Shown: one piece after another, positions 1 through 64,000 of the stretch
Layout of the letters: each line of letters begins with the position of its first letter
Position numbering within the stretch: position 1 is the first letter of the stretch
DNA from: Halomonas sp. CUBES01
Lineage (GTDB): Bacteria > Pseudomonadota > Gammaproteobacteria > Pseudomonadales > Halomonadaceae
Direction of reading: 5' to 3'
DNA: 64,000 bases
Assembly (NCBI RefSeq): GCF_020991005.1
Contig: NZ_JAJLLW010000005.1
Span: 124,001 to 188,000, forward strand
The notes under the pieces: generated by a model
The model's database searches: none
What the model was told of the DNA's origin: nothing
Seen by the model: the letters and a program-made list of their open reading frames with translations, nothing else
Position numbers and translations under genes: made by a program

Positions 1-1241
1 TGGCGCACCCGCAGGTAACCGTTCTTGGTGTCGGTCCAGAAGGGCACGAACAAGATGTCCATATCCTGGTCGGCGAGCAGGCGACCAAGTTCCGGGAACT
101 CCACGTCGTAGCAGATCAGGATGCCCACGCGTCCCGCGTCGGTATCGAATACCTGCAGGTCATCGCCACCTTCGATCACCCAGTCGCGACGCTCCTGGGG
201 CGTGATGTGCAGCTTCGACTGCTTCTCGATGCTACCGTCGCGGTGGAGAAGGTAGGTGACGTTGTAGAGCCGGTCATCGTCGCGGGCTTCGATCATCGAG
301 CCGCCCACGATATTGATGTTGTAGGACACGGCCATGCGCGAAAGCTCGGTGACGAATCGTTCGGTAAAGCCGGCCAGAAAGCGAATGGCGCCCATCTGAT
401 CCTGCTGAGCCTCGCGGTCCTGCAAACCCATCAAGGGCGCATTGAAAAGCTCCGGGAAGACCGCAAAGTCGCTCTGGTAATCCGAGAGCGCATCCACGAA
501 GTATTCGATCTGCTGGAGCGCAGCCTCGACGGAGGAAAACTCGCGCATCTGCCACTGCACCGCGCCGACGCGCACCTGGGTCGGGCGGGTATCGAGTACG
601 CTTTCGGCGGGCTCGAACAGGATGTTGTTCCATTCCAGCAGCGTCGCGTAGCCCCGGGACTGCTCGTCTTCGGGCAGGTACTTGCGCAGCAGGCGCTTGA
701 CCTGGAAGTCGTTGGCCAGCTGGAAGGACAGAATCGGGTCGTAGATCTCCTTGCGGGAGACCTTGTCAATGTACTGGGCCGGGGAGAGCTCGTCGGCGTG
801 CTGGCAGTATTCGGGAATACGTCCGCCCGCCAGAATCGCCCGCAGGTTATGCGAACGGCATAGCTCCTTGCGCGCCTCGTAAAGGCGACGCCCCAGGCGG
901 TAGCCACGGTAGTCGGGGTGGATCAGGATATCCAGCCCGTACATGGCATCGCCGTCCTGATCGTTGAGAATGATCTCGCGGTGGCCGATCAGGTCGTCGT
1001 ACTTGTGCGGATTGGAAAACTCGTCGTAGTCCACCTGCACGGTGAGTGCGACGCCAACCAGCACGCCGTCGTCCTCGATGGCAATCTGACCGTCGGGGAA
1101 TTCCTGGATCAGCTTGTCGATGGTGTGCTTGGGCCAGGCACCCCCGATGTCGTGATACACCGCATCCATCAGCGTCTTGAGCTGCTCGTAGTCGTCGCTT
1201 GCGAGGTTGCGGAGGTTAAGGTGCAGTTCTTCTAAGGACAT
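1..1241 (-). CDS. GNAT acetyltransferase / carbon-nitrogen hydrolase fusion (3' end outside window)
   Basis: Reading leftward from the ATG at 1241, the frame stays open to the window edge, so the C-terminus is missing. The first ~200 residues look like a GNAT N-acetyltransferase (conserved LIHPDYRGYRLGRRLYEAR, an acetyl-CoA loop of the R-x-x-G-x-G/A type). The second part is nitrilase-like: it opens with VRVGAVQWQM, has the glutamate in FAVFPELFNAP, and the cysteine in GILICYDVEFPE, which are the expected Glu and Cys of the Glu-Lys-Cys triad. Known two-domain proteins of this build are annotated as bifunctional GNAT/carbon-nitrogen hydrolases; their substrate is not established. Cytoplasmic, no signal peptide. 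Confidence 0.88.
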   Translation of the reverse strand, partial: MSLEELHLNLRNLASDDYEQLKTLMDAVYHDIGGAWPKHTIDKLIQEFPDGQIAIEDDGVLVGVALTVQVDYDEFSNPHKYDDLIGHREIILNDQDGDAMYGLDILIHPDYRGYRLGRRLYEARKELCRSHNLRAILAGGRIPEYCQHADELSPAQYIDKVSRKEIYDPILSFQLANDFQVKRLLRKYLPEDEQSRGYATLLEWNNILFEPAESVLDTRPTQVRVGAVQWQMREFSSVEAALQQIEYFVDALSDYQSDFAVFPELFNAPLMGLQDREAQQDQMGAIRFLAGFTERFVTELSRMAVSYNINIVGGSMIEARDDDRLYNVTYLLHRDGSIEKQSKLHITPQERRDWVIEGGDDLQVFDTDAGRVGILICYDVEFPELGRLLADQDMDILFVPFWTDTKNGYLRVR

Positions 1242-1338
1242 GCATTACCCTTCGTGTGAAAATCATGGCGCAATGATACCACTCTCGGTCGATCTACAGG
1301 GACAGCAACCTCAGTGGGTACCATAGAGGCGCCAACGA

Positions 1339-1366
1339 AAAAGCCCCGGCGAATGCCGGGGCTTTT
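1339..1366 (-). terminator. Rho-independent terminator (usable on both strands)
   Basis: A 12-bp perfect inverted repeat (AAAAGCCCCGGC / GCCGGGGCTTTT) with a 4-base loop, flanked by A and T runs on each side. It lies just after the stop of the small acidic protein gene on the minus strand, whose transcript it would end. Confidence 0.85.
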
Positions 1367-1389
1367 CATAACCGATGGCGTACCAGCGA

Positions 1390-1710
1390 TCAATCTTCGG
1401 GATCGTTAGCGGAGTCGACACCGTTGTCAGAAGCAACTTCGCCTTCTTCAAGCTGGCCATCGGGATCGTTCATGGCATCTTCTGGATCGTTGGCGCTGTC
1501 AGTGACGTTTTCCTCTTCCACGACAGCGTCGTCGGACATTGTCGCGTTTGGTTCAGTCTGGCCATCGTCCGGATCATTGGCGGAATCAACGCTGGTTTCC
1601 GCTTCATTTAGATCGTGGTCTTTCATGTCTTCGTGATGGTCGGCAAAGGCCATGCCTGACATCAAACCGAATGTACCTACTAGCGCGACTGTCCTGATGA
1701 CGTTTTTCAT
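1390..1710 (-). CDS. small acidic exported protein with DSANDP repeats
   Basis: 106 residues. The N-terminus is a clear Sec signal peptide (basic MKNVIR, hydrophobic core, cleavage expected after AFA at about residue 23). The mature chain is extremely acidic and contains the motif DSANDP(E/D)D three times, plus a shorter AMNDPDG variant. No cysteine, no enzyme motif, almost no hydrophobic residues, so it is probably disordered. An AAGGAT ribosome site precedes the ATG and a strong terminator follows, so it is monocistronic. I do not recognise a family; a periplasmic cation-binding or filler protein is only a guess. Confidence 0.75.
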   Translation of the reverse strand: MKNVIRTVALVGTFGLMSGMAFADHHEDMKDHDLNEAETSVDSANDPDDGQTEPNATMSDDAVVEEENVTDSANDPEDAMNDPDGQLEEGEVASDNGVDSANDPED

Positions 1711-1820
1711 AGCAAATCCTTATGATCTGATTAATTGCTTTTTCATTCAAAGGCATCGTGTCGATGAATGATATGTACAATCCTAGTAGAGATATTTTGT
1801 TTTTCAAGCATGGATTTTCG

Positions 1821-2741
1821 TTAGCTGCGTTTGCGTACCGTGGCACCTTCGTTCTTGACGGCCTGGGAAAAGGATTGAGTCAGCGTCTGTGCCATGATGA
1901 CGCCCGCCAATATCAACAGGCCGCCGATAAAGTGGAACCCGGCGACCCGTTCCCCCAACAGCGCCATGGCGATGAGCGCGCTGAACAGCGGCATCAGGTT
2001 GATGAAGATACTCGCCTGACTCGCCCCGATCTGGCGCACCGCGCGCATCCACAGGAAGGTGGTGATGATGGAGGCTGGAATGCCTGCGTACAGGATGAGT
2101 CCAATATTCTGAGTGTCTACCGGCGTCATCGGGCCCAGCAGATAAGGTGGCAGCAGGATGAGCACGGCAAAGCACACCTGAGCGTAAAGCATGACCCAGG
2201 GGGGGAGGTTCATCGACCAGCGTTTGAGCATGACACCGTACAAGGCGTAACAGGTGGCGGCCACCACCATCAGTGCATCGCCGTAGGCCACCCGTAACTG
2301 CAACAAGGACAGCGGATTGCCTCGGCCAAGCAGAACGGTCACGCCGATAAAGGCGACCACGCCGCCCAGAATGCCGCCCAGAGTGGGCGGTTCGCGCAAG
2401 ATCAAGGCGCTGAGCAGTACCGTCAGCAGCGGCACCATGGCGGCGAGGATGCCCATATTGGTGGCACTCGTGGTTTCCGCTGCCACGTACGCCAGGCCCT
2501 GCCATAGCCCCATGCCCAGCAACCCCAGCAGGGCGAGCTTGGGCCAATGGCGGCGAATCTCATCGCGATGGCGAAGTGCCGCGGGCAGTACAAAAGGGGT
2601 CATGACGACCAGTGCCAGCAGCCAGCGCAAAAAGGCGATACTGCTTGGCGCAATGGCGCCCACGGTGAGCTGGTTGATGGTCATGTTGCCCGACCAGATC
2701 AGCACGGTGGTCAGCGGCGCTAAAAAATACATCAATGGCAT
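1821..2741 (-). CDS. EamA/DMT-family transporter
   Basis: About 306 residues from the ATG at 2741, which has an AAGGA site six bases upstream; the frame is open further up but the extra sequence is hydrophilic and has no ribosome site. About ten hydrophobic segments make two EamA repeats: the first with SSIAFLRWLLALVVM, the second with ASQASIFINLMPLFSALIAMALLGE. Such proteins export or import small metabolites across the inner membrane; the substrate cannot be read from sequence. Divergent from fadH, with both promoters in the 133 bp between them. Confidence 0.85.
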   Translation of the reverse strand: MPLMYFLAPLTTVLIWSGNMTINQLTVGAIAPSSIAFLRWLLALVVMTPFVLPAALRHRDEIRRHWPKLALLGLLGMGLWQGLAYVAAETTSATNMGILAAMVPLLTVLLSALILREPPTLGGILGGVVAFIGVTVLLGRGNPLSLLQLRVAYGDALMVVAATCYALYGVMLKRWSMNLPPWVMLYAQVCFAVLILLPPYLLGPMTPVDTQNIGLILYAGIPASIITTFLWMRAVRQIGASQASIFINLMPLFSALIAMALLGERVAGFHFIGGLLILAGVIMAQTLTQSFSQAVKNEGATVRKRS

Positions 2742-2874
2742 GTCGCGATCCTTATCGTTAGCCGGGTAATGTGACCTGCTTTGTGGTGATGAGCAAGCCC
2801 CAGGACTGTACGTCACGGTCAGGATGTCATACGCTTGTTTGAATAATAGTCGAATTATTCTCTGGAGAACCGTG

Positions 2875-4896
2875 ATGACGCATTCGCCTGCGTATCCCCA
2901 CCTGTTTCGTCCGCTGACCGTTGGCCACTTGACGCTGCCCAACCGGGTGTTGATGGGCTCCATGCATACCAACCTCGAAGAAGCGCCCAATGGCTTCGAG
3001 CGATTGGCGGCGTTCTACGCTGAACGCGCACGCGCGGGCGTTGGCCTGATTGTCACCGGGGGGATCGCGCCCAACGCGGAAGGCGCCGTGTTTCAGGGCG
3101 CCAATGCGTTAACCGACACGTCGCAGCTGGCACAGCACCGCCAGGTGGTCGAGGCCGTGCACGCCGAGGGTGGGCATTTATGCATGCAGATATTGCATGC
3201 CGGTCGCTATGCGTACTCGCCTGAGCTGGTGGCACCTTCGGCGATCCAGGCGCCCATCAACCCCTTCACGCCCCGCGCGCTGACCGGTGATGAGGTCGAA
3301 CAGCAGATCGAGGACTACGTGCGCTGCGCCAAACTCGCCCAGCAGGCGGGCTACGACGGCGTTGAAGTCATGGGGTCGGAAGGCTATCTGATCAATCAGT
3401 TCATCTGCCGGCGTACCAACCAGCGCGATGACGCATGGGGCGGCGACGTCGAGCGCCGGATTCGCTTCCCGCTCGAGATCGTCAAGCGCATCCGCGCCGC
3501 CGTGGGCGAGCGCTTCCTGGTGATTTTCCGCCTGTCGATGATCGATCTGGTGGAAGAGGGCAGTTCGTGGGAGGAAGTCGTTGCCTTGGGGCAAGCCATC
3601 GAAGCCGCCGGTGCCGATGTGATCAATACCGGCATTGGCTGGCATGAAGCCCGGGTGCCGACCATTGTGACCAGTGTCCCCCGCGCGGCGTTCAGCGACG
3701 TGACCCGGCGCATGAAGGCGGCGCTGTCGATCCCGCTGATCACCACCAACCGCATCAACATGCCGGACGTGGCCGAGCGGGTGCTGGCCGAAGGGCACGC
3801 CGACATGGTGTCCATGGCGCGACCGTTTCTCGCCGACCCGGACTGGGTGCGCAAGGCCGAAGCGGGCCTGGCCGACGAGATCAACACCTGTATCGCCTGC
3901 AATCAGGCCTGCCTGGATCATACCTTTGCCGGCAAGCTCACGTCCTGCCTGGTCAACCCCCGCGCCTGCCACGAAACCGAATTGACGCTTACGCCTGCTC
4001 AGTCAGTGAAGCGCGTGGCAGTGGTCGGCGGCGGCCCGGCGGGCCTTGCCACGGCGACGGCCGCCGCCAGCCGGGGGCACCAGGTGGTGCTGTTCGAGCG
4101 TCGCGATGAGCTTGGCGGGCAGTTCAACTACGCCCGCAAGATCCCCGGCAAGGAAGAGTTCAACGAAACGCTGCGTTACTACCGCGTCATGCTCGACAAG
4201 CATGACGTCGAGGTGCGTCTGAACACCACCGCCACGGTCGAGGCGCTGGCCGGGTTCGACGAGGTGGTGATTGCCACCGGCGTGATGCCCCGCGAACTGA
4301 CGCTACCCGGCGCCGATCACCCAAGCGTGCTGAGCTACGCCGAGGCCATCGAGCAGCCCGAGCGTGTCGGCCCGACCGTCGCGGTGATCGGCGCGGGCGG
4401 TATCGGCTTCGATGTCTCCGAGCTGCTGGCCCATGAGGGGCATCCCACGCTTGACCTCGCTGCCTGGTGCGACGAGTGGGGCGTGGATCTGGCGGTGGGC
4501 GAGCGCGGCGGCCTGAAAGCCCCCGCGCCGCCTGCCTCGCCCAGGGACATCGTCATGCTCCAGCGTAAAACCTCCAAGCCGGGCAAATACCTGGGCAAGA
4601 CCACCGGCTGGGTGCATCGCGCTTCGCTCAAGCAACGTGGCGTCAAGACCCTGACCGGGTGCGAATACCTGAAAATCGACGATCAGGGGCTGCACATCCG
4701 CCGCGACGGCCAGGAGCAGGTGCTGGCCGTTGCCTCGATCGTGGTGTGCGCGGGCCAGGAGTCAGTGCGTGAGTTGATCACGCCGCTGGAACAGGCGGGT
4801 GGGCGCGTTCACGTGATCGGCGGCGCCGACGAAGCCGCCGAGCTGGACGCCAAGCGCGCCATCGACCAGGGCACACGGCTGGCGGCTTCCTTATAG
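2875..4896 (+). CDS. fadH: NADPH-dependent 2,4-dienoyl-CoA reductase
   Basis: 673 residues, the same length as the E. coli enzyme. It reduces 2,4-dienoyl-CoA during beta-oxidation of unsaturated fatty acids. An Old-Yellow-Enzyme-type FMN barrel fills residues 1-330 (HxxLFRPLTVGHLTLPNR opening, IHAGRY-type motif ILHAGRYAYSPE). The 4Fe-4S cluster ligands are C339, C342, C346 and C358. A dinucleotide fold with VAVVGGGPAGLA at about 381-392 and a second one near VAVIGAGGIGFD follow. The ATG at 2875 is preferred over the upstream one at 2824 because TCTGGAGA sits just before it. Confidence 0.95.
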   Translation: MTHSPAYPHLFRPLTVGHLTLPNRVLMGSMHTNLEEAPNGFERLAAFYAERARAGVGLIVTGGIAPNAEGAVFQGANALTDTSQLAQHRQVVEAVHAEGGHLCMQILHAGRYAYSPELVAPSAIQAPINPFTPRALTGDEVEQQIEDYVRCAKLAQQAGYDGVEVMGSEGYLINQFICRRTNQRDDAWGGDVERRIRFPLEIVKRIRAAVGERFLVIFRLSMIDLVEEGSSWEEVVALGQAIEAAGADVINTGIGWHEARVPTIVTSVPRAAFSDVTRRMKAALSIPLITTNRINMPDVAERVLAEGHADMVSMARPFLADPDWVRKAEAGLADEINTCIACNQACLDHTFAGKLTSCLVNPRACHETELTLTPAQSVKRVAVVGGGPAGLATATAAASRGHQVVLFERRDELGGQFNYARKIPGKEEFNETLRYYRVMLDKHDVEVRLNTTATVEALAGFDEVVIATGVMPRELTLPGADHPSVLSYAEAIEQPERVGPTVAVIGAGGIGFDVSELLAHEGHPTLDLAAWCDEWGVDLAVGERGGLKAPAPPASPRDIVMLQRKTSKPGKYLGKTTGWVHRASLKQRGVKTLTGCEYLKIDDQGLHIRRDGQEQVLAVASIVVCAGQESVRELITPLEQAGGRVHVIGGADEAAELDAKRAIDQGTRLAASL

Positions 4897-5015
4897 CGTT
4901 GAAATGGCGATAGACTGGTGACGTTAGCCAACCTAACGGATGACGACGACGCGGGTGGCACCCAGCCTGCGTCGTTCGATTGCCAGATAAAGGACTACCC
5001 AAAAGGACGATCGCC

Positions 5016-6059
5016 ATGACCTCGGAGTGTACCCCGCGATTTTTAGCCAGTGACAACACCTCCGGTATTTGCCCGGAAGCCATGGACTACCTGCTGGAGG
5101 CCAATCAGGCCGATGATCTGGCCTACGGCAACGACCGCTGGACGGCGCGTGCCGCCGACCGCTTTCGCGAGATGTTCGACTTCGATTGCGACGTGTTTTT
5201 TGTGTTCAACGGCACCGCAGCCAATTCACTGGCACTTTCCGCGATGGGGCGCAGCTATCACAGCGTGATCTGCCACGAGCTGGCGCACATTGAAACGGAT
5301 GAGTGCGGCGGCCCGGAGTTCTTCTCCAATGGGGCCAAGCTGCTGACGTCGCCGGGCGCCGACGGCAAGCTCACCCCGGAAGGCATCGAAGCGCTGGTCA
5401 CCAAGCGCAGCGATATCCACTACCCCAAGCCCAAGGTCATCTCGCTGACCCAGGCCACCGAAGTGGGGACGGTGTATTCCCGCGAGGAGCTGCTGGCCAT
5501 TCGCGCCATGGCGGACAAGTACGACCTGCGCCTGCACATGGACGGCGCGCGGTTTGCCAACGCCTGCGCCAGCCTGAACGCCACCCCCGCCGAGCTGACC
5601 TGGCAGGTGGGCGTCGACGCGCTATGCTTTTCCGGCACCAAGAACGGCCTGGCCTTCGGCGAGGCGATTCTGTTCTTCAATCGGGAACTGGCCGAGGACT
5701 TTTCCTACCGCTGCAAGCAGGCGGGGCAGTTGGCCTCCAAGATGCGTTTTGTCTCCGCCCCCTGGCTTGGCCTGCTGGAAAGCGGTGCCTGGTTGACCAA
5801 TGCCCAGCACGCCAACGCCATGGCGCATTACCTGTCTGACGGCCTGCAGGCGTTACCCGGCGTGTCGCTGATGTTTCCCACCCAGGCCAACAGCGTGTTC
5901 GTTGAATTGCCGCCTCACGCCATTGAAGCGTTGAAAGCCCGCGACTGGACCTTCTATACCTTTATCGGCGCGGGCGGGGTACGTTTTGTATGCGCCTGGA
6001 ACACCACCGTTGAATTGCTCGACCAGCTGCTGGCCGATATCCAGGCGGTGCTTGAATAA
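5016..6059 (+). CDS. ltaE: low-specificity L-threonine aldolase
   Basis: 347 residues from the ATG at 5016, which follows AAAAGGA. PLP enzyme of the beta-eliminating lyase fold that cleaves L-threonine/allo-threonine to glycine and acetaldehyde. The PLP lysine is K209 in SGTKNGLAFGEA. Also visible are the substrate-binding RLHMDGARFANA and the conserved start FASDN-like FLASDNTSG. The protein is related to the shorter bacterial aldolases (beta-eliminating lyase Pfam family). Stand-alone gene followed by a hairpin at 6087-6110. The symbol follows the family name; specificity toward D- or L-forms is not tested here. Confidence 0.9.
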   Translation: MTSECTPRFLASDNTSGICPEAMDYLLEANQADDLAYGNDRWTARAADRFREMFDFDCDVFFVFNGTAANSLALSAMGRSYHSVICHELAHIETDECGGPEFFSNGAKLLTSPGADGKLTPEGIEALVTKRSDIHYPKPKVISLTQATEVGTVYSREELLAIRAMADKYDLRLHMDGARFANACASLNATPAELTWQVGVDALCFSGTKNGLAFGEAILFFNRELAEDFSYRCKQAGQLASKMRFVSAPWLGLLESGAWLTNAQHANAMAHYLSDGLQALPGVSLMFPTQANSVFVELPPHAIEALKARDWTFYTFIGAGGVRFVCAWNTTVELLDQLLADIQAVLE

Positions 6060-6086
6060 CCCGACTGATTGGCACTTTCTGAGCTG

Positions 6087-6113
6087 GCGCCGCCTCTTTA
6101 CAGGCGGCGCTTT
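6087..6113 (+). terminator. putative terminator hairpin after the aldolase gene
   Basis: 9-bp perfect GC-rich stem (GCGCCGCCT / AGGCGGCGC) with a 6-base loop and a short TTT. It lies 27 bases past the stop. The T-run is short, so strength is uncertain. The rest of the 6060-6347 gap shows no gene; it presumably carries the promoter of the prkA operon. Confidence 0.55.
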
Positions 6114-6347
6114 GCGTAGGGAGGTAGGTGGCCTTTGAGCCAATTCAGTCATCAGCGAGCCGATTATTTTCAACGCAACTAATCGCCTGACCTTACGCTC
6201 ATAGCATTAACGCCGCAGCGTTGAAGTTTGAGCCATCACATTTTGCTAATGCTGACTACGCTGATAGAGCGATACCTCGTTTGGCACACCGTGACGACAT
6301 TGGCCGCTTGACGGTGACCGCCTGGGGATGGGCTACAGGAGAGTTCA

Positions 6348-8270
6348 ATGAGCATCTTTGATCACGTTCAAGACCGTTTTGCCCGCGTTCAGCAGGAAGA
6401 TATGAGCCTCGAGGAATATCTGGCGCTATGTCGCCGTGACCCCAAGGTTTATGCCAGCGCCGCTGAGCGCATGCTGGAAGCGATTGGTGAGCCTGAAGTC
6501 ATCGACACCGCTAAAGACTCGCGCCTCTCGCGGATTTTTTCCAACAAGGTGATTCGCCGCTACCCGGCCTTTGCCGAATTTCACGGCATGGAGGAAGCCA
6601 TCGAGCAGATCGTGGCCTACTTCCGCCATGCGGCGCAGGGACTGGAAGAGCGCAAGCAGATTCTCTACCTGCTGGGGCCGGTGGGCGGCGGCAAGTCGTC
6701 CCTGGCCGAACGCCTCAAGCTGCTGATGGAACGGATTCCCTTTTATGCCATTAAAGGCTCGCCGGTGTACGAATCACCGCTTGGCCTGTTTTCGCCGGAG
6801 GAAGACGGCGAGCTGCTGGAAAAGGAATACGGCATTCCCCAGCGCCACCTCAAGAGCGTGATGTCGCCCTGGGCCGCCAAACGGCTGAAGGAATACGGCG
6901 GTGATATTTCCCAGTTCCGGGTGGTGCGCCTGTATCCTTCACGGCTGAATCAGATTGCCATCTCGAAAACCGAACCCGGTGACGAAAACAACCAGGATAT
7001 TTCCTCGCTGGTGGGCAAGGTCGACATCCGCCAGCTCGAGCTTTATTCCCAGGATGACCCGGATGCCTACAGCTTCTCTGGCGGGCTGTGTCGCGCCAAC
7101 CAGGGGCTGATGGAGTTCGTCGAGATGTTCAAGGCGCCCATCAAGGTGCTGCACCCGCTGCTGACCGCGACCCAGGAGGGCAACTATAACCCCACCGAGG
7201 GCATGGGCGCGATTCCCTTCGACGGGGTGATTCTCGCCCACTCCAACGAATCCGAGTGGCAGGCGTTTCGTAACAACCGCAACAACGAGGCGTTTCTCGA
7301 CCGGGTGTACATCGTCAAGGTGCCTTACTGCCTGCGGGTGACCGAAGAAATCAAGATCTACCAGAAGCTGCTCGAGCATTCGTCGCTCAACGCCGCGCCC
7401 TGCGCCCCGGATACCCTGCGTATGCTGGCGCAATTCTCTGTTCTCTCGCGGCTCAAGGTGCCGGAGAATTCGAGTATCTATTCCAAGATGCGCGTGTACG
7501 ACGGCGAGAACCTCAAGGATACCGATCCCCGCGCCAAGTCGATGCAGGAATACCGCGACGCCGCCGGGGTGGATGAAGGCATGCAGGGACTGTCGACCCG
7601 CTTTGCGTTCAAGATCCTCTCCAAGGTGTTCAACTTTGATGGCACGGAAACGGCGGCCAACCCGGTGCATTTGCTTTACGTGCTGGAGCAGGCGCTCGAG
7701 CGCGAACAGCTGCCGTCGGAAGTCTTCGAACGCTATATCGGCTTCATAAAAGAATTCCTGGCGCCGCGTTACGTCGAGTTCATCGGCAAGGAAATCCAGA
7801 CCGCCTACCTCGAGTCCTACAGCGAGTACGGCCAGAACATCTTTGACCGCTATGTCACCTACGCCGACTTCTGGATTCAGGATCAGGAGTACCGCGACCC
7901 GGAAACCGGCGAGCTGCTCGATCGCCAGTCTCTCAATGATGAGCTGGAAAAGATCGAGAAACCGGCCGGCATCTCCAACCCCAAGGACTTCCGCCACGAA
8001 GTGGTCAATTTTGTACTGCGCGCCCGGGCGCAAAACAACGGCATGAACCCCAGTTGGCAGTCCTACGAAAAGCTCAAGGGCGTCATCGAGCACAAGATGT
8101 TCGCCAATACCGAAGAGCTGCTGCCGGTGATCTCCTTCAATGCCAAGGCATCGAAGTCCGACCAGAAGAAGCACGAGGACTTCGTCGCCCGGATGGTGGA
8201 CCGAGGTTATACCGAAAAACAGGTGCGGTTGTTGTCGGAATGGTACCTGCGCGTCCGTAAGTCCCAGTAG
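6348..8270 (+). CDS. yeaG: PrkA/YeaG-family serine protein kinase
   Basis: 640 residues, normal for the family. An AAA-type ATPase module opens the protein, with the Walker A motif GPVGGGKSS at 110-118; the C-terminal PrkA kinase-like part follows (GYxKVPYCLRVTEE-type region, conserved ...RYVEFIGKEIQTAYLESYSEYGQNIFDRY). E. coli YeaG is a cytoplasmic stress kinase linked to nitrogen starvation and sporulation-like responses in other phyla. GGAGA ribosome site. First gene of a conserved three-gene operon with the YeaH and SpoVR homologues, 34 and 21 bases apart. Confidence 0.95.
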   Translation: MSIFDHVQDRFARVQQEDMSLEEYLALCRRDPKVYASAAERMLEAIGEPEVIDTAKDSRLSRIFSNKVIRRYPAFAEFHGMEEAIEQIVAYFRHAAQGLEERKQILYLLGPVGGGKSSLAERLKLLMERIPFYAIKGSPVYESPLGLFSPEEDGELLEKEYGIPQRHLKSVMSPWAAKRLKEYGGDISQFRVVRLYPSRLNQIAISKTEPGDENNQDISSLVGKVDIRQLELYSQDDPDAYSFSGGLCRANQGLMEFVEMFKAPIKVLHPLLTATQEGNYNPTEGMGAIPFDGVILAHSNESEWQAFRNNRNNEAFLDRVYIVKVPYCLRVTEEIKIYQKLLEHSSLNAAPCAPDTLRMLAQFSVLSRLKVPENSSIYSKMRVYDGENLKDTDPRAKSMQEYRDAAGVDEGMQGLSTRFAFKILSKVFNFDGTETAANPVHLLYVLEQALEREQLPSEVFERYIGFIKEFLAPRYVEFIGKEIQTAYLESYSEYGQNIFDRYVTYADFWIQDQEYRDPETGELLDRQSLNDELEKIEKPAGISNPKDFRHEVVNFVLRARAQNNGMNPSWQSYEKLKGVIEHKMFANTEELLPVISFNAKASKSDQKKHEDFVARMVDRGYTEKQVRLLSEWYLRVRKSQ

Positions 8271-8304
8271 CGGCTAGCGCTCAAGCCAAGAGCTAGGAGG
8301 TCGC

Positions 8305-9594
8305 ATGACCTACTTTATCGATCGCAGGCCCAACGCCAAGCACAAGAGCGCAGTCAACCGGCAGCGCTTCCTGGAGCGCTATCGGCAGCATATCAAGCGT
8401 TCCGTGGAAGAGGCGGTCAACCGTCGCTCGATCACCGACATGGAGCGGGGAGAAAAAGTCTCGATTCCCACCAAGGATATTTCCGAGCCGGTGTTCCAGC
8501 ACGGCCCCGGCGGGGCGCGGGGCATCGTCTCCCCCGGCAATAAAGAGTTCCTGGCGGGAGACAGGATTCGCCGCCCGCCGGGCCAGGGCGGTGCTGGCGG
8601 CGCGGGGGAGGGCGGCGCCTCCGATCAGGGCGAGGGTACCGACGAGTTTGCCTTTACTCTGAGCCGCGAGGAGTTCCTGGAGTTCGTCTTTGATGGTCTA
8701 GAGCTTCCGCACCTGCAGCGCAAACCGCTCAAGTCACTCCAGGAAGTCAAGATGGTGCGCGCCGGCCTGGCCCGGGACGGTGTGCCCTCGCGAATTAGCA
8801 TTACTCGCTCGATGCGCGAGGCGTACGCGCGACGTATCGCCATGCGCGCGCCCATCAAGCGCGCCTTGAAAGAAGCCAGGCAGGCGCTGGAGGCGGAGGA
8901 GCGCAAGGACGCCGTGCTGCGAAACCCGGCGCGTATCGCCGAGCTCAAGGCGGAAATCGAGCGTCTGGAAAAACGTATCGAAGCGGTGCCGTTTATCGAC
9001 ACCTACGACCTGCGCTATCACCAGCTGTCCGCCCAGCCGCAGCCGTCGAGCCAGGCGGTGATGTTCTGCGTGATGGACGTGTCCGGCTCCATGACGCAAA
9101 ACCACAAGGACATCGCCAAGCGCTTTTTCCTGTTGCTGTACCTGTTTCTGGAGAAACATTACGAAAAGGTCGAGCTGGTGTTTGTCCGCCACCACACGGC
9201 GGCGCGGGAGGTCAGCGAAGAGGAGTTTTTCTACTCCCGGGAAACCGGCGGCACCATCGTTTCCAGCGCGCTTACGCTGGTCAACGGCATCATCGAAAAA
9301 CGCTATCCCCCCGGGCAGTGGAATCTGTATGTCGCCCAGGCCTCCGACGGCGATAACTGGGACGATGACTCCAACGTGTGCCGCGACCTGCTGATCAAGC
9401 AGCTGATGCCGCAGCTACAGTACTACGCCTATGTGGAAATCACGCCCCACGATCATCAATCGCTATGGCAGGAATACGAGACCGTGGCCGCGCGCTTTCC
9501 CGAGCAGTTTGCCATGCGCCAGATTGTCGAGGCCGGGGATATCTACCCCGTCTTCCGTGAACTCTTTAAGCGCCGCTTGAACCAGCAGCGCTGA
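8305..9594 (+). CDS. yeaH: YeaH/YhbH family protein (UPF0229, VWA-like)
   Basis: 429 residues. Starts with the family signature [26 protein letters not shown] glycine-rich linker lies at about 80-110. A von Willebrand A-like domain follows with the metal-site motif DVSGS at 258-262. A strong AGGAGG site precedes the ATG. It always sits between the PrkA kinase and SpoVR genes in proteobacteria, and a role with them in stress response is inferred from that context. No enzymatic activity is established. Confidence 0.93.
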
Positions 9595-9615
9595 CCGCCC
9601 GTTGAGGAGTGCGCC

Positions 9616-11181
9616 ATGACTGCCACCCGCCAACCCATCGCGACCGGTTCCGACTGGAACTTTCGCGTGCTGGAACAATTCGACGAGGAGCTTGCACGCC
9701 TGGCCGATGAATACCGACTGGATACCTACCCCAACCAGATCGAAGTGATCACCACCGAGCAGATGATGGACGCCTACGCCAGCGTGGGGATGCCGGTGGG
9801 GTATCACCACTGGTCGTTCGGCAAGCAGTTCCTGGCCGTCGAGCAGGCCTACAAGCGTGGCCAGATGGGGCTCGCCTACGAGCTGGTGATCAACTCCAAC
9901 CCCTGCATCGCCTACCTGATGGAAGAAAACACCCTGATGATGCAGGTGCTGGTCATGGCCCACGCCTGCTACGGGCATAATTCCTTCTTCAAGGGTAACT
10001 ACCTGTTTCGCACCTGGACCGACGCGGAGTCCATCGTCGACTACCTGGTCTTTGCCCGTCAGTATATCGCCCGGTGTGAAGAGCGCCACGGCGTGCAGGC
10101 GGTCGAGCAACTGCTGGATGCCTGCCATGCGCTGCAGAACTACGGCGTGGACCGCTACAAGCGGCCGTCGCCGATTTCGGCCGAGGAAGAAGCCAAGCGC
10201 CAGGAGGAGCGCGAAGCGTACCTGCAAACCCAGGTGAACCTGCTGTGGCGCACCATTCCGGATGCGCCGGAAGGCGCCGAACAGCTGCCCGGCAGCCTGG
10301 CGTCGCAGGTGGATGACCCCCTGGGGCTGCATAGCGGTGGTCGCTACCCGCCGGAGCCCCAGGAGAATCTGCTCTACTTTATCGAGAAAAACGCGCCGCT
10401 GCTGGCCCCCTGGCAGCGTGAGATCGTGCGTATCGTGCGCAAGCTGGCGCAGTATTTTTACCCCCAGCGTCAGACCCAGGTGATGAACGAGGGCTGGGCG
10501 TGCTTCTGGCACTACACGCTGATGAATCGCCTCTACGACGACGGCCATGTGGATGAGGGGCTGATGCTCGAGTTCCTGCAGTCCCATGCGGCGGTGATCA
10601 ATCAGCCGGCCTTTGACAGCCCCTACTACAGCGGTATCAATCCCTACGCCCTGGGCTTTGCCATTTTCATGGATATCAAGCGTATCTGCGAGGCACCCTC
10701 CGAGGAGGATCGACAGTGGTTTCCGGATATTGCCGGCACGCCCTGGCGGGAAACGCTTGAATTCGCCATGCGCAATTTCAAGGACGAATCGTTCATCCAG
10801 CAGTTCCTGTCGCCCAAGGTGATACGCGACCACAAACTGTTTCTGGTGGTGGATGACGATCAGGAAGAAATGCTGGAGGTGGCCGCCATTCACAATGAGC
10901 AGGGCTACCGTCAGGTACGCGAAGCCCTGGCGGCCCAATACGCGCTATCGGTGCGCGAGCCCAATATCCAGGTGGTGGAAGCCGCCATTCGTGGCGATCG
11001 CTCGCTGACGCTGCATCACGTTCAGGACAGCCGCCGCCCGTTGGCGAGAACCGTGTATCCGGTGATTCGGCACTTGCAGAAACTGTGGGGGTTTCCCGTG
11101 CATCTGGTATCGATGGAGGAGGGGCGCGTGACGCGTCGCTATCGCTGGCCGGTGGAAGAGCCGGGCCAAGACGATAGCTGA
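9616..11181 (+). CDS. SpoVR family protein (YcgB-like)
   Basis: 521 residues, the usual size. The conserved N-terminal segment includes WNFxxLExFDEEL-like sequence, MPVGYHHWSFGKQF, and the histidine-rich LVMAHACYGHNSFFKGN; the latter and NEGWACFWHYTLMNRLYDDG look metal-binding. Third gene of the yeaG-yeaH-spoVR operon, with GAGGAG before its ATG. SpoVR affects the spore cortex in Bacillus; in proteobacteria its role is unknown but it is co-regulated with the PrkA kinase under stress. Cytoplasmic. Confidence 0.93.
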   Translation: MTATRQPIATGSDWNFRVLEQFDEELARLADEYRLDTYPNQIEVITTEQMMDAYASVGMPVGYHHWSFGKQFLAVEQAYKRGQMGLAYELVINSNPCIAYLMEENTLMMQVLVMAHACYGHNSFFKGNYLFRTWTDAESIVDYLVFARQYIARCEERHGVQAVEQLLDACHALQNYGVDRYKRPSPISAEEEAKRQEEREAYLQTQVNLLWRTIPDAPEGAEQLPGSLASQVDDPLGLHSGGRYPPEPQENLLYFIEKNAPLLAPWQREIVRIVRKLAQYFYPQRQTQVMNEGWACFWHYTLMNRLYDDGHVDEGLMLEFLQSHAAVINQPAFDSPYYSGINPYALGFAIFMDIKRICEAPSEEDRQWFPDIAGTPWRETLEFAMRNFKDESFIQQFLSPKVIRDHKLFLVVDDDQEEMLEVAAIHNEQGYRQVREALAAQYALSVREPNIQVVEAAIRGDRSLTLHHVQDSRRPLARTVYPVIRHLQKLWGFPVHLVSMEEGRVTRRYRWPVEEPGQDDS

Positions 11182-11193
11182 TAACCAAGTGAT

Positions 11194-11218
11194 GGCAGGG
11201 GAGAAACACGCCCCTGCC
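11194..11218. terminator. hairpin between the convergent spoVR and HiPIP genes
   Basis: 8-bp perfect stem GGCAGGGG / CCCCTGCC with a 9-base loop in the 58-bp gap between two convergent genes. No T-run on either side, so it may be only a weak or Rho-assisted end. Confidence 0.4.
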
Positions 11219-11239
11219 GACATCAGTAAAGTAATGGTG

Positions 11240-11554
11240 CTAGCTCTGTGCAACCCAGGACTGGCACCAGCCAGCGGGCTCCACGCTCTTGCCAGGGAAA
11301 AGCTGGCAGCCTTCATTGCCGGCGCTGTAGAACATGCAGTTATCGCACCGCTGGCCCTCTTCGTAGGCCGGGTGGTCGCTGGCATCCGCTGCGTTTTCCA
11401 CATAGCTCAGCGCCTGGGCATTGCTGGAGGACGGATCCAGGCGGGGAAGCGCCTGGGCAAAGGCCGTTTTAGACAAGATACCCGCCCCTAGCGGCAAGGC
11501 AGCAAGGCTAAGCATGCTGTTACGCATGAAGGCACGTCGGCTCTGATTGGCCAT
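11240..11554 (-). CDS. high-potential iron-sulfur protein (HiPIP), Tat-exported
   Basis: 104 residues. A twin-arginine signal (QSRRAFMR, then a hydrophobic core and AFA cleavage site near residue 33) shows that it is folded with its cofactor before export to the periplasm. The four cluster cysteines are C70, C73, C83 and C97, with the HiPIP pattern CxxCxFY...C...GWC-xx-W. HiPIPs carry single electrons in the periplasm to reaction centres or terminal oxidases. GAGGAGAG ribosome site. Monocistronic, with a 259-bp upstream gap that holds divergent promoters and no other gene I can see. Confidence 0.93.
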   Translation of the reverse strand: MANQSRRAFMRNSMLSLAALPLGAGILSKTAFAQALPRLDPSSSNAQALSYVENAADASDHPAYEEGQRCDNCMFYSAGNEGCQLFPGKSVEPAGWCQSWVAQS

Positions 11555-11813
11555 GGTCTCTCCTCGTCGTCATTGTCTGACGTCTCGTCACGGTATGGTT
11601 ATTTATTATACAGCACTCCATGTAATAAGTGCTTGCTTTCATCCTAGCGGAAGGCCCCGTGGAGTGCGAATACGCCCGCTTAACAGCGACAATGGGTCAC
11701 ACGGTTCAATCGGCTGGCCAAACCCCTACCCAAGCGACTACGCCCGTTGCCAGCGCCCTGTTATACTCGCGCCATGATGGAGCCTACCTAATACCGACAT
11801 AGAAGAGGACGCG

Positions 11814-12089
11814 ATGCAAAACGCAGTCATTCTGATCAATACCGAGAAAGGCCAGGTGAGAGCCGTCGCTGAGCGTTTGGCGGATGTGGAGGGTATCAGC
11901 GAGGTGTACTCGACCTGCGGACGCTACGATCTGGTCGCCATTGCGCGCACCCGCGACTTCGAGAGTCTGGCCGACCTGGTCACCGAGCGACTCAACGCGG
12001 TGGAAGGCATCAGCGATACCGAAACGCTCAACGCCATGCAGGTGCATTCGCGCCACGATCTGGAAACCATGTTTTCACTTGGCTGGTAA
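11814..12089 (+). CDS. stand-alone Lrp/AsnC effector-binding (RAM) domain protein
   Basis: 91 residues, made of a single alpha-beta RAM domain like the C-terminal half of Lrp/AsnC regulators: AVILINTEKG opening, then VEGISEVYSTCGRYDLVAIART and NAVEGISDTETLNAM. There is no helix-turn-helix, so it does not bind DNA alone. Known small homologues bind amino acids and may form mixed oligomers with full Lrp proteins. Preceded by GAGGACGCG. Function in this organism is unknown. Confidence 0.85.
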   Translation: MQNAVILINTEKGQVRAVAERLADVEGISEVYSTCGRYDLVAIARTRDFESLADLVTERLNAVEGISDTETLNAMQVHSRHDLETMFSLGW

Positions 12090-12140
12090 TCGGTCCTTGT
12101 TCATGCGTCGCTTGGCCGTCGCCAGTGTGGAGTTGTAGTA

Positions 12141-13001
12141 GTGAGTAGATTGCGCTTGGGCTGGCGTCGGCAAGCCAGACGTATGGGGATTCTCGTGCTG
12201 TTCGTGGCGCTGGGAAGCGTGCTGTGGCAGTACCAGGAGCGCCAGCATAAAGATGCCTATACCTGGCAGGGCGTGCCCACCTGGGAAACGCTGAGCCTTA
12301 CGTCTTTCCACCGCGTGCTGCGCAATGACGGCTTTCTGGTCGGCTGGTCGGACGTGCGCGTCAATCCGCTGTGGGTCAGCTACCAGGTAGCCGCCGTCGA
12401 CGATTCGCGGATTGGCTCGCGGCCCGATTTCCGACCGGATTGGCGCACCCTGTGGCCGGTGGGCACCGACAGCTACTCGGGCAGCGGCTACGACCGCGGT
12501 CACCTGGCGCCCAACTATGCCATTGCCGCCGTGCACGGGCGTAGCGCCCAGCTCGATACCTTTTACATGAGCAACATGACCCCGCAGCGACCCAAGTTGA
12601 ATCGCCAGCTCTGGCAGCGCCTGGAGGAAGCGGTGATGGATCACTTTGCGCCGCGCTTCGATCGCTTGCAGGTGATTACCGGGCCGATCTTCCCCGAGCC
12701 TTTCATGGATAACGTCTTCAATCGGGTCGGGCTGGTTCAGGTGCCGGAGGCGTTCTACAAGATCATCGTCGCCCCGCACGACAGTGCGCCGCTCGCCCTG
12801 GCGTTCATCATGCCCCAGGACGTTCGCGGCAACGAGCCGCTGGACGACTACCTGGCCAGCATCGACGACATCGAAGCGCAAACCGGGCTGGATTTTTTCC
12901 CTGAGCTCGATGACAACGTAGAGCGTGTGCTGGAAAGCGATATCCGCACGGAAGGCTGGGCGCTGGAAGAGGTCGCCAAGCGGCCGGGGCGTTATCAATA
13001 A
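12141..13001 (+). CDS. DNA/RNA non-specific endonuclease (NUC1/NucA type), membrane-anchored
   Basis: 286 residues from a GTG start. A basic N-terminus followed by one hydrophobic segment (MGILVLFVALGSVLW) works as signal anchor, placing the enzyme in the periplasm or at the inner membrane. The nuclease core has the hallmark DRGH at 118-121, with H121 the catalytic base, and the magnesium-binding asparagine region YMSNMTPQ...LN..LW. Family members cut DNA and RNA without sequence preference. A short palindromic ribosome region makes the exact start less sure; the frame and anchor favour this one. Confidence 0.88.
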   Translation: MSRLRLGWRRQARRMGILVLFVALGSVLWQYQERQHKDAYTWQGVPTWETLSLTSFHRVLRNDGFLVGWSDVRVNPLWVSYQVAAVDDSRIGSRPDFRPDWRTLWPVGTDSYSGSGYDRGHLAPNYAIAAVHGRSAQLDTFYMSNMTPQRPKLNRQLWQRLEEAVMDHFAPRFDRLQVITGPIFPEPFMDNVFNRVGLVQVPEAFYKIIVAPHDSAPLALAFIMPQDVRGNEPLDDYLASIDDIEAQTGLDFFPELDDNVERVLESDIRTEGWALEEVAKRPGRYQ

Positions 13002-13144
13002 GCCGGGCAGCAAGCGATGAAAGCATGCCTGAACGGCAGATGGTGCGGTAACGAGGGAAGCTAGAACGAGAAAGAGGAGTTAATAAAAAGAAAGGGAAGT
13101 TAAAACGAGGAAATGAAAGGCTGAATGATGCGGGCATCCATCAA

Positions 13145-13231
13145 TGGTGCCCAGGAGAGGACTTGAACCTCCACGACCATACGGTCACTAGCACCTGAAG
13201 CTAGCGCGTCTACCAATTCCGCCACCTGGGC
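13145..13231 (-). tRNA. tRNA-Leu (anticodon CAG)
   Basis: Reading the minus strand from 13231, an 87-base tRNA with encoded CCA: acceptor stem GCCCAGG/ CCTGGGC, D-loop AATTGGTAGACGCG, anticodon loop TTCAGGT, a long class II variable arm (leucine type), and T-loop GTTCAAGTC. It is almost identical to the neighbouring copy at 13289-13375. Confidence 0.97.
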
Positions 13232-13288
13232 GAACAACAACCTGATAACACCTATCAACTCGTAGAAAGGGGATAACACGAGTTTGAT

Positions 13289-13375
13289 TGGTGCCCAGAA
13301 GAGGACTTGAACCTCCACGACCATGCGGTCACTAGCACCTGAAGCTAGCGCGTCTACCAATTCCGCCATCTGGGC
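13289..13375 (-). tRNA. tRNA-Leu (anticodon CAG), upstream copy
   Basis: Same structure as the downstream copy: 87 bases with encoded CCA, anticodon loop TTCAGGT, class II variable arm. It differs by a G-to-A change in the acceptor stem with the matching change on the other side (GCCCAGA/ TCTGGGC), and one base in the variable arm. First gene of a two-tRNA transcript. Confidence 0.97.
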
Positions 13376-13386
13376 AAGTGGCGCGT

Positions 13387-13414
13387 ATGATACCCGTGTA
13401 GTGGTTAAATGCAA
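13387..13414 (-). promoter_or_regulatory. sigma-70-type promoter for the tRNA-Leu pair
   Basis: On the minus strand TTGCAT (-35, 13409-13414) and TATCAT (-10, 13387-13392) are separated by 16 bases and end 11 bases before the tRNA 5' end. Position and spacing fit a stable-RNA promoter. Confidence 0.6.
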
Positions 13415-13466
13415 GGGGTGCGCGTAGGTTTTTAACGCATTGATACGAGAATCATGGCCAAGGTGG

Positions 13467-13495
13467 TTGGGTGATGGGCGCCACGGCGCTATACT
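13467..13495 (+). promoter_or_regulatory. sigma-70-type promoter for rnr
   Basis: TTGGGT (13467-13472), 17-base spacer, TATACT (13490-13495), about 125 bases before the rnr ATG. The -10 is near consensus; the -35 is weaker. The long leader carries no gene that I can see. Confidence 0.45.
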
Positions 13496-13620
13496 GCTGG
13501 CATGATTAAACAAAATACGACTTTTTTCAGCTTCGTGAATGCTGAAACCCTCCGCACGAGACGTACCTCGTCCGCGCTTTTTTTACGCCTCCCGCTAACG
13601 CAATCAAGGATGTTGGTCGC

Positions 13621-16053
13621 ATGAAGTACTGGACATTGAGTGATGATCCGCACGCCGAGCGCGAGGCGCACAAGTACGATAACCCGGCGCCCAGTCGCGA
13701 GTACCTGCTCGCTGCGCTGGAGCAGTATGGCAAGCCGATCACCCATGAAGAAATGAGCGGACTGCTGGGCCTGGAAGACGAAGACCATCACGAAGCCGTG
13801 CGTCGTCGTCTGGCGGCCATGGAGCGCGATGGTCAGGTGCTGCGCGACCGCCGTGGCGCCTATGCGCTGATCAACAAGCTCGATCTCATCAAGGGCAAGG
13901 TACTCGGCCACCGCGATGGCTTTGGCTTTCTGCTGCGCGACGACGGCAAGAAGCCTGACCTGGTGCTGCCGCCACGCCAGATGCGCCGCGTGTTTCACGG
14001 CGACCACGTTCTGGTGCGCATCAGCGGCCGTGATCGTCGCGGCCGCGACGAAGCCACCATTGCCGACGTCATTTCGCGCAACACCCAGACCATTGTCGGT
14101 GTGTATCGCAGCAATACCCCGGAGTTCGGCATCCTGATCCCGGAAAACCCGCGGATCACCCAGGAAGTGATCATTCCGCACAGCGCCTGCGGCGGTGCCA
14201 AGGACGGTCAGGTGATTTCCGCCAAGATCGTTCAGCAGCCCGCGACCCGCACGCAGCCGGTAGGGGAGGTGATCGAAGTGCTGGGCGAACGTATGGATCC
14301 CGGTATGGAAATCGATATCGCCATTCGCAGCTACGAAATTCCTGCCGAGTTTCCGCCCGAAGTGCTTGATCAAATCAGCGAGATTTCCGCAGAAGTGCTC
14401 GAGGACGACAAGCAGCACCGGGTCGACCTGCGCGATACGCCGCTGGTGACCATCGATGACGAGTCCGCCAAGGACTTCGACGATGCCGTCTGCGCCTGGA
14501 AAACCAAGTCGGGTAGCTGGAAGCTGCTGGTGGCGATTGCGGACGTATCACACTATGTGCGCCCCGGCACCCCGCTTGACGACGAGGCGCGCAAACGCGG
14601 CAACTCGGTGTATTTCCCGGGGCAGGTCGTGCCCATGCTGCCTGAGCTGCTCTCCAACGGGCTCTGCTCGCTCAATCCGCATGTCGACCGCCTGGTCATG
14701 GTCTGCGAGATGAATATCTCGAAGACGGGCGCCATCAGCCGCTACCGTTTCTACGAAGCGGTGATGAACTCCCATGCACGCCTCACCTACAACAAGGTGG
14801 CGGCGATGCTCGAGGAGGGTAACGAGGAAGGCAAGGCGCTGCGTGAAGAGCATGCCGGGCTGGTTCAGCCGCTGGAAAATCTCCACGAACTGTACACCCT
14901 GCTGCGCCAGGCGCGGGAAGAGCGCGGGGCGATCGACTTCGATACGACCGAAACGGCGATCATCTTCAACGACGAGCGCAAGATCGACAAGATCGTGCCG
15001 CGCAGCCGTAACGACGCGCACAAGATGATCGAAGAGTGCATGCTGGCCGCCAACGTGGCCACCGCCCGCTTCCTGGACAAGCACGACCTGCCGGCGCTGT
15101 ATCGTATCCACGAACGACCGACCCCCGAGCGGCTCGACAAGCTGCGCCTGTTCCTCAATGAGCTGGGGCTTTCGGTGGGCGGCGGTGACATGCCCACGCC
15201 CCAGGATTATCAGGCGCTGCGCGAGACCATCACCGACCGGCCCGATTTCGATATCATCCAGACCGTCATGCTGCGTTCGATGAACCAGGCCGTGTACTCG
15301 CCCCAGAACGAAGGCCACTTCGGTCTGGCCTATCAGGCCTACGCGCACTTTACCTCGCCGATTCGCCGCTACCCCGACCTGCTGGTGCACCGGGCGATTC
15401 GCTCGGTGATTCGCGGGCCGCGCCAGACCAATACCGTGTTGCGGGTTGAAGGCGCCCCGGTCGAGCCGCCGAGCAAGTGGTGCCCGTACACCTTCGAGCA
15501 GATGCTCGAGCTGGGTGAGCACTGCTCCATGACCGAGCGCCGCGCCGACGACGCCACCCGCGACGTGGAAAGCTGGCTCAAGTGCGAGTTCATGTCCGAC
15601 AAGCTGGGCGAAACCTTCGACGGCACCATTGCCTCGGTCACCCAGTTCGGCCTGTTCGTCCGCCTCGATGCGTTTTACGTGGAAGGCCTGGTGCACGTCA
15701 CCTCGCTGCCGTCGGACTACTACCACTACGAGGCGGAAAAGCACCGCCTGAAAGGCGAGCGTACCGGCACCACCTATCGTCTGGGCGATGGCCTGAGCGT
15801 TCAGGTGGCCCGCGTGGACATGGACGACCGCAAGATCGATTTTGCCCTGGCCGACGAGAAGCCGCGTCCGCGCCGCCAGCCGCGTAAAAAGCCATCGAGC
15901 GATGGCGCCAAGGCGGCTAGCAAGGGCGACAAGCAAAAGCCGGCCAAGGATAGCTCGAACAAAGATAGTTCGAACAAGGACAAGCCCGATACGCGGCGTG
16001 GTCCTCGGCGCACGCGCAAAGGCCCGCGCAAGCCATCGCCGAACAAGGGGTGA
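13621..16053 (+). CDS. rnr: ribonuclease R
   Basis: 810 residues; 3'-to-5' hydrolytic exoribonuclease that degrades structured RNA and helps in rRNA and tmRNA quality control. Domains in order: N-terminal winged helix (about 20-90), cold-shock OB domains, the RNB catalytic domain with its aspartate cluster DDESAKDFDDAV at about 280-291, an S1 domain (about 660-745, GTIASVTQFGLFVRL), and a lysine-rich tail from about 745. AAGGATG precedes the ATG. It is followed directly by rlmB, as in many gammaproteobacteria. Confidence 0.97.
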   Translation: MKYWTLSDDPHAEREAHKYDNPAPSREYLLAALEQYGKPITHEEMSGLLGLEDEDHHEAVRRRLAAMERDGQVLRDRRGAYALINKLDLIKGKVLGHRDGFGFLLRDDGKKPDLVLPPRQMRRVFHGDHVLVRISGRDRRGRDEATIADVISRNTQTIVGVYRSNTPEFGILIPENPRITQEVIIPHSACGGAKDGQVISAKIVQQPATRTQPVGEVIEVLGERMDPGMEIDIAIRSYEIPAEFPPEVLDQISEISAEVLEDDKQHRVDLRDTPLVTIDDESAKDFDDAVCAWKTKSGSWKLLVAIADVSHYVRPGTPLDDEARKRGNSVYFPGQVVPMLPELLSNGLCSLNPHVDRLVMVCEMNISKTGAISRYRFYEAVMNSHARLTYNKVAAMLEEGNEEGKALREEHAGLVQPLENLHELYTLLRQAREERGAIDFDTTETAIIFNDERKIDKIVPRSRNDAHKMIEECMLAANVATARFLDKHDLPALYRIHERPTPERLDKLRLFLNELGLSVGGGDMPTPQDYQALRETITDRPDFDIIQTVMLRSMNQAVYSPQNEGHFGLAYQAYAHFTSPIRRYPDLLVHRAIRSVIRGPRQTNTVLRVEGAPVEPPSKWCPYTFEQMLELGEHCSMTERRADDATRDVESWLKCEFMSDKLGETFDGTIASVTQFGLFVRLDAFYVEGLVHVTSLPSDYYHYEAEKHRLKGERTGTTYRLGDGLSVQVARVDMDDRKIDFALADEKPRPRRQPRKKPSSDGAKAASKGDKQKPAKDSSNKDSSNKDKPDTRRGPRRTRKGPRKPSPNKG

Positions 16054-16055
16054 GC

Positions 16056-16841
16056 ATGAAGTCGCCAGCTTCACACAAGCGCCCGCACACCCCGGATGGC
16101 CTGGATCAGGTCTACGGCGTTCATGCCTTGCAGAGCCTGCTCGAGCGCGGTGAGGCGCCCAGGGAAATCTGGGTGCAGCACGGGGCCGGCAGCCGGTTGA
16201 GCGAACTGCTGACCCAGGCCGGAGGTCTGGGGGCGCGTATCCTGGAGCACCCGCGTGCCGTGCTGGACCAGCTGACCCAGGGGGCTTCGCATCAAGGCGT
16301 GGTGGCCTTCTGCCCGCCGCTTGCGCCCGAAAGCGAAGAGTCGCTCTGGCTCAAGCTGCGCGCCTGGCCGTCGAACACACCGCCGTTGCTGCTGGTGCTG
16401 GATGGCGTCACCGATGTGCACAACTTCGGTGCTTGCCTGCGCAGCGCCGACGCCGCCGGAGCCCACGGCGTGATCGTGGCGAAAGACAAGGCCGCGCCGC
16501 TGAACGCGACCGTGCGCAAGGTGGCCTGCGGCGCCGCCGACGTCGTGCCGGTGTATCAGGTCACCAACCTGGCCCGGACGATGGCCAAGCTCAAGGACGC
16601 GGGCGTGTGGATAACCGGCACCGCCGGCGAGGCTGACGCCAGCGTGTATGACATCGATATGTCGGGGCCGACGGCGCTGGTGGTGGGCGCTGAAGGCAAG
16701 GGCATGCGCCGCCTGACCCGCGAGGCGTGCGATAATCTGGCGAAACTGCCCATGGCCGGTCAGGTCTCGAGTCTCAACGTCTCCGTGGCGGCGGGTATCT
16801 GCTTATTTGAGGCGGTACGTCAGCGTCAGCTTGCAAGTTGA
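16056..16841 (+). CDS. rlmB: 23S rRNA (guanosine-2'-O-)-methyltransferase RlmB
   Basis: SpoU/TrmD (SPOUT) 2'-O-methyltransferase for G2251 of 23S rRNA. An N-terminal substrate-binding L30e-like domain (VYGVHALQSLLERG) is followed by the knotted SAM fold with LVLDGVTDVHNFGACLRSADAAG, VVGAEGKGMRRLT and LPMAGQVSSLNVSVAAG. The ATG at 16056 fits AAGGGG six bases upstream; a GTG at 16050 that overlaps the rnr stop is an alternative. Either way it is coupled to rnr. Confidence 0.95.
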   Translation: MKSPASHKRPHTPDGLDQVYGVHALQSLLERGEAPREIWVQHGAGSRLSELLTQAGGLGARILEHPRAVLDQLTQGASHQGVVAFCPPLAPESEESLWLKLRAWPSNTPPLLLVLDGVTDVHNFGACLRSADAAGAHGVIVAKDKAAPLNATVRKVACGAADVVPVYQVTNLARTMAKLKDAGVWITGTAGEADASVYDIDMSGPTALVVGAEGKGMRRLTREACDNLAKLPMAGQVSSLNVSVAAGICLFEAVRQRQLAS

Positions 16842-16863
16842 CCCCACCCCCACTAAAATGCAC

Positions 16864-16890
16864 GCGCCCGTTTGCTTGGCAAGCGGGCGC
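16864..16890 (+). terminator. hairpin downstream of rlmB
   Basis: 12-bp stem with one G-T pair (GCGCCCGTTTGC / GCAAGCGGGCGC) and a 3-base loop, 22 bases after the rlmB stop, followed by a weak TTCGTCCTT. Probably the end of the rnr-rlmB transcript. The 168 bases after it up to rpsF should hold the ribosomal promoter and leader; an S6:S18-binding leader is known in other bacteria but I could not verify its motif here. Confidence 0.6.
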
Positions 16891-17058
16891 TTCGTCCTTA
16901 TGGACGATTGCTACGTACGGCTTTACACGTCGTTGTTCTGCTTGATGCCCCTGCCATTGACGTGCTCAATGCGCGACGGCATTCAGTCAACTCCTTGCTT
17001 CTATGTCGTGTTGCCAAGCGCCCGCGCATAAGAAGCTGTCAAACCGCAAGGAGATCCC

Positions 17059-17454
17059 ATGCGTCATTACGAAATCGTGTTTATGGTCCACCCGGATCAA
17101 AGCGAGCAAGTCCCTGCAATGGTCGAGCGCTACACCAGCCTCGTGACCGAAAGCGGCGGTACTGTGCATCGCCTGGAAGATTGGGGCCGTCGCCACCTGG
17201 CTTACCCGATCAACAAGATCCACAAAGCCCATTACGTGCTGATGAACGTTGAATGCACCGGTGAGACGCTCGACGAAATCGAGAACATCTTCCGCTTCAA
17301 CGATGCCATCATCCGCAGCCTGGTCGTGCGCTGTAAAGAAGCCGTGACCGAAGCATCGCCGATGATGAAGCCGGCAGAAGAGAAGCGTCCGCGTCGCGAA
17401 GAAAAGCCGCGCGCTGAAGCCGAAGAATCCGAATCTGAATCCGAATCTGCCTGA
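17059..17454 (+). CDS. rpsF: 30S ribosomal protein bS6
   Basis: 131 residues. Standard S6 fold ([25 protein letters not shown] opening, [17 protein letters not shown] core) followed by an acidic Glu/Ser tail, as in E. coli where the tail is glutamylated by RimK. AAGGAG ribosome site. First gene of the rpsF-rpsR-orf-rplI operon; S6 binds S18 on the platform of the small subunit. Confidence 0.98.
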
Positions 17455-17490
17455 TTGCATTCACTCCACGTAACCTAAGGAGCTTATTCC

Positions 17491-17718
17491 ATGGCACGTT
17501 TTTTCCGTCGCCGTAAGTTTTGCCGCTTTACTGCCGAAGGCGTCAAGCAGATCGACTATAAAGATCTCGACACGCTGAAGGCTTACGTCACCGAAACCGG
17601 CAAGATTGTTCCGAGCCGTATCACCGGCACCAAAGCACGCTACCAGCGTCAGCTGGCAACGGCTATCAAACGTTCGCGCTACCTGGCGCTGCTGCCCTAT
17701 TCCGACAGCCACCAGTAA
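17491..17718 (+). CDS. rpsR: 30S ribosomal protein bS18
   Basis: 75 residues with the invariant [10 protein letters not shown] start, [26 protein letters not shown] core and [11 protein letters not shown] end. AAGGAG ribosome site. Partner of S6 in the 30S platform; same operon, 36 bases after rpsF. Confidence 0.98.
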
Positions 17719-17730
17719 GCGTTTAACGTG

Positions 17731-18582
17731 ATGCTAGCACTGGCGCGGTGGTTGATGCGCGGGACGCCCTACGCCGCAGGCGGGGCAGCCTTGGCCACGT
17801 TCGTGCCCTGGCTGTTCTGGCTGGGTGCGGCCATCAGCGCATTGGTGACGCTGCGCCGAGGGTTTGCCCAGGCGCTACCCGTGACCGTGGCGGCAGCGCT
17901 GCCCGCCGGTTTGTGGTGGGTGCAGGGCGATGTGATTCCGTTAGCCAGTATCTTGCTGGTGACACTGATGGCCGTTGTGCTGCGCGAGCGCATGCGCTGG
18001 AGCGAAGCGCTGATCCTTGGCGCGATTGCCGCCGCCGTGATGGTGCAGCTGGGCATTTTCAGCCCGCCGGCCGGTACCGAGCAGATGCTCGAACAGCTAC
18101 GCCAGGGATCCCAGGAAGTCGATCGGATGCTCGACGACTTCGCTGCCCAGGGCTACGACACCCAGCAGTTGGCGGGGTTAGTAGTGGGCGGCGTGACCGG
18201 CTTTGTGGTGCTGCTTGCCGCGATTGCCTGTCTGGCACTGGCGCGTAGCTGGCAGGCCGGGCTGTATAACCCGGGTGGCTTCCGCGAAGAGTTTCACGGG
18301 CTGCGTTTAGCGCCCAAGGAACTGATCGTGCTGATTATTCTGAGTGTGGTCAGCATGGTGTTGGGCATCTCCGCGTTGGCGATGCTGGCATGGATTCCGC
18401 TGCTGGTGGCTGGTATTGCATTAGTGCATGGTGTTGTTGGATTAAAGGGGATGAACGGGCTGTGGCTGGTGGCCTTTTATGTGCTGCTGATCACGACCTG
18501 GCCCACGATTCTCATTGTGCTGCTGTTGGGGCTGATAGATACATTCGCGAACATTCGCGCACGCCTTGCCCGCAGCAATTGA
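17731..18582 (+). CDS. multi-pass membrane protein between rpsR and rplI (DUF2232/YybS-like)
   Basis: About 283 residues with seven to eight hydrophobic helices. It sits in the ribosomal operon exactly where pseudomonads and relatives have a YybS-like (DUF2232) membrane protein. Family function is unknown. A GTG at 17728 directly precedes the ATG chosen here, and no strong ribosome site is visible, which suggests translation coupled to rpsR 12 bases upstream. Confidence 0.75.
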   Translation: MLALARWLMRGTPYAAGGAALATFVPWLFWLGAAISALVTLRRGFAQALPVTVAAALPAGLWWVQGDVIPLASILLVTLMAVVLRERMRWSEALILGAIAAAVMVQLGIFSPPAGTEQMLEQLRQGSQEVDRMLDDFAAQGYDTQQLAGLVVGGVTGFVVLLAAIACLALARSWQAGLYNPGGFREEFHGLRLAPKELIVLIILSVVSMVLGISALAMLAWIPLLVAGIALVHGVVGLKGMNGLWLVAFYVLLITTWPTILIVLLLGLIDTFANIRARLARSN

Positions 18583-18597
18583 CTAGAGGTTTACGAG

Positions 18598-19044
18598 ATG
18601 GAAGTCATTCTGCTCGACAAGATTGGTAAGCTGGGCGGCTTGGGTGACAAGGTCACCGTCAAGCCGGGTTATGGTCGTAACTACCTGGTGCCTTACGGCC
18701 TGGCAGTACCGGCAACGAAAGACAACGTTGCGGCGTTTGACGCCCAGCGTGCCGAGCTCGAAGCCCAAGCGGCCGAGCGCAAGGCAGAAGCCGAAGCGCG
18801 CGCTGAACAGCTCAACGACATCGAACTGTCGTTGGTCTCCAAAGCGGGCGACGAAGGCAAGCTGTTTGGCTCGATCGGTCCGCGCGATCTGGCAGACGCT
18901 ATTTCCTCTTCGGGCATCGACGTGGCCAAGAGCGAAGTGCGCATGCCGCAAGGCCCGATTCGCCAGACCGGCGAGTATGACATTGCGCTTCACCTGCACG
19001 CTGAAGTGGACGCAACGGTACGCGTGGTCGTCGTCGCAGAGTAA
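18598..19044 (+). CDS. rplI: 50S ribosomal protein bL9
   Basis: 148 residues. N-terminal domain [30 protein letters not shown], long charged helix about 50-80, C-terminal domain ending in VVVVAE. Last gene of the ribosomal operon, followed by a terminator at 19070-19100. Confidence 0.98.
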
Positions 19045-19069
19045 ACACTGCGCGTCTATCAACGTCCTG

Positions 19070-19100
19070 AAGGGCGCGGGGATTCCCTGCGCCCTTTATT
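19070..19100 (+). terminator. Rho-independent terminator of the rpsF-rplI operon
   Basis: Stem AAGGGCGC-(g)-GGG / CCC-(t)-GCGCCCTT with a short ATT loop region, followed by TTATTTAT. Located 26 bases after the rplI stop. Confidence 0.75.
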
Positions 19101-19185
19101 TATGGCTAGCCGGTTGAGCCGCGCTAGTGATGAGCGCCCTGTGCGGCTAAGATGACGCCTTCATGGGCGATGAAAGGAGCTTGCT

Positions 19186-22095
19186 ATGCAGGACCAGCCA
19201 CCCGCTGACCGGGAAACGGCAGCACTAAAGCTGCCGCCGCACTCGCTGGAGGCAGAGCAGTCGGTCCTAGGCGGGCTCATGCTGGACAACCAGGCGTGGG
19301 ACAGTATTTCCGACCGTCTGGTGGCCGACGATTTCTATCGCTACGAACACCGCCTGGTGTTCAACGTGATGATTCACTTGGCAGAGTCGGGGCAGCCGCT
19401 CGACGTCGTTACCCTGTCTGAAGCCCTGGAGGCGCGTGACCAGCTGGACACGGTGGGCGGTCTGGCCTTTCTGGCGGAGCTTGCCAGAAATACGCCCTCG
19501 GCGAGTAACATTCGCGCCTACGCCGATATCGTCCGCGAGCGGGCGACGCTGCGCAAGCTGATCCGCGCTGCCAACCAGATTGCCGAAGGCGCGTTTTCTC
19601 CCCAGGGGCGGCCTGCCGACGAACTGCTCAACGAAGCCGAGCGGCTGGTCTTCCAGATTGCCGAAGAGCGCCCCAAGACGGGCGGTCCCATCGGCATGAG
19701 TGATCTGCTGACCAAGGCCGTCGACCGTATCGACGAGCTCTTCAACCTCAAGGGCGAAATGACGGGGCTGTCGTCCGGCTTCCGCGACCTGGATGAGATG
19801 ACCTCGGGGCTCCAGCCGTCGGATCTGGTCATCATCGCCGGAAGGCCCTCGATGGGTAAGTGTTTGATGAGTGGGTCGCGTCTGGTCGATCCAGACACTG
19901 GCGCGCTGGTCACGATTGATGAACTCGTGGCTCGTCAACAAGCCCCACTTCTGACGTTAACGGATGATTTCAAGCTGAAGCAATCCCATGCATCGGCGTT
20001 TGTCGACGATGGCGTAAAGCCCGTTTTCCGTGTTCGTACGGCGACAGGAAGAGAAGTGGCGACAACGCTGACGCACCCGTTTTTAACCGGTGATGGCTGG
20101 CAGCCGCTGGAAAAGATAGCCGTTGGCGAGCGCATTGCGGTGCCCCGTGAAATACCGGTGTTTGGCCAAGAGACCATGCCTGAGCATCAAGTCAAGATGT
20201 TGGCGTTTATGTTGGCCGATGGGGGCACAACGCAAACCTGCCCCATGTTCACCAACCATAGCGACGAACTGCGCGCTGAGTTTACCCAAGCAGTGAGCCA
20301 TTTTCCTGGCGTCACTTGTCGTTTGGTTGAAAATGCTGACAAAGCGGCTGGACGGGCACCCGTCTTGCGGGTAAGCAGGGATGCAGCCCGCTTTCACCCT
20401 TTGAGGGAGCGGTTTTCACAAACACTGCGCGAGACACTAAAGGCCAAGCGCATGACCGGGGAGGCGTTGGCCGCATTGCTCAACGTGAGTAAAGCAGCGG
20501 TGAGTGCCTGGTGCAATGGAAACGCTGTGCCTGCTCAGGCAACTTACATGCGTCTCTGCGAGGCGTTAAACATGCCTTTGGACAGGGACAATGCTGAAGC
20601 TGACTATAGCGCTGTGGCTAAAAATGCGCCAAACCCTGTCAGGCAGTTTCTTGAAGCGCACGGTGTGTGGGCCAAAAAGGCACAGCACAAGCGCATGCCA
20701 GACTGCATATTTCGGTTACCTAAACAGCCGTTAGCGCTGTTTCTAAACCGTCTTTTTGCCTGTGATGGCAGCGCCTTTGTGCAGGCAAATGGCCAAGGCC
20801 GCATCAGCTATGCATCATCAAGCCGTGAGCTGATACGCGATGTACAGCATTTGCTACTCCGCTTTGGCATCTTGAGCAAAATCCGCGAGAAGCAGCATCG
20901 ATATGCCAATCTGCGCCAATCACCCTGGGAGCTTGAGATACTTGACCAGGCAAGCCAAAAACGTTTCATCCAGGACGTTGGTATTTATAGCAAAGAGCAG
21001 GCATTAGAATCGCTTCTTGCCTGTCTCAATACAAAACGCGCGCACAGTAACCGCGATAGCTTGCCCAAGTCGGTCAATCGCTATGTGCTGGCCAGGAAAG
21101 GCGAGCGTTCCTGGCGCGAGCTGTTTGCGCAAGTGGGTGACCCCTTGCCGGTGGGTTATAACCCACATTTGTCAGGTCGAAGCGAGCGCTGTCTATCGCG
21201 TCACCGGGCTGCCGCGTTTGCCCATCTGCTCGGGGGAGACGTTTATCTCGACCATCTAGCGTCATCCGATGTTTATTGGGATGAAGTCGTCGCCATTGAG
21301 CCGCTCGGCATGCAGCAGGTCTACGACTTGACGGTAGACGATACACATAATTTTGTGGCGGAAGATATCTGTGTTCATAACACCACCTTCGCCATGAACC
21401 TGGTCGAGCACGCGGTCATTTCCAGCGACAAGCCGGTGATGGTGTTTTCCATGGAGATGCCCGCGGAATCGCTGATGCTGCGGATGCTGTCTTCGCTTGG
21501 GCGTATCGACCAGACTCGGGTGCGTACCGGCCAGCTGGAAGACGAAGACTGGCCGCGCCTGACGTCGGCGGTCAATTTGCTGAAAGACAAGCAGCTGTTC
21601 ATCGATGACACTGCGGCGCTGTCGCCCAACGAAATGCGCTCGCGTATTCGCCGCGTGGTGCGCGAGCACGGCAACATGGCGTTGATCATGATCGACTATC
21701 TGCAGCTGATGCAGATCGCCGGGTTTTCCGAAAACCGCACCGGTGAGATCTCCGAGATCTCGCGTTCATTGAAGGGGCTGGCCAAGGAATTCAACTGCCC
21801 GGTGGTGGCGCTGTCGCAGCTCAACCGCTCGCTCGAGCAGCGTCCCAACAAGCGCCCGGTCATGTCGGATCTGAGGGAATCCGGAGCGATTGAGCAGGAT
21901 GCAGACGTTATCGCCTTTGTTTACCGCGACGAGGTCTACAACCCCGATAATCCCGATAACCAGGGCATTGCCGAACTGATTATCGGCAAGCAGCGTAACG
22001 GGCCCATTGGTACCGTGCACATGGCCTTTATCGGCCGCTATACACGCTTTGAAGATTTGGCGCCAGATAGTTATGGCGAGGCCTTCGGCGACTAG
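19186..22095 (+). CDS. dnaB: replicative DNA helicase DnaB, intein-containing precursor
   Basis: 969 residues in one frame; removing the 507-residue intein (residues 226-732) leaves 462, close to E. coli DnaB (471). The extein halves give a complete hexameric helicase: N-terminal DnaG-interacting domain (LPPHSLEAEQSVLGGLMLD), linker, and RecA-like motor with the P-loop GRPSMGK|TTFAMN split by the insertion, Walker B LIMIDYLQLM, and SDLRESGAIEQDAD. Without splicing the ATPase site cannot form, so activity depends on splicing. AAGGAGCTTGCT precedes the ATG. Follows the ribosomal operon, as is usual. Confidence 0.97.
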   Translation: MQDQPPADRETAALKLPPHSLEAEQSVLGGLMLDNQAWDSISDRLVADDFYRYEHRLVFNVMIHLAESGQPLDVVTLSEALEARDQLDTVGGLAFLAELARNTPSASNIRAYADIVRERATLRKLIRAANQIAEGAFSPQGRPADELLNEAERLVFQIAEERPKTGGPIGMSDLLTKAVDRIDELFNLKGEMTGLSSGFRDLDEMTSGLQPSDLVIIAGRPSMGKCLMSGSRLVDPDTGALVTIDELVARQQAPLLTLTDDFKLKQSHASAFVDDGVKPVFRVRTATGREVATTLTHPFLTGDGWQPLEKIAVGERIAVPREIPVFGQETMPEHQVKMLAFMLADGGTTQTCPMFTNHSDELRAEFTQAVSHFPGVTCRLVENADKAAGRAPVLRVSRDAARFHPLRERFSQTLRETLKAKRMTGEALAALLNVSKAAVSAWCNGNAVPAQATYMRLCEALNMPLDRDNAEADYSAVAKNAPNPVRQFLEAHGVWAKKAQHKRMPDCIFRLPKQPLALFLNRLFACDGSAFVQANGQGRISYASSSRELIRDVQHLLLRFGILSKIREKQHRYANLRQSPWELEILDQASQKRFIQDVGIYSKEQALESLLACLNTKRAHSNRDSLPKSVNRYVLARKGERSWRELFAQVGDPLPVGYNPHLSGRSERCLSRHRAAAFAHLLGGDVYLDHLASSDVYWDEVVAIEPLGMQQVYDLTVDDTHNFVAEDICVHNTTFAMNLVEHAVISSDKPVMVFSMEMPAESLMLRMLSSLGRIDQTRVRTGQLEDEDWPRLTSAVNLLKDKQLFIDDTAALSPNEMRSRIRRVVREHGNMALIMIDYLQLMQIAGFSENRTGEISEISRSLKGLAKEFNCPVVALSQLNRSLEQRPNKRPVMSDLRESGAIEQDADVIAFVYRDEVYNPDNPDNQGIAELIIGKQRNGPIGTVHMAFIGRYTRFEDLAPDSYGEAFGD
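19861..21381 (+). mobile_element. DnaB intein with LAGLIDADG homing endonuclease and internal HTH
   Basis: Starts at Cys226 right after the P-loop lysine and ends at His731-Asn732, followed by Thr733 as +1 nucleophile. The splicing domain shows block B T294-L-T-H297 and block F VYDLTVDDTHNFVAEDICVHN-type sequence near the end. The middle holds two LAGLIDADG-like motifs: MLAFMLADGG (338-347, D345) and LFLNRLFACDG (518-528, D527). Between them, at about 408-465, is a Cro/C1-type helix-turn-helix (GEALAALLNVSKAAVSAWCNG). The segment is less GC-rich than the exteins, fitting a mobile origin. Splicing itself is inferred. Confidence 0.95.
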
Positions 22096-22174
22096 GTGAG
22101 TGGTTAGTCGCTTGAGCATGGGCGGCAAGCTCGTATAATGCCCGGCCAATCAGCAAACAGAACGGGAGCACAAC

Positions 22175-22468
22175 ATGGCAGGTGGTTTTCGGCGCGGCAA
22201 TCGTCAGCGTCTACCCAAGTTAGAAGCGCGCGGCGAGCTGCAGTCGCTCGAGCGCGAAGGGCCGTTCAAGGAGTGGCTGGGCATGCCCGACCTTTACCGC
22301 TACTACATCGAGGTCGACGGCGAAAAGTACAGCTACCAGACGGAAGACGCAGAGCTGCCGGTTCAGGTCGGCGACAGGGTGGTCTTTCGCTACAAGCAGA
22401 CCAAGGCGGGCAACTGGATCGATCGCAATTCGCTGGGCAAGGCCATCGACCCTTCCGAGTACCAATAG
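22175..22468 (+). CDS. conserved small protein of unknown function
   Basis: 97 residues, basic N-terminus (MAGGFRRGNRQR), no signal peptide or membrane helix. The central part (YYIEVDGEKYSYQTEDAELPVQVGDRVVFRYK) looks like a small beta-barrel. GGGAG ribosome site; codon use matches the neighbours, so I regard it as a real gene. I do not recognise a characterised family. Confidence 0.7.
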   Translation: MAGGFRRGNRQRLPKLEARGELQSLEREGPFKEWLGMPDLYRYYIEVDGEKYSYQTEDAELPVQVGDRVVFRYKQTKAGNWIDRNSLGKAIDPSEYQ

Positions 22469-22594
22469 CCGGCGCGTGCCGAGGAACTCTCCTGGGGAAA
22501 CAGCGTCATAGTCACGACATAGCGCTGCAACAAAAATGCCATGAGCTTGCGGCATGCTGTGTCATCGAACCGCTAATAAACCCAGGAGGGAACC

Positions 22595-22897
22595 ATGGAA
22601 ATGACGTCACTCAAGGCGTTCGTTGCCCACCATGATAATTTTGAAATACGCGTTATCAGCCACGCCGGCAGCCGCTTCTACCAGGTAGAGCTGGAAGACG
22701 TCGAGGGCGAGCGGCATATGCTGACCCAGCGCGGCAAGCCGATGATGTTTCGGGCCCTGGACGACATCTATCTGGAGCTCAAGCGCGCCGATATCCACCG
22801 CGCCTATCTGGTTCAGCATGTCGCTCACGACGAAATGATCGGCCGCGAAGCCCACTACAGCGCTCCGCTGAGCTCGCGCGTACCGCTTGTTTTCTAA
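22595..22897 (+). CDS. DUF6482-like small protein
   Basis: 100 residues: FEIRVISHAGSRFYQVELEDVEG followed by RGKPMMFRALDDIYLELKRADIHRAYLVQHVAHDEMIG. Resembles short proteins of pseudomonads and halomonads grouped as DUF6482; function unknown. AGGAGG ribosome site. Independent of the convergent DCC gene 16 bases downstream. Confidence 0.65.
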   Translation: MEMTSLKAFVAHHDNFEIRVISHAGSRFYQVELEDVEGERHMLTQRGKPMMFRALDDIYLELKRADIHRAYLVQHVAHDEMIGREAHYSAPLSSRVPLVF

Positions 22898-22913
22898 GCT
22901 GACGTCAAGCTCG

Positions 22914-23315
22914 TCACGATGATTTGCTAGCCCGCTTTTCCCACCACTGGCCCAGCCGCACCCGGCGACGGGCAAACCACCGATAGCCCATATCCAGCGC
23001 CCCTCTCAAACCCGGCAGGCAGGACAGCCAGACAAGCCGCCGGTAGCCCAGCACGGCATACAGGGCGCGGCTCGCTTCCATCCCGATATACCAGTTGCCT
23101 TGATGATCCTTGACGTGAAGCAGGCCCATCATGGCCTCGAACTCGCGGTTTTCGTGGGCCGCGTTGAAATCCTCGCTCTGGATATCCACCAGCTCGACGC
23201 GATCGCAATGACGATGCTTGGCAAGCCAGTTGACCTCGACGCGGCAAAAGGGGCAGTGGCCATCGTGGAAAAGTGTCACGGGGGCGCTGGCGTCAAGGGG
23301 TTTAAAACGGCTCAT
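22914..23315 (-). CDS. thiol-disulfide oxidoreductase DCC family protein (DUF393)
   Basis: 133 residues. Opens with VTLFHDGHCPFCRVEVNWL, i.e. the DxxCxxC motif that names the DCC family; conserved ...GMEASRALYAVLGYRRL follows. A thioredoxin-like redox role is predicted. Its ATG overlaps the stop of the photolyase gene by four bases (ATGA), so the two are translated together. Partnering of DCC proteins with photolyases or DASH cryptochromes is common in marine bacteria, but the reason is unknown. Confidence 0.88.
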   Translation of the reverse strand: MSRFKPLDASAPVTLFHDGHCPFCRVEVNWLAKHRHCDRVELVDIQSEDFNAAHENREFEAMMGLLHVKDHQGNWYIGMEASRALYAVLGYRRLVWLSCLPGLRGALDMGYRWFARRRVRLGQWWEKRASKSS

Positions 23316-24895
23316 GAAGTGTTCTCCGAAGCATAATAGCCGGTGGTATGGCCTGGCTGGCCATAGCCGGGGGACGTGTCGAGCCGATCGAGAAACTGCT
23401 CGGCCTGGTGCTGGATCGCGGCGCGCTTGTCGGGCGCCATGCGATCAAAGGATCCATAGATCAATTTCATGCGCGGGTTCTGGTTCAACTGGTCGCGGTG
23501 GCGCGCCAGAAAGTGCCAGTACAGGCTGTTGAACGGGCAGGCGTCGTCGCCGGTCACCTGCTTGGGCGAGTAGCGACAGTGCTGGCAGTGATCCGACATC
23601 TTGTCGATATACTTGCCGGAGGCGCAGTAAGGCTTGGAGCCCATCAGGCCGCCGTCGGCATGCAGCACCATGCCCAGGGTGTTGGGCAGCTCGACCCACT
23701 CGCAGGCATCGACGTACACCGACAGGTACCAGTCGCATAGCGCCTCGGGCTTGACCCCGCACAGCAGGGCAAAGTTGCCGGTCACCATCAGCCGCTGGAT
23801 GTGGTGTGCGTAACCGTTCTCCATGGTCATTTCAACGGCCCGCTTGAGGCAGTGCATGTCGGTGTCGGCATCCCAGTAAAAGGCCGGCAGGTCGCGCTCG
23901 AAGCCCAACTGATTGAGCTGCTTGTAGCCGGGCATCTGCGTCCAGTAGAGGCCGCGCACATATTCACGCCAGCCCAGTATCTGACGAATAAAACCTTCCA
24001 CCGCGTTGATGGGCGCGGCGCCGTCGGTATAGCGCGCTTCCGCCGCCTGGCAGACTTCCTGGGGGGAAAGCAGGCCGATATTCAGCGCCGCCGACAGGCG
24101 GGAATGAAACAGAAACGCCGAACGCTCGCTGATGGCATCCTGGTAGCGACCAAAATCGGCCAGGCAGTGGTCCAGGAAATGGCGCAGATCGCCCAGTGCC
24201 TGGCGGCGCGTTACCGGCCAGTTGAAGGTTGCCAGATCCCCCATGTGGTCGGGAAAATGCCGTTCAACGGCGTCAAAGGCCGCCCGGGTGAGGTCATCAA
24301 CCGGGTGGTCGGGTGGGGAAGGGAACGTCAGGTCGCGCCGGATGGGGTCGCGGTTGTCGTGGTCAAAATTCCACTGCCCGCCTGCCGGTTTGCCGTCCGC
24401 CATCAAAAGCCCGGTGTGTTTGCGCTGCTCGCGGTAAAAGTATTCCAGGCGCAGTTGCTTGCGCCCCTGGGCCCACCGGCTGAAGTCATCAGGCGTGGTG
24501 AAAAAGCGATCATCCTCGAAGAGCAGCCAGGGTAGCTCGCCGGTCTGGCGGTCCTGCATGGCGCTGAACAGCCGCCATTCACCCGGGCGCACCACGCGGA
24601 TTTCATCGCAGCCGTAAAGCGTGGCCAGGCGCTCGGCTTCGTCGATCAGCGAGTGCGTATTGTCGGCATCGTCGAGGTCGCTGTAGTGAACCTCAAAGCC
24701 TTTATCGCGAAGCTCACGGGCAAAGTGGCGCATGGCGGCGAAGAACAGCCCCAGCTTGTGACTGTGATGAGGCACGTAGCGAGCCTCGTCGGCCACTTCG
24801 CATAGAGCGATAACGGCGTTGTCGGGGGCTTGGCGCAGGGTCACCAGGGACTGCGACAGCTGGTCACCCAATATCAGCAGCAAAGGCTTGGACAT
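23312..24895 (-). CDS. FeS-type cryptochrome/(6-4) photolyase (FeS-BCP family)
   Basis: 527 residues from the ATG at 24895; a TTG 12 bases upstream is the only alternative. Starts with LLLILGDQLSQS, typical of the deoxyribodipyrimidine-photolyase-related family with FAD, a lumazine antenna and a 4Fe-4S cluster, like Agrobacterium PhrB. Four candidate cluster cysteines are present with the right spacing: one in ALLCGVKPEA, the HCQHC pair, and 13 residues later ACPF. Conserved NxxRxGxRxYWxxxPxYxxxN-type region is seen as GWREYVRGLYW. Members repair (6-4) photoproducts with light. First gene of an operon with the DCC protein. Confidence 0.92.
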   Translation of the reverse strand: MSKPLLLILGDQLSQSLVTLRQAPDNAVIALCEVADEARYVPHHSHKLGLFFAAMRHFARELRDKGFEVHYSDLDDADNTHSLIDEAERLATLYGCDEIRVVRPGEWRLFSAMQDRQTGELPWLLFEDDRFFTTPDDFSRWAQGRKQLRLEYFYREQRKHTGLLMADGKPAGGQWNFDHDNRDPIRRDLTFPSPPDHPVDDLTRAAFDAVERHFPDHMGDLATFNWPVTRRQALGDLRHFLDHCLADFGRYQDAISERSAFLFHSRLSAALNIGLLSPQEVCQAAEARYTDGAAPINAVEGFIRQILGWREYVRGLYWTQMPGYKQLNQLGFERDLPAFYWDADTDMHCLKRAVEMTMENGYAHHIQRLMVTGNFALLCGVKPEALCDWYLSVYVDACEWVELPNTLGMVLHADGGLMGSKPYCASGKYIDKMSDHCQHCRYSPKQVTGDDACPFNSLYWHFLARHRDQLNQNPRMKLIYGSFDRMAPDKRAAIQHQAEQFLDRLDTSPGYGQPGHTTGYYASENTS

Positions 24896-24908
24896 AAATT
24901 GACTCAAC

Positions 24909-24922
24909 CGTGTACAAATAAT
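24909..24922. promoter_or_regulatory. CGTGTACAA-type element between photolyase and hemH
   Basis: CGTGTACAAATAAT lies in the gap between the divergent photolyase and ferrochelatase genes. The same core (CGTGTACAA-TAAT) recurs at 26190-26202, upstream of the DUF2256-cryptochrome pair. Shared placement suggests a common regulator; a LitR/CarH-type MerR protein is a possible candidate by analogy. Confidence 0.4.
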
Positions 24923-25008
24923 GTTAATAGTATAACTTTATGCCGCCGTTGTGCCGAAAAGTGATAGGATTTATTTTTCAACAGGCGTTGTCAGCAGGAG
25001 TGAATGTC

Positions 25009-26088
25009 ATGACCGAGCAAGTCGCAAAGGATCAGCCGGGCGAAGGTCGCCTAACGCATGCCCCAAGCGACCATCCCCCTGTGCCCCGCGCGAAGGTCGG
25101 GGTGGTGCTGGCCAATCTGGGTACCCCCGACGCCACGGACTACTGGTCGATGCGTCGCTACTTGAGCGAATTCCTGTCTGACAAGCGGGTGGTGGACTAC
25201 GCCAACTGGAAGTGGCAGCCGCTTTTGCAGCTGATCATTTTGACCAAGCGGCCATTCTCGTCAGGTAACGCCTACAAGAGCATCTGGAACAACGAGCGCA
25301 ACGAAAGCCCGCTGCTCACGACCACCCGGGCCCAGACAGAGAAGATGACCGAGCGCCTGAAAGCGCTCTACGGTGACGATGTGGAAGTCGACTTCTGCAT
25401 GCGCTACGGCAACCCGTCCACCGAAAGTGTGCTCAACCGCTTGAAGGAAAAAGGCTGCGAGAAAATCGTCTTCTTCCCACTCTACCCACAGTACGGGTCA
25501 CCGACTACGGCCACCGCCAATGACCAGGCGTTCCGCACGCTGATGAAAATGAAATGGCAGCCGTCCATCCGCACCGTGCCTGCTTACTTCGATCATCCCG
25601 CTTATACCGATGCCCTGGCCAATTCGGTGCGGGAGGCGTACGCAGGCTTCACCTCGCGGCCCACCAAGCTGGTGGCCAGCTACCACGGCGTTCCCGAGCG
25701 CTACCTGCTGGAAGGCGACCCCTACCATTGTCAGTGCCAGAAAACCACGCGCCTGCTGCGGGAAAAGCTGGGGCTGCCCAAGGAGGAAGTCGACACCGCT
25801 TTCCAGTCGCAGTTTGGCCCCGAAAAGTGGGTCGGCCCGCAAACCGTTGACCACGTAGCGGCCCTGGCCAAGCAGGGGCACAAGCACATCGCCATTCTAT
25901 CGCCGGCGTTCTCCTCGGACTGCGTGGAAACGCTGGAAGAAATCAAGGAAGAGATTCACGACAGCTTCATGGAGGCCGGAGGCGAGACCTTCAGCTATAT
26001 TCCCTGCTTGAATGACCGTGACGACCACATCGACGCGTTGCTTGCAGTGGTCAACAATGAGCTCTCGGGCTGGTTGCCGCGAACCTAG
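25009..26088 (+). CDS. hemH: ferrochelatase
   Basis: 359 residues; inserts Fe2+ into protoporphyrin IX, the last step of heme synthesis, at the inner membrane face. Family motifs: VLANLGTPDATDYWSMRRYLSEFLSD, the catalytic histidine region VASYHGVPERY, and ILSPAFSSDCVETLEEI. AGGAG ribosome site nine bases before the ATG at 25009. The N-terminus has about 25 extra polar residues compared with E. coli HemH. Divergent from the photolyase gene; co-control by light is plausible because porphyrins are phototoxic, but unproven. Confidence 0.95.
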   Translation: MTEQVAKDQPGEGRLTHAPSDHPPVPRAKVGVVLANLGTPDATDYWSMRRYLSEFLSDKRVVDYANWKWQPLLQLIILTKRPFSSGNAYKSIWNNERNESPLLTTTRAQTEKMTERLKALYGDDVEVDFCMRYGNPSTESVLNRLKEKGCEKIVFFPLYPQYGSPTTATANDQAFRTLMKMKWQPSIRTVPAYFDHPAYTDALANSVREAYAGFTSRPTKLVASYHGVPERYLLEGDPYHCQCQKTTRLLREKLGLPKEEVDTAFQSQFGPEKWVGPQTVDHVAALAKQGHKHIAILSPAFSSDCVETLEEIKEEIHDSFMEAGGETFSYIPCLNDRDDHIDALLAVVNNELSGWLPRT

Positions 26089-26122
26089 GGGCTGCCGACC
26101 AGCCAGTAGCCACTGAATGAAG

Positions 26123-26140
26123 CGCCACCTGCGGGTGGCG
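26123..26140 (+). terminator. hairpin after hemH
   Basis: 7-bp perfect stem CGCCACC / GGTGGCG with TGCG loop, 35 bases past the hemH stop. Only TTC follows, so termination may be inefficient. Confidence 0.4.
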
Positions 26141-26174
26141 TTCGGCTATCTGACACCGCGTGGGTATTTTAGGG

Positions 26175-26207
26175 TTGCACGGGACATTACGTGTACAATA
26201 ATTGTAC
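26175..26207 (+). promoter_or_regulatory. promoter with 15-bp palindromic operator ahead of the DUF2256-cryDASH operon
   Basis: TTGCAC (26175-26180) and AATAAT (26197-26202) are 16 bases apart. Overlapping the -10 is a perfect palindrome GTACAAT-A-ATTGTAC (26193-26207), which should bind a dimeric regulator. The left half matches the element at 24909-24922 before the other photolyase. Confidence 0.5.
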
Positions 26208-26266
26208 GACATGAGGTATGATGTTCATGTTTATGCGACACCGCCCACGGTGAAGGCAATGTCTAC

Positions 26267-26431
26267 ATGGCACATCAACACCACTTACCAGAAAAAATCT
26301 GCGCTCACTGCCAGCGTCCATTTACTTGGCGAAAGAAATGGGCGCGATGCTGGGATGAGGTCCGCTATTGCAGCACACGCTGCCGGCGCGATGCCCGGAT
26401 AGCAAAACGCGCTGAGGAGACAAGAGCATGA
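26267..26431 (+). CDS. DUF2256 zinc-ribbon protein
   Basis: 54 residues, too short for most gene callers. Cysteines are arranged as [19 protein letters not shown]...YCSTRC, i.e. two CxxC/CxxxC-type knuckles expected to bind zinc, followed by a basic tail. This is the DUF2256 pattern; members are nearly always next to photolyase/cryptochrome genes. The stop overlaps the next ATG (ATGA at 26428-26431), so translation of the cryptochrome is coupled to it. Molecular role unknown. Confidence 0.88.
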
Positions 26432-27846
26432 ACAGCACGATCGATATCGTCTGGCTGCACGACGACCTCAGAGTGACAGATAACCCCCTGCTGCACTTTT
26501 CCGATAGGCCGGATCACCTGGTTTGCCTCTATGTGCTGGATGAGGCCTGGCTGGCCCCGCTGTTTGATGAGTCCGACGAAGCGCGTATAGGGCCTGCGCG
26601 GTTGCGTTTTCTATGGCAATGCCTGATGGAGCTGCGCGGCGAGTTACTGCAGCGGGGGAGCGACCTGCTGGTGCGCATCGGTAACCCCGCTGACGTGGTG
26701 GTTTCCCTGGCCGAGCAGCTGCAGGCGCGCAGCGTCAGGGTGGCCGAGCACGTGGGGCTGGAAGAGACGCAGCAGATTGAAGGCGTCAAGCGCCAGTTGC
26801 CTGCCGACATTAGCCTCGAGCGTTTCGAATCCGGTCGGCTGATCGATGAAAGCGCGCTGCCGTTTGAGGCGTCACAACTGCCGGAGAGCTTTTCGGCGTT
26901 TCGTCGCCAGGTCGAGAAGCACTGCGTGATTCCGCCGGCCAAAGCCGCGCCGATCACCTTGCCCGCCTGGCCCGACGCACCGCGTGGCTTCCCCCCCCTG
27001 TGCAACGTCTGCGAAACCAGCGCCGCCTGGCAGCCCGACGAGCGCCAGGGCCTGGCATTTGTAGGAGGAGAAGCCGCCGGCCGGGAGCGGTTGCAGCACT
27101 ACATCTGGCGTCAGCATGGCCCCGCGTCGTACAAGAAAACCCGCAATGGGCTGCTCGGCGCCAACTTCTCGACGCGGTTTTCGCCCTGGCTGGCGCGAGG
27201 CTGCTTGTCCGCGCGCCAGGTGCATGACGAAGTGAACGCCTGGGAAGCGGAGCACGGCAGCAGCGAGTCCAGCTACTGGATCGGCTTTGAACTGCTGTGG
27301 CGTGAGTATTTCCTGCGCGCCGCCCGGTTGGAAGGCAAGGCGCTGTTCGGCGATGCCTGGCTACCTCCCGTCAACGCAGATTTTGACGCCTGGCGCCAGG
27401 CCAACACCGGGGTGCCGTTTATCGACGCCGCCATGCTGGAACTCAGCAGCACCGGCTGGATCTCCAACCGCGCCCGACAGAACGTCGCCAGCTTTCTGGT
27501 CAAGGACCTGGGCGTGGACTGGCGCCTGGGCGCGGCCTGGTTCGAGCACTGCCTGATTGACTATGATGTTGCCAGCAACTGGGGCAACTGGCGCTATATT
27601 GCCGGAGTCGGCCGCGACCCGCGCCAGGATCGCTATTTCAACGTGTTGAAGCAGGCGGGCCACTACGACCCCAAAGGGCTTTACGTTGCTCACTGGCTGC
27701 CAGAGCTGGATACTCTACCCGTTGGCCTGGATCGGCAGCAGCCCTGGCGGGTGGCGCCCGAGACGTACATGGCGCCGCGTGTGGAGCCCGAGGCATGGCA
27801 ACGTTGGCTGATCGGTGAGGCCCAACTGGAACAAACCGGCGAGTAA
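26428..27846 (+). CDS. DASH-family cryptochrome
   Basis: 472 residues. N-terminal photolyase alpha/beta domain ([16 protein letters not shown]), then the FAD-binding helical domain with [67 protein letters not shown] and the DASH-specific [27 protein letters not shown] proteins bind FAD and usually MTHF and repair single-stranded or looped cyclobutane dimers, or act as blue-light sensors. Second gene of the DUF2256 operon. Confidence 0.95.
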
Positions 27847-27868
27847 GTAATAAGTAATGAGGGTATCA

Positions 27869-28294
27869 ATGAGCGACCGGCGAATCGCATGGCTATTGGG
27901 ACTGGCAGGGCTTGTGCCCTTTGCGTTGACGCTTGGCTTATCAGGATGGGGGCCCATCACCTGGCAGGCAACGGCAGTCAAGGCGTTCTTGGCCTATAGT
28001 GCGGTGATTCTTTCGTTTCTGGGCGGTACCCACTGGGGCGCCGCACTCCAGCGCGCTGAACCGGGTCAACGAGGGCGGCTGATGATCGCCATGCTGCCCA
28101 GTCTGATCGCCTGGCCGGCCTTATTGCTGCCTGCCCTGTGGGGGCTTGTCATACTGGGCCTCGGCTTCGTTTTCATGTGGGCGTATGACCTTGGTCGCCA
28201 TGGGTGGCCGCGCTGGTACTGGCTGCTGCGCAGCGTGTTGACGGTCGGCGTGGTGCTGGCCCACCTGGCCCTGCTGACACACCTGCTGCGCTGA
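27869..28294 (+). CDS. DUF3429 family membrane protein
   Basis: About 141 residues with four predicted membrane helices (AWLLGLAGLVPFALTLGL; AFLAYSAVILSFLGGTHWG; AMLPSLIAWPALLLPALWGLV; LRSVLTVGVVLAHLALLTH). The conserved FLGGxHWGxA is typical of DUF3429. The ATG at 27869 has GAGGGT six bases upstream; the in-frame ATG at 27857 does not. Likely co-transcribed with the cryptochrome 22 bases upstream. Function unknown. Confidence 0.8.
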   Translation: MSDRRIAWLLGLAGLVPFALTLGLSGWGPITWQATAVKAFLAYSAVILSFLGGTHWGAALQRAEPGQRGRLMIAMLPSLIAWPALLLPALWGLVILGLGFVFMWAYDLGRHGWPRWYWLLRSVLTVGVVLAHLALLTHLLR

Positions 28295-28390
28295 TAATGC
28301 AAAACGAGCAGGCAGCGTCGCTACAACGCCTAGTATGATTGATTATTCTCGGGCATGCTTGGCGCTGACAAGGACTGCGCTGAGGAAAAC

Positions 28391-29650
28391 ATGATGATGG
28401 ATGGAAAGGTGACCCTGCGTTCGGCAAGCGCCGTACTTGGCATGACTGCGGCCCTGGCGTTGAGCACCCCGGTGACGGCCAATCAGCAATTGATGACCGA
28501 GGTCGACGCCCAGGTGGCTGAAGAGGTGCAGCACGCCAGTTTTAATCAGTGGCGCGGTGCCTTTCGGCGCTATGCCAGTGAGCAAGGCATCAGCGAGGCA
28601 ACGCTGCGCGAGGCGTTCGATGGCATTCGCTATCGCGAACGGATTATCGAGCTCGACCGCTATCAGCCTGAATTCGTGCGACCCATCTGGGAATACCTGG
28701 ATACCGCTGTCTCCAGCACGCGCATCACTAATGGGCAGGACCGCCTGGCAGAGCACCGTCGTACCGCCGAGCAAATGGAAGAGCGCTATGGAATACCCGC
28801 AGAGATTATCGTGGCCATCTGGGGTATTGAAAGCAACTATGGCAGCAACTTCGGCGATTTTTCGACCCTAGAGGCCCTGGCTACCTTGGCCTATGACGGC
28901 CGCCGCCAGCAGTTTGCCCGCAGTGAGCTGTTGGCCGCCCTGCGCATTATCCAGGAGGGCGACATTGCCGCCGAGGACATGCGCGGCTCGTGGGCCGGAG
29001 CCATGGGCCATACCCAGTTCATTCCCACCAGTTTTGAAGCCTACGCGGTAGACGGCGACGGCGACGATCGTCGCGATATCTGGGGCAGCATCCCCGACGT
29101 CATGGCCTCAACGGCCAACTACCTTGCTCGAGCAGGCTGGCAGCCAGGCCAGCCCTGGGGCGTGGAAGTCAACCTGCCCGATGATTACGACTATGCTCAG
29201 ACCGGCCGTCGCAGCACCCAGGCCTGGGCCGAGCAGGGTGTGGAAGCGGTCAACGATGATCTGCCCCGTTTTGACAGCGCCGAGGTGATCGTGCCGGCGG
29301 GAGCAGAAGGGCCCGCTTTTCTGGTAGGGCCGAATTTCCGTGCCATTCTGCGCTACAACAACGCCACCAGCTATGCGCTGGCCGTGGCGACGCTTGGCGA
29401 CGCCATCGCCGGTCGCGACGGTATCCAGCAGGGCTGGCCCCGCGAGCAGGCACCCTTGACACGCGATGATGTCCAAGCGCTGCAGCGTGGACTCAATCAG
29501 GCCGGATATGACGTCGGCGGCGCTGACGGTATCATGGGGCCCAACACCCGCAAGGGGCTGCGCGCCTTTCAGCGGGACGAGGGCTTGACCCCCGACGGCT
29601 TTGCCACGCAATCGCTGCTTGAACGTTTACGTGAGCCGTACGGAGAGTGA
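28391..29650 (+). CDS. lytic murein transglycosylase (MltB family) with peptidoglycan-binding domain
   Basis: About 419 residues. Signal peptide up to about residue 35 (ALALSTPVTANQ). The transglycosylase domain has the catalytic glutamate E147 in AIWGIESNYG and the family motifs GSWAGAMGHTQFIPTSFEAYAVDGDGD. A PG_binding_1 domain forms the last 60 residues (VQALQRGLNQAGYDVGGADGIMGPNTRKGLRAFQRDEG). It cleaves murein glycan strands in the periplasm with 1,6-anhydro ends. Three ATGs in a row follow GAGGA; the first is used here. Confidence 0.92.
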   Translation: MMMDGKVTLRSASAVLGMTAALALSTPVTANQQLMTEVDAQVAEEVQHASFNQWRGAFRRYASEQGISEATLREAFDGIRYRERIIELDRYQPEFVRPIWEYLDTAVSSTRITNGQDRLAEHRRTAEQMEERYGIPAEIIVAIWGIESNYGSNFGDFSTLEALATLAYDGRRQQFARSELLAALRIIQEGDIAAEDMRGSWAGAMGHTQFIPTSFEAYAVDGDGDDRRDIWGSIPDVMASTANYLARAGWQPGQPWGVEVNLPDDYDYAQTGRRSTQAWAEQGVEAVNDDLPRFDSAEVIVPAGAEGPAFLVGPNFRAILRYNNATSYALAVATLGDAIAGRDGIQQGWPREQAPLTRDDVQALQRGLNQAGYDVGGADGIMGPNTRKGLRAFQRDEGLTPDGFATQSLLERLREPYGE

Positions 29651-29715
29651 GTGCGCGGCTTGGAGACGCCAGGATCGCATACCGTTTTATATTCAAACCG
29701 TGACAGGAATCGATC

Positions 29716-30282
29716 ATGTTCAAGGTGTTAACGACGTTGCTCAGCAGTGCTGCGATGATGTCGGCACTGGCCAGTAGCCAGGCCGTCGCCGACGACGACC
29801 AGGTGTTTGGCTGGGTGGAAAACGCCACGCTTCACCCTTGGGGTACCGAAGTCAAAGCCAAGCTGGATAGCGGGGCGTTGACCTCGTCGCTGGACGCCCG
29901 GGATATCGACATGTTCGAAAAGGACGGCGAAGACTGGGTGCGCTTTCGCCTCAAGCTCGAAGACCAGGAAACCGGTGAGGTCTTCAGCGATGTGCTGGAG
30001 CGCCCGCTGTACCGCGAGCTGCGCGTTCGCGGGGCGGGGGGCAGGGATGAGCGCCCGGTCGTGCTGCTGAACGTGTGCATGGGCGATAAAATATACGAAG
30101 AGCAGTTCAGCCTCCGCAACCGAGAAAACATGAACTACCCGCTGCTGCTCGGACGCCGCACGATCAGCCACCTGGGCCTGCTTGACGTGCGCGAGACCTT
30201 CCTCCAGACCCCCACCTGCGACGATGATACCGAGGTGGTCGCCCACGACCCCGACGAGGATGACGCCAGCGACAAAAGCTGA
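29716..30282 (+). CDS. exported retropepsin-like aspartic protease (PF05618 family)
   Basis: 188 residues with a signal peptide (cleavage near AVADD, residue 25). The core FGWVENATLHPWGTEVKAKLDSGALTSSL is the family's pepsin-like flap and catalytic loop (the D-S-G triplet), and LLGRRTISHLGLLDV is the second conserved part. The family was long labelled 'ATP-dependent zinc protease' but looks retropepsin-like. The tail is strongly acidic. Substrate unknown; periplasmic location inferred. Confidence 0.85.
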   Translation: MFKVLTTLLSSAAMMSALASSQAVADDDQVFGWVENATLHPWGTEVKAKLDSGALTSSLDARDIDMFEKDGEDWVRFRLKLEDQETGEVFSDVLERPLYRELRVRGAGGRDERPVVLLNVCMGDKIYEEQFSLRNRENMNYPLLLGRRTISHLGLLDVRETFLQTPTCDDDTEVVAHDPDEDDASDKS

Positions 30283-30286
30283 CCGT

Positions 30287-31000
30287 CTAGAACAGCCGCG
30301 ACAACAAGGCCGTCACGGCCGTTTCCACGCGCAGAATACGCGGGCCCAGGTGCATGCCCTGGCAGCCCGCGTCGAGCAGCTGCTCCACTTCCCAGTCGAT
30401 AAACCCGCCTTCGGGGCCGATGAACAGCACCGTGTCGTCACTGATGCCCCGCGGGCATGGGTCGGCCATGCCCGGGTGGGCGACCAGGCCGCGCCCCTCC
30501 GTAAGCAGCGTGGGCAAATGGTCATCGAGAAACGCCCGGAAGCCTTTGACCAGCGTCACCTTGGGCATCAGGGTGTCGCGTGACTGCTCGAGGCCGAGCA
30601 CCAGGTGCTGATGTATTTTGTCGGGACGTAGTTCGGGCGATTGCCAATAGCTTTTTTCGACCCGTTTGGTGTGCAGCAGCGTAATACGCTTCACGCCCAG
30701 CGCCGTCACATGCTCCAGGGTACGGGCCAGCATGCGCGGGCGGGGCAGCGCCAGCACCAGATGGACGGGCAGGGCGGGCGGAGGCGGCTCGCTGAGCGAC
30801 GTCCAGCTTAGCCGGGCATGGTCGGGCTCGAGCGCTGTGAGCTCTGCCTTGCCGATGCAGCCGTCGGTGCAGCCGACGGTGATCCTGTCGCCCGGCCGGG
30901 CGCGATGGACGTCGCGCAGGTGCGTCAAGCGACGTTGATCGCGAAGTATCGCCTGGCCCGGCTGGGCCACATCGTGGGGTTCGAGTAAAATCAGGTTCAT
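30287..31000 (-). CDS. rsmE: 16S rRNA (uracil(1498)-N(3))-methyltransferase RsmE
   Basis: 237 residues. N-terminal PUA-like domain with the shared HLRDVHRARPGDRITV motif, then the SPOUT knot with LVLALPRPRMLARTLEHVTALGVKRITLL, FIGPEGGF and LGPRILRVETAVTALLS. Methylates U1498 of 16S rRNA in assembled 30S subunits. Convergent with the protease gene (4-base gap), divergent from phaR. Confidence 0.95.
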   Translation of the reverse strand: MNLILLEPHDVAQPGQAILRDQRRLTHLRDVHRARPGDRITVGCTDGCIGKAELTALEPDHARLSWTSLSEPPPPALPVHLVLALPRPRMLARTLEHVTALGVKRITLLHTKRVEKSYWQSPELRPDKIHQHLVLGLEQSRDTLMPKVTLVKGFRAFLDDHLPTLLTEGRGLVAHPGMADPCPRGISDDTVLFIGPEGGFIDWEVEQLLDAGCQGMHLGPRILRVETAVTALLSRLF

Positions 31001-31133
31001 GGACGTGGTGGATCAGTCAGTGGTTGGAGACGATACGCCGACGGAATATCGATACATGGCTTGCATGGGTGCGTGTTGCAGGCACAATAACAGCAACGGG
31101 AATAAAGCCCTATCGCGTCTAAGGAGAATCGCC

Positions 31134-31646
31134 GTGCGCGTCATTCGTAAATATGCCAATCGCAGATTGTATGATACCCGACAAAGTCGTTACGTGACCT
31201 TGGAGGATCTGCGTCACTTGATTCTGGAGGAAGAGCCGTTTCGGGTGGAGGACGCCAAGAGCGGCGAAGACCTGACGCGTACCATCCTTCTATCGATCAT
31301 TATCGAGCAGGAGCAGGCCGACAGCGACGCGGAAGTGTTCTCCAATGACCTGCTGGCGCAGCTTATCCGCGTCTACGACATGTCATCGCCGCTGCCGCTG
31401 GCGCGCTATCTGGAGCAGGGCACCCAGATCATGATGGAGCAGCAGAAGCGCATGCAAAACCAGTGGCAGCAGGCCATTCGTCACACGCCCATGGAATTCA
31501 TGCGCGAACTGGCGGAAGAGAACATGCGCTTTTGGCAGAACACCATGAACCAGGCGCCGCCGACGAGTCAGCACGATAGCGATAAGGCATCGCCCCAGAA
31601 GGGCAAGGCGAAGGACGACAACGCCAACCAGGATCCGTCGTCCTAA
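31134..31646 (+). CDS. phaR: polyhydroxyalkanoate synthesis regulator PhaR
   Basis: 170 residues from a GTG start with a full AAGGAG eight bases upstream; the frame is open further but lacks any ribosome site. The DNA/PHA-binding N-terminal domain is clear (VRVIRKYANRRLYDTRQSRYVTLEDL), followed by the PHB accumulation regulatory domain (DAEVFSNDLLAQLIRVYDMSSPLPLARYLEQGTQIMMEQQ) and a charged disordered tail. PhaR represses phasin and pha genes until PHA granules sequester it. The pha genes themselves are not in this window. Confidence 0.92.
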   Translation: MRVIRKYANRRLYDTRQSRYVTLEDLRHLILEEEPFRVEDAKSGEDLTRTILLSIIIEQEQADSDAEVFSNDLLAQLIRVYDMSSPLPLARYLEQGTQIMMEQQKRMQNQWQQAIRHTPMEFMRELAEENMRFWQNTMNQAPPTSQHDSDKASPQKGKAKDDNANQDPSS

Positions 31647-31719
31647 GCGTCACCGACGCGCGGGTAAGCTGTGGCATAATGTCGCCACGAATCTGCTTTT
31701 CCGTTCAAGAAGGATATCC

Positions 31720-33009
31720 ATGAAGGTTTTGATGATTGGCGGCGGTGGTCGCGAACACGCGTTGGCATGGAAACTGGCTCAGTCGTCGCTTGTCTCGCAG
31801 GTGTTCGTCGCCCCGGGCAATGCGGGCACCGCCGGTGAAGACAAGCTGACCAACGTGGCCATCGAGGCGAGCGACATTGACGCCCTGGTGGCGTTTGCCC
31901 GCGACGAAGCGGTGGCGCTCACGGTGGTAGGGCCTGAAGCACCGCTGGTGGAAGGCGTGGTGGATCGCTTCCAGGCGGCCGGCTTGACCATTTTCGGCCC
32001 CACCCAGGCGGCCGCCCAGCTGGAAGGCTCCAAGTCGTTCACCAAGGATTTCCTGGCACGCCATGCCATTCCGTCGGCCGCCTATCAGACCTTTACGGCC
32101 GTCGAACCGGCGCTTGCCTACCTGGCCGAGGTGGGGGCGCCGATTGTCATCAAGGCCGACGGCCTGGCCGCCGGTAAAGGGGTCATCGTGGCCATGAACC
32201 AGGCCGAGGCCGACGCCGCGATCCGCGATATGCTTGAAGCCAACGCTTTTGGCGATGCGGGCGCTCGGGTGGTGATCGAAGAGTTTCTGGAAGGCGAGGA
32301 AGCCAGTTTCATCGTCATGGTCGATGGCGAAAACGTGGTGCCCATGGCCACCAGTCAGGATCACAAGCGGGCCTACGACGGCGACAACGGCCCCAACACC
32401 GGCGGTATGGGGGCCTACTCGCCCGCGCCGGTGGTGACCCCCGAGGTCGACGAGCGCATCATGCAGCAGGTGATTCTGCCCACCGTCAACGGCATGGCCG
32501 CCGAAGGCCATCCCTACAGCGGTTTTCTGTACGCCGGGCTGATGATCGACGCCCAGGGCAATCCCAAGGTGATCGAGTACAACTGCCGGTTTGGCGACCC
32601 CGAAACCCAGCCCATCATGATGCGTCTCACCTCTGACCTGGCGGCGCTGTGCCTTGCCGGGGCGGAAGGCAGGCTCGACGGGCAGCGCTGTGAATGGGAC
32701 CCGCGCGCGGCGGTCGGTGTGGTGCTGGCCGCCGGTGGCTACCCGGGTAGCTACCGCAAGGGCGACGCCATCCAGGGAATTGCCAACGCCGAGCGTCATG
32801 GCTGTAAAGTGTTCCATGCCGGCACCCGTCACAATGACCAGGGAGACGTGCTCACCGCCGGCGGGCGCGTGCTGTGCGTCACGGCACTTGGCGAGCGTGT
32901 TTCCCAGGCTCAGCAGGCGGCTTACAGGGGCGTTGACGAGATCCACTGGGAGGGCGTCATCTGCCGCCGGGATATCGCTCACCGTGCCATTGCCCGCGAA
33001 GAAGGGTAA
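31720..33009 (+). CDS. purD: phosphoribosylamine-glycine ligase
   Basis: 429 residues, the normal GARS length. Forms GAR from phosphoribosylamine, glycine and ATP in purine synthesis. ATP-grasp motifs: [22 protein letters not shown] opening, [42 protein letters not shown], and [24 protein letters not shown] before the ATG. Confidence 0.97.
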
Positions 33010-33067
33010 ACGCAGACGATACACTCAGGCATCCTGCTGCGATGACCAATCACAACAAGGACAAGAG

Positions 33068-33508
33068 ATGGAACGGGTTCAGCTTGATTTCCCCGACGCC
33101 GCGATCATTCATCGCCATTCGCTGAGCGTTCGCGTCACGGACATGAACTATGGTCGTCATCTCGGCCATGATGCGCTGGTATCGCTTCTCCACGAAGCGC
33201 GGATTCAGGCCTTTGCCTCCCTCGACATGCCCGAGTGGGACATGCACGGCTATCCAAGCGTAGTGGCCGACCTGGCCGTGCACTACCAGAGCGAAGCGCG
33301 CTGGCCGGATGCGCTGGTGGTCGAAACCGCCGTGCCGGCCCCCGAAGGCAAGGCGCTGACCGTCTATCAGCGCATGGTTCACGCCGACTCGGGCAAGCCC
33401 GTGGCGACCGCCCGCGTCAACCAGCTGCTGATTGATATGGCCGCCGGTCGCCCGGTGGCCGTGCCCGCGTCGGTCGTGGATGCACTAGCGCAAGCGAGAA
33501 ACGCCTGA
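33068..33508 (+). CDS. hotdog-fold acyl-CoA thioesterase (4HBT type)
   Basis: 146 residues from the ATG at 33068. Single hotdog domain: VRVTDMNYGRHLGHDALVSLLHEARIQAF holds the D/N-x-x-x-H pattern used by 4-hydroxybenzoyl-CoA-type thioesterases, followed by VVADLAVHYQSEARWPDALVVETAV. Substrate unknown. The frame continues upstream, where it overlaps purD out of frame, but AAGGACAAGAG marks this start. Its TGA shares a base with the ATG of the kinase gene, so the pair is coupled. Confidence 0.85.
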   Translation: MERVQLDFPDAAIIHRHSLSVRVTDMNYGRHLGHDALVSLLHEARIQAFASLDMPEWDMHGYPSVVADLAVHYQSEARWPDALVVETAVPAPEGKALTVYQRMVHADSGKPVATARVNQLLIDMAAGRPVAVPASVVDALAQARNA

Positions 33509-34380
33509 TGTCCCGTGAATATCCCATCATTGCCGTCACCGGTTCGTCCGGTGCGGGCACCACGACCGTCCGGCGCAGCTTCGAGCGGATGTTCTTGCGC
33601 GAAGACGTGCATGCCGCCATGGTAGACGGCGATGCCTTTCACCGCTATACCCGCCAAGAGCTGCATCGCATGTTCCGCGAAGAGCCGGAGCGCAAGAACG
33701 AGCTGTCGCACTTTGCCGTGGAAGCCAACCTGCTCGACCGCCTCGAAGGCATGTTTGTCGAGTATGCCGAGCACGGAACGGGCACCTTTCGGCACTACAT
33801 CCACGCCGAAGACAAGCAGAAGATCGAGGCGGGCTATCAGGTCGGCACCTTTACCGAGTGGCAGCCGCTGCCCAGCGGGACGGATCTGCTGTTCTACGAA
33901 GGCCTCCACGGTGGTCTGGTGACCGAAGAATTTGATATTGCCCGTCACGTCGACCTGCTGGTAGGCGTCGCTCCGACCATGAACCTGGAGTGGATCCAGA
34001 AGATCGACCGCGACACCAAGATGCGCGGCTACTCCCAGGAAGCGGTGATCGATACCATCCTGGGGCGCATGGACGACTACGTGCGCTATATCCAGCCCCA
34101 GTTTTCCCGAACCCATATCAATTTTCAGCGCGTGCCCACGGTGGATACTTCCAACCCCTTCGAGGTGCAGGATATCCCCACCGACGCCGAGTCTTTCGTG
34201 GTGATTCGCTTCCGTGACCCCTCGAAGGTGGATTTCCCCTGGCTGCTGGCGATGATTCAGGATTCCTTCATGACCCGGCCGCATACGCTGGTGGTGCCCG
34301 GCGCCCGCATGTCGTTGGCCATGGAGCTGATATTGGCGCCGCTGGTACGCCACTTGTTGTCCCAGCGTCGTTTTCGTTAG
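33508..34380 (+). CDS. prkB: phosphoribulokinase-like kinase (PrkB type)
   Basis: 290 residues, like E. coli PrkB (289). Walker A GSSGAGTTTV at 11-20, then the PRK-specific VDGDAFHRYTRQEL and FYEGLHGGLVTEEFDIARHVDLLVGVAP, and RDTKMRGYSQEAVIDTILGRM. Ribulose-5-phosphate kinase activity is the family function, but the PrkB branch occurs in heterotrophs without a Calvin cycle, and no RuBisCO gene is present here, so its true substrate is unknown. Coupled to the thioesterase gene. Confidence 0.9.
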   Translation: MSREYPIIAVTGSSGAGTTTVRRSFERMFLREDVHAAMVDGDAFHRYTRQELHRMFREEPERKNELSHFAVEANLLDRLEGMFVEYAEHGTGTFRHYIHAEDKQKIEAGYQVGTFTEWQPLPSGTDLLFYEGLHGGLVTEEFDIARHVDLLVGVAPTMNLEWIQKIDRDTKMRGYSQEAVIDTILGRMDDYVRYIQPQFSRTHINFQRVPTVDTSNPFEVQDIPTDAESFVVIRFRDPSKVDFPWLLAMIQDSFMTRPHTLVVPGARMSLAMELILAPLVRHLLSQRRFR

Positions 34381-34437
34381 GCTCGCGGGTAAATTGATTG
34401 CCCGTAATACCCGGTCACGCTCACCAAGGAGCTTTAT

Positions 34438-34779
34438 ATGGACTGTCTGTTTTGTCGCATCATCAACCGCGAAATCCCGGCGGATATTGTTTATGAAGAC
34501 GAGCACGTGCTGGCCTTCAATGACATCAATCCCCAAGCCCCCACGCATCAGTTGATCATTCCCAAAAAGCACATTGCCACGCTCAACGATATCCAGACCG
34601 ACGACCTGACGACCGTGGGTCGCCTGCAGTACACCGCCGCGAAGCTCGCCGACCAGCAAGGCTTTGCCGAAGACGGCTATCGGGTGGTAATGAACTGCAA
34701 CGAAATGGGCGGACAGACGGTCTACCATATCCATATGCATCTGCTCGGCGGGCGCGAATTCACCTGGCCTGCCGGGTGA
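34438..34779 (+). CDS. hinT: HIT family purine nucleoside phosphoramidase
   Basis: 113 residues. CLFCRIINREIPADIVYEDEHVLAFNDINPQAPTH opening and the catalytic histidine triad in QTVYHIHMHLLGG. Hydrolyses adenosine 5'-phosphoramidates in the cytoplasm. AAGGAG ribosome site. Stand-alone between prkB and coq7. Confidence 0.94.
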   Translation: MDCLFCRIINREIPADIVYEDEHVLAFNDINPQAPTHQLIIPKKHIATLNDIQTDDLTTVGRLQYTAAKLADQQGFAEDGYRVVMNCNEMGGQTVYHIHMHLLGGREFTWPAG

Positions 34780-34819
34780 CGCTGCCGTTCAATGCGACCC
34801 TGCGGCCAAGGAGCGCGCC

Positions 34820-35458
34820 ATGATGCGTCAAGGTACCCCATCGGACCAATGGATCTATCAGTTTGACCGTGCGCTGCGCACCCTGGTGACGCCCACGGCG
34901 AACGCCAAGGCGCCGATTCCTGTCTCGCCAAGCGACGAGGCGCTAACGGACTTTGAAACGCGTCACGTGGTCGGGGCGATGCGCGTCAACCACTGCGGCG
35001 AAGTCTGCCTGCAAGGGCTCTATCAGGGCCAGCGGCTGTTTGCCCAGCGCCCGGCAGCCAGCGCGCAGATGGAGCGCTCGGCGACCAAGAACCTTGAGCA
35101 CCTGGCCCGCTGTAGCGAGCGGCTGCATCAGTTGGACAGCCGTACCAGCCTGCTGGCGCCGGGTTTCTATATGGCCGCGTTGAGTATTGGGGCGACGACC
35201 GGTGCGCTAAGCGAACGGGTCGGGCTCGGCGTATTGGCGGCAAGCGAAGCACAGGCCGCCAAACGCTTGAGCGAGCAGCAGAGTCGCTTGCCGGACACCG
35301 ATCACACCTCCAGCGCACTGCTGCGCCAGATGAGCACGGACAAGCACCACCACGCCCAGCTGGCGCTGGAAGCTGGTGGCCTTCGCCTGCCGGCACCGGT
35401 GCAGTGGATGATGCGCGGCGCCTTCAAGGCGGTCAGCAAGACGACGTACCACCTTTAG
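34820..35458 (+). CDS. coq7: 2-polyprenyl-3-methyl-6-methoxy-1,4-benzoquinone monooxygenase
   Basis: 212 residues, ferritin-like di-iron hydroxylase of ubiquinone biosynthesis. Metal ligands lie in GAMRVNHCGEVCLQGLYQGQ (first E), TKNLEHLARC (E and H), and the C-terminal DKHHHAQLAL. AAGGAG before the ATGATG start. Followed by a strong terminator, so it ends its transcript. Confidence 0.94.
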   Translation: MMRQGTPSDQWIYQFDRALRTLVTPTANAKAPIPVSPSDEALTDFETRHVVGAMRVNHCGEVCLQGLYQGQRLFAQRPAASAQMERSATKNLEHLARCSERLHQLDSRTSLLAPGFYMAALSIGATTGALSERVGLGVLAASEAQAAKRLSEQQSRLPDTDHTSSALLRQMSTDKHHHAQLALEAGGLRLPAPVQWMMRGAFKAVSKTTYHL

Positions 35459-35511
35459 TCTAGCGTCTAGTCGTGCGTTCGTTCATCGTTAGGCAGCGTC
35501 GGCCAGGCACA

Positions 35512-35540
35512 AAAAAGCCCCGCCAAGCGCGGGGCTTTTT
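35512..35540. terminator. bidirectional terminator between coq7 and ettA
   Basis: Perfect 12-bp inverted repeat AAAAAGCCCCGC / GCGGGGCTTTTT with a 5-base loop; A-run on one side and T-run on the other, serving both convergent genes. Confidence 0.88.
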
Positions 35541-35567
35541 GATTGACGGCACGCGGCCGGTCGACGT

Positions 35568-37229
35568 CTAGGCGTCGATGCGCTTGTACTTCATGCGCTT
35601 GGGCGTGTCGTTGCCCACACGTTTCTTGTGATCTTCTTCGTAGTCGGTGTAGTTACCGTCGAAGAAGACCACTTCCGAATCGCCCTCGAAGGCCAGGATG
35701 TGCGTGGCAATCCGATCCAGGAACCAGCGATCGTGAGAAATCACCATGGCGCAGCCCGGGAATGCCAGCAGGGCTTCTTCCAGGGCGCGCAGGGTCTCGA
35801 TATCCAGGTCGTTGGATGGTTCGTCCAACAGCAGTACGTTAGCCCCTTGCTTGAGCGTCTGCGCTAGCTGCAGGCGACCGCGTTCACCACCGGACAGCTC
35901 GTCGAGACGCTTCTGCTGGTCGTTGCCCTTGAAGTTGAAGCGACCCACATAGGCACGCGAAGACACTTCGTAACCGTTGATGTTGAGGATGTCCTGGCCA
36001 TCGGACACCGCCTGCCAGACGGTCTGCTTGTCGTCGAGGGCGTCGCGCAGCTGCTCGACGTAGGCGATATCGACGGTCTCGCCGATGACCACTTCGCCGG
36101 CATCGGGCTGTTCCTGACCGGTAATCAGTTTGAACAGGGTCGACTTACCGGCGCCGTTACCGCCCACGATGCCGACAATCGCACCGGGGGGCACGGTGAA
36201 GGACAGATCCTGATAGAGCAGCTTGTCATCGAAACGCTTGGCCACGTCATGGAATTCGATGACCTTGTCGCCCAGGCGCGGGCCGGGCGGAATGTAGATC
36301 TCGTTGGTTTCGTTACGCTTCTGGAAGTCGCCGGACTGCATTTCCTCGAAGCGATTGAGGCGCGCCTTGCTCTTCGCCTGCCGGCCCTTCGAATTGGAGC
36401 GTACCCACTCGAGCTCTTGCTTGATGGCTTTCTGGCGCGAGGCTTCCTGCTTGGCTTCCTGGCCGAGGCGCTGTTCCTTCTGCTCGAGCCACTGGGAATA
36501 GTTGCCCTCGAACGGAATGCCCTGGCCACGGTCCAGCTCCAGAATCCAGCCGGCAACGTTGTCGAGGAAGTAGCGGTCGTGGGTGATTGCCACCACGGTG
36601 CCGCTGTAGTCGTGCAGGAAACGCTCGAGCCAGGCGACGGACTCGGCATCCAGGTGGTTGGTCGGCTCGTCGAGGAGCAGCATGTCGGGGCTGGAAAGCA
36701 GCAACCGACACAACGCCACGCGGCGACGCTCACCCCCGGACAGGTTGCCTACCTGGGCTTCCCAGGGCGGCAGACGCAACGCTTCAGCGGCCACGTCCAG
36801 CTTGCGCTCGATGTTATGGGCGTCGGCGGCTTCGATAATGTTTTCCAGGCGCGCCTGTTCGCTCGCCAGGGCGTCGAAGTCGGCATCCGGCTCGGCGTAG
36901 GCGGCGTACACGGCGTCGAGCTTTTCCTGGGCTTCCTTGATCGCGCCCAGGGCTTCTTCGACGGTTTCGCGGACGTTCTTGCTGTCGTCCAGCTCGGGTT
37001 CCTGGGGAAGGTAGCCAACATTGATTCCCGGCATGGGGCGGGCTTCACCTTCAAACTCCGTATCGACACCGGCCATGATGCGCAGCAGTGTGGATTTACC
37101 CGCGCCGTTCAAACCCAGTACGCCGATCTTGGCCCCCGGGAAAAACGACAGCGAGATATCTTTGAGAATTTGCTTCTTGGGCGGCACGATCTTGCCGACC
37201 CGATTCATGGTGAAAACGTATTGCGCCAT
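35568..37229 (-). CDS. ettA: energy-dependent translational throttle protein EttA
   Basis: 553 residues (E. coli 555). ABC-F protein with two nucleotide-binding domains: Walker A GLNGAGKST and GGNGAGKST, signatures LSGGERRR and LSGGERGR, Walker B LLLDEPTNHLD and LLLDEPSNDLD. The arm and linker helices between them (RLGQEAKQEASRQKAIKQELEW) are present. It binds the ribosomal E site and gates entry into elongation according to ATP/ADP. No membrane segments. Confidence 0.96.
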   Translation of the reverse strand: MAQYVFTMNRVGKIVPPKKQILKDISLSFFPGAKIGVLGLNGAGKSTLLRIMAGVDTEFEGEARPMPGINVGYLPQEPELDDSKNVRETVEEALGAIKEAQEKLDAVYAAYAEPDADFDALASEQARLENIIEAADAHNIERKLDVAAEALRLPPWEAQVGNLSGGERRRVALCRLLLSSPDMLLLDEPTNHLDAESVAWLERFLHDYSGTVVAITHDRYFLDNVAGWILELDRGQGIPFEGNYSQWLEQKEQRLGQEAKQEASRQKAIKQELEWVRSNSKGRQAKSKARLNRFEEMQSGDFQKRNETNEIYIPPGPRLGDKVIEFHDVAKRFDDKLLYQDLSFTVPPGAIVGIVGGNGAGKSTLFKLITGQEQPDAGEVVIGETVDIAYVEQLRDALDDKQTVWQAVSDGQDILNINGYEVSSRAYVGRFNFKGNDQQKRLDELSGGERGRLQLAQTLKQGANVLLLDEPSNDLDIETLRALEEALLAFPGCAMVISHDRWFLDRIATHILAFEGDSEVVFFDGNYTDYEEDHKKRVGNDTPKRMKYKRIDA

Positions 37230-37381
37230 GGAAATCCGTTAGGTTGATGAAAAAATGTCAGCGTCGCCGCTGGACGATACGCAGATGATAGAGCCCCGCG
37301 TGACGAAAGACCAGCCATGGGGCAAGGCCATGGGCAGACGGCGACAATGATGATTGGTAACGCCTCGCGGACGGGACGACC

Positions 37382-37597
37382 TTACGCTTCTTCGTCCCAG
37401 TCGTCCTCGATGGCGCGTTTCAGGCGGCGCTCTTCAAGCCAGGCTTCTACCTGGCGTCGAGCGCGCAGGCTATCGGCTTTGCTACTGGGCCGAGAACGAC
37501 CATAGTGCTCGTCGTTGACGGCATCCAGGGAATCTAAGTCATCTGATTCGGCGTCTTCGGGGGAGAAAGTTTCACGACTCAAGGGGTCACGGCTCAT
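37382..37597 (-). CDS. PA3496-like small charged protein
   Basis: 71 residues, acidic N-terminal half and a C-terminal helix RRQVEAWLEERRLKRAIED. This helix resembles a family named after Pseudomonas PA3496 and annotated as putative envelope integrity protein, which I judge only by similarity of the RR...EERRL pattern. No signal peptide. Stand-alone. Confidence 0.55.
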   Translation of the reverse strand: MSRDPLSRETFSPEDAESDDLDSLDAVNDEHYGRSRPSSKADSLRARRQVEAWLEERRLKRAIEDDWDEEA

Positions 37598-37776
37598 GAC
37601 AGGCCCTCCAACCCAAGCCGGCGTACCGGCATCACAATGACTTCCTGGCAGGCAGGGTGCAAGGAAGCACCTGACGCTGTGTCAGCGCCTTGTCGCTATA
37701 TAACGCCGCTTGGGTCGAAGTTCAAGTATTACGGCCGTTTTTTCGTTTTATGATGTCAAGCGCCGGCCAGGGTGCG

Positions 37777-38214
37777 TTACTCGGCGTTCTCGCGCTGGCC
37801 CTGCAAGGCCGCCAGCGCCTGTTGGGCCTCCACCCGCTCGGTGACGTCCTTCTGCACGCCAATGTAGTACATCAGGTGATCGTCTTCATCGAACACCGGG
37901 GTAATCGAGAGCTCGTTCCAGAACATGGTGCCGTCCTTGCGGTAGTTGCGCAGGACTTGCCTGGAGGGAAGGCCATCACTCAGCGCCTCGCGAATCGCGT
38001 TCAGCGGAGCCTGGTCGCGATCCTCGTTCTGCAGGAAGCGACAGTCCCGATACAGAATTTCATCGGCGCTGTAGCCCGTCAGGCGCTCAAAGCCTTTGTT
38101 GACGTATATCAGGATGTTTTCATCGCCTTCCTGCTCAGCAACTACAATGCCGTCTTCGGAGGCGTCAACCATGCGTTCGAGCAACGCCGGGCTGATCAAG
38201 GGAGATCGTTTCAT
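37777..38214 (-). CDS. short LOV blue-light photoreceptor
   Basis: 145 residues from the ATG at 38214 (CAGGA seven bases upstream; a TTG 24 bases further up is an alternative). A single PAS/LOV domain: MVDASEDGIVVAEQEGDENILIYVN, then YRDCRFLQNEDRDQ with the flavin-adduct cysteine, RNYRKDGTMFWNELSITPV and YYIGVQKDVTERVEAQQ, which forms the C-terminal helix. It strongly resembles the short LOV proteins of Pseudomonas putida (PpSB1-LOV type). It has no output domain, so it must act by dimerisation or partner binding. Its FMN-binding N-x-N residues look intact. Confidence 0.9.
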   Translation of the reverse strand: MKRSPLISPALLERMVDASEDGIVVAEQEGDENILIYVNKGFERLTGYSADEILYRDCRFLQNEDRDQAPLNAIREALSDGLPSRQVLRNYRKDGTMFWNELSITPVFDEDDHLMYYIGVQKDVTERVEAQQALAALQGQRENAE

Positions 38215-38383
38215 CAAGGGGTCCTGTTGCAGCTCCAAACCTATCGCGGGCCGTGATCATGTTGATGGTCACGAAGCTTATGCGTCCGGGCGATATAAAT
38301 TATTATGGTAGCAAAAACGCGCTTAACAATTGCCACCTACCTACCATCATGGCGAGCGTTGCCGAGCATTGCAATCGTGAGCG

Positions 38384-39697
38384 TTACTCAACCTCAGGTA
38401 ATCGCTTTGCAGAGGCCATGGCGGCAACCGCCGTGGCGGACAACACCAGCAGCAGCGCTGCGCTGCCCAGCCACTGTGCCAGCAGGCCGATAACCCCGCC
38501 CACCACCAGCATTAGTACGCCCGTCAAGGTGTTCGATAGCGCCACATACAGCGCGCGATTGTCCTGGCTGGCCATATCCACCAGATAGGTTTTACGCCCT
38601 AGACGCACCCCGTGGTGAACAATGACCAGCAGCGCATAGACCGCCGCGTAGGGCCATATCTGCTCGGAAACGCTGGCGGGCAGCCAGGTAACGCCGGCGC
38701 CCATCAAGCAGCACAGTGCCGTCCCCACGGCGGCATCGCGCATTACCCCGCGGCTTGATTGGTCGGCGCGCTTGCCCCATACCGGGCTTGCGACCATGGC
38801 GGCGACCCCCGAGACCACGACCAGCAGGCCCAGGCCGCTCAGCTCGGTACCGCTTTGCTGCTGGCCAAGCAGCGCCAGGTAGGGCAGTGCCAATGCGCTT
38901 GATAGCAGCAGCGCCCGCGACAGGTTGAAGTGCAGAAAGGTGCGGTCTTCCTTGAGCAGCGAAAGCCCCTGTTTGATGCTGTCCCAGGCGTTTTCGCCGC
39001 CTTCCACGGCGCCGGGGGTCTCCTCAATGCGCGCGGCGCAGAGGCCGTTCACTGCCCAGCCGAGTGCGGCGAGGCCTAGCAGGGCCGCGAGGGTCAGGCT
39101 ACCGCGCGAATCGTCGAGCAGCATCAATACCGCACCCGCCGCCAGGGTCGCGCCTCCGGCAATGCTGCCGCTCCAGCCCATCAGGGTGCCCCGGCGGCGC
39201 TTGGCAATGGTCTTGCCCATCACGTCCTTGGTGGTAATGGAGGAAAGCCCGCGGGCAAGCGAGAGCATCACCAGCACCAGCAAGACCAGGCCGCCGCCCA
39301 GGCTGCCACTGCCCCATAGCGCCAGGCACGCAAGCAGCAGCGCGGCAATCGCCTGCAGGCAGGCGCCGGTCACCCACACCCATTTGCGCTGGGGCTTGAG
39401 GCGAATGAAGCCGGCGACAAAAATCTGCGGCAGCAGCGCGCCGGACTCGCGAATGGGCACCAGAAACCCCACCATCCATACCGGCGCGCCGATGAGGCCC
39501 ATCAGCCAGGGTAGCACCAGCCGGGCGCTGGATAGCTCGTCGGCCAGTTTGTTACCCAGCGCCGCCCATAAATGGAGCATGAAATTGCGCGGCTGTTCAC
39601 GGCAGGCGCTATCCGGAATGTCGTCGCACATCCGGCTGTCTTCATCGCCGGTAAGCCATTCGTAAATTCGCGATTCCGCAATATCGTGTCTAGCCAT
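38384..39697 (-). CDS. MFS transporter
   Basis: 437 residues. A hydrophilic N-terminal stretch of about 45 residues (acidic, two cysteines) precedes eleven to twelve membrane helices; the first is WLMGLIGAPVWMVGFLVPIRESGALLPQI. The middle loop has a short charged segment (AARIEETPGAVEGGENAWDSIKQ). AAGGAG precedes the ATG. Substrate unknown. Divergent from the SelT-like gene. Confidence 0.85.
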   Translation of the reverse strand: MARHDIAESRIYEWLTGDEDSRMCDDIPDSACREQPRNFMLHLWAALGNKLADELSSARLVLPWLMGLIGAPVWMVGFLVPIRESGALLPQIFVAGFIRLKPQRKWVWVTGACLQAIAALLLACLALWGSGSLGGGLVLLVLVMLSLARGLSSITTKDVMGKTIAKRRRGTLMGWSGSIAGGATLAAGAVLMLLDDSRGSLTLAALLGLAALGWAVNGLCAARIEETPGAVEGGENAWDSIKQGLSLLKEDRTFLHFNLSRALLLSSALALPYLALLGQQQSGTELSGLGLLVVVSGVAAMVASPVWGKRADQSSRGVMRDAAVGTALCCLMGAGVTWLPASVSEQIWPYAAVYALLVIVHHGVRLGRKTYLVDMASQDNRALYVALSNTLTGVLMLVVGGVIGLLAQWLGSAALLLVLSATAVAAMASAKRLPEVE

Positions 39698-39831
39698 GTG
39701 AGCTCCTTGGCGATAGTGTCCTTGGCGATCATTTTGACGCGCCCGGTGATCCAGTACACTCTTGAGGAATGTCGTCAGACATATACATTATTGATCAAGG
39801 ATAATGGCCAGTCAGGCCCGGGAGCTCAAGG

Positions 39832-40101
39832 ATGTCGCGCGTTCAAATTCGTTATTGCACTCAATGCCAGTGGCTGCTACGGAGCGCCTGGTACGCGCAG
39901 GAACTGCTCTCTACCTTTGGCGAGGCGCTCAATGAAGTGGCGCTTTCCCCCGCTCACGGCGGTACCTTTGAAATCTGGTGCGATGAGCACTTGCTGTGGG
40001 AGCGCAAGCGTGACGGTGGCTTTCCCGACATCAAGGTGCTCAAGCAACAGGTACGCAACCATGTCGAGCCTTCCCGCGACCTGGGGCACACCGACCGATG
40101 A
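39832..40101 (+). CDS. SelT/SelW/SelH (Rdx) family protein
   Basis: 89 residues. Thioredoxin-like fold with the redox motif CTQC at 9-12 in VQIRYCTQCQWLLRSAWYAQELLSTF, where selenoproteins W have Cys-x-x-Sec. Conserved GGTFEIWCDEHLLWERKRDGGFPDIKVLKQQVR follows. Probably a cytoplasmic thiol-redox protein. Its stop overlaps the start of the downstream EamA gene by four bases. Confidence 0.9.
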   Translation: MSRVQIRYCTQCQWLLRSAWYAQELLSTFGEALNEVALSPAHGGTFEIWCDEHLLWERKRDGGFPDIKVLKQQVRNHVEPSRDLGHTDR

Positions 40102-40964
40102 ACCAAGATCGTCGAGCGATTCTCTATGGCCTGGGGGCGGTGGCCCTTTGGTCCACCGTTGCCACCGCCTTCAAGGTGGCGCTGGCCTGGATGTCGCCGC
40201 TGGAGCTCATGTGGCTGGCATCGCTGGTGTCCTGGGCGCTGATGGGCGCCATCGTGGTCTATCAAGGCCACGCCAGAGTGGCGCTGAGCAAAGGCTGGAA
40301 GACCGCCGCCTGGGCCGGTCTGATGAACCCGGTGGGCTATTACCTGGTACTGTTTGCCGCCTATGACCGGCTGCCCGGCCAGGAGGCCATGGCGCTCAAC
40401 TACACTTGGGCGCTGGCCATGGCGTTTCTGGCGGTGCCATTGCTTGGCCACCGCCTGACCCGCACGGATGTGGCCGCCGGGCTGGTCGCCTACTCGGGCG
40501 TATGGGTGATAGCCACCCGTGGCGATGTGTTCAACGTCAATTTTGCCGACCCTCTCGGCGTGGTTTTTGCCCTGGCGTCCACGCTGCTATGGGCGCTTTA
40601 CTGGCTGCTCAACGCCCGCGACAAGCGCCCGCCGCTGGTCGGCCAGTGGCAGAACTTTACCGTCGGCCTGCCGGTACTCACGCTGCTGCTGTTAGGGGGC
40701 CCTGGCTTTCAATGGCACAGCGGCCCGGCACTGCTGGCCGGTATCTACGTCGGGCTGTTCGAGATGGGAATCGCGTTCATCCTGTGGCAGCTGGCGGTAC
40801 ACAAGGTCTCGCGCACCGCCAAGGTGTCGAACCTGATCTTTCTGTCGCCGCCGGTGTCATTAGTTTTATTGGCGTTGGTAGTGGGTGAAGCAATACGAGC
40901 TTCAACATTGGCCGGGCTCGTATTAATACTTGTTGGCTTGGCGTTGCAACAGCGTCGCAAGTGA
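40098..40964 (+). CDS. DMT/EamA-family transporter
   Basis: 288 residues, ten predicted helices in two EamA repeats (ILYGLGAVALWSTVATAFKVAL; LGVVFALASTLLWALYWLLNARD; LSPPVSLVLLALVVGEAI). Coupled (ATGA overlap) to the SelT-like gene. Substrate unknown. The last ~100 bases already drop in GC content, marking the left edge of the cellulose island. Confidence 0.85.
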   Translation: MNQDRRAILYGLGAVALWSTVATAFKVALAWMSPLELMWLASLVSWALMGAIVVYQGHARVALSKGWKTAAWAGLMNPVGYYLVLFAAYDRLPGQEAMALNYTWALAMAFLAVPLLGHRLTRTDVAAGLVAYSGVWVIATRGDVFNVNFADPLGVVFALASTLLWALYWLLNARDKRPPLVGQWQNFTVGLPVLTLLLLGGPGFQWHSGPALLAGIYVGLFEMGIAFILWQLAVHKVSRTAKVSNLIFLSPPVSLVLLALVVGEAIRASTLAGLVLILVGLALQQRRK

Positions 40965-40970
40965 TTGTTT

Positions 40971-41044
40971 TTTTCGTCACCTATTGAATGATGAGTGCAG
41001 GTCATATAAAAGTATCAAAAAATTAGGGTCACAGTACTTTTCAG
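40971..41044 (+). repeat. bcs upstream repeat, copy A (promoter region)
   Basis: AT-rich segment homologous, almost without gaps, to 44229-44304. Both have TTGAATGAT, then 17 bases later GTCATATAAAAGTAT, then an A-run and (A)GGGT(C/G)AC(A/G)GTA. The TTGAAT and TATAAA-like boxes suggest promoters. Here it precedes the decayed operon copy. The rest of 40965-41169 has no gene. Confidence 0.7.
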
Positions 41045-41169
41045 AGGAGAAGACAAAGAGTGCCCAATGAGATTTCCCGTGTGAAGTGATATCACCTTTT
41101 CCTTGCACAGGCGTCTTTAAAGGCTATGCAAATAGCAATAACGCAGGGCTATGGAAAACTAGTCGTATA

Positions 41170-41328
41170 CACACCGAGATGACGCTGTAACCTGGGTAAT
41201 GGTAAGCAACTTCTATTTGTATGCGTTAATCTTTAATGATCAATTTTTTGGAGTAGATTTTGAATAGCCTGGTGATAGTAGAACGAAGCGTGGATGCTTG
41301 CTTTAGTATTCAAGGAGGAAGTGTGTAG
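41170..41328 (+). pseudogene. relic of the 3' end of bcsQ
   Basis: The segment just before bcsA copy 1 aligns with the end of the intact bcsQ (about 45550-45716). Nucleotide matches include the TATACA..CG.GATG.CGCTGTA-type stretch near 41171-41200 and AATGATC near 41236. The last 22 codons (41263-41328, then TAG) read NSLVIVERSVDACFSIQGGSV against DNLARVTLSTNARFSSQGRGI in bcsQ. Stops and gaps upstream show that it is dead. It proves that the upstream bcsA came from a duplicated bcsQ-bcsA unit. Confidence 0.75.
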
Positions 41329-41329
41329 C

Positions 41330-43678
41330 ATGGAGAAGTCTTTATATAAGTGCTGGGTCGCTTTATTTGTTTTTTTCTATAGTATCGTCTTCACCTTAGT
41401 CATTACAACACCTATGAGTTTAGAAAATCAATGGGTGTTTGGTGGTATGACAGCTTTTCTGCTTATATGTATGGGTAAAACGGGCTCCAGACGTTTTCGT
41501 CTAGCTATGGTACTTTTGACGGCTATTACGTCTACCAGGTACATGTATTGGCGTGTCACGGAAACACTCGTTACAGAAGGGTTTGCAGAGGCCGTATTGA
41601 GCTTAGGTTTGTTAGCGGCTGAATGCTATGCCTGGCTCGTACTAATTATCAGTTTCTTTCAAACCGGAAGGCTTCTAGAAAGAAAAATCGTTCCGTTACC
41701 TGACGAGACATCTGAATGGCCGACGGTTGATGTCTATATTCCCACTTATAATGAAGGGATGGAGGTTGTCAGGGATAGTGTGCTGGCAGCTCAAAATCTG
41801 GACTATCCAAGTAACAAGTTAAATATTTATCTGTTAGACGATGGGAAAAGACCAGAGTTTGGTGCTTTTGCCTCTAAGGCAGGTGTGGGCTATATCACGC
41901 GTGATAATAACGAGCATGCCAAAGCGGGTAACTTGAATAACGCTCTCAAGGTTACGAGCGGCGAGCTGATTTGTATATTTGATTGTGACCACATCACAAC
42001 AAGAGCTTTTTTACAAGCAACGGTAGGTGCTTTTTTAGACGACGAAAACTTGGCGCTGATTCAGACGCCACATCATTTTTATTCGCCTGATCCTTTTGAG
42101 CGCAACCTAGCCAGTGGTCGCGATATACCGCATGAAGGCAACCTTTTTTACGGCGCAATTCAAAAAGGCAACGATTATTGGAATGCCACTTTTTTCTGCG
42201 GCTCATGTGCGGTAATACGTCGCTCCGCTTTGCACGATACGGGCGGGTTTGCCGTTGAGACGGTTACTGAGGATGCACATACGGCCTTGAAACTTCAGCG
42301 GAAAGGGTGGTCAACTGCGTATTTGGGCATACCCTTGGCGGCTGGTTTGGCAACCGAGCGCCTATCACTGCACATTGTTCAGCGCGCACGTTGGGCGAGG
42401 GGGATGACGCAAATAATGCGTAGGGATAACCCCTTGCTTGGCGCTGGCCTGACATTTGCTCAGCGGTTATGTTATCTGAACGCCTTGCTCCATTTTCAGT
42501 TCCCTCTAGCGCGTTTTGTGTTTTTGACAGCGCCGTTAGCTTATTTATTATTTGGCTTGAATATAATCGAAGCCTCTCCCCAGGCTATTGCAGCGTATGT
42601 GTTGCCACACTTGTTTGGAGTGGTTTACACCAACGCTAAGCTGGTGGGTCGTTACCGCTATACGTTCTGGAACGAGATTTACGAAACGGTGTTAACCTTC
42701 CATCTGTTAAAGCCAACGTTGGTGACACTGTTTGATCCCAAGCGTGGGAAGTTTGATGTGACCGATAAAGGGGGTGTTTTAGCCCATAGTTTTTTTGATT
42801 TTAATGCTTTGCGACCGCATCTTTTTGTATTAGTGCTGCTGTTAGCTGGGGTTATATGGAGTACGTTTCGGCTTGTTTGGTGGAATTCGGGTGATGAACA
42901 GCTGAGCGTTCTGCTGTTTAACGTTATTTGGGCATCGTTCAGCGCGCTTTTCCTTCTGGCGGCGGTCGCCGTAGGGAGTGAACAAAAACAGGTAAGGGAG
43001 TATGTGCGAATTGATCTGGAGGTTCCTGCGGTTATTCATCTTGAAGGTGAATATACATTAATGACATCCACCCAAAACCTATCTATGGGTGGTGTTCAAC
43101 TTGAAACACCTCCAGGTCTGCCTGGTGATGCTTATATAGAATATATAGAAATGTCGTTTGATAATAGGCCAATGCTTTTTCCTGTCGAAATGGTTATGCA
43201 AGATAAGAACCATATACGGCTGAAATTTCATGATTTGCATGTAAACCAGAGACGCGAGCTAGTTAAGCTGGTGATGGGAAGAGCCGATTCCTGGCTAGAA
43301 AAAGGAGAGGTGCACCAAGACAAACCGATTCGTTCGATTATCACCGTTGTTCGAGCAGTGGCAGGTTTGTTTTTCAAACGTTGGAAGGAGCACACACTTT
43401 TCAGTGGTGGTGCGGGTGGCGGTCAAAAGAGCCGAGCAATGGCCAGCAATGGCATTACCAGTGGAGCGGTAGCGACGACATCAAAAAGTATGTGGGCTTG
43501 GAGAGCACTCCTGGTTGCTTTGATTGTGTTAGGTATTATTTCAAGCCAACGGGCGTGGAGCCTAACACCCGGTGAAGGGCGCTTACCTCTCGATAACCAG
43601 ATATTACAAAGCGTGAACAAAGAATGCAGCGCTACCGATGCGACAGACAACGATGTCGTGAAAGACGCCGCAACATAA
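41330..43678 (+). CDS. bcsA: cellulose synthase catalytic subunit BcsA, copy 1 (cut-off BcsAB)
   Basis: 782 residues, roughly 93% identical by eye to the first 745 residues of the fused BcsAB at 45718. GT2 domain residues are kept: DDG at 170-172, DCDH at 218-221, TED with D315, and QRARW at 351-355. The PilZ domain has RxxxR (REYVR) and NLSMGG, so c-di-GMP activation is expected. The chain continues through the hydrophobic segment that serves BcsB as signal/anchor (WRALLVALIVLGIISSQRAWS), then diverges and stops 38 residues later. It therefore lacks BcsB. AAGGAGG lies 11 bases upstream. Whether it is expressed and pairs with another BcsB is unknown. Confidence 0.88.
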   Translation: MEKSLYKCWVALFVFFYSIVFTLVITTPMSLENQWVFGGMTAFLLICMGKTGSRRFRLAMVLLTAITSTRYMYWRVTETLVTEGFAEAVLSLGLLAAECYAWLVLIISFFQTGRLLERKIVPLPDETSEWPTVDVYIPTYNEGMEVVRDSVLAAQNLDYPSNKLNIYLLDDGKRPEFGAFASKAGVGYITRDNNEHAKAGNLNNALKVTSGELICIFDCDHITTRAFLQATVGAFLDDENLALIQTPHHFYSPDPFERNLASGRDIPHEGNLFYGAIQKGNDYWNATFFCGSCAVIRRSALHDTGGFAVETVTEDAHTALKLQRKGWSTAYLGIPLAAGLATERLSLHIVQRARWARGMTQIMRRDNPLLGAGLTFAQRLCYLNALLHFQFPLARFVFLTAPLAYLLFGLNIIEASPQAIAAYVLPHLFGVVYTNAKLVGRYRYTFWNEIYETVLTFHLLKPTLVTLFDPKRGKFDVTDKGGVLAHSFFDFNALRPHLFVLVLLLAGVIWSTFRLVWWNSGDEQLSVLLFNVIWASFSALFLLAAVAVGSEQKQVREYVRIDLEVPAVIHLEGEYTLMTSTQNLSMGGVQLETPPGLPGDAYIEYIEMSFDNRPMLFPVEMVMQDKNHIRLKFHDLHVNQRRELVKLVMGRADSWLEKGEVHQDKPIRSIITVVRAVAGLFFKRWKEHTLFSGGAGGGQKSRAMASNGITSGAVATTSKSMWAWRALLVALIVLGIISSQRAWSLTPGEGRLPLDNQILQSVNKECSATDATDNDVVKDAAT

Positions 43679-44228
43679 CCAAGGCACGGAATAAGCGCCG
43701 TGTCCGCCTGATAAGTGGCTACCCAAAAGCATTGCCAGCGCACGTTATTGGCGTATGTGGTATCCAATAAGTACTACGGTGTCTTACCGTTTTAACGGCA
43801 ATGCCAGGTCTTTGCGTGCTATGGGCTGACATCTTTGCAACAGCATCTTGGCCCACTGGATGGCGCAGGTAAGAGCGCATTGAACCGCCATGCTGATCGA
43901 GGTTTACGCCAGCTTTGGCTGGCGACTCCCCTGATTCAATCCGTTGAGGAAACGCTCCAAGTCAAAGGCATTGCTCGTCACTTTAAATGAGGTCGAAGGG
44001 AACGGGTGTCAGACCAACACCACGCATTCGCGACAGTGCCGACCTTCAGTAATGATGACTCCCGCACGCTTTAACCCTGTGAAGTGGGAAGAGACGTCAT
44101 CTGGCTGAAGATGACGGCCTAAGCGTGATGATTGGATCGCATGCCTCGTCTGTTTTGGCTAGGTCTTGCAACAGTATTGCGAGGGTATGTGTACTTTTGT
44201 GTACTAGTATTGCCCAACGTATATTTTT
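43679..44228 (+). other. region without an intact gene behind bcsA copy 1
   Basis: About 550 bases between bcsA copy 1 and the second promoter repeat. Only a short open stretch is noticeable (about 43808-43990), encoding a 63-residue fragment that ends in LIQSVEETLQVKGIARHFK; it has no start and I do not recognise it. It could be the scar of the deletion or of an insertion element, but I see no terminal inverted repeats. Confidence 0.4.
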
Positions 44229-44304
44229 TTTTCATCACCCCTTGAATGATAGCCGTAAGTCATATAAAAGTATTAAAAATATAAGGGTGACGGTATTCAC
44301 TCAG
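44229..44304 (+). repeat. bcs upstream repeat, copy B (promoter of the intact operon)
   Basis: Homologue of 40971-41044, with TTGAATGAT at 44242-44250 and GTCATATAAAAGTAT at 44259-44273. It precedes the bcsR/P-like gene by about 85 bases and is the probable promoter of the functional cellulose operon. Nothing else is visible up to 44388. Confidence 0.7.
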
Positions 44305-44388
44305 CTCCAAGGAAAAGGAACGTTCAACGCGACTGACCGTGTAATGACCGTCATCATAGCCGTTACCTTTGGGGTCAGAGTGTTGATT

Positions 44389-44937
44389 ATGCAAAAAGAT
44401 ACCGATATAGAGGCGTTAAAAGGGCAGGCGGATCGAGAATTCGAGTATAGACAGTTTGAAAAGGGGGCGAGAACCAGCAGTAACAAGAGTCGTTGGAAGC
44501 TACTTGAGGGTGTCACAAACTGGTCACCTGGTTTGAAGTCGACACCTCGGCATCGTACGGCTATCAAAGATGAGTCCAGGCTTGATGGCGATGGCCGGGA
44601 ATCACCTGGACAAGCGACGCAAGTAACTCAGCATGAAATGGGTGTGCCGCCATTGCTGGCGGAAGCGCCTGTTCCAAAGCATGATCTCTTCAAGGCAACG
44701 TCTCCCTTGCCGGATACCTCTGCCGAAGAAGCACCCGTTCACCGAATGAATGAACAGCAACAGGCGCCAGAAGGTGCTAATGATGGTCATCATTTGCCTC
44801 CGTCGAGTTCATCAACCAAAGCAGCATCAGCTCAGTCTTTCGGAGGTCTGTTCAAAGATTACGCCGATGATGGTCAAGATACCAAAAGTGCCCGTAATAC
44901 TCCTTTAAAAGATTTACTAAGGCAAATTGACTCATGA
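44389..44937 (+). CDS. BcsR/BcsP-like cellulose biosynthesis accessory protein
   Basis: About 182 residues from the ATG at 44389; the open frame begins at 44125 but its first part runs through the promoter repeat. The N-terminus DIEALKGQADREFEYRQF...SRWKLLEGV matches the pattern of BcsR (DIxALKxxF...Y...RWxLL). A long polar, proline-rich middle follows and the end is FGGLFKDYAD...PLKDLLRQI, as in BcsP proteins. These small factors bind BcsQ and regulate or localise the synthase. Its stop overlaps bcsQ (ATGA). Confidence 0.65.
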   Translation: MQKDTDIEALKGQADREFEYRQFEKGARTSSNKSRWKLLEGVTNWSPGLKSTPRHRTAIKDESRLDGDGRESPGQATQVTQHEMGVPPLLAEAPVPKHDLFKATSPLPDTSAEEAPVHRMNEQQQAPEGANDGHHLPPSSSSTKAASAQSFGGLFKDYADDGQDTKSARNTPLKDLLRQIDS

Positions 44938-45716
44938 CTTTGATTTGTATGACATCGCCTAAAGGTGGGGTTGGTAAGACAACGCTAACAGCTAATTTAG
45001 CGTACACATTTCAACGCCAGGGTAAGCATGTCACCGTAATTGATTTTGATAGCCAAGATGCTCTTAAGCTACACTTTGGCTTTTCATTTGATGACACCGA
45101 AGGCTTTGTGGCTGAAGGTCAACAGCTTTCGTCTTGGGAAAATCTCGTTATACAGACTCATAATGGTATTAACGTGCTGCCTTATGGAAGGGCCAGTCGC
45201 GAAGACCGGTTGGCTTTTGAGAACTATTTAAAGACTCCGGGAAAGCTGGAAGAAGCGCTTTTTCCTTTTTATCAAGGAGAAAACAATGTGCTGCTTGTTG
45301 ACTTGCCTCCAGGGCATTCGGGAGCATTGGACGCTCTCTCAAGACTGAACCCGATATTTCTCACCATATTAATGGCAGATGGTTCGTCGTTGGCAGTGCT
45401 GCCAACCATAGAGAATGGTGATTTCTTTCCTGTGGAAGTAGAGGATAATATCTATTTCGTCATCAATCAGCTTGATATGCGTCAGCGCCTAAGTGTCGAT
45501 GTATATGACTTGTTAAGAAGCCGGTTAGGGCCGTTATTGCTAGGTTCTATACATCGGGATGCTGCTGTACCCGAGGCGCTGGCAGCGCAAACATCCATCT
45601 TTCAACATGCGTACTCATCTTCTGTTATCAATGATCTTGAGCAAATAGTAGATAACCTGGCAAGGGTAACACTGAGTACGAATGCTCGCTTTAGCAGTCA
45701 AGGAAGGGGCATTTAG
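44934..45716 (+). CDS. bcsQ: cellulose synthesis ATPase BcsQ
   Basis: 260 residues, ParA/MinD-type ATPase. Deviant Walker A SPKGGVGKTTL at 8-18, DFDSQDALKLHFG (switch I), LLVDLPPGHSGALDAL (Walker B). In E. coli BcsQ with BcsR stabilises the synthase and places it at the pole. Both ends overlap or abut neighbours: ATGA with the BcsR/P-like gene and a 1-base gap to bcsAB. Confidence 0.92.
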   Translation: MTLICMTSPKGGVGKTTLTANLAYTFQRQGKHVTVIDFDSQDALKLHFGFSFDDTEGFVAEGQQLSSWENLVIQTHNGINVLPYGRASREDRLAFENYLKTPGKLEEALFPFYQGENNVLLVDLPPGHSGALDALSRLNPIFLTILMADGSSLAVLPTIENGDFFPVEVEDNIYFVINQLDMRQRLSVDVYDLLRSRLGPLLLGSIHRDAAVPEALAAQTSIFQHAYSSSVINDLEQIVDNLARVTLSTNARFSSQGRGI

Positions 45717-45717
45717 T

Positions 45718-48700
45718 ATGCAAGGTCTTTTATATAAATGCTGGGTTGGCTTTTTTTTACTATTATACAGTATTGTTTTTATCGTGGTGATGTCGACCCC
45801 CATGGGGTTGGCAAACCAATGGGTATTTGGCGGTGTAACAGTTTTACTGCTTATATGCATGGGGCAAACCACATCCAGACGTGTACGTCTGGCCATGGTG
45901 CTGTTGACGGCCATTACTTCAACTCGGTACATGTACTGGCGTGTTACAGAGACTCTCGTTACAGACGGTATTGCAGAGACAGTTCTGAGTACAGGCTTGT
46001 TGGCAGCTGAGTGCTATGCCTGGCTCGTTCTAATTATCAGTTTCTTTCAAGTCGGACGGCTTCTGGAAAGAAAAATCGTTCCGCTACCTGACGATACCTC
46101 TGGATGGCCGACAGTTGACGTCTATATTCCAACGTACAATGAAGGTATGGAGGTTGTCAGGGATAGCGTCCTAGCGGCTCAAAACCTGGACTACCCCAGT
46201 GACAAGTTAAATATTTATCTGTTAGACGATGGAAAAAGACCAGAGTTTGGTGCTTTTGCCTCCAGGGCAGGCGTGGGCTATATCACGCGTGATAATAACG
46301 AGCATGCCAAAGCGGGTAACTTGAATAACGCTCTCAAGGTTACGAACGGCGAGCTGATTTGTATATTTGACTGTGATCACATCACAACAAGAGCTTTTTT
46401 ACAAGCAACGGTAGGTGCCTTTTTAGATGACGAAAACTTGGCGCTGATTCAGACACCACACCATTTCTATTCGCCTGATCCTTTTGAGCGTAATCTAGTC
46501 AGTGGTCGCGACATACCGCATGAAGGCAACCTCTTTTACGGTGCGGTTCAAAAGGGCAACGATTATTGGAATGCCACTTTTTTCTGCGGCTCATGTGCGG
46601 TAATACGCCGATCTGCGTTGGATCAAACGGATGGGTTTGCCGTTGAGACGGTTACCGAAGATGCTCATACAGCCTTGAAGCTTCAACGTAAAGGCTGGTC
46701 AACTGCTTATCTGGGTATACCCCTGGCGGCTGGCTTGGCGACCGAGCGCCTATCACTGCACATTGTTCAGCGAGCGCGTTGGGCAAGGGGGATGACGCAG
46801 ATAATGCGTAGGGATAATCCCTTGCTTGGCGTTGGCCTCACATTTGCGCAGCGATTGTGTTATCTGAACGCCATGCTCCATTTCCAGTTCCCTCTAGCAC
46901 GTTTTGTTTTTTTGACAGCACCTTTAGCGTACTTGCTGTTCGGCCTGGATATCATTGAAGCCTCTCCCGAGGCTGTTGCAGCGTATGTGCTGCCGCACTT
47001 GTTTGGAGTGGTTTACACCAATGCTAAATTGGTGGGCCAGTATCGTTATACGTTCTGGAACGAGATTTACGAGACGGTGCTGACTTTTCACCTGCTAAAG
47101 CCAACGCTGGTGACACTGTTTGATCCCAAGCGAGGGAAGTTCGATGTAACAGATAAAGGGGGGGTTTTAGATCATAGCTTTTTTGATTTTAATGTATTAA
47201 GGCCCCATCTCTTCGTATTGGTGCTGTTGCTGGCAGGCGTTATATGGGGCACATTTCGGCTTTTTTGGTGGAATTCGGGTGATGAACAGCTAAGTGTTCT
47301 GCTATTTAACGTTATTTGGGCATCGTTCAGCGCGCTTTTCCTTCTGGCGGCAGTTGCCGTAGGGAGTGAACAAAAACAGGTAAGGGAATATGTGCGAATT
47401 GACCTGGAGTTTCCTGCGGTTATTCATCTCGAGGGTGAGTATACATTGCTGACGTCTACTCAAAATCTATCCATGGGAGGGATCCAAGTGGAAGCGCCTT
47501 CAGGCCTGCCTGATGATGCTGATATAGAATATATAGAAATGTCTTTCGATAACAAGCCGATGCTCTTCCCTGTTGAGTTGATTATGCAAGATAAAGATCA
47601 CATACGCCTGAAATTTTATGATCTGGACGTAAACCAGAGACGCGAGCTCGTAAAGCTGGTGATGGGAAGAGCCGACTCCTGGTTAGAAAAAGGCGAGGCA
47701 CACCAGGACAAGCCGATTCGTTCGATTATTACCGTCGTGCGAGCAGTGGCAGGCTTGTTTTTCAAGCGTTGGAAGGAGCGTGCACTTTTTAGTGGCGGGA
47801 ATGGTGGTGGTCAAAAGAGCCGAGCAATGGCCAGCAATGGCAATGCTAGCGGAGCGATAACGACGACATCAAAAAGCACGTGGGCCTGGAGAGCGTTCCT
47901 GGTCGCTTTGATTGTGCTAGGCATCATTTCAAGCCAGCGGGCATGGAGCCAAACAGTTGATGAAAATAGCGTACCTCCGACTAGCCAAGTACTCCAAGGT
48001 GTTGATGCAGAGGATGACCCTCTTCAAGACCAGGAAAATGAACTTCCAAGTTCTTTTCTCTCCAATGCTCTGCCATCAGTCGGTCTGGATGCAGAGGGTG
48101 AGCTGGACTTTGGTAATGCCGTTTCGCCTGGACTAGAGTCGCGCGAGCACGTATTTCCATTGCAGCACTCAATGCATGAAAACGGGGGAGGAGAGAATCC
48201 CGTAAGAATTCAGGGTAATGGTTCTCAAGTAGGTCTGGATTTTTCAATCAGTAGCAGCGAAGTAGTAACAGATGCAACATTGAACCTGGAAATACAGTAT
48301 TCCGATGCCATGCTCGAAGGGGTTAGCCGGTTAGACATCGTTCTAAATGGTGTCATTATCGATACAATTCAACTAGATCGTTTCAACGCAGAAGGCTATG
48401 TTGCCGAGATCGAGGTGCCGCCTGAACAGATAGTGACATATAACACATTGCTCTTGAGCGTTAACGGGCAAACGTTATCTCAATGTAATAATGTGCTCAG
48501 TGAAGATATCTGGGTAGAGGTAAATCCTGACTCTTCGTTAAATGTGAGTACACAGGTGTTGCCGCCTATTGTCGACTTGTCCAGGTTCCCTGCACCGTTT
48601 TTTGATGATGCTGCTATGGAACGACTCAGCTTGCCGTTTGTATTACCGGATGAACCTTCAGAACCCTTGCTGGCTGCCGCTGGAATAGTGGCTTCACAGT

Positions 48701-50274
48701 TTGCCGTGTTCTCGAGTTTTCGTGGTGCGGATTTTCCTGTTCATCATGATCAGCTACCCAACAGTCATGCGGTGGTAATGGGAACCAGACAAGAGATGCC
48801 GTTGGGGGTGCTGCTTCCCGAGACTATTTCGGGTCCTACCATACTTCAGTTACAACATCCCGATGATCCGCTATATCGGCTGCTGGTATTGACAGGGCGA
48901 AACGATCAGGAAGTGAGAACAGCGGCACGTTATTTGACACAAAGGCATGAAAGCTTCAGCGGTCAAAGCATAAAGGCTGAGAATATACCTGTAGAGCCCC
49001 GCCAAGCCTTTGATGCGCCCAAATGGCAATCATTGGATGAGCCGATTTATCTTGAAAGTCTTGTAAATAATGAAGATATGATGCGGGGAGAAGGCGTGAG
49101 GCCTGCTCCACAGCGCTATAGTTTTCGTCTGCCACCCTTGTTTGTCTGGGCCGGTGACGACGTGGGTTTACAGGTCAATTATCGTTTTCCACAGGGTGAG
49201 TGGCTGGATATTGACGAATCTCGTCTCGAAGTAAGTCTGAACGAGCAGTACCTTGATGGTTTGCCTGTCGAGAAAGATTCGATAGCGTGGGATATATGGA
49301 AACTGTTAGGTAATGATATTCGCCAGGAAGAAGCCGTTTTGCAAATTCCGCAAGAGCAACTTTATGGCAATAACCAGTTGACTTTCTACTTTAATATGGG
49401 GGTTCACCTGCCTGAAGAAGGTTGCGATCTTGGTCTGCCTGAAGAGATTGAGACGCGAATCTTGCCTCAATCCCATATCGATTTGCGCGAGGCTCATAAA
49501 TTCGCTGCCTTGCCTGAACTTTCCTATTGGGTCAGCGCTGGCTACCCCTTTACTCAGTGGGCTGATCTCTCTCAAACGTCGCTACTAGTGCCTGAAGTAC
49601 CGCAAGAAAGTGAAATCAGTGCGGCACTGGGGATGGTGGGGCGAATGGCAAATGCGGCAGGTTATCCCAGCTATGGCCTCGATATTAGAAAGGGGCTTGA
49701 TTTAAGCGGTTCATTGGCAAATCGCGACCTCTTGGTTGTCGCGCTGTCAGACAGTATCGAACAGAGTTCGTTGAATGGCCTGATGGATCCTTTTGCCATT
49801 GAAGGTGAAACGGTGAGCATTGAGCCCTCTAATCTGTGGCAGAAAATTAAAATGTGGGCGAAAGCTGATTTATCGACCGATACGGAAAGGGCGAGGAACG
49901 AGCTGACCGCACAGGCGCCTCAGCAGGCACTCATGGCCACCCGCTCACCACTCAACGATAGCCGCAGCATGATTGTAGCCACCGGGTTCAGTGATAATGC
50001 TATTAGGCAATTTACGAGCGTTATTGACCAGCCCGAGATCAGCAACCAGTCCGTAGGGGATCTGGTAACCATTGATGAAAACGATGTTGAGTCCTACCGA
50101 GTCGCGGAGCAACGAATTCGAGGCGACATTAGCTGGAATCGCTTAGTCCGTTGGTACGCCGGTCAGTACATTATTCCCATATTGCTGCTGATGGCCGTCG
50201 TGGTCTTGCTAACGGCTCTTGTGCTGCATGGCACATTGAATCGTCGTGAAAAACAGCGCATTCACAGTAAGTGA
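45718..50274 (+). CDS. bcsAB: fused cellulose synthase BcsA-BcsB
   Basis: 1518 residues. Residues 1-745 are BcsA: N-terminal helices, GT2 core (D170, D171, D218/D220, D315, QRARW 351-355), further helices, and PilZ with R556xxxR560 and NLSMGG for c-di-GMP. A membrane segment (WRAFLVALIVLGIISSQRAW, about 720-742) replaces the BcsB signal, and BcsB follows to the end: carbohydrate-binding and flavodoxin-like domains, and the C-terminal anchor YIIPILLLMAVVVLLTALVLHG. It polymerises UDP-glucose into beta-1,4-glucan and passes it into the periplasm. Such fusions are known from AcsAB of Komagataeibacter. AAGGAAGGGG ribosome site. Confidence 0.95.
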   Translation: MQGLLYKCWVGFFLLLYSIVFIVVMSTPMGLANQWVFGGVTVLLLICMGQTTSRRVRLAMVLLTAITSTRYMYWRVTETLVTDGIAETVLSTGLLAAECYAWLVLIISFFQVGRLLERKIVPLPDDTSGWPTVDVYIPTYNEGMEVVRDSVLAAQNLDYPSDKLNIYLLDDGKRPEFGAFASRAGVGYITRDNNEHAKAGNLNNALKVTNGELICIFDCDHITTRAFLQATVGAFLDDENLALIQTPHHFYSPDPFERNLVSGRDIPHEGNLFYGAVQKGNDYWNATFFCGSCAVIRRSALDQTDGFAVETVTEDAHTALKLQRKGWSTAYLGIPLAAGLATERLSLHIVQRARWARGMTQIMRRDNPLLGVGLTFAQRLCYLNAMLHFQFPLARFVFLTAPLAYLLFGLDIIEASPEAVAAYVLPHLFGVVYTNAKLVGQYRYTFWNEIYETVLTFHLLKPTLVTLFDPKRGKFDVTDKGGVLDHSFFDFNVLRPHLFVLVLLLAGVIWGTFRLFWWNSGDEQLSVLLFNVIWASFSALFLLAAVAVGSEQKQVREYVRIDLEFPAVIHLEGEYTLLTSTQNLSMGGIQVEAPSGLPDDADIEYIEMSFDNKPMLFPVELIMQDKDHIRLKFYDLDVNQRRELVKLVMGRADSWLEKGEAHQDKPIRSIITVVRAVAGLFFKRWKERALFSGGNGGGQKSRAMASNGNASGAITTTSKSTWAWRAFLVALIVLGIISSQRAWSQTVDENSVPPTSQVLQGVDAEDDPLQDQENELPSSFLSNALPSVGLDAEGELDFGNAVSPGLESREHVFPLQHSMHENGGGENPVRIQGNGSQVGLDFSISSSEVVTDATLNLEIQYSDAMLEGVSRLDIVLNGVIIDTIQLDRFNAEGYVAEIEVPPEQIVTYNTLLLSVNGQTLSQCNNVLSEDIWVEVNPDSSLNVSTQVLPPIVDLSRFPAPFFDDAAMERLSLPFVLPDEPSEPLLAAAGIVASQFAVFSSFRGADFPVHHDQLPNSHAVVMGTRQEMPLGVLLPETISGPTILQLQHPDDPLYRLLVLTGRNDQEVRTAARYLTQRHESFSGQSIKAENIPVEPRQAFDAPKWQSLDEPIYLESLVNNEDMMRGEGVRPAPQRYSFRLPPLFVWAGDDVGLQVNYRFPQGEWLDIDESRLEVSLNEQYLDGLPVEKDSIAWDIWKLLGNDIRQEEAVLQIPQEQLYGNNQLTFYFNMGVHLPEEGCDLGLPEEIETRILPQSHIDLREAHKFAALPELSYWVSAGYPFTQWADLSQTSLLVPEVPQESEISAALGMVGRMANAAGYPSYGLDIRKGLDLSGSLANRDLLVVALSDSIEQSSLNGLMDPFAIEGETVSIEPSNLWQKIKMWAKADLSTDTERARNELTAQAPQQALMATRSPLNDSRSMIVATGFSDNAIRQFTSVIDQPEISNQSVGDLVTIDENDVESYRVAEQRIRGDISWNRLVRWYAGQYIIPILLLMAVVVLLTALVLHGTLNRREKQRIHSK

Positions 50275-50298
50275 TGCAAGAAGGGACGGGGAACCTAC

Positions 50299-53200
50299 AT
50301 GCAAAATTTTTTCAATACGCTTGCACCGGCAACATATAAAAAAAGAGTTTTGATCGGTGCACTGGCATGCAGCTTGCCGGGCGGTATGGCACTTGCCCAG
50401 GAAAATACGTCGAGTGCGTTAAGCGCACTGCTGAACCAAGCCGATTATTGGCAAGAAAATCAGCGTCCCGATCTTGCCAGAGAAGCCCTGGAACGTTATC
50501 TCGATGGGCGTCCCGATCACCCGGAGGTGCTCTACCGGTTAGCAAGACATGCGCTGATGAATGATGATATTGCTGAAGCGCAGGAATGGATCAACCGCCT
50601 TGAGCAGCTCGATGGCAATGATCCACGTCTTGTGGATTTAAGGCGGTTAGAGAGAGGGAAAAACATCGACAGTAATCAACTGTCGCGTGCCAGGCAGTTG
50701 GCTCAAAACGGGCAGTATAAGGAAGCGGCCCGAATATATAGCGACCTTTTCAATGGTGATATGCCCTCCCGATCGCTTGCCGTTGAATACTATCAAACGT
50801 TAGCGGGCACTAGCGATGCAGGCTGGCGCGAGGCTCGTGACGGACTGCAGGAATTCAATGACGATTATCCTGATGACCAAGAGCTAGCCCTAGCATTAAG
50901 CGAAGTATTGACGTACCGGGAAGGCACCCGTCGCCAGGGTATCAAACAGCTGGCAACCCTGTCCCGATCCAACAATGATAGCGTGGCTGAAGAGGCCCGG
51001 GATGCCTGGAGGCAAGCGCTCCTATGGCTCAGTGCCACGCCTGCGGATGAACAGCTTTATGCTGCATATCTGGATGAGTTTCCTGAAGATACGTCTGTTG
51101 AAGAGCACTATGAAACGTCGACAACCGAAACTCGTCGGGGGACAGGTTATAGCGCCATGGCATCGAATGATTTAAGCGATGCGGAAGAGGCGTTTCAAGA
51201 CGCATTGGAAGAAGATCCCGATGATGCAGAAGCAAAAGCAGGGTTAGGGATACTGCGTCTTCGCCAGCAACGTTTCAACGAAGCACGTAATTTACTTGAA
51301 GAGGCGATTGACGAAGCGCCGGAACAACGTGATGAGTGGATGCCCGCTTTTCAAAGTGCTTCCTTTTATGCTCGCTTGTCGGAAGCTCGCCGGCTGGCTG
51401 ATGCCGATAACCTTGAGCGCGCGCTATCCACGGTTCGTCCATTGACTCAGCAAGGTGGGGCGTCCGGTCGCTCCGCAAGACTGCTTGAAGCCGATATCTT
51501 AAAGCGGCAACGTCGTTTAGATGCCGCAGAAAAAGCCTATCGTCGTATTCTTAACGACTGGGACAACAATGCAGATGCACGGTTAGGGCTAGCCCAGGTC
51601 CTGGCAGAAAAAGGAAATTGGCGTGAAGCGCAGCAGGTTGCTCAAAGCTTGCCCAGTAACATGCGTGATCAATTAAGTGGTTTGGCATCCAGCCAAGTGA
51701 ATGAGCTGCGCAGGCGTGCCGAAAGCGGTGATGCGTTTGATGCGGAGACAGCTCTGCGTCAGGCCATCGAGCTATCTCCCCGGGATCCGTGGGCACGACT
51801 GGATTTAGCCCGCTTGCTTGAAGCTCAAGGCCGAGAGGAAGAGGCTCAAGCAACGATCTCAGCGCTTGACCGCCCTGATGCAACCCCTGAGCAGCGATAT
51901 GCGTATGCGCTTTACTCCTCGGAGAACGACCAATGGGCTGAAACTCAGCGCGCCCTGTCCAGCATTTCGACAGACGAAATGACGAATCCGATGCGTGAAT
52001 TACGCCAGCAGGCTGCTCTTCAGCAACCGCTTCAAGAGGCCCTTGAGCAACTGGCAAGAGGTAACCGCAGAGCGGCGTTCGGAACACTGGATAGACTCTA
52101 TGCAGACAATCCTGACTTGAGTCCGCGCCAAGTCGGTCAAGTGGCAAGCATGCTGAACGAGGCAGGAGAAACGCAAGAAGCGGCCCGTTGGGTTGATAGG
52201 GACTTGGCGCAAGGCCTCAACCCTGAATATGCCAGCGCTTATTTGAATCACGCACTGGTTCTGGCTCGGCATGGACGACCCGGTGAAGCTAACCAGCTGT
52301 TAGAGCGGGTAAGACAGCAGGACAATAGCCTGCTGCCCCAGGATGAACTTGAGCGTGTCGAAAATGGCATTGCCGTCATAGATGCAGATCGCTTGCGTCG
52401 CAATGGACAGTTGGCCAGTGCTTACGATGCTGTTGCAACGCCACTGCGTGAACAGCCAGATAATGAAGAGCTGCTATTGGCAATGGGCAGAATATACGCA
52501 GACGGAGAACGTTATTCCCAGGCCGAGCAAATATACACCTACGCATTGACTCGTCATCCGGACAGTGGCCCCGCATTGCAGGGAGCTGTACAGACGTCGT
52601 TGGCGTCAGGTCGTCCGCAAAAAGCCCAGCAATTACTTGATCGCTACCAGCAAGGTTCGGATACGCCTGAAATGTTGCTCCTGAAGGCGCGGGTTGCCCG
52701 GAGTAATGGCGATTCCAGCCGGGCACTGGCTCTGTTGTCAAAGGCACGCCAATCGCTGGGAGGCAGTGGAGGACGCACACTGGCATTATCGTCCTCGAAT
52801 CCATTTACCAACAGTTCGCGGAATGACCAGTCCGGCAGTAATGACCGGCCGACCTGGCTACCGGGAGGCAGCGACCGACCTGTCGCTAGCAGCAGCGAAA
52901 GGGAGATGGCGAGAGCGCCCAGTGTAAGAGAACAGATTGACAGTTTGGCGCGCGAAATTCGCTACGAACGTGCACCCCGTCTAGGTGGAGAATTTGCTTT
53001 CAATTTCCGTGACGGTGAGAGCGGGTTGAGTGAGCAGAACCGGGTTGAAGCACCGGTCAGCTTCTCTGCAACGCCATTTGGAGAGGGCCGTTTTGATGTC
53101 ACCGTGATACCGACGAGTGTCGATGCGGGTACGCCCACCGGGAATAGCGTTCAACGCTTTGGTCGCAGTGCGCTCGCCGAGAGTGCGGGTACTCTGGATC

Positions 53201-54462
53201 AATCGCTTAACGGGCTGACCCCGATTCTGGATGAGATCGAGTCATCCGTGACGAGTTTTTTTGATGCCCAGAACCGCTTGGAGACCGCTCAGGATAATCC
53301 TGACATCCCTGAGTCTGAAATAGATCGGCTTACCGCTGAGCTTGAAGAAGCTGAATCCAACTACAACTCAGCGCTGGATCGAAACCCTGTTTACGAAGCA
53401 GGTTTAAGAATCGCGGATTTGACCCAGGCGCAGCGTGATGTGTTCGCGGACTACCTTGGCGAGCAAGGCGTCGACTTTGATGCGCTGGCGCTAGATGGTA
53501 CGTCTGCAGAAAGTTTCGCGAACAGCCGCGAGGTTATTGAGTCCTCGCTATCTGATATCCAATCTCGCCTGCAAAGCGCAGCCCAGGCTGCCCGACCTGG
53601 CAGTCAGCGTGAATCCGGGGCGGCATTGGCAATGGGCTATGAATATGGCGATGTCGACGTTGATATTGGTAGCACCCCGTTGGGCTTCGATGAAACGAAT
53701 ATCGTCGGTGGCATTAACTGGACACCCAATATCACCGAAAACACATCGCTTTCATTTACTGCCGAGAGAAGGGCCGTTAAAGACAGCTTGCTGTCGTATG
53801 CAGGTGCTCATGATGCACAGACCGGCGATAGCTGGGGGGGCGTGGTGCGCACCGGTGGACGACTGGGTATCAACTATGACACGCCCAGTGGTGGCGTCTA
53901 TGCAAATGCAGGCGCCTATGAATATACGGGTAACAATGTAGCCGATAATACCGCCTACGACGTATCACTTGGTGGCTATGCACGTCCAATCAACAGCGAA
54001 AAGCGTGAGCTGCAAACTGGTATCAATGTGTCGGCCATGGCCTACGATCAAGACCTAAGTCACTTTACCTACGGTCACGGCGGGTACTTCAGCCCTCAAG
54101 ATTACGTCAGCGTCTCATTCCCTATACGTTACCAGGAGAATGTAAGCGACGATTTATCATGGGCTGCTCAGGTATCGCCTGGCTATCAGAGCTACAGCAC
54201 GGACGATATTGATTACTTCCCGACTGATCCATCATCGCAAGCGTTGCTGGATGTGTTCTCGACGCTGATTGCTGGGAGCGAGTCGCGTTACTCGGGGGAA
54301 AGCGTGAGTGGTGCAGGCGTTTCAGCGTCAGGGGAGGTGGAATACAACATGACACCTGAGCTTTCTATGGGAGGCCGGGTAGGCTTCAATAGCTTCGGTG
54401 ACTATGAGGATGTATCCGCCGGAATGTTCATCAATTATACCTTTGGAGGTGGTAGTGACTAA
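50299..54462 (+). CDS. bcsC: cellulose export outer-membrane protein BcsC
   Basis: 1387 residues. Signal peptide with cleavage near ALAQE (about 34). Residues ~40-850 are TPR repeats (e.g. NQADYWQENQRPDLAREALERYL; AEEAFQDALEEDPDDAEAKAGLG), forming a periplasmic scaffold. A Ser/Asn-rich linker follows at about 830-885. The C-terminal part is the BcsC beta-barrel (YERAPRLGGEFAFNFRDGESG; IDIGSTPLGFDETNIVGGINW-like; final YTFGGGSD). A coiled-coil-like stretch of about 135 residues (969-1104) sits between the first strand region and the rest of the barrel; it is absent from the BcsC proteins I remember. Makes the outer-membrane pore. Confidence 0.93.
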   Translation: MQNFFNTLAPATYKKRVLIGALACSLPGGMALAQENTSSALSALLNQADYWQENQRPDLAREALERYLDGRPDHPEVLYRLARHALMNDDIAEAQEWINRLEQLDGNDPRLVDLRRLERGKNIDSNQLSRARQLAQNGQYKEAARIYSDLFNGDMPSRSLAVEYYQTLAGTSDAGWREARDGLQEFNDDYPDDQELALALSEVLTYREGTRRQGIKQLATLSRSNNDSVAEEARDAWRQALLWLSATPADEQLYAAYLDEFPEDTSVEEHYETSTTETRRGTGYSAMASNDLSDAEEAFQDALEEDPDDAEAKAGLGILRLRQQRFNEARNLLEEAIDEAPEQRDEWMPAFQSASFYARLSEARRLADADNLERALSTVRPLTQQGGASGRSARLLEADILKRQRRLDAAEKAYRRILNDWDNNADARLGLAQVLAEKGNWREAQQVAQSLPSNMRDQLSGLASSQVNELRRRAESGDAFDAETALRQAIELSPRDPWARLDLARLLEAQGREEEAQATISALDRPDATPEQRYAYALYSSENDQWAETQRALSSISTDEMTNPMRELRQQAALQQPLQEALEQLARGNRRAAFGTLDRLYADNPDLSPRQVGQVASMLNEAGETQEAARWVDRDLAQGLNPEYASAYLNHALVLARHGRPGEANQLLERVRQQDNSLLPQDELERVENGIAVIDADRLRRNGQLASAYDAVATPLREQPDNEELLLAMGRIYADGERYSQAEQIYTYALTRHPDSGPALQGAVQTSLASGRPQKAQQLLDRYQQGSDTPEMLLLKARVARSNGDSSRALALLSKARQSLGGSGGRTLALSSSNPFTNSSRNDQSGSNDRPTWLPGGSDRPVASSSEREMARAPSVREQIDSLAREIRYERAPRLGGEFAFNFRDGESGLSEQNRVEAPVSFSATPFGEGRFDVTVIPTSVDAGTPTGNSVQRFGRSALAESAGTLDQSLNGLTPILDEIESSVTSFFDAQNRLETAQDNPDIPESEIDRLTAELEEAESNYNSALDRNPVYEAGLRIADLTQAQRDVFADYLGEQGVDFDALALDGTSAESFANSREVIESSLSDIQSRLQSAAQAARPGSQRESGAALAMGYEYGDVDVDIGSTPLGFDETNIVGGINWTPNITENTSLSFTAERRAVKDSLLSYAGAHDAQTGDSWGGVVRTGGRLGINYDTPSGGVYANAGAYEYTGNNVADNTAYDVSLGGYARPINSEKRELQTGINVSAMAYDQDLSHFTYGHGGYFSPQDYVSVSFPIRYQENVSDDLSWAAQVSPGYQSYSTDDIDYFPTDPSSQALLDVFSTLIAGSESRYSGESVSGAGVSASGEVEYNMTPELSMGGRVGFNSFGDYEDVSAGMFINYTFGGGSD

Positions 54463-54937
54463 CACTAACGTTAATACGGCAACCTATCTTTCTTATTACA
54501 CTGAACGTCACTGTAGCCCGCAGTGGAATCGCTTCCTGGCGTTGGTATTCGATGAATTGATGACCCAAACGGATCGCGAAGGGGCATCGGGTTTTTTGCG
54601 ACACATAGGCAGCCGGCTGGCTGCCGAATGGCCGCTAGGAGAGTATGAAACGCTCGAAGCCCTGGAGCTTTCAATCAATGGTGCACTCAACCAGTTGGAT
54701 TGGGGATGGGTCAGCATACGTCCAGAAGGTAATCATCTGTCCATCCAGCACGTTGCCTTTCCTGTTCCAGGAACGACAGAGCACACCCTGGATAAAGCCT
54801 TTCAGGCTATGTCAGCCGTGCTGGAAGGCTTGTATACGACATGGATCAACGAGCAAGGCGGTAGCGGAAAAACACCGTTGCGGTGTGTTGATACAAACGT
54901 CACACTACGCTCAATGACCTTTCATTACGGTCAGTGA
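54455..54937 (+). CDS. bcsD: cellulose synthase subunit BcsD
   Basis: 160 residues from a GTG start inside the bcsC end (8-base overlap), chosen because GGAGG lies five bases upstream; AcsD of Komagataeibacter is 156 residues. TATYLSYYTERHCSPQWNRFLALVFDELM opens the chain, and WPLGEYETLEALELSINGALNQLDWGWVSI follows. BcsD forms a periplasmic octamer that helps bundle glucan chains into crystalline ribbons. Its presence marks this as a type I-like bcs operon. Confidence 0.88.
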   Translation: MTNTNVNTATYLSYYTERHCSPQWNRFLALVFDELMTQTDREGASGFLRHIGSRLAAEWPLGEYETLEALELSINGALNQLDWGWVSIRPEGNHLSIQHVAFPVPGTTEHTLDKAFQAMSAVLEGLYTTWINEQGGSGKTPLRCVDTNVTLRSMTFHYGQ

Positions 54938-54966
54938 CGATGATGACTATTTGAGGATATACGCCG

Positions 54967-55992
54967 ATGAAGATGATACCGCTAAGCGCCATGACGGTTC
55001 TTGCATCCCTGATGGTTGGCAGCGGTATCAATACCGCCAACGCGGAAGAAACATCCATGGATGACGCTTGGTCGGCGTATGTCAGTCGTTTCGTGGCGGA
55101 AGAAGGGCGGGTCATCGACACCGGTAATAACAATATCAGCCACTCTGAGGGTCAGGGTTGGGGAATGATGCTGGCCCAGCATTACGGTGATCAACGAACG
55201 TTCAAGCAACTTTGGCGGTGGACTCGCCGGGAACTGGGGCGTCAAGACGTATCGCTATTTTCTTGGCGATATGACCCGAATGAAACGCCACCCGTGCGGG
55301 ATAACAACAACGCGGCGGACGGTGATCTCTTCATCGCCTGGGCATTACATTTGGCGGGTCAGCGCTGGGAAAATCGCAACTACACCAATGCGTCAAACAG
55401 CATAAGGCGTGCTATCGCGGATGAACTGGTCGTTGATCTGGCAGATTATACGGTGCTCCTGCCAGGGCTCGAAGGCTTTAAGCATAGCGACAATGTGGAT
55501 ATTAACTTGTCGTACTGGTTTGTGCCCGCCATGCAGGATTTTGCGGACATAGCGCCGGAAGAGCCATGGGAAGCGTTGATCAATGATGGCGTGAAACTTC
55601 TCGATGAAACCACGTTCGGGCAATACCGTCTTCCAACTGACTGGGTAACGTTGACCGATGACGGTGCTGTTTCTCCTGCAGATGAATGGGAACCACGCTT
55701 CAGCTTTGATGCCGTTCGAATTCCGCTTTATTTCGCTTGGGGACAACGTGATGAAGCGGCCAGCATTGGCAGCATCATGGCGTTTTGGAACGACCCTTCA
55801 AACCAGCCCGCTTCTGCCTGGATTGATGTCCAATCCGATGAACGTGCTGACTACCCCATTTCGCGCGGGGTGAAAGCCATACGTGCGTATGTAAACAACG
55901 AAACGCTGCCGGATCCTGTGCCAACAGAAGATGATGACTACTTCTCCGCCACCCTGCTGCTGCTGGCTCATATGGCAAATGATATGCAGTAA
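54967..55992 (+). CDS. bcsZ: periplasmic endo-1,4-beta-glucanase BcsZ (GH8)
   Basis: 341 residues with a signal peptide (cleavage after ANA, about 26). GH8 catalytic residues are present: E61 in SHSEGQGWGMM (acid) and D248 in FSFDAVRIPLY (base), the equivalents of E55 and D243 in E. coli BcsZ. It trims misplaced glucan during synthesis. Last gene of the operon, 29 bases after bcsD; in E. coli and most type II operons bcsZ lies before bcsC, so the position here differs. Confidence 0.93.
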   Translation: MKMIPLSAMTVLASLMVGSGINTANAEETSMDDAWSAYVSRFVAEEGRVIDTGNNNISHSEGQGWGMMLAQHYGDQRTFKQLWRWTRRELGRQDVSLFSWRYDPNETPPVRDNNNAADGDLFIAWALHLAGQRWENRNYTNASNSIRRAIADELVVDLADYTVLLPGLEGFKHSDNVDINLSYWFVPAMQDFADIAPEEPWEALINDGVKLLDETTFGQYRLPTDWVTLTDDGAVSPADEWEPRFSFDAVRIPLYFAWGQRDEAASIGSIMAFWNDPSNQPASAWIDVQSDERADYPISRGVKAIRAYVNNETLPDPVPTEDDDYFSATLLLLAHMANDMQ

Positions 55993-56042
55993 GCGCTCCG
56001 GCATGACGCGTATGAACAGGGCAAGCATCAACGGATGACACG

Positions 56043-56069
56043 GGTGGTCTCGTTGTTATGGAGACCACC
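56043..56069 (+). terminator. hairpin at the end of the bcs operon
   Basis: 9-bp perfect stem GGTGGTCTC / GAGACCACC with a 9-base loop, 50 bases after bcsZ and before the convergent tesA. It has no T-run, so classification as a terminator is uncertain. Confidence 0.45.
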
Positions 56070-56096
56070 ATTGTGAATATCCTGACGCCCTGACAC

Positions 56097-56768
56097 CTAA
56101 TTGGGCAGCAGAGTATCGTAAAGCGCCTCCCATACCGTATCCAATATGATCGGCTGCGCCTCGGCGGTGGGGTGGATGCCGTCGTCCTGCATCAGGTCGT
56201 CCTCGGTGGCGACGCCTTCCAGCAAGAAGGGCACTAGCGCCACATCGTATTTATCGGCAAGCGCGTGATAAACGTTAGTAAACGCCTCGCGGTAAGCCTC
56301 GCCGTAATTGGGGGGAATATCGATCCCCAGCAGTAACACTTCGGCATCGGCGGCCTGGCTGGCCTCGATCATACTCGCCAGGTTGCGTTGCATCTGTTGC
56401 GGCGGCAGGCCGCGCAACCCGTCGTTGCCGCCAAGCTCCAGCAGAACGATATCCGGCGCGTGCTGTCTCAGCAGGTCGTCTATCCGTTGCGCCCCGCCCG
56501 AGGTGGTTTCTCCGCTGATGCTGGCGTTGACCACCGTCGCGTCATCCGGCAGGCGTGCTTCCAGCAGGGCGACCCAGCCTGCTTCACGTTCGATGTTATA
56601 CGCCGCACTCAGGCTGTCGCCCATCACCAACAGGGTCGGCGCCGAGCCGGTGTCGGGGTCATCGGACGCAGCGTTGACTGGCGAGGCGGCGGTGGCTATC
56701 AGCACCCCCAGCCACAGGGTTAGTATGCAGTAATGTTTTCGCCATGCCACAAGGATGCCATGCTTCAT
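56097..56768 (-). CDS. tesA: arylesterase / acyl-CoA thioesterase I (TesA type)
   Basis: 223 residues with a signal peptide ending near NAASD (about 35). SGNH hydrolase: block I LVMGDSLSAAYNI with S52, block III LELGGNDGLRG, block V DDGIHPTAEAQ. Periplasmic esterase/thioesterase/lysophospholipase. GAGGAGTAAGAC ribosome site. Its 5' end overlaps the divergent ybbA, an arrangement also known from E. coli. Confidence 0.92.
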   Translation of the reverse strand: MKHGILVAWRKHYCILTLWLGVLIATAASPVNAASDDPDTGSAPTLLVMGDSLSAAYNIEREAGWVALLEARLPDDATVVNASISGETTSGGAQRIDDLLRQHAPDIVLLELGGNDGLRGLPPQQMQRNLASMIEASQAADAEVLLLGIDIPPNYGEAYREAFTNVYHALADKYDVALVPFLLEGVATEDDLMQDDGIHPTAEAQPIILDTVWEALYDTLLPN

Positions 56769-57552
56769 GTCTTACTCCTCATCAGACTCACCTGAACCGA
56801 CCGCGAATGCGGGCCGGCAACGCGTACTCCATGCGGAAAACCTTACCAAACGCGTTACCAGCGGCGAGCGTACGCTGACCATCTTACACGACCTATCGTT
56901 GAGCGTGGCAGCCGGAGAAAGCGTGGCGATTCTGGGCAAGAGCGGCGCGGGTAAATCGACCCTGCTCGGCCTGCTCGCGGGCCTGGACACTCCCAGCGAC
57001 GGCGAGCTGAGCCTGTTCGGCCATCCGCTCAGCCGGCTGGATGAAGACGGCCGTGCCTCGTTGCGCGCCGGCCGGGTGGGCTTCGTGTTCCAGAACTTCC
57101 AGCTGCTGCCGACGCTCAGCGCGCTGGAAAACGTGCTGCTGCCGCTGGAGCTATCGCCCCGCGCAGGCGAGACCGACACCGCCGCCCAGTGGTTGGGCCG
57201 CGTGGGCCTGGGCGAACGCCAGGGCCACCTGCCCAAACAGCTCTCTGGCGGCGAGCAGCAGCGCGTGGCCATCGCCCGCGCCTTTGTGTCCGACCCCGAG
57301 CTGGTGTTCGCCGACGAGCCCACCGGCAACCTCGACCCGGACACCGGCGCGCAGATCATCGACCTGCTGTTCAGCCTCAATCACGAGGCGGGCACCACCC
57401 TGATTCTGGTCACTCACGACCACGCTCTGGCGCGCCGCTGCGATCGCTGCCTGCGCCTTATCGATGGTCACCTGGCGGCCTTCGACCCGCATACGCTGGC
57501 CAGCGATACCTTGGTCGATGATTCGACGACCGACGAAGAGGCCCGTCCATGA
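56755..57552 (+). CDS. ybbA: ABC transporter ATP-binding protein YbbA
   Basis: 265 residues. Walker [10 protein letters not shown], signature [15 protein letters not shown], Walker [13 protein letters not shown]; LolD/MacB-like subfamily. The start is either the ATG at 56755 or the in-frame one at 56767, which follows AAGGA by 11 bases. Either way the start overlaps that of the divergent tesA. The stop overlaps ybbP by four bases. Confidence 0.9.
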
Positions 57553-60119
57553 GCCACCTCAACACGCGCCTGGCCATGCGCAGCTTGAAGCGTGATCTAC
57601 GCGCCGCCGACGTGCGGGCGCTGTTTGTCGCGTTGATGCTCGCCGTGGCCGCCTCGACCATGATTGCGTTCTTCCTCGACCGGCTGGAGCGCGGCCTGGA
57701 GCGCCAGGCCAGCCAGATGCTGGGCGGCGACGTAGTGCTGGAGCAGCGCGACCCGTTCGGCGACGACCTGCGCGCCGAGCTGGAAAACGCCGGCTTCACG
57801 CTAAGCGACCAGGTGGATCTGGTCTCGATGATCAGCCGGGGCGATCGCTTCCAGCCCGCCAGCCTGAAAGCGGTGGACGACGTGTACCCGCATTACGGTA
57901 GCTCGCGGGTTGACCTGGGCGAGGGCACCCAGCAAGTCGCTTCCGGTCCGTCTCCCGGCGAGGCTTGGGCCGACCCGCGCCTGGCGCAACTGATCGACAT
58001 CGAGATCGGCGACCGCGTACAGGTCGGCCAGACCGAGCTGACCATCAGCGGCATCATCGAGCGCGAGGCCGACCAGTCCGGCGGCTTCGGCAGCTTCAAC
58101 CCACGCCTGATGCTTAACACCGCCGACCTGGACGCCACCGGGCTAGTCCAGGAAGGCTCCCGGGTCGAGTTTGAAATCCTCGCCGCCGGCTCGCCAGAGG
58201 CGCTGGCCAACGTACAGGGGCTGCTGAATGAGCTGCGCCGCGAAGGCGTGGAAGTCAGCGACGTGCGCGTCGACCGCCCGCAGCTGGGCAACGCCCTGGA
58301 ACGTGCCGAAAGCTACCTCGGCATCGCCGGCTTGGCCGCCGTGCTGCTGGCCGGGGTAGCGGTGGCCATGTCGACTCGACGTTACGTCGAGCGTCACCTG
58401 GATACCGCCGCGCTGCTGCGCTGCTTCGGCGCCAGTCAACGCCAGCTGGTGATTATCTTCTCGCTGCAGCTGCTCGGCCTCGCGCTGGTGGCCTCACTCA
58501 TCGGCGCGCTCCTGGGGCTCGCGGGGCAGGCGCTGTTACTGTGGCTGCTGGCCAGCTTCCTGCCCATGACGCTGCCGCCTCCGGGCATCATGCCGCTCGG
58601 CCTTGGCGTGCTTACCGCGCTGGCGGTGCTGGTCGGTTTTGCCGGGCCGACGCTTCTGCGCATCAAGCGCGTCAGCGCCCTAAAGGTGCTGCGCCGCGAG
58701 CTGGACCCGCTGCCACCCTCGGCATGGCTGGTGGTCAGCGTTGCCAGCCTGGTGTTCGGCGGCCTGCTGTGGCTTTACTCTGGCAGCCTGCCGCTCGCGT
58801 TGGCGTTACTGGTCGGCGGGGCGGCGCTGCTCGGCGTGCTGTGGGGTATCAGTGCGCTGCTGCTCAACGGCGTGCTGCGCGGCGTGCAGTCGCTGTCCGG
58901 CAAGGGCCCCTGGTCCCAGGCGCTGCGCCTGGGCGGCCGCCAGCTAGCGCGGCGGCGCCAGGCGGGCCTCGGCCAGCTGATGGCCTTCTCGGTGACCTTC
59001 TTCGCCATGGCAATGATCGTGCTGGTACGCGGCGATCTGCTCAACACCTGGCAGGACCAGCTGCCCGCCGACACGCCCAACTACTTTGCCATCAACATCC
59101 AGCCCAGCGAGCGCGACGACTTTGAAGACGCCATCGGCCCGAGTGCCGAAGCGCAAAGCGCGCTGTACCCCATGGTGCGTGGCCGGGTGATCGCCATCAA
59201 TGACCAGGACCCGCGCCAGGCCGTGCCCCCTGACGCCCGCGGCGATAACTCCCTGCGCCGCGAGCTCAACCTCACCTGGCAGGCCGAGGTGCCGGAAGGC
59301 AACGAGATCGTTGCCGGGGAATGGTTTGCAAGCGAAGAGGAGGGCGAAGCACAACAGCAGGGCTGGATGAGTGAAGTCGACGCTACCGCCCAGGCCGCGC
59401 CGGTGCCCATCTCCGTGGAAGACGGCCTGGCCGAGCGCCTGGGGCTGACCCTTGGCGACCGGATGACCTTTGCCGTGGGCAGCGACGAGATCACCACCGA
59501 GATCACCAGCCTGCGAAGCCTCAACTGGGATACCTTTCGGCCCAACTTCTTCGTGATCTTCCCGCCGGGGGTGCTGGAAGCGTTCGGCCACAGCTATATC
59601 ACCGCCTTCTACTTACCGGAGGAGGAGCAAAGCCTGGTCAATCAGCTGGTGCGCGACTTCCCCGGCGTGTCGTTGCTCAACGTCGAGGCGATTCTCGGCC
59701 AGGTGCGCGACGTACTGGCCCAGGTAACCCGAGCGGTGGAACTGGTGCTGATACTGGTGCTGCTCGCCGGGGTGAGCGTGCTCTACGCCGCACTCACTGC
59801 CAGCCGCCCGGTGCGCGCCCACGAAAGCGGCCTGTTGCGCGTGTTCGGAGCAGGGCAGACGATGATCTCGCGGGTACAGGGCGCCGAATTTGCGCTGCTC
59901 GGCCTCGCCAGCGGGCTGCTCGGCGCGGCTCTGGCCGAGCTCGCCACCGCCGTGCTGTACCTCTACCTGCTCGATCTAGCGCCCCGGCCGCATCCGGAGC
60001 TATGGCTGGCCCTTCCGATCGGCGGCGCACTGCTGATCGGCGTCATCGGCCACGGCCTCTCCCGCAGCCTGCGCAAACAAGCTCCTGCGGCGAGTTTGGG
60101 GTTATTGGGAGAAGCGTGA
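57549..60119 (+). CDS. ybbP: ABC transporter permease YbbP (FtsX/MacB type)
   Basis: 856 residues. An N-terminal membrane helix and large periplasmic domain, three helices near 260-380 (AGLAAVLLAGVAVAMSTRRYVERHL, LLGLALVASLIGALLGLAG), more central helices, a second periplasmic domain, and final helices as two FtsX repeats. Works with YbbA as an exporter or mechanotransmission pump; in E. coli the YbbAP-TesA group handles hydrophobic compounds. Coupled to ybbA. Confidence 0.92.
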   Translation: MSHLNTRLAMRSLKRDLRAADVRALFVALMLAVAASTMIAFFLDRLERGLERQASQMLGGDVVLEQRDPFGDDLRAELENAGFTLSDQVDLVSMISRGDRFQPASLKAVDDVYPHYGSSRVDLGEGTQQVASGPSPGEAWADPRLAQLIDIEIGDRVQVGQTELTISGIIEREADQSGGFGSFNPRLMLNTADLDATGLVQEGSRVEFEILAAGSPEALANVQGLLNELRREGVEVSDVRVDRPQLGNALERAESYLGIAGLAAVLLAGVAVAMSTRRYVERHLDTAALLRCFGASQRQLVIIFSLQLLGLALVASLIGALLGLAGQALLLWLLASFLPMTLPPPGIMPLGLGVLTALAVLVGFAGPTLLRIKRVSALKVLRRELDPLPPSAWLVVSVASLVFGGLLWLYSGSLPLALALLVGGAALLGVLWGISALLLNGVLRGVQSLSGKGPWSQALRLGGRQLARRRQAGLGQLMAFSVTFFAMAMIVLVRGDLLNTWQDQLPADTPNYFAINIQPSERDDFEDAIGPSAEAQSALYPMVRGRVIAINDQDPRQAVPPDARGDNSLRRELNLTWQAEVPEGNEIVAGEWFASEEEGEAQQQGWMSEVDATAQAAPVPISVEDGLAERLGLTLGDRMTFAVGSDEITTEITSLRSLNWDTFRPNFFVIFPPGVLEAFGHSYITAFYLPEEEQSLVNQLVRDFPGVSLLNVEAILGQVRDVLAQVTRAVELVLILVLLAGVSVLYAALTASRPVRAHESGLLRVFGAGQTMISRVQGAEFALLGLASGLLGAALAELATAVLYLYLLDLAPRPHPELWLALPIGGALLIGVIGHGLSRSLRKQAPAASLGLLGEA

Positions 60120-60351
60120 TGATTATCCTGACCGCCCAACGAGTCGAGTTTTGATGGGGGGGCAGGCGTATCACGGTTCTTCAAGGGTGCTGGCTAGCTT
60201 CTGACTGAAGACAAGGTCGAGGTATGAGTGTAAAGAGAAATATGTAACTATTATTGGCGGGTACTCTGGTATTCGTTATCTGTAGATGATCGGCTTGTCG
60301 CATTCGCGTACCCCATTAAGGGCTTTTGAGCAGCCGATTGGGAGAACTGTC

Positions 60352-60576
60352 ATGTATGCAATTGAGTTCGAAGCGGACATAAAAAATGGCGTTGTGACTA
60401 TTCCGCCTGAATACAATGAGTTGCAGAATCATCATGCGCATATTGTGGTGATGATTGAAGACGATGCTGTCAAGGAGCCGCCTGAAAAAGCGTTAGATTT
60501 TAGCGACATCGCTATTACTGCATTCAAAGAACATGATGGTGTTGTCGTGCAGAGGAAGTGGCGGGATGAATGGTAG
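60352..60576 (+). CDS. VapB-like antitoxin
   Basis: 74 residues from the ATG at 60352 with GGGAGAAC upstream. MYAIEFEADIKNGVVTIPPEYNEL opens it: a short beta-rich DNA-binding type N-terminus, followed by an acidic, polar tail (RKWRDEW) that would wrap the toxin. Its stop overlaps the ATG of a broken PIN toxin at 60566. Lower GC than its neighbours, fitting a mobile module. The preceding 60120-60351 gap shows no gene. Confidence 0.7.
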   Translation: MYAIEFEADIKNGVVTIPPEYNELQNHHAHIVVMIEDDAVKEPPEKALDFSDIAITAFKEHDGVVVQRKWRDEW

Positions 60577-60935
60577 ATATCTGCTTGATACGAATGCCTT
60601 TATCTACGCGCTCAACCGCAAGCTTAAATTACCGGCATAATCGGTATGCGGTCTCAGTCGTCACGGAGATGGAGCTTCTGTCCTGGCCTTCTCTGACAGG
60701 TAAAGAGGAAGCCAAGCTGAAAGCATTGCTGCAGAACCTTGGGGTAATACAGCTGGAAAAGCCCATTCAGGATGCGGCAATCAAAATACGTAGAACGTCT
60801 TCTTTGAAGCTGCCCGACAGTATCATTTCGGCCACCGCGCTAATCGGCCGCTTTGTCCTGGTAACTGACGATCAAAAGCTTTCAGATCGACATATAGGAA
60901 ATTCAGTAACGCTAGATGACTTGATATCCAAGTGA
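60566..60935 (+). pseudogene. PIN-domain (VapC-like) toxin, frameshifted
   Basis: The frame from 60566 reads MNGRYLLDTNAFIYALNRKLKLPA then stops at TAA. One base further along, the +1 frame continues NRYAVSVVTEMELLSWPSLTGKEE ... LKLPDSIISATAL ... LVTDDQKL. Together they give a complete PIN domain with its acidic residues (D in LLDTN, E in TEMELL, D in LPDSII, D in VTDDQ). A single extra T near 60638 accounts for the break. The 121-residue frame starting at 60570 is not a valid protein, as its N-terminus is out of frame. Could also be a sequencing error. Confidence 0.8.
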
Positions 60936-61087
60936 GCCCTGAACAGTACCGAAAGCGCTCGCCAGCCTCTGCAAATATAACGTATGGGACTGGCTCCCAT
61001 CGCCGCAGGTTCAAATGGCCTGGACTGGAGTAAGCGTCTGATCTTAAACGGGCGACTTGCCTTGAAAATGATGTAGCTTGGAGCACT

Positions 61088-62854
61088 ATGGAAATCGCGG
61101 CTATTTTTACTCTGCTGGTGGTCGTGGCCACCTTAGCCGCCTTGGCGCTTACCCGCATTGCCCCCGATGCCATTCTGATGTCCGCCCTCGGTGGCCTGGT
61201 CATCAGTGGCACCTTGACCCCCGGCCAGGCGCTGCAAGGGTTTTCCAACCCCGGGGTGATCACCATCGCCACGCTCTACGTGGTGGCGGCCGGTCTGAAA
61301 GAAACCGGCGCAATTCAATGGCTGGCTCACCGCCTGCTGGGCCAGCCCTCGCGGCTCCGCCAGGCGCAGCTGCGGGTACTGCTGCCCGCTGCCGGGCTCA
61401 GCGCGTTCATGAACAACACCACCGTGGTTGCCATGTTCATCCCGGCAATACAGGAATGGGCCGCGCGCCTCAAGCTGCCTCCCGGCAAGTTGCTGCTGCC
61501 GCTGAGCTACGCGGCGATCATCGGCGGCACCTGCACGCTGATCGGCACCAGCACCAACCTGGTGGTGGATGGCCTGCTGCAGACCGAGCGGGGCGTCAGC
61601 CTTTCGATGTTTTCACTCGCCTGGGTAGGCGTGCCGCTGGTACTGGTTGGTGGCACTTTTCTGTACTTCTTTACCAACAGGCTGCTGCCCGACCGCCAGG
61701 GCGTTCTTGAGCAGCTTGAACAGGCCCGCGAGTACGCCGTCGAGGTGGAGGTCGAAGCCAAGGGCCCGCTGGTGGGCAAGACCATTGCCGATGCCGGGCT
61801 GCGCAGCCTGGCGCACGGTTATCTGGCGGATATCGAGCGCCACGGCCACCTGCTGACGGCCGTGCCGCCGGACACCGAGCTGATGGCGGGAGATATCCTG
61901 GTGTTTATCGGCGCGCCGGAATGTGCCCGGGAGCTACGCCGCGTGCATGGCCTGAAACCCGCCAGCGGCGATATCCACAAGCTGGACATCGCCCACCACC
62001 AGCGCTGCCTGGTGGAAGCGGTCATCGGGCCGGATTTCGGCGGCCTCAACCAGACCGTCCGGGACTCGCGGTTCCGTTCCCGCTACCAGGCGGTGATCCT
62101 GTCCATTTCGCGCAACGGCAAGCGCATTCCGGGTAAGCTGGGCGCCGTGACCCTGCAGGTGGGGGACACCCTGCTGCTGGAAACCGCCCAGGATTTTGTC
62201 GACCAGTACCGCTACCGCAAGGATTTTCTGCTGGTCAGTGGCCTCACCGACTCGACGCCGCCGGATTTTCGCAAGGCCCCGGTGGCGCTGGGCATTCTGG
62301 CGGGTATGGTCGGGCTGAGCGCCACCGGGGTGCTGTCGATTCTCGAAGCTGCGCTGCTCGCCGGGGGCGGCATGCTGGCCACCCGCTGCGTGCCCATGAG
62401 CAAGGCACGCCGCTATATCGACCTTTCGGTGCTGACGGTGATCGCTGCGTCTTTCGCGCTGGGGGCGGGCATGACCGAAACCGGCGCGGCCACCCAGGTG
62501 GCGCAATGGCTGCTGCTGTCGGAAGACCTTGCTCCCTGGGCCGCCCTGGCGCTGGTCTACCTGATGACGGCGGTATTTACCGAACTGATCACCAACAATG
62601 CCGCCGCCGTGTTGATGTTCCCGATTGCCGTCTCGGTGGCCGACCAGCTGGGAGTCAATTTCTTACCCTTCGCCGTCGCCATCATGTTTGCCGCCTCGGC
62701 CAGCTTCATCACCCCGCTGGGCTATCAGACCAACCTGATGGTGCTGGGCCCTGGCGGCTACCGCTTCAGCGACTACCTGCGCCTGGGCGCACCGCTCAGC
62801 GTGTTGGTAGCCATCACGGTGATTGGCCTGGTGCCGCTGGTGTGGGGATTTTGA
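61088..62854 (+). CDS. SLC13/DASS-family transporter with TrkA-C domains
   Basis: 588 residues. Membrane helices at both ends with family signatures FMNNTTVVAMFIPAI and ELITNNAAAVLMFPIA plus GGTCTLIGTSTNLVVDG. Two cytosolic RCK/TrkA-C domains sit in the middle (about 205-290 and 300-375; EVEAKGPLVGKTIADAG, VIGPDFGGLNQTVRDSRFR). Transports anions such as sulfate or dicarboxylates with Na+. Next to cysQ, which might suggest sulfate, but this is inference. Confidence 0.9.
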   Translation: MEIAAIFTLLVVVATLAALALTRIAPDAILMSALGGLVISGTLTPGQALQGFSNPGVITIATLYVVAAGLKETGAIQWLAHRLLGQPSRLRQAQLRVLLPAAGLSAFMNNTTVVAMFIPAIQEWAARLKLPPGKLLLPLSYAAIIGGTCTLIGTSTNLVVDGLLQTERGVSLSMFSLAWVGVPLVLVGGTFLYFFTNRLLPDRQGVLEQLEQAREYAVEVEVEAKGPLVGKTIADAGLRSLAHGYLADIERHGHLLTAVPPDTELMAGDILVFIGAPECARELRRVHGLKPASGDIHKLDIAHHQRCLVEAVIGPDFGGLNQTVRDSRFRSRYQAVILSISRNGKRIPGKLGAVTLQVGDTLLLETAQDFVDQYRYRKDFLLVSGLTDSTPPDFRKAPVALGILAGMVGLSATGVLSILEAALLAGGGMLATRCVPMSKARRYIDLSVLTVIAASFALGAGMTETGAATQVAQWLLLSEDLAPWAALALVYLMTAVFTELITNNAAAVLMFPIAVSVADQLGVNFLPFAVAIMFAASASFITPLGYQTNLMVLGPGGYRFSDYLRLGAPLSVLVAITVIGLVPLVWGF

Positions 62855-62906
62855 GCAGTAAGGCGCCGCTACGCGTCTGATTTTTTTCTCTTTTCGAGGT
62901 GATCCA

Positions 62907-63734
62907 GTGACTGCTTTTGTAACGAATGAAAAACGTGCCCGCCTGATCGAAGGCGTCCACGCCGCCGGGCGAGAGGTAATGGCGATTTACCAGAGTGGAT
63001 TCTCGGTCGAGACCAAGGCCGACCAGAGCCCGCTTACCGACGCCGACATGGCCTCGCATCACGCACTGATTGCGATGCTGAAAGACCTCACCCCCGAGGT
63101 GCCGGTGCTCTCCGAGGAGTCCGGCGAGATACCCTTTGCCACCCGCCAGGACTGGCAGCGCTACTGGCTGATCGACCCGCTGGATGGCACCAAGGAGTTC
63201 GTCAACAAGAACGGCGAATTTACCCTGAACGTGGCGCTGATCGAAAACGGCGTGCCGGTATTCGGCATCGTCTACGCGCCGGTGCTGCAGACCACCTGGG
63301 TAGGGCAGGTCGGCGGTGAAGTCTTCAAGATCGCACAGGGCATCTACGTCAATCTCCAGGCGCGGGCGCTGCCCGATCCCGAAACGGCGCCCTGGAAGGT
63401 AGTCGGCAGCCGCTCCCACGGCGCCGAGGCGTTTGAACGCTTCTGTGCGGGTCTGCCTGCGCACGAGCGCGTCAGCATGGGCAGCTCGATCAAGCTGTGC
63501 CTGGTGGCCGAAGGCCAGGCCGATTTATACCCGCGCCTGGCTCCCACCAGCGAATGGGACACCGCCGCCGCCCAGGCCGTGGTGATGGCCGCAGGTGGCG
63601 AGGTGCTCAACGCCCACACGCTTGCGCCGCTGCGCTGCAATCAGCAGGAAAGCGTGCTCAATCCGTCTTTCATCGTGTGCGGACAGCGTGACGAGCGCTG
63701 GGAAAGTGCCCTTGAAGCGGCACTGAACGGCTAG
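62907..63734 (+). CDS. cysQ: 3'(2'),5'-bisphosphate nucleotidase CysQ
   Basis: 275 residues from a GTG with GAGG upstream. Inositol-monophosphatase fold: metal-binding E in LSEESGEIPF, D90 and D93 in IDPLDGTKEFVNKNGEFT, and the C-terminal SEWDTAAAQAVVMAAGG. Removes 3'-phosphoadenosine 5'-phosphate formed during sulfate assimilation. Cytoplasmic. Confidence 0.94.
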   Translation: MTAFVTNEKRARLIEGVHAAGREVMAIYQSGFSVETKADQSPLTDADMASHHALIAMLKDLTPEVPVLSEESGEIPFATRQDWQRYWLIDPLDGTKEFVNKNGEFTLNVALIENGVPVFGIVYAPVLQTTWVGQVGGEVFKIAQGIYVNLQARALPDPETAPWKVVGSRSHGAEAFERFCAGLPAHERVSMGSSIKLCLVAEGQADLYPRLAPTSEWDTAAAQAVVMAAGGEVLNAHTLAPLRCNQQESVLNPSFIVCGQRDERWESALEAALNG

Positions 63735-63878
63735 GCGAGTATGAACGCGCCTTGGTCGTGCCAACATGAGCACGATTCATCCGCATCCTGACGCGGATGC
63801 GATGAAACTCGTCTGCACCTGAGGTATCATGGCGGTCTACTCTTTCATGACCGACCCTTCTTGCGAGGTTCCCCGCCG

Positions 63879-64000
63879 ATGTTCAGCCGCGATATGACAA
63901 TTGCCGGATTCGATGATGCCCTGTTTGACGCCATGCAGAAAGAAGTGGCGCGCCAGGAAGCCCACATCGAACTCATCGCTTCCGAAAACTACGCCAGCCC
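63879..64000 (+). CDS. glyA: serine hydroxymethyltransferase (5' part, runs off window)
   Basis: The first 40 codons read [40 protein letters not shown], the standard GlyA N-terminus. It interconverts serine and glycine with tetrahydrofolate using PLP. GAGG ten bases before the ATG. The frame is open to the right edge. Confidence 0.93.

Follow-up and report, generated by a model that had tools for sequence, protein, structure and literature searches.

Organization of the bcs region

The window analyzed here, 64,000 nucleotides of DNA from the 3.6 Mb genome of Halomonas sp. CUBES01, contains a bcsQ-bcsAB-bcsCDZ cellulose operon preceded by a second, truncated version of its front part. From left to right, and all on the forward strand, an eamA transporter gene (40098–40964; Pfam EamA) is followed by an upstream repeat, a relic of bcsQ, a free-standing bcsA gene (bcsA1), the relic of an IS66-family transposase gene, a faint repeat of the eamA tail and a second upstream repeat. 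Beyond these lie a bcsR/P-like gene (44389–44937), bcsQ (44934–45716; Pfam CBP_BcsQ, TIGR03371), bcsAB (45718–50274), bcsC (50299–54462; Pfam BCSC_C), bcsD (54440–54937, in a frame that opens at 54398; Pfam Cellsynth_D) and bcsZ, which encodes a GH8 endoglucanase (54967–55992; Pfam Glyco_hydro_8). The bcsR/P-like gene shows weak similarity to genes in the same place in relatives, among which it is poorly conserved (28–55% in tblastn matches), and it has no Pfam or NCBIfam match. Further downstream, at 56097–60119, the window carries GC-rich genes for a GDSL lipase, an ABC ATPase and an FtsX-type permease; DNA resembling part of this segment is also found 3′ of bcs in the loci L013–L016 and L102 of our comparison set.

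The bcsA1 reading frame (41294–43678, copy 1) has its likely start at an ATG at 41330, 5′ of which lies an AAGGAGG, and thus encodes a free-standing BcsA of 782 amino acids with GT2 and PilZ domains that ends in the signal/anchor helix of BcsB and a short tail. The corresponding frame of the operon (45682–50274, copy 2; likely start 45718) is a single bcsAB fusion of 1530 residues; the original prediction gave the gene order of copy 2 as found here, except that bcsA and bcsB there form one frame. The DNA of 41294–43567 aligns with 45682–47955 at 86% identity (2274 bases each, alignment length 2275), and the two BcsA proteins are 88% identical over 787 residues, which replaces an earlier estimate of about 93%. 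The homology had been expected to run through the BcsB signal/anchor and then end, and the DNA alignment indeed stops just past that helix, 37 codons ahead of the copy 1 stop.

Similarity also exists upstream of the coding regions. The upstream repeat (40968–41036 and 44226–44295) spans 70 bases at 80% identity, a score reached by none of 200 shuffles; together with the DNA alignment it bears out the prediction that a promoter-to-bcsB segment is present twice. Within it, a TTGA-N17-TATAAAA-like element (40984–41011 and 44242–44269) is found in both copies and in six relatives, using a pattern written after viewing the alignment. Because a scan for consensus promoters, which listed five sites against a shuffle mean of 7.5, does not include the repeat, the case for a promoter is solely one of conservation. 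A second, fainter repeat at 44155–44190 matches the 3′ end of eamA (40933–40968) at 72%, with a score reached in one of 200 shuffles under strict scoring and in none of 200 under looser scoring. An Rfam scan of 40850–45000 found no riboswitch or other known RNA up to an E value of 1.

Between its upstream repeat and bcsA1, copy 1 retains the predicted bcsQ relic (41230–41328), which aligns in register with the final 33 bcsQ codons at 64% and contains an in-frame stop. Fainter similarity may extend it back to about 41168, although 5 of 200 shuffles reach that score under looser scoring. Apart from this weak extension, relics of bcsB, bcsP or the 5′ part of bcsQ were not detected above shuffles in the gap or the leader; likewise, a shuffle-controlled comparison of 41037–41229 with the bcsR/P-like gene revealed no similarity.

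The 3′ end of copy 1 is marked by a decayed insertion element. When 43679–44225 was compared with 82 genomes of the genus, matches appeared in three besides its own, and the match in L092 falls within a transposase with Pfam DDE_Tnp_IS66. The similarity to tnpC of relatives, which identifies the relic (43629–44095) as IS66-family, lies in three collinear blocks, at 43629–43671 (88%), 43705–43965 (67–73%) and 44027–44095 (74%), the second of which contains single-base gaps and an in-frame stop; the rest of the genome has one other match to this transposase, a partial one. Because the first block shares the reading frame of bcsA1, the last ~17 residues of BcsA1 are transposase-derived. Hence the BcsB of copy 1 is cut after the signal/anchor helix (residues 721–739, mean hydropathy 1.9), with transposase sequence in its place. 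The predicted losses from copy 1 therefore stand, in that the bcsR/P-like gene, most of bcsQ and BcsB are gone or decayed, but the IS66 relic at the truncation had been missed. The date at which BcsB was lost is less well fixed; the decay of the IS66 relic argues against a recent loss, except if the relic had already decayed when bcsB became joined to it.

Origin of the second copy

Both copies belong to protein clusters of two members each and are also placed on a single contig of 3,641,888 bases, suggesting that they also occur together in another assembly. The length of that contig, greater than that of the whole present assembly, speaks against an artefact of assembly. Among 82 genomes of the genus, 9 have a BcsA match at an E value of 1e-100 or below, and only this genome has two; likewise, for 78 bcs loci of named genomes in a public genome scan, the searched flanks contained no second BcsA. 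Two of the eight other BcsA-bearing genomes have damaged loci. One of these, G027 (locus L004), was considered as a parallel case of a solo bcsA and set aside, because its single operon copy is cut by an inserted transposase-like gene; the insertion in its bcsA (ORF 486–1430) carries a frame of 314 residues that is transposase-like by eye. In the other, G030 (locus L081, Halomonas olivaria TYRC17, ~9187–20723), bcsQ, bcsA, bcsC and bcsD are each split into several frames, and bcsC contains ~1.6 kb without bcsC similarity, reflecting either real decay or sequencing error.

A tandem duplication, as originally predicted, is one way to arrive at this arrangement. It is also worth considering that copy 1 may be a second allele from a sister lineage, imported by recombination in eamA and trimmed at the IS66 element, and several observations point in this direction. 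The nearest genome by ettA (G043, 95%) has no bcsA match and carries other frames 3′ of eamA, and DNA similarity to it and to four other bcs-less relatives ends at 40858–40868, inside the eamA 3′ end, where the C-terminus encoded in our genome departs from those of the five relatives, which resemble each other. Positions 40858–40868 are thus likely to be a recombination edge, and the tail of eamA lies 5′ of copy 1 just as its faint repeat lies 5′ of copy 2. Furthermore, the dS between the copies (0.66) is like that between species and exceeds the values to G043 for three genes (0.23, 0.46 and 0.50); if rates are alike, the two copies probably diverged no later than the split from G043. The third-position GC content of the bcs genes (0.41–0.51) differs from that of eamA and ettA (0.77–0.79); however, in four relatives most bcs genes are also GC-poorer than eamA, and composition alone is therefore no proof of import.

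Phylogenetic comparison provides evidence on both sides. A FastTree phylogeny makes the two copies sisters with support of 1.0, and over codons 1–740 trees that separate them are rejected (AU p 0.008 and 3e-5), which speaks against import from a sister lineage. Codons 81–160 favor a grouping of copy 2 with L004 and L081, although the sister tree is not rejected there (AU 0.088). No closer source for copy 1 emerged among the matches listed: the 120 hits listed for it include no non-self protein above 60% identity, in a set whose length filter excludes proteins above ~1390 residues and hence fused ones, and the best fused relatives of copy 2 among its listed matches, ranked against copy 2 only, reach 82% and 81%. 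Import of a sister allele is thus an explanation to which we give appreciable, if minority, weight. The doubling of the segment and the sister relationship in whole-gene trees agree with the original prediction of a tandem duplication, but an origin within this lineage is not separable from sister-allele import; the data are compatible both with a tandem duplication that took place in a donor or an ancestor and with two sister alleles having been imported one after the other.

Constraint on bcsA1 and its possible role

The bcsA1 gene has been under purifying selection, a conclusion that is well supported. Over 746 codons the bcsA pair has a dN of 0.049 and a dS of 0.66, with differences by codon position of 63/26/221. 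The resulting dN/dS of 0.074 is far from the value near 1 that the original prediction had named, together with a lack of transcription, as the mark of pure decay. In a custom-written branch codon model of seven sequences (copies 1 and 2, L004 and L013–L016), in which four starts gave the same optimum, copies 1 and 2 had dN/dS values of 0.112 and 0.063, against a background of 0.052; these values are imprecise because comparisons with the nearest outgroups are saturated at silent sites. Nonetheless, a ratio of 1 for copy 1 is rejected (LRT 18.3, p 2e-5), in keeping with the earlier view that the intact frame reflects selection. When copy 1 was fixed at other values, 0.08 and 0.15 lost less than 1 lnL unit, 0.20 lost 1.8 and 0.06 lost 3.4; of the values tried, those at or below 0.06 and at or above 0.20 all lost at least 1.8.

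Although the copy 1 ratio is nearly twice that of copy 2, equal ratios are not rejected (p 0.39). Protein change has nonetheless been faster on copy 1: over columns with a residue in at least 60 other rows, 36 polarised residue changes fall on copy 1 and 8 on copy 2, with 33 unplaced (33, 8 and 24 within residues 1–746). Reading the faster N-terminus of copy 1 as an adapted BcsB interface was rejected, as this region also varies between copy 2 and L004. In an alignment of 238 BcsA relatives, a set with many closely related members, 195 columns are conserved at 97% or more; each copy departs at six of these, and five of the departures are shared.

The features of a working synthase are also retained. 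BcsA1 scores 855.5 bits against TIGR03030 (cut-off 699.1), matches the BcsA chains in the PDB (E 1e-193), and scores 811.3 bits against NF008558, where copy 2 scores 811.1 and both lie under the cut-off of 992. BcsA proteins are characterized by the GT2 motifs DDG, DCD, TED and QxxRW and the gating loop FxVTxK, and their PilZ domain binds c-di-GMP through RxxxR and [DN]xSxxG. As had been predicted of the catalytic and PilZ residues, the motifs checked are present in both copies: DDG at 170, FDCDH at 217, TED at 313, QRARW at 351, FDVTDK at 475, and, within a Pfam PilZ match, REYVR at 556 and NLSMGG at 583. What copy 1 does not have is a BcsB domain (Pfam), and a search of the genome for BcsB gave one match, inside copy 2.

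We propose that the stripping of an operon copy left a free-standing bcsA1, that the copy of the operon promoter in front of it would drive its transcription, and that its product would be an active, c-di-GMP-gated catalytic subunit of cellulose synthase. BcsA1 would pair with the BcsB half of BcsAB, which could become available to it if BcsAB is processed like the AcsAB of Gluconacetobacter, and the outcome would be a larger or more diverse catalytic pool. The constraint on the GT2 and PilZ domains, the intact motifs, the retained promoter-like element and the good ribosome site make an active extra subunit the best reading, and our confidence that bcsA1 encodes such a c-di-GMP-controlled subunit, borrowing BcsB from BcsAB, is evenly balanced. 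Weighing against this reading are the faster protein change of copy 1 and the presence of two BcsA matches in just 1 of 82 genus genomes. In addition, BcsB is reported to be essential, with the apparent requirement lying in its C-terminal anchor and an amphipathic helix (PMC6740014), and copy 1 has neither of these. A more specific version, in which BcsA1 acts in trans with BcsB released from BcsAB, so that a single cell forms complexes with two different catalytic subunits under separate expression control, the second operon copy having been stripped to its catalytic gene, is one that we put forward tentatively and consider somewhat unlikely.

BcsA1 might instead be kept as a non-catalytic or regulatory subunit, one that acts as a c-di-GMP sink or reduces cellulose output by competing for BcsB. 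The intact RxxxR and NxSxxG motifs of PilZ and the missing BcsB would suit such a role, but the catalytic motifs checked are intact as well and the GT2 core belongs to the more strongly constrained segments between the copies: with domain bounds set by hand, pairwise dN/dS is 0.044 in the GT2 core and 0.065 in PilZ, and only TM5–8 is lower (0.031). We consider a regulatory role unlikely.

The silent sites raise the question of whether the frame could have been maintained by copy 2 rather than by selection on copy 1 itself. In windows of 40 codons, silent divergence between the copies ranges from 0.115 to 0.83, and that of each copy from L004 and L081 is ~0.5–1.0. The longest run of silent identity (24 columns, codons 186–217, 41885–41980) is a candidate gene-conversion tract, reached by 34 of 10,000 permutations, and the variance among windows is reached by 10 of 10,000. 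None of five control pairs has an unusual run, although one of them (L013/L015) is likewise uneven in variance (p 0.0085). Past gene conversion between the copies is thus likely. That conversion from copy 2 has preserved the frame of a copy 1 without its own function is, however, improbable. With the low-divergence tracts removed (codons 155–320 and 510–575), dN/dS for copy 1 is 0.110 and neutrality is still rejected (p 1e-4), and constraint is strong in unconverted stretches, as in codons 451–510 (dS 1.43, dN 0.015); because dN/dS is low where silent sites have strongly diverged, gene conversion cannot explain it.

The bcsQ relic that adjoins bcsA1 has decayed neutrally and serves as an internal yardstick, making the claim of selection unusually clean for a single genome. 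Its 33 codons show differences about equally at all three positions (13/9/14), and 9 of 33 second positions are changed against 26 of 746 in the bcsA pair (p 5e-6). Compared with the bcsQ of copy 2, the relic is altered at 18 of 32 residues and the bcsQ of L004, although more distant, at 8 of 32 (p 0.02). The second-position distance of the relic (0.35, range 0.15–0.73; 9/32) nearly equals the dS of 0.34 that the codon model assigns to the copy 1 branch, so the bcsQ of copy 1 has probably been dead for most of that branch. In substitution-only simulations of neutral change at a divergence of 0.34, a mean of 17.5 stops arose in 740 codons; at 0.05 the mean was 3.7, with 2.2% of runs stop-free, and at 0.1 the chance of none was 0.003. 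Copy 1 has none, the stops and frame gaps being in the adjoining bcsQ and IS66 relics. That copy 1 is a recent pseudogene yet to acquire a stop, as its lost partner genes, the cut in BcsB at the IS66 relic and its faster protein change might suggest, is very improbable given this lack of stops, the dN/dS of 0.074–0.11 and the neutrality of the bcsQ relic over a comparable divergence. Taken together, the interpretation first offered for this locus is partly supported; besides the IS66 relic, it had overlooked the patchiness of divergence at silent sites and the repeat of the eamA tail.

Relation to known cellulose synthase loci

BcsA has been reported to need BcsB, so a constrained BcsA that lacks a BcsB of its own is notable as a test case. 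If bcsA1 has outlived bcsQ and bcsB under strong constraint, it would provide a natural test of whether BcsB can be shared in trans, and it also bears on how the number or composition of synthases is tuned. Should complexes with two catalytic subunits exist, mixed synthase complexes would have a counterpart in bacteria.

There are precedents for additional and for truncated bcs genes (PMC6559206, PMC7112194). Komagataeibacter species have multiple operons, bcs1–bcs4, that include a truncated bcsAB2 (PMC6559206); as described there, the likeness lies in the extra synthase genes, one of them disrupted, but those are separate operons, whereas here the extra gene is directly 5′ of the operon, shares an upstream repeat with it and is without BcsB. 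A survey of cellulose loci counted 24 locus duplications and 29 duplications of whole operons, the duplicated operons being at least 10 kb apart (PMC7112194). The present case resembles its within-operon locus duplications in that a bcs locus occurs twice within 10 kb, although none of its cases considered here is a truncated promoter-to-bcsB repeat. In the open-licence literature, we found no report of two bcsA genes in one operon or of a stripped but constrained bcsA directly 5′ of a bcsAB operon. BcsA-like proteins described as orphan occur in pseudomonads (PMC10237404), but according to that description these GT2/GH17 proteins are less than 41% identical to BcsA and carry GH17, whereas BcsA1 is a true BcsA. 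The closest parallel for copy 2 is the AcsAB of Gluconacetobacter/Komagataeibacter, which is proteolytically processed into AcsA and AcsB (PMC4877109). Like AcsAB/BcsAB of those bacteria, copy 2 is fused and has an internal signal/anchor helix between its halves, where processing is putative; unlike the fused protein, copy 1 consists only of the BcsA half up to that helix.
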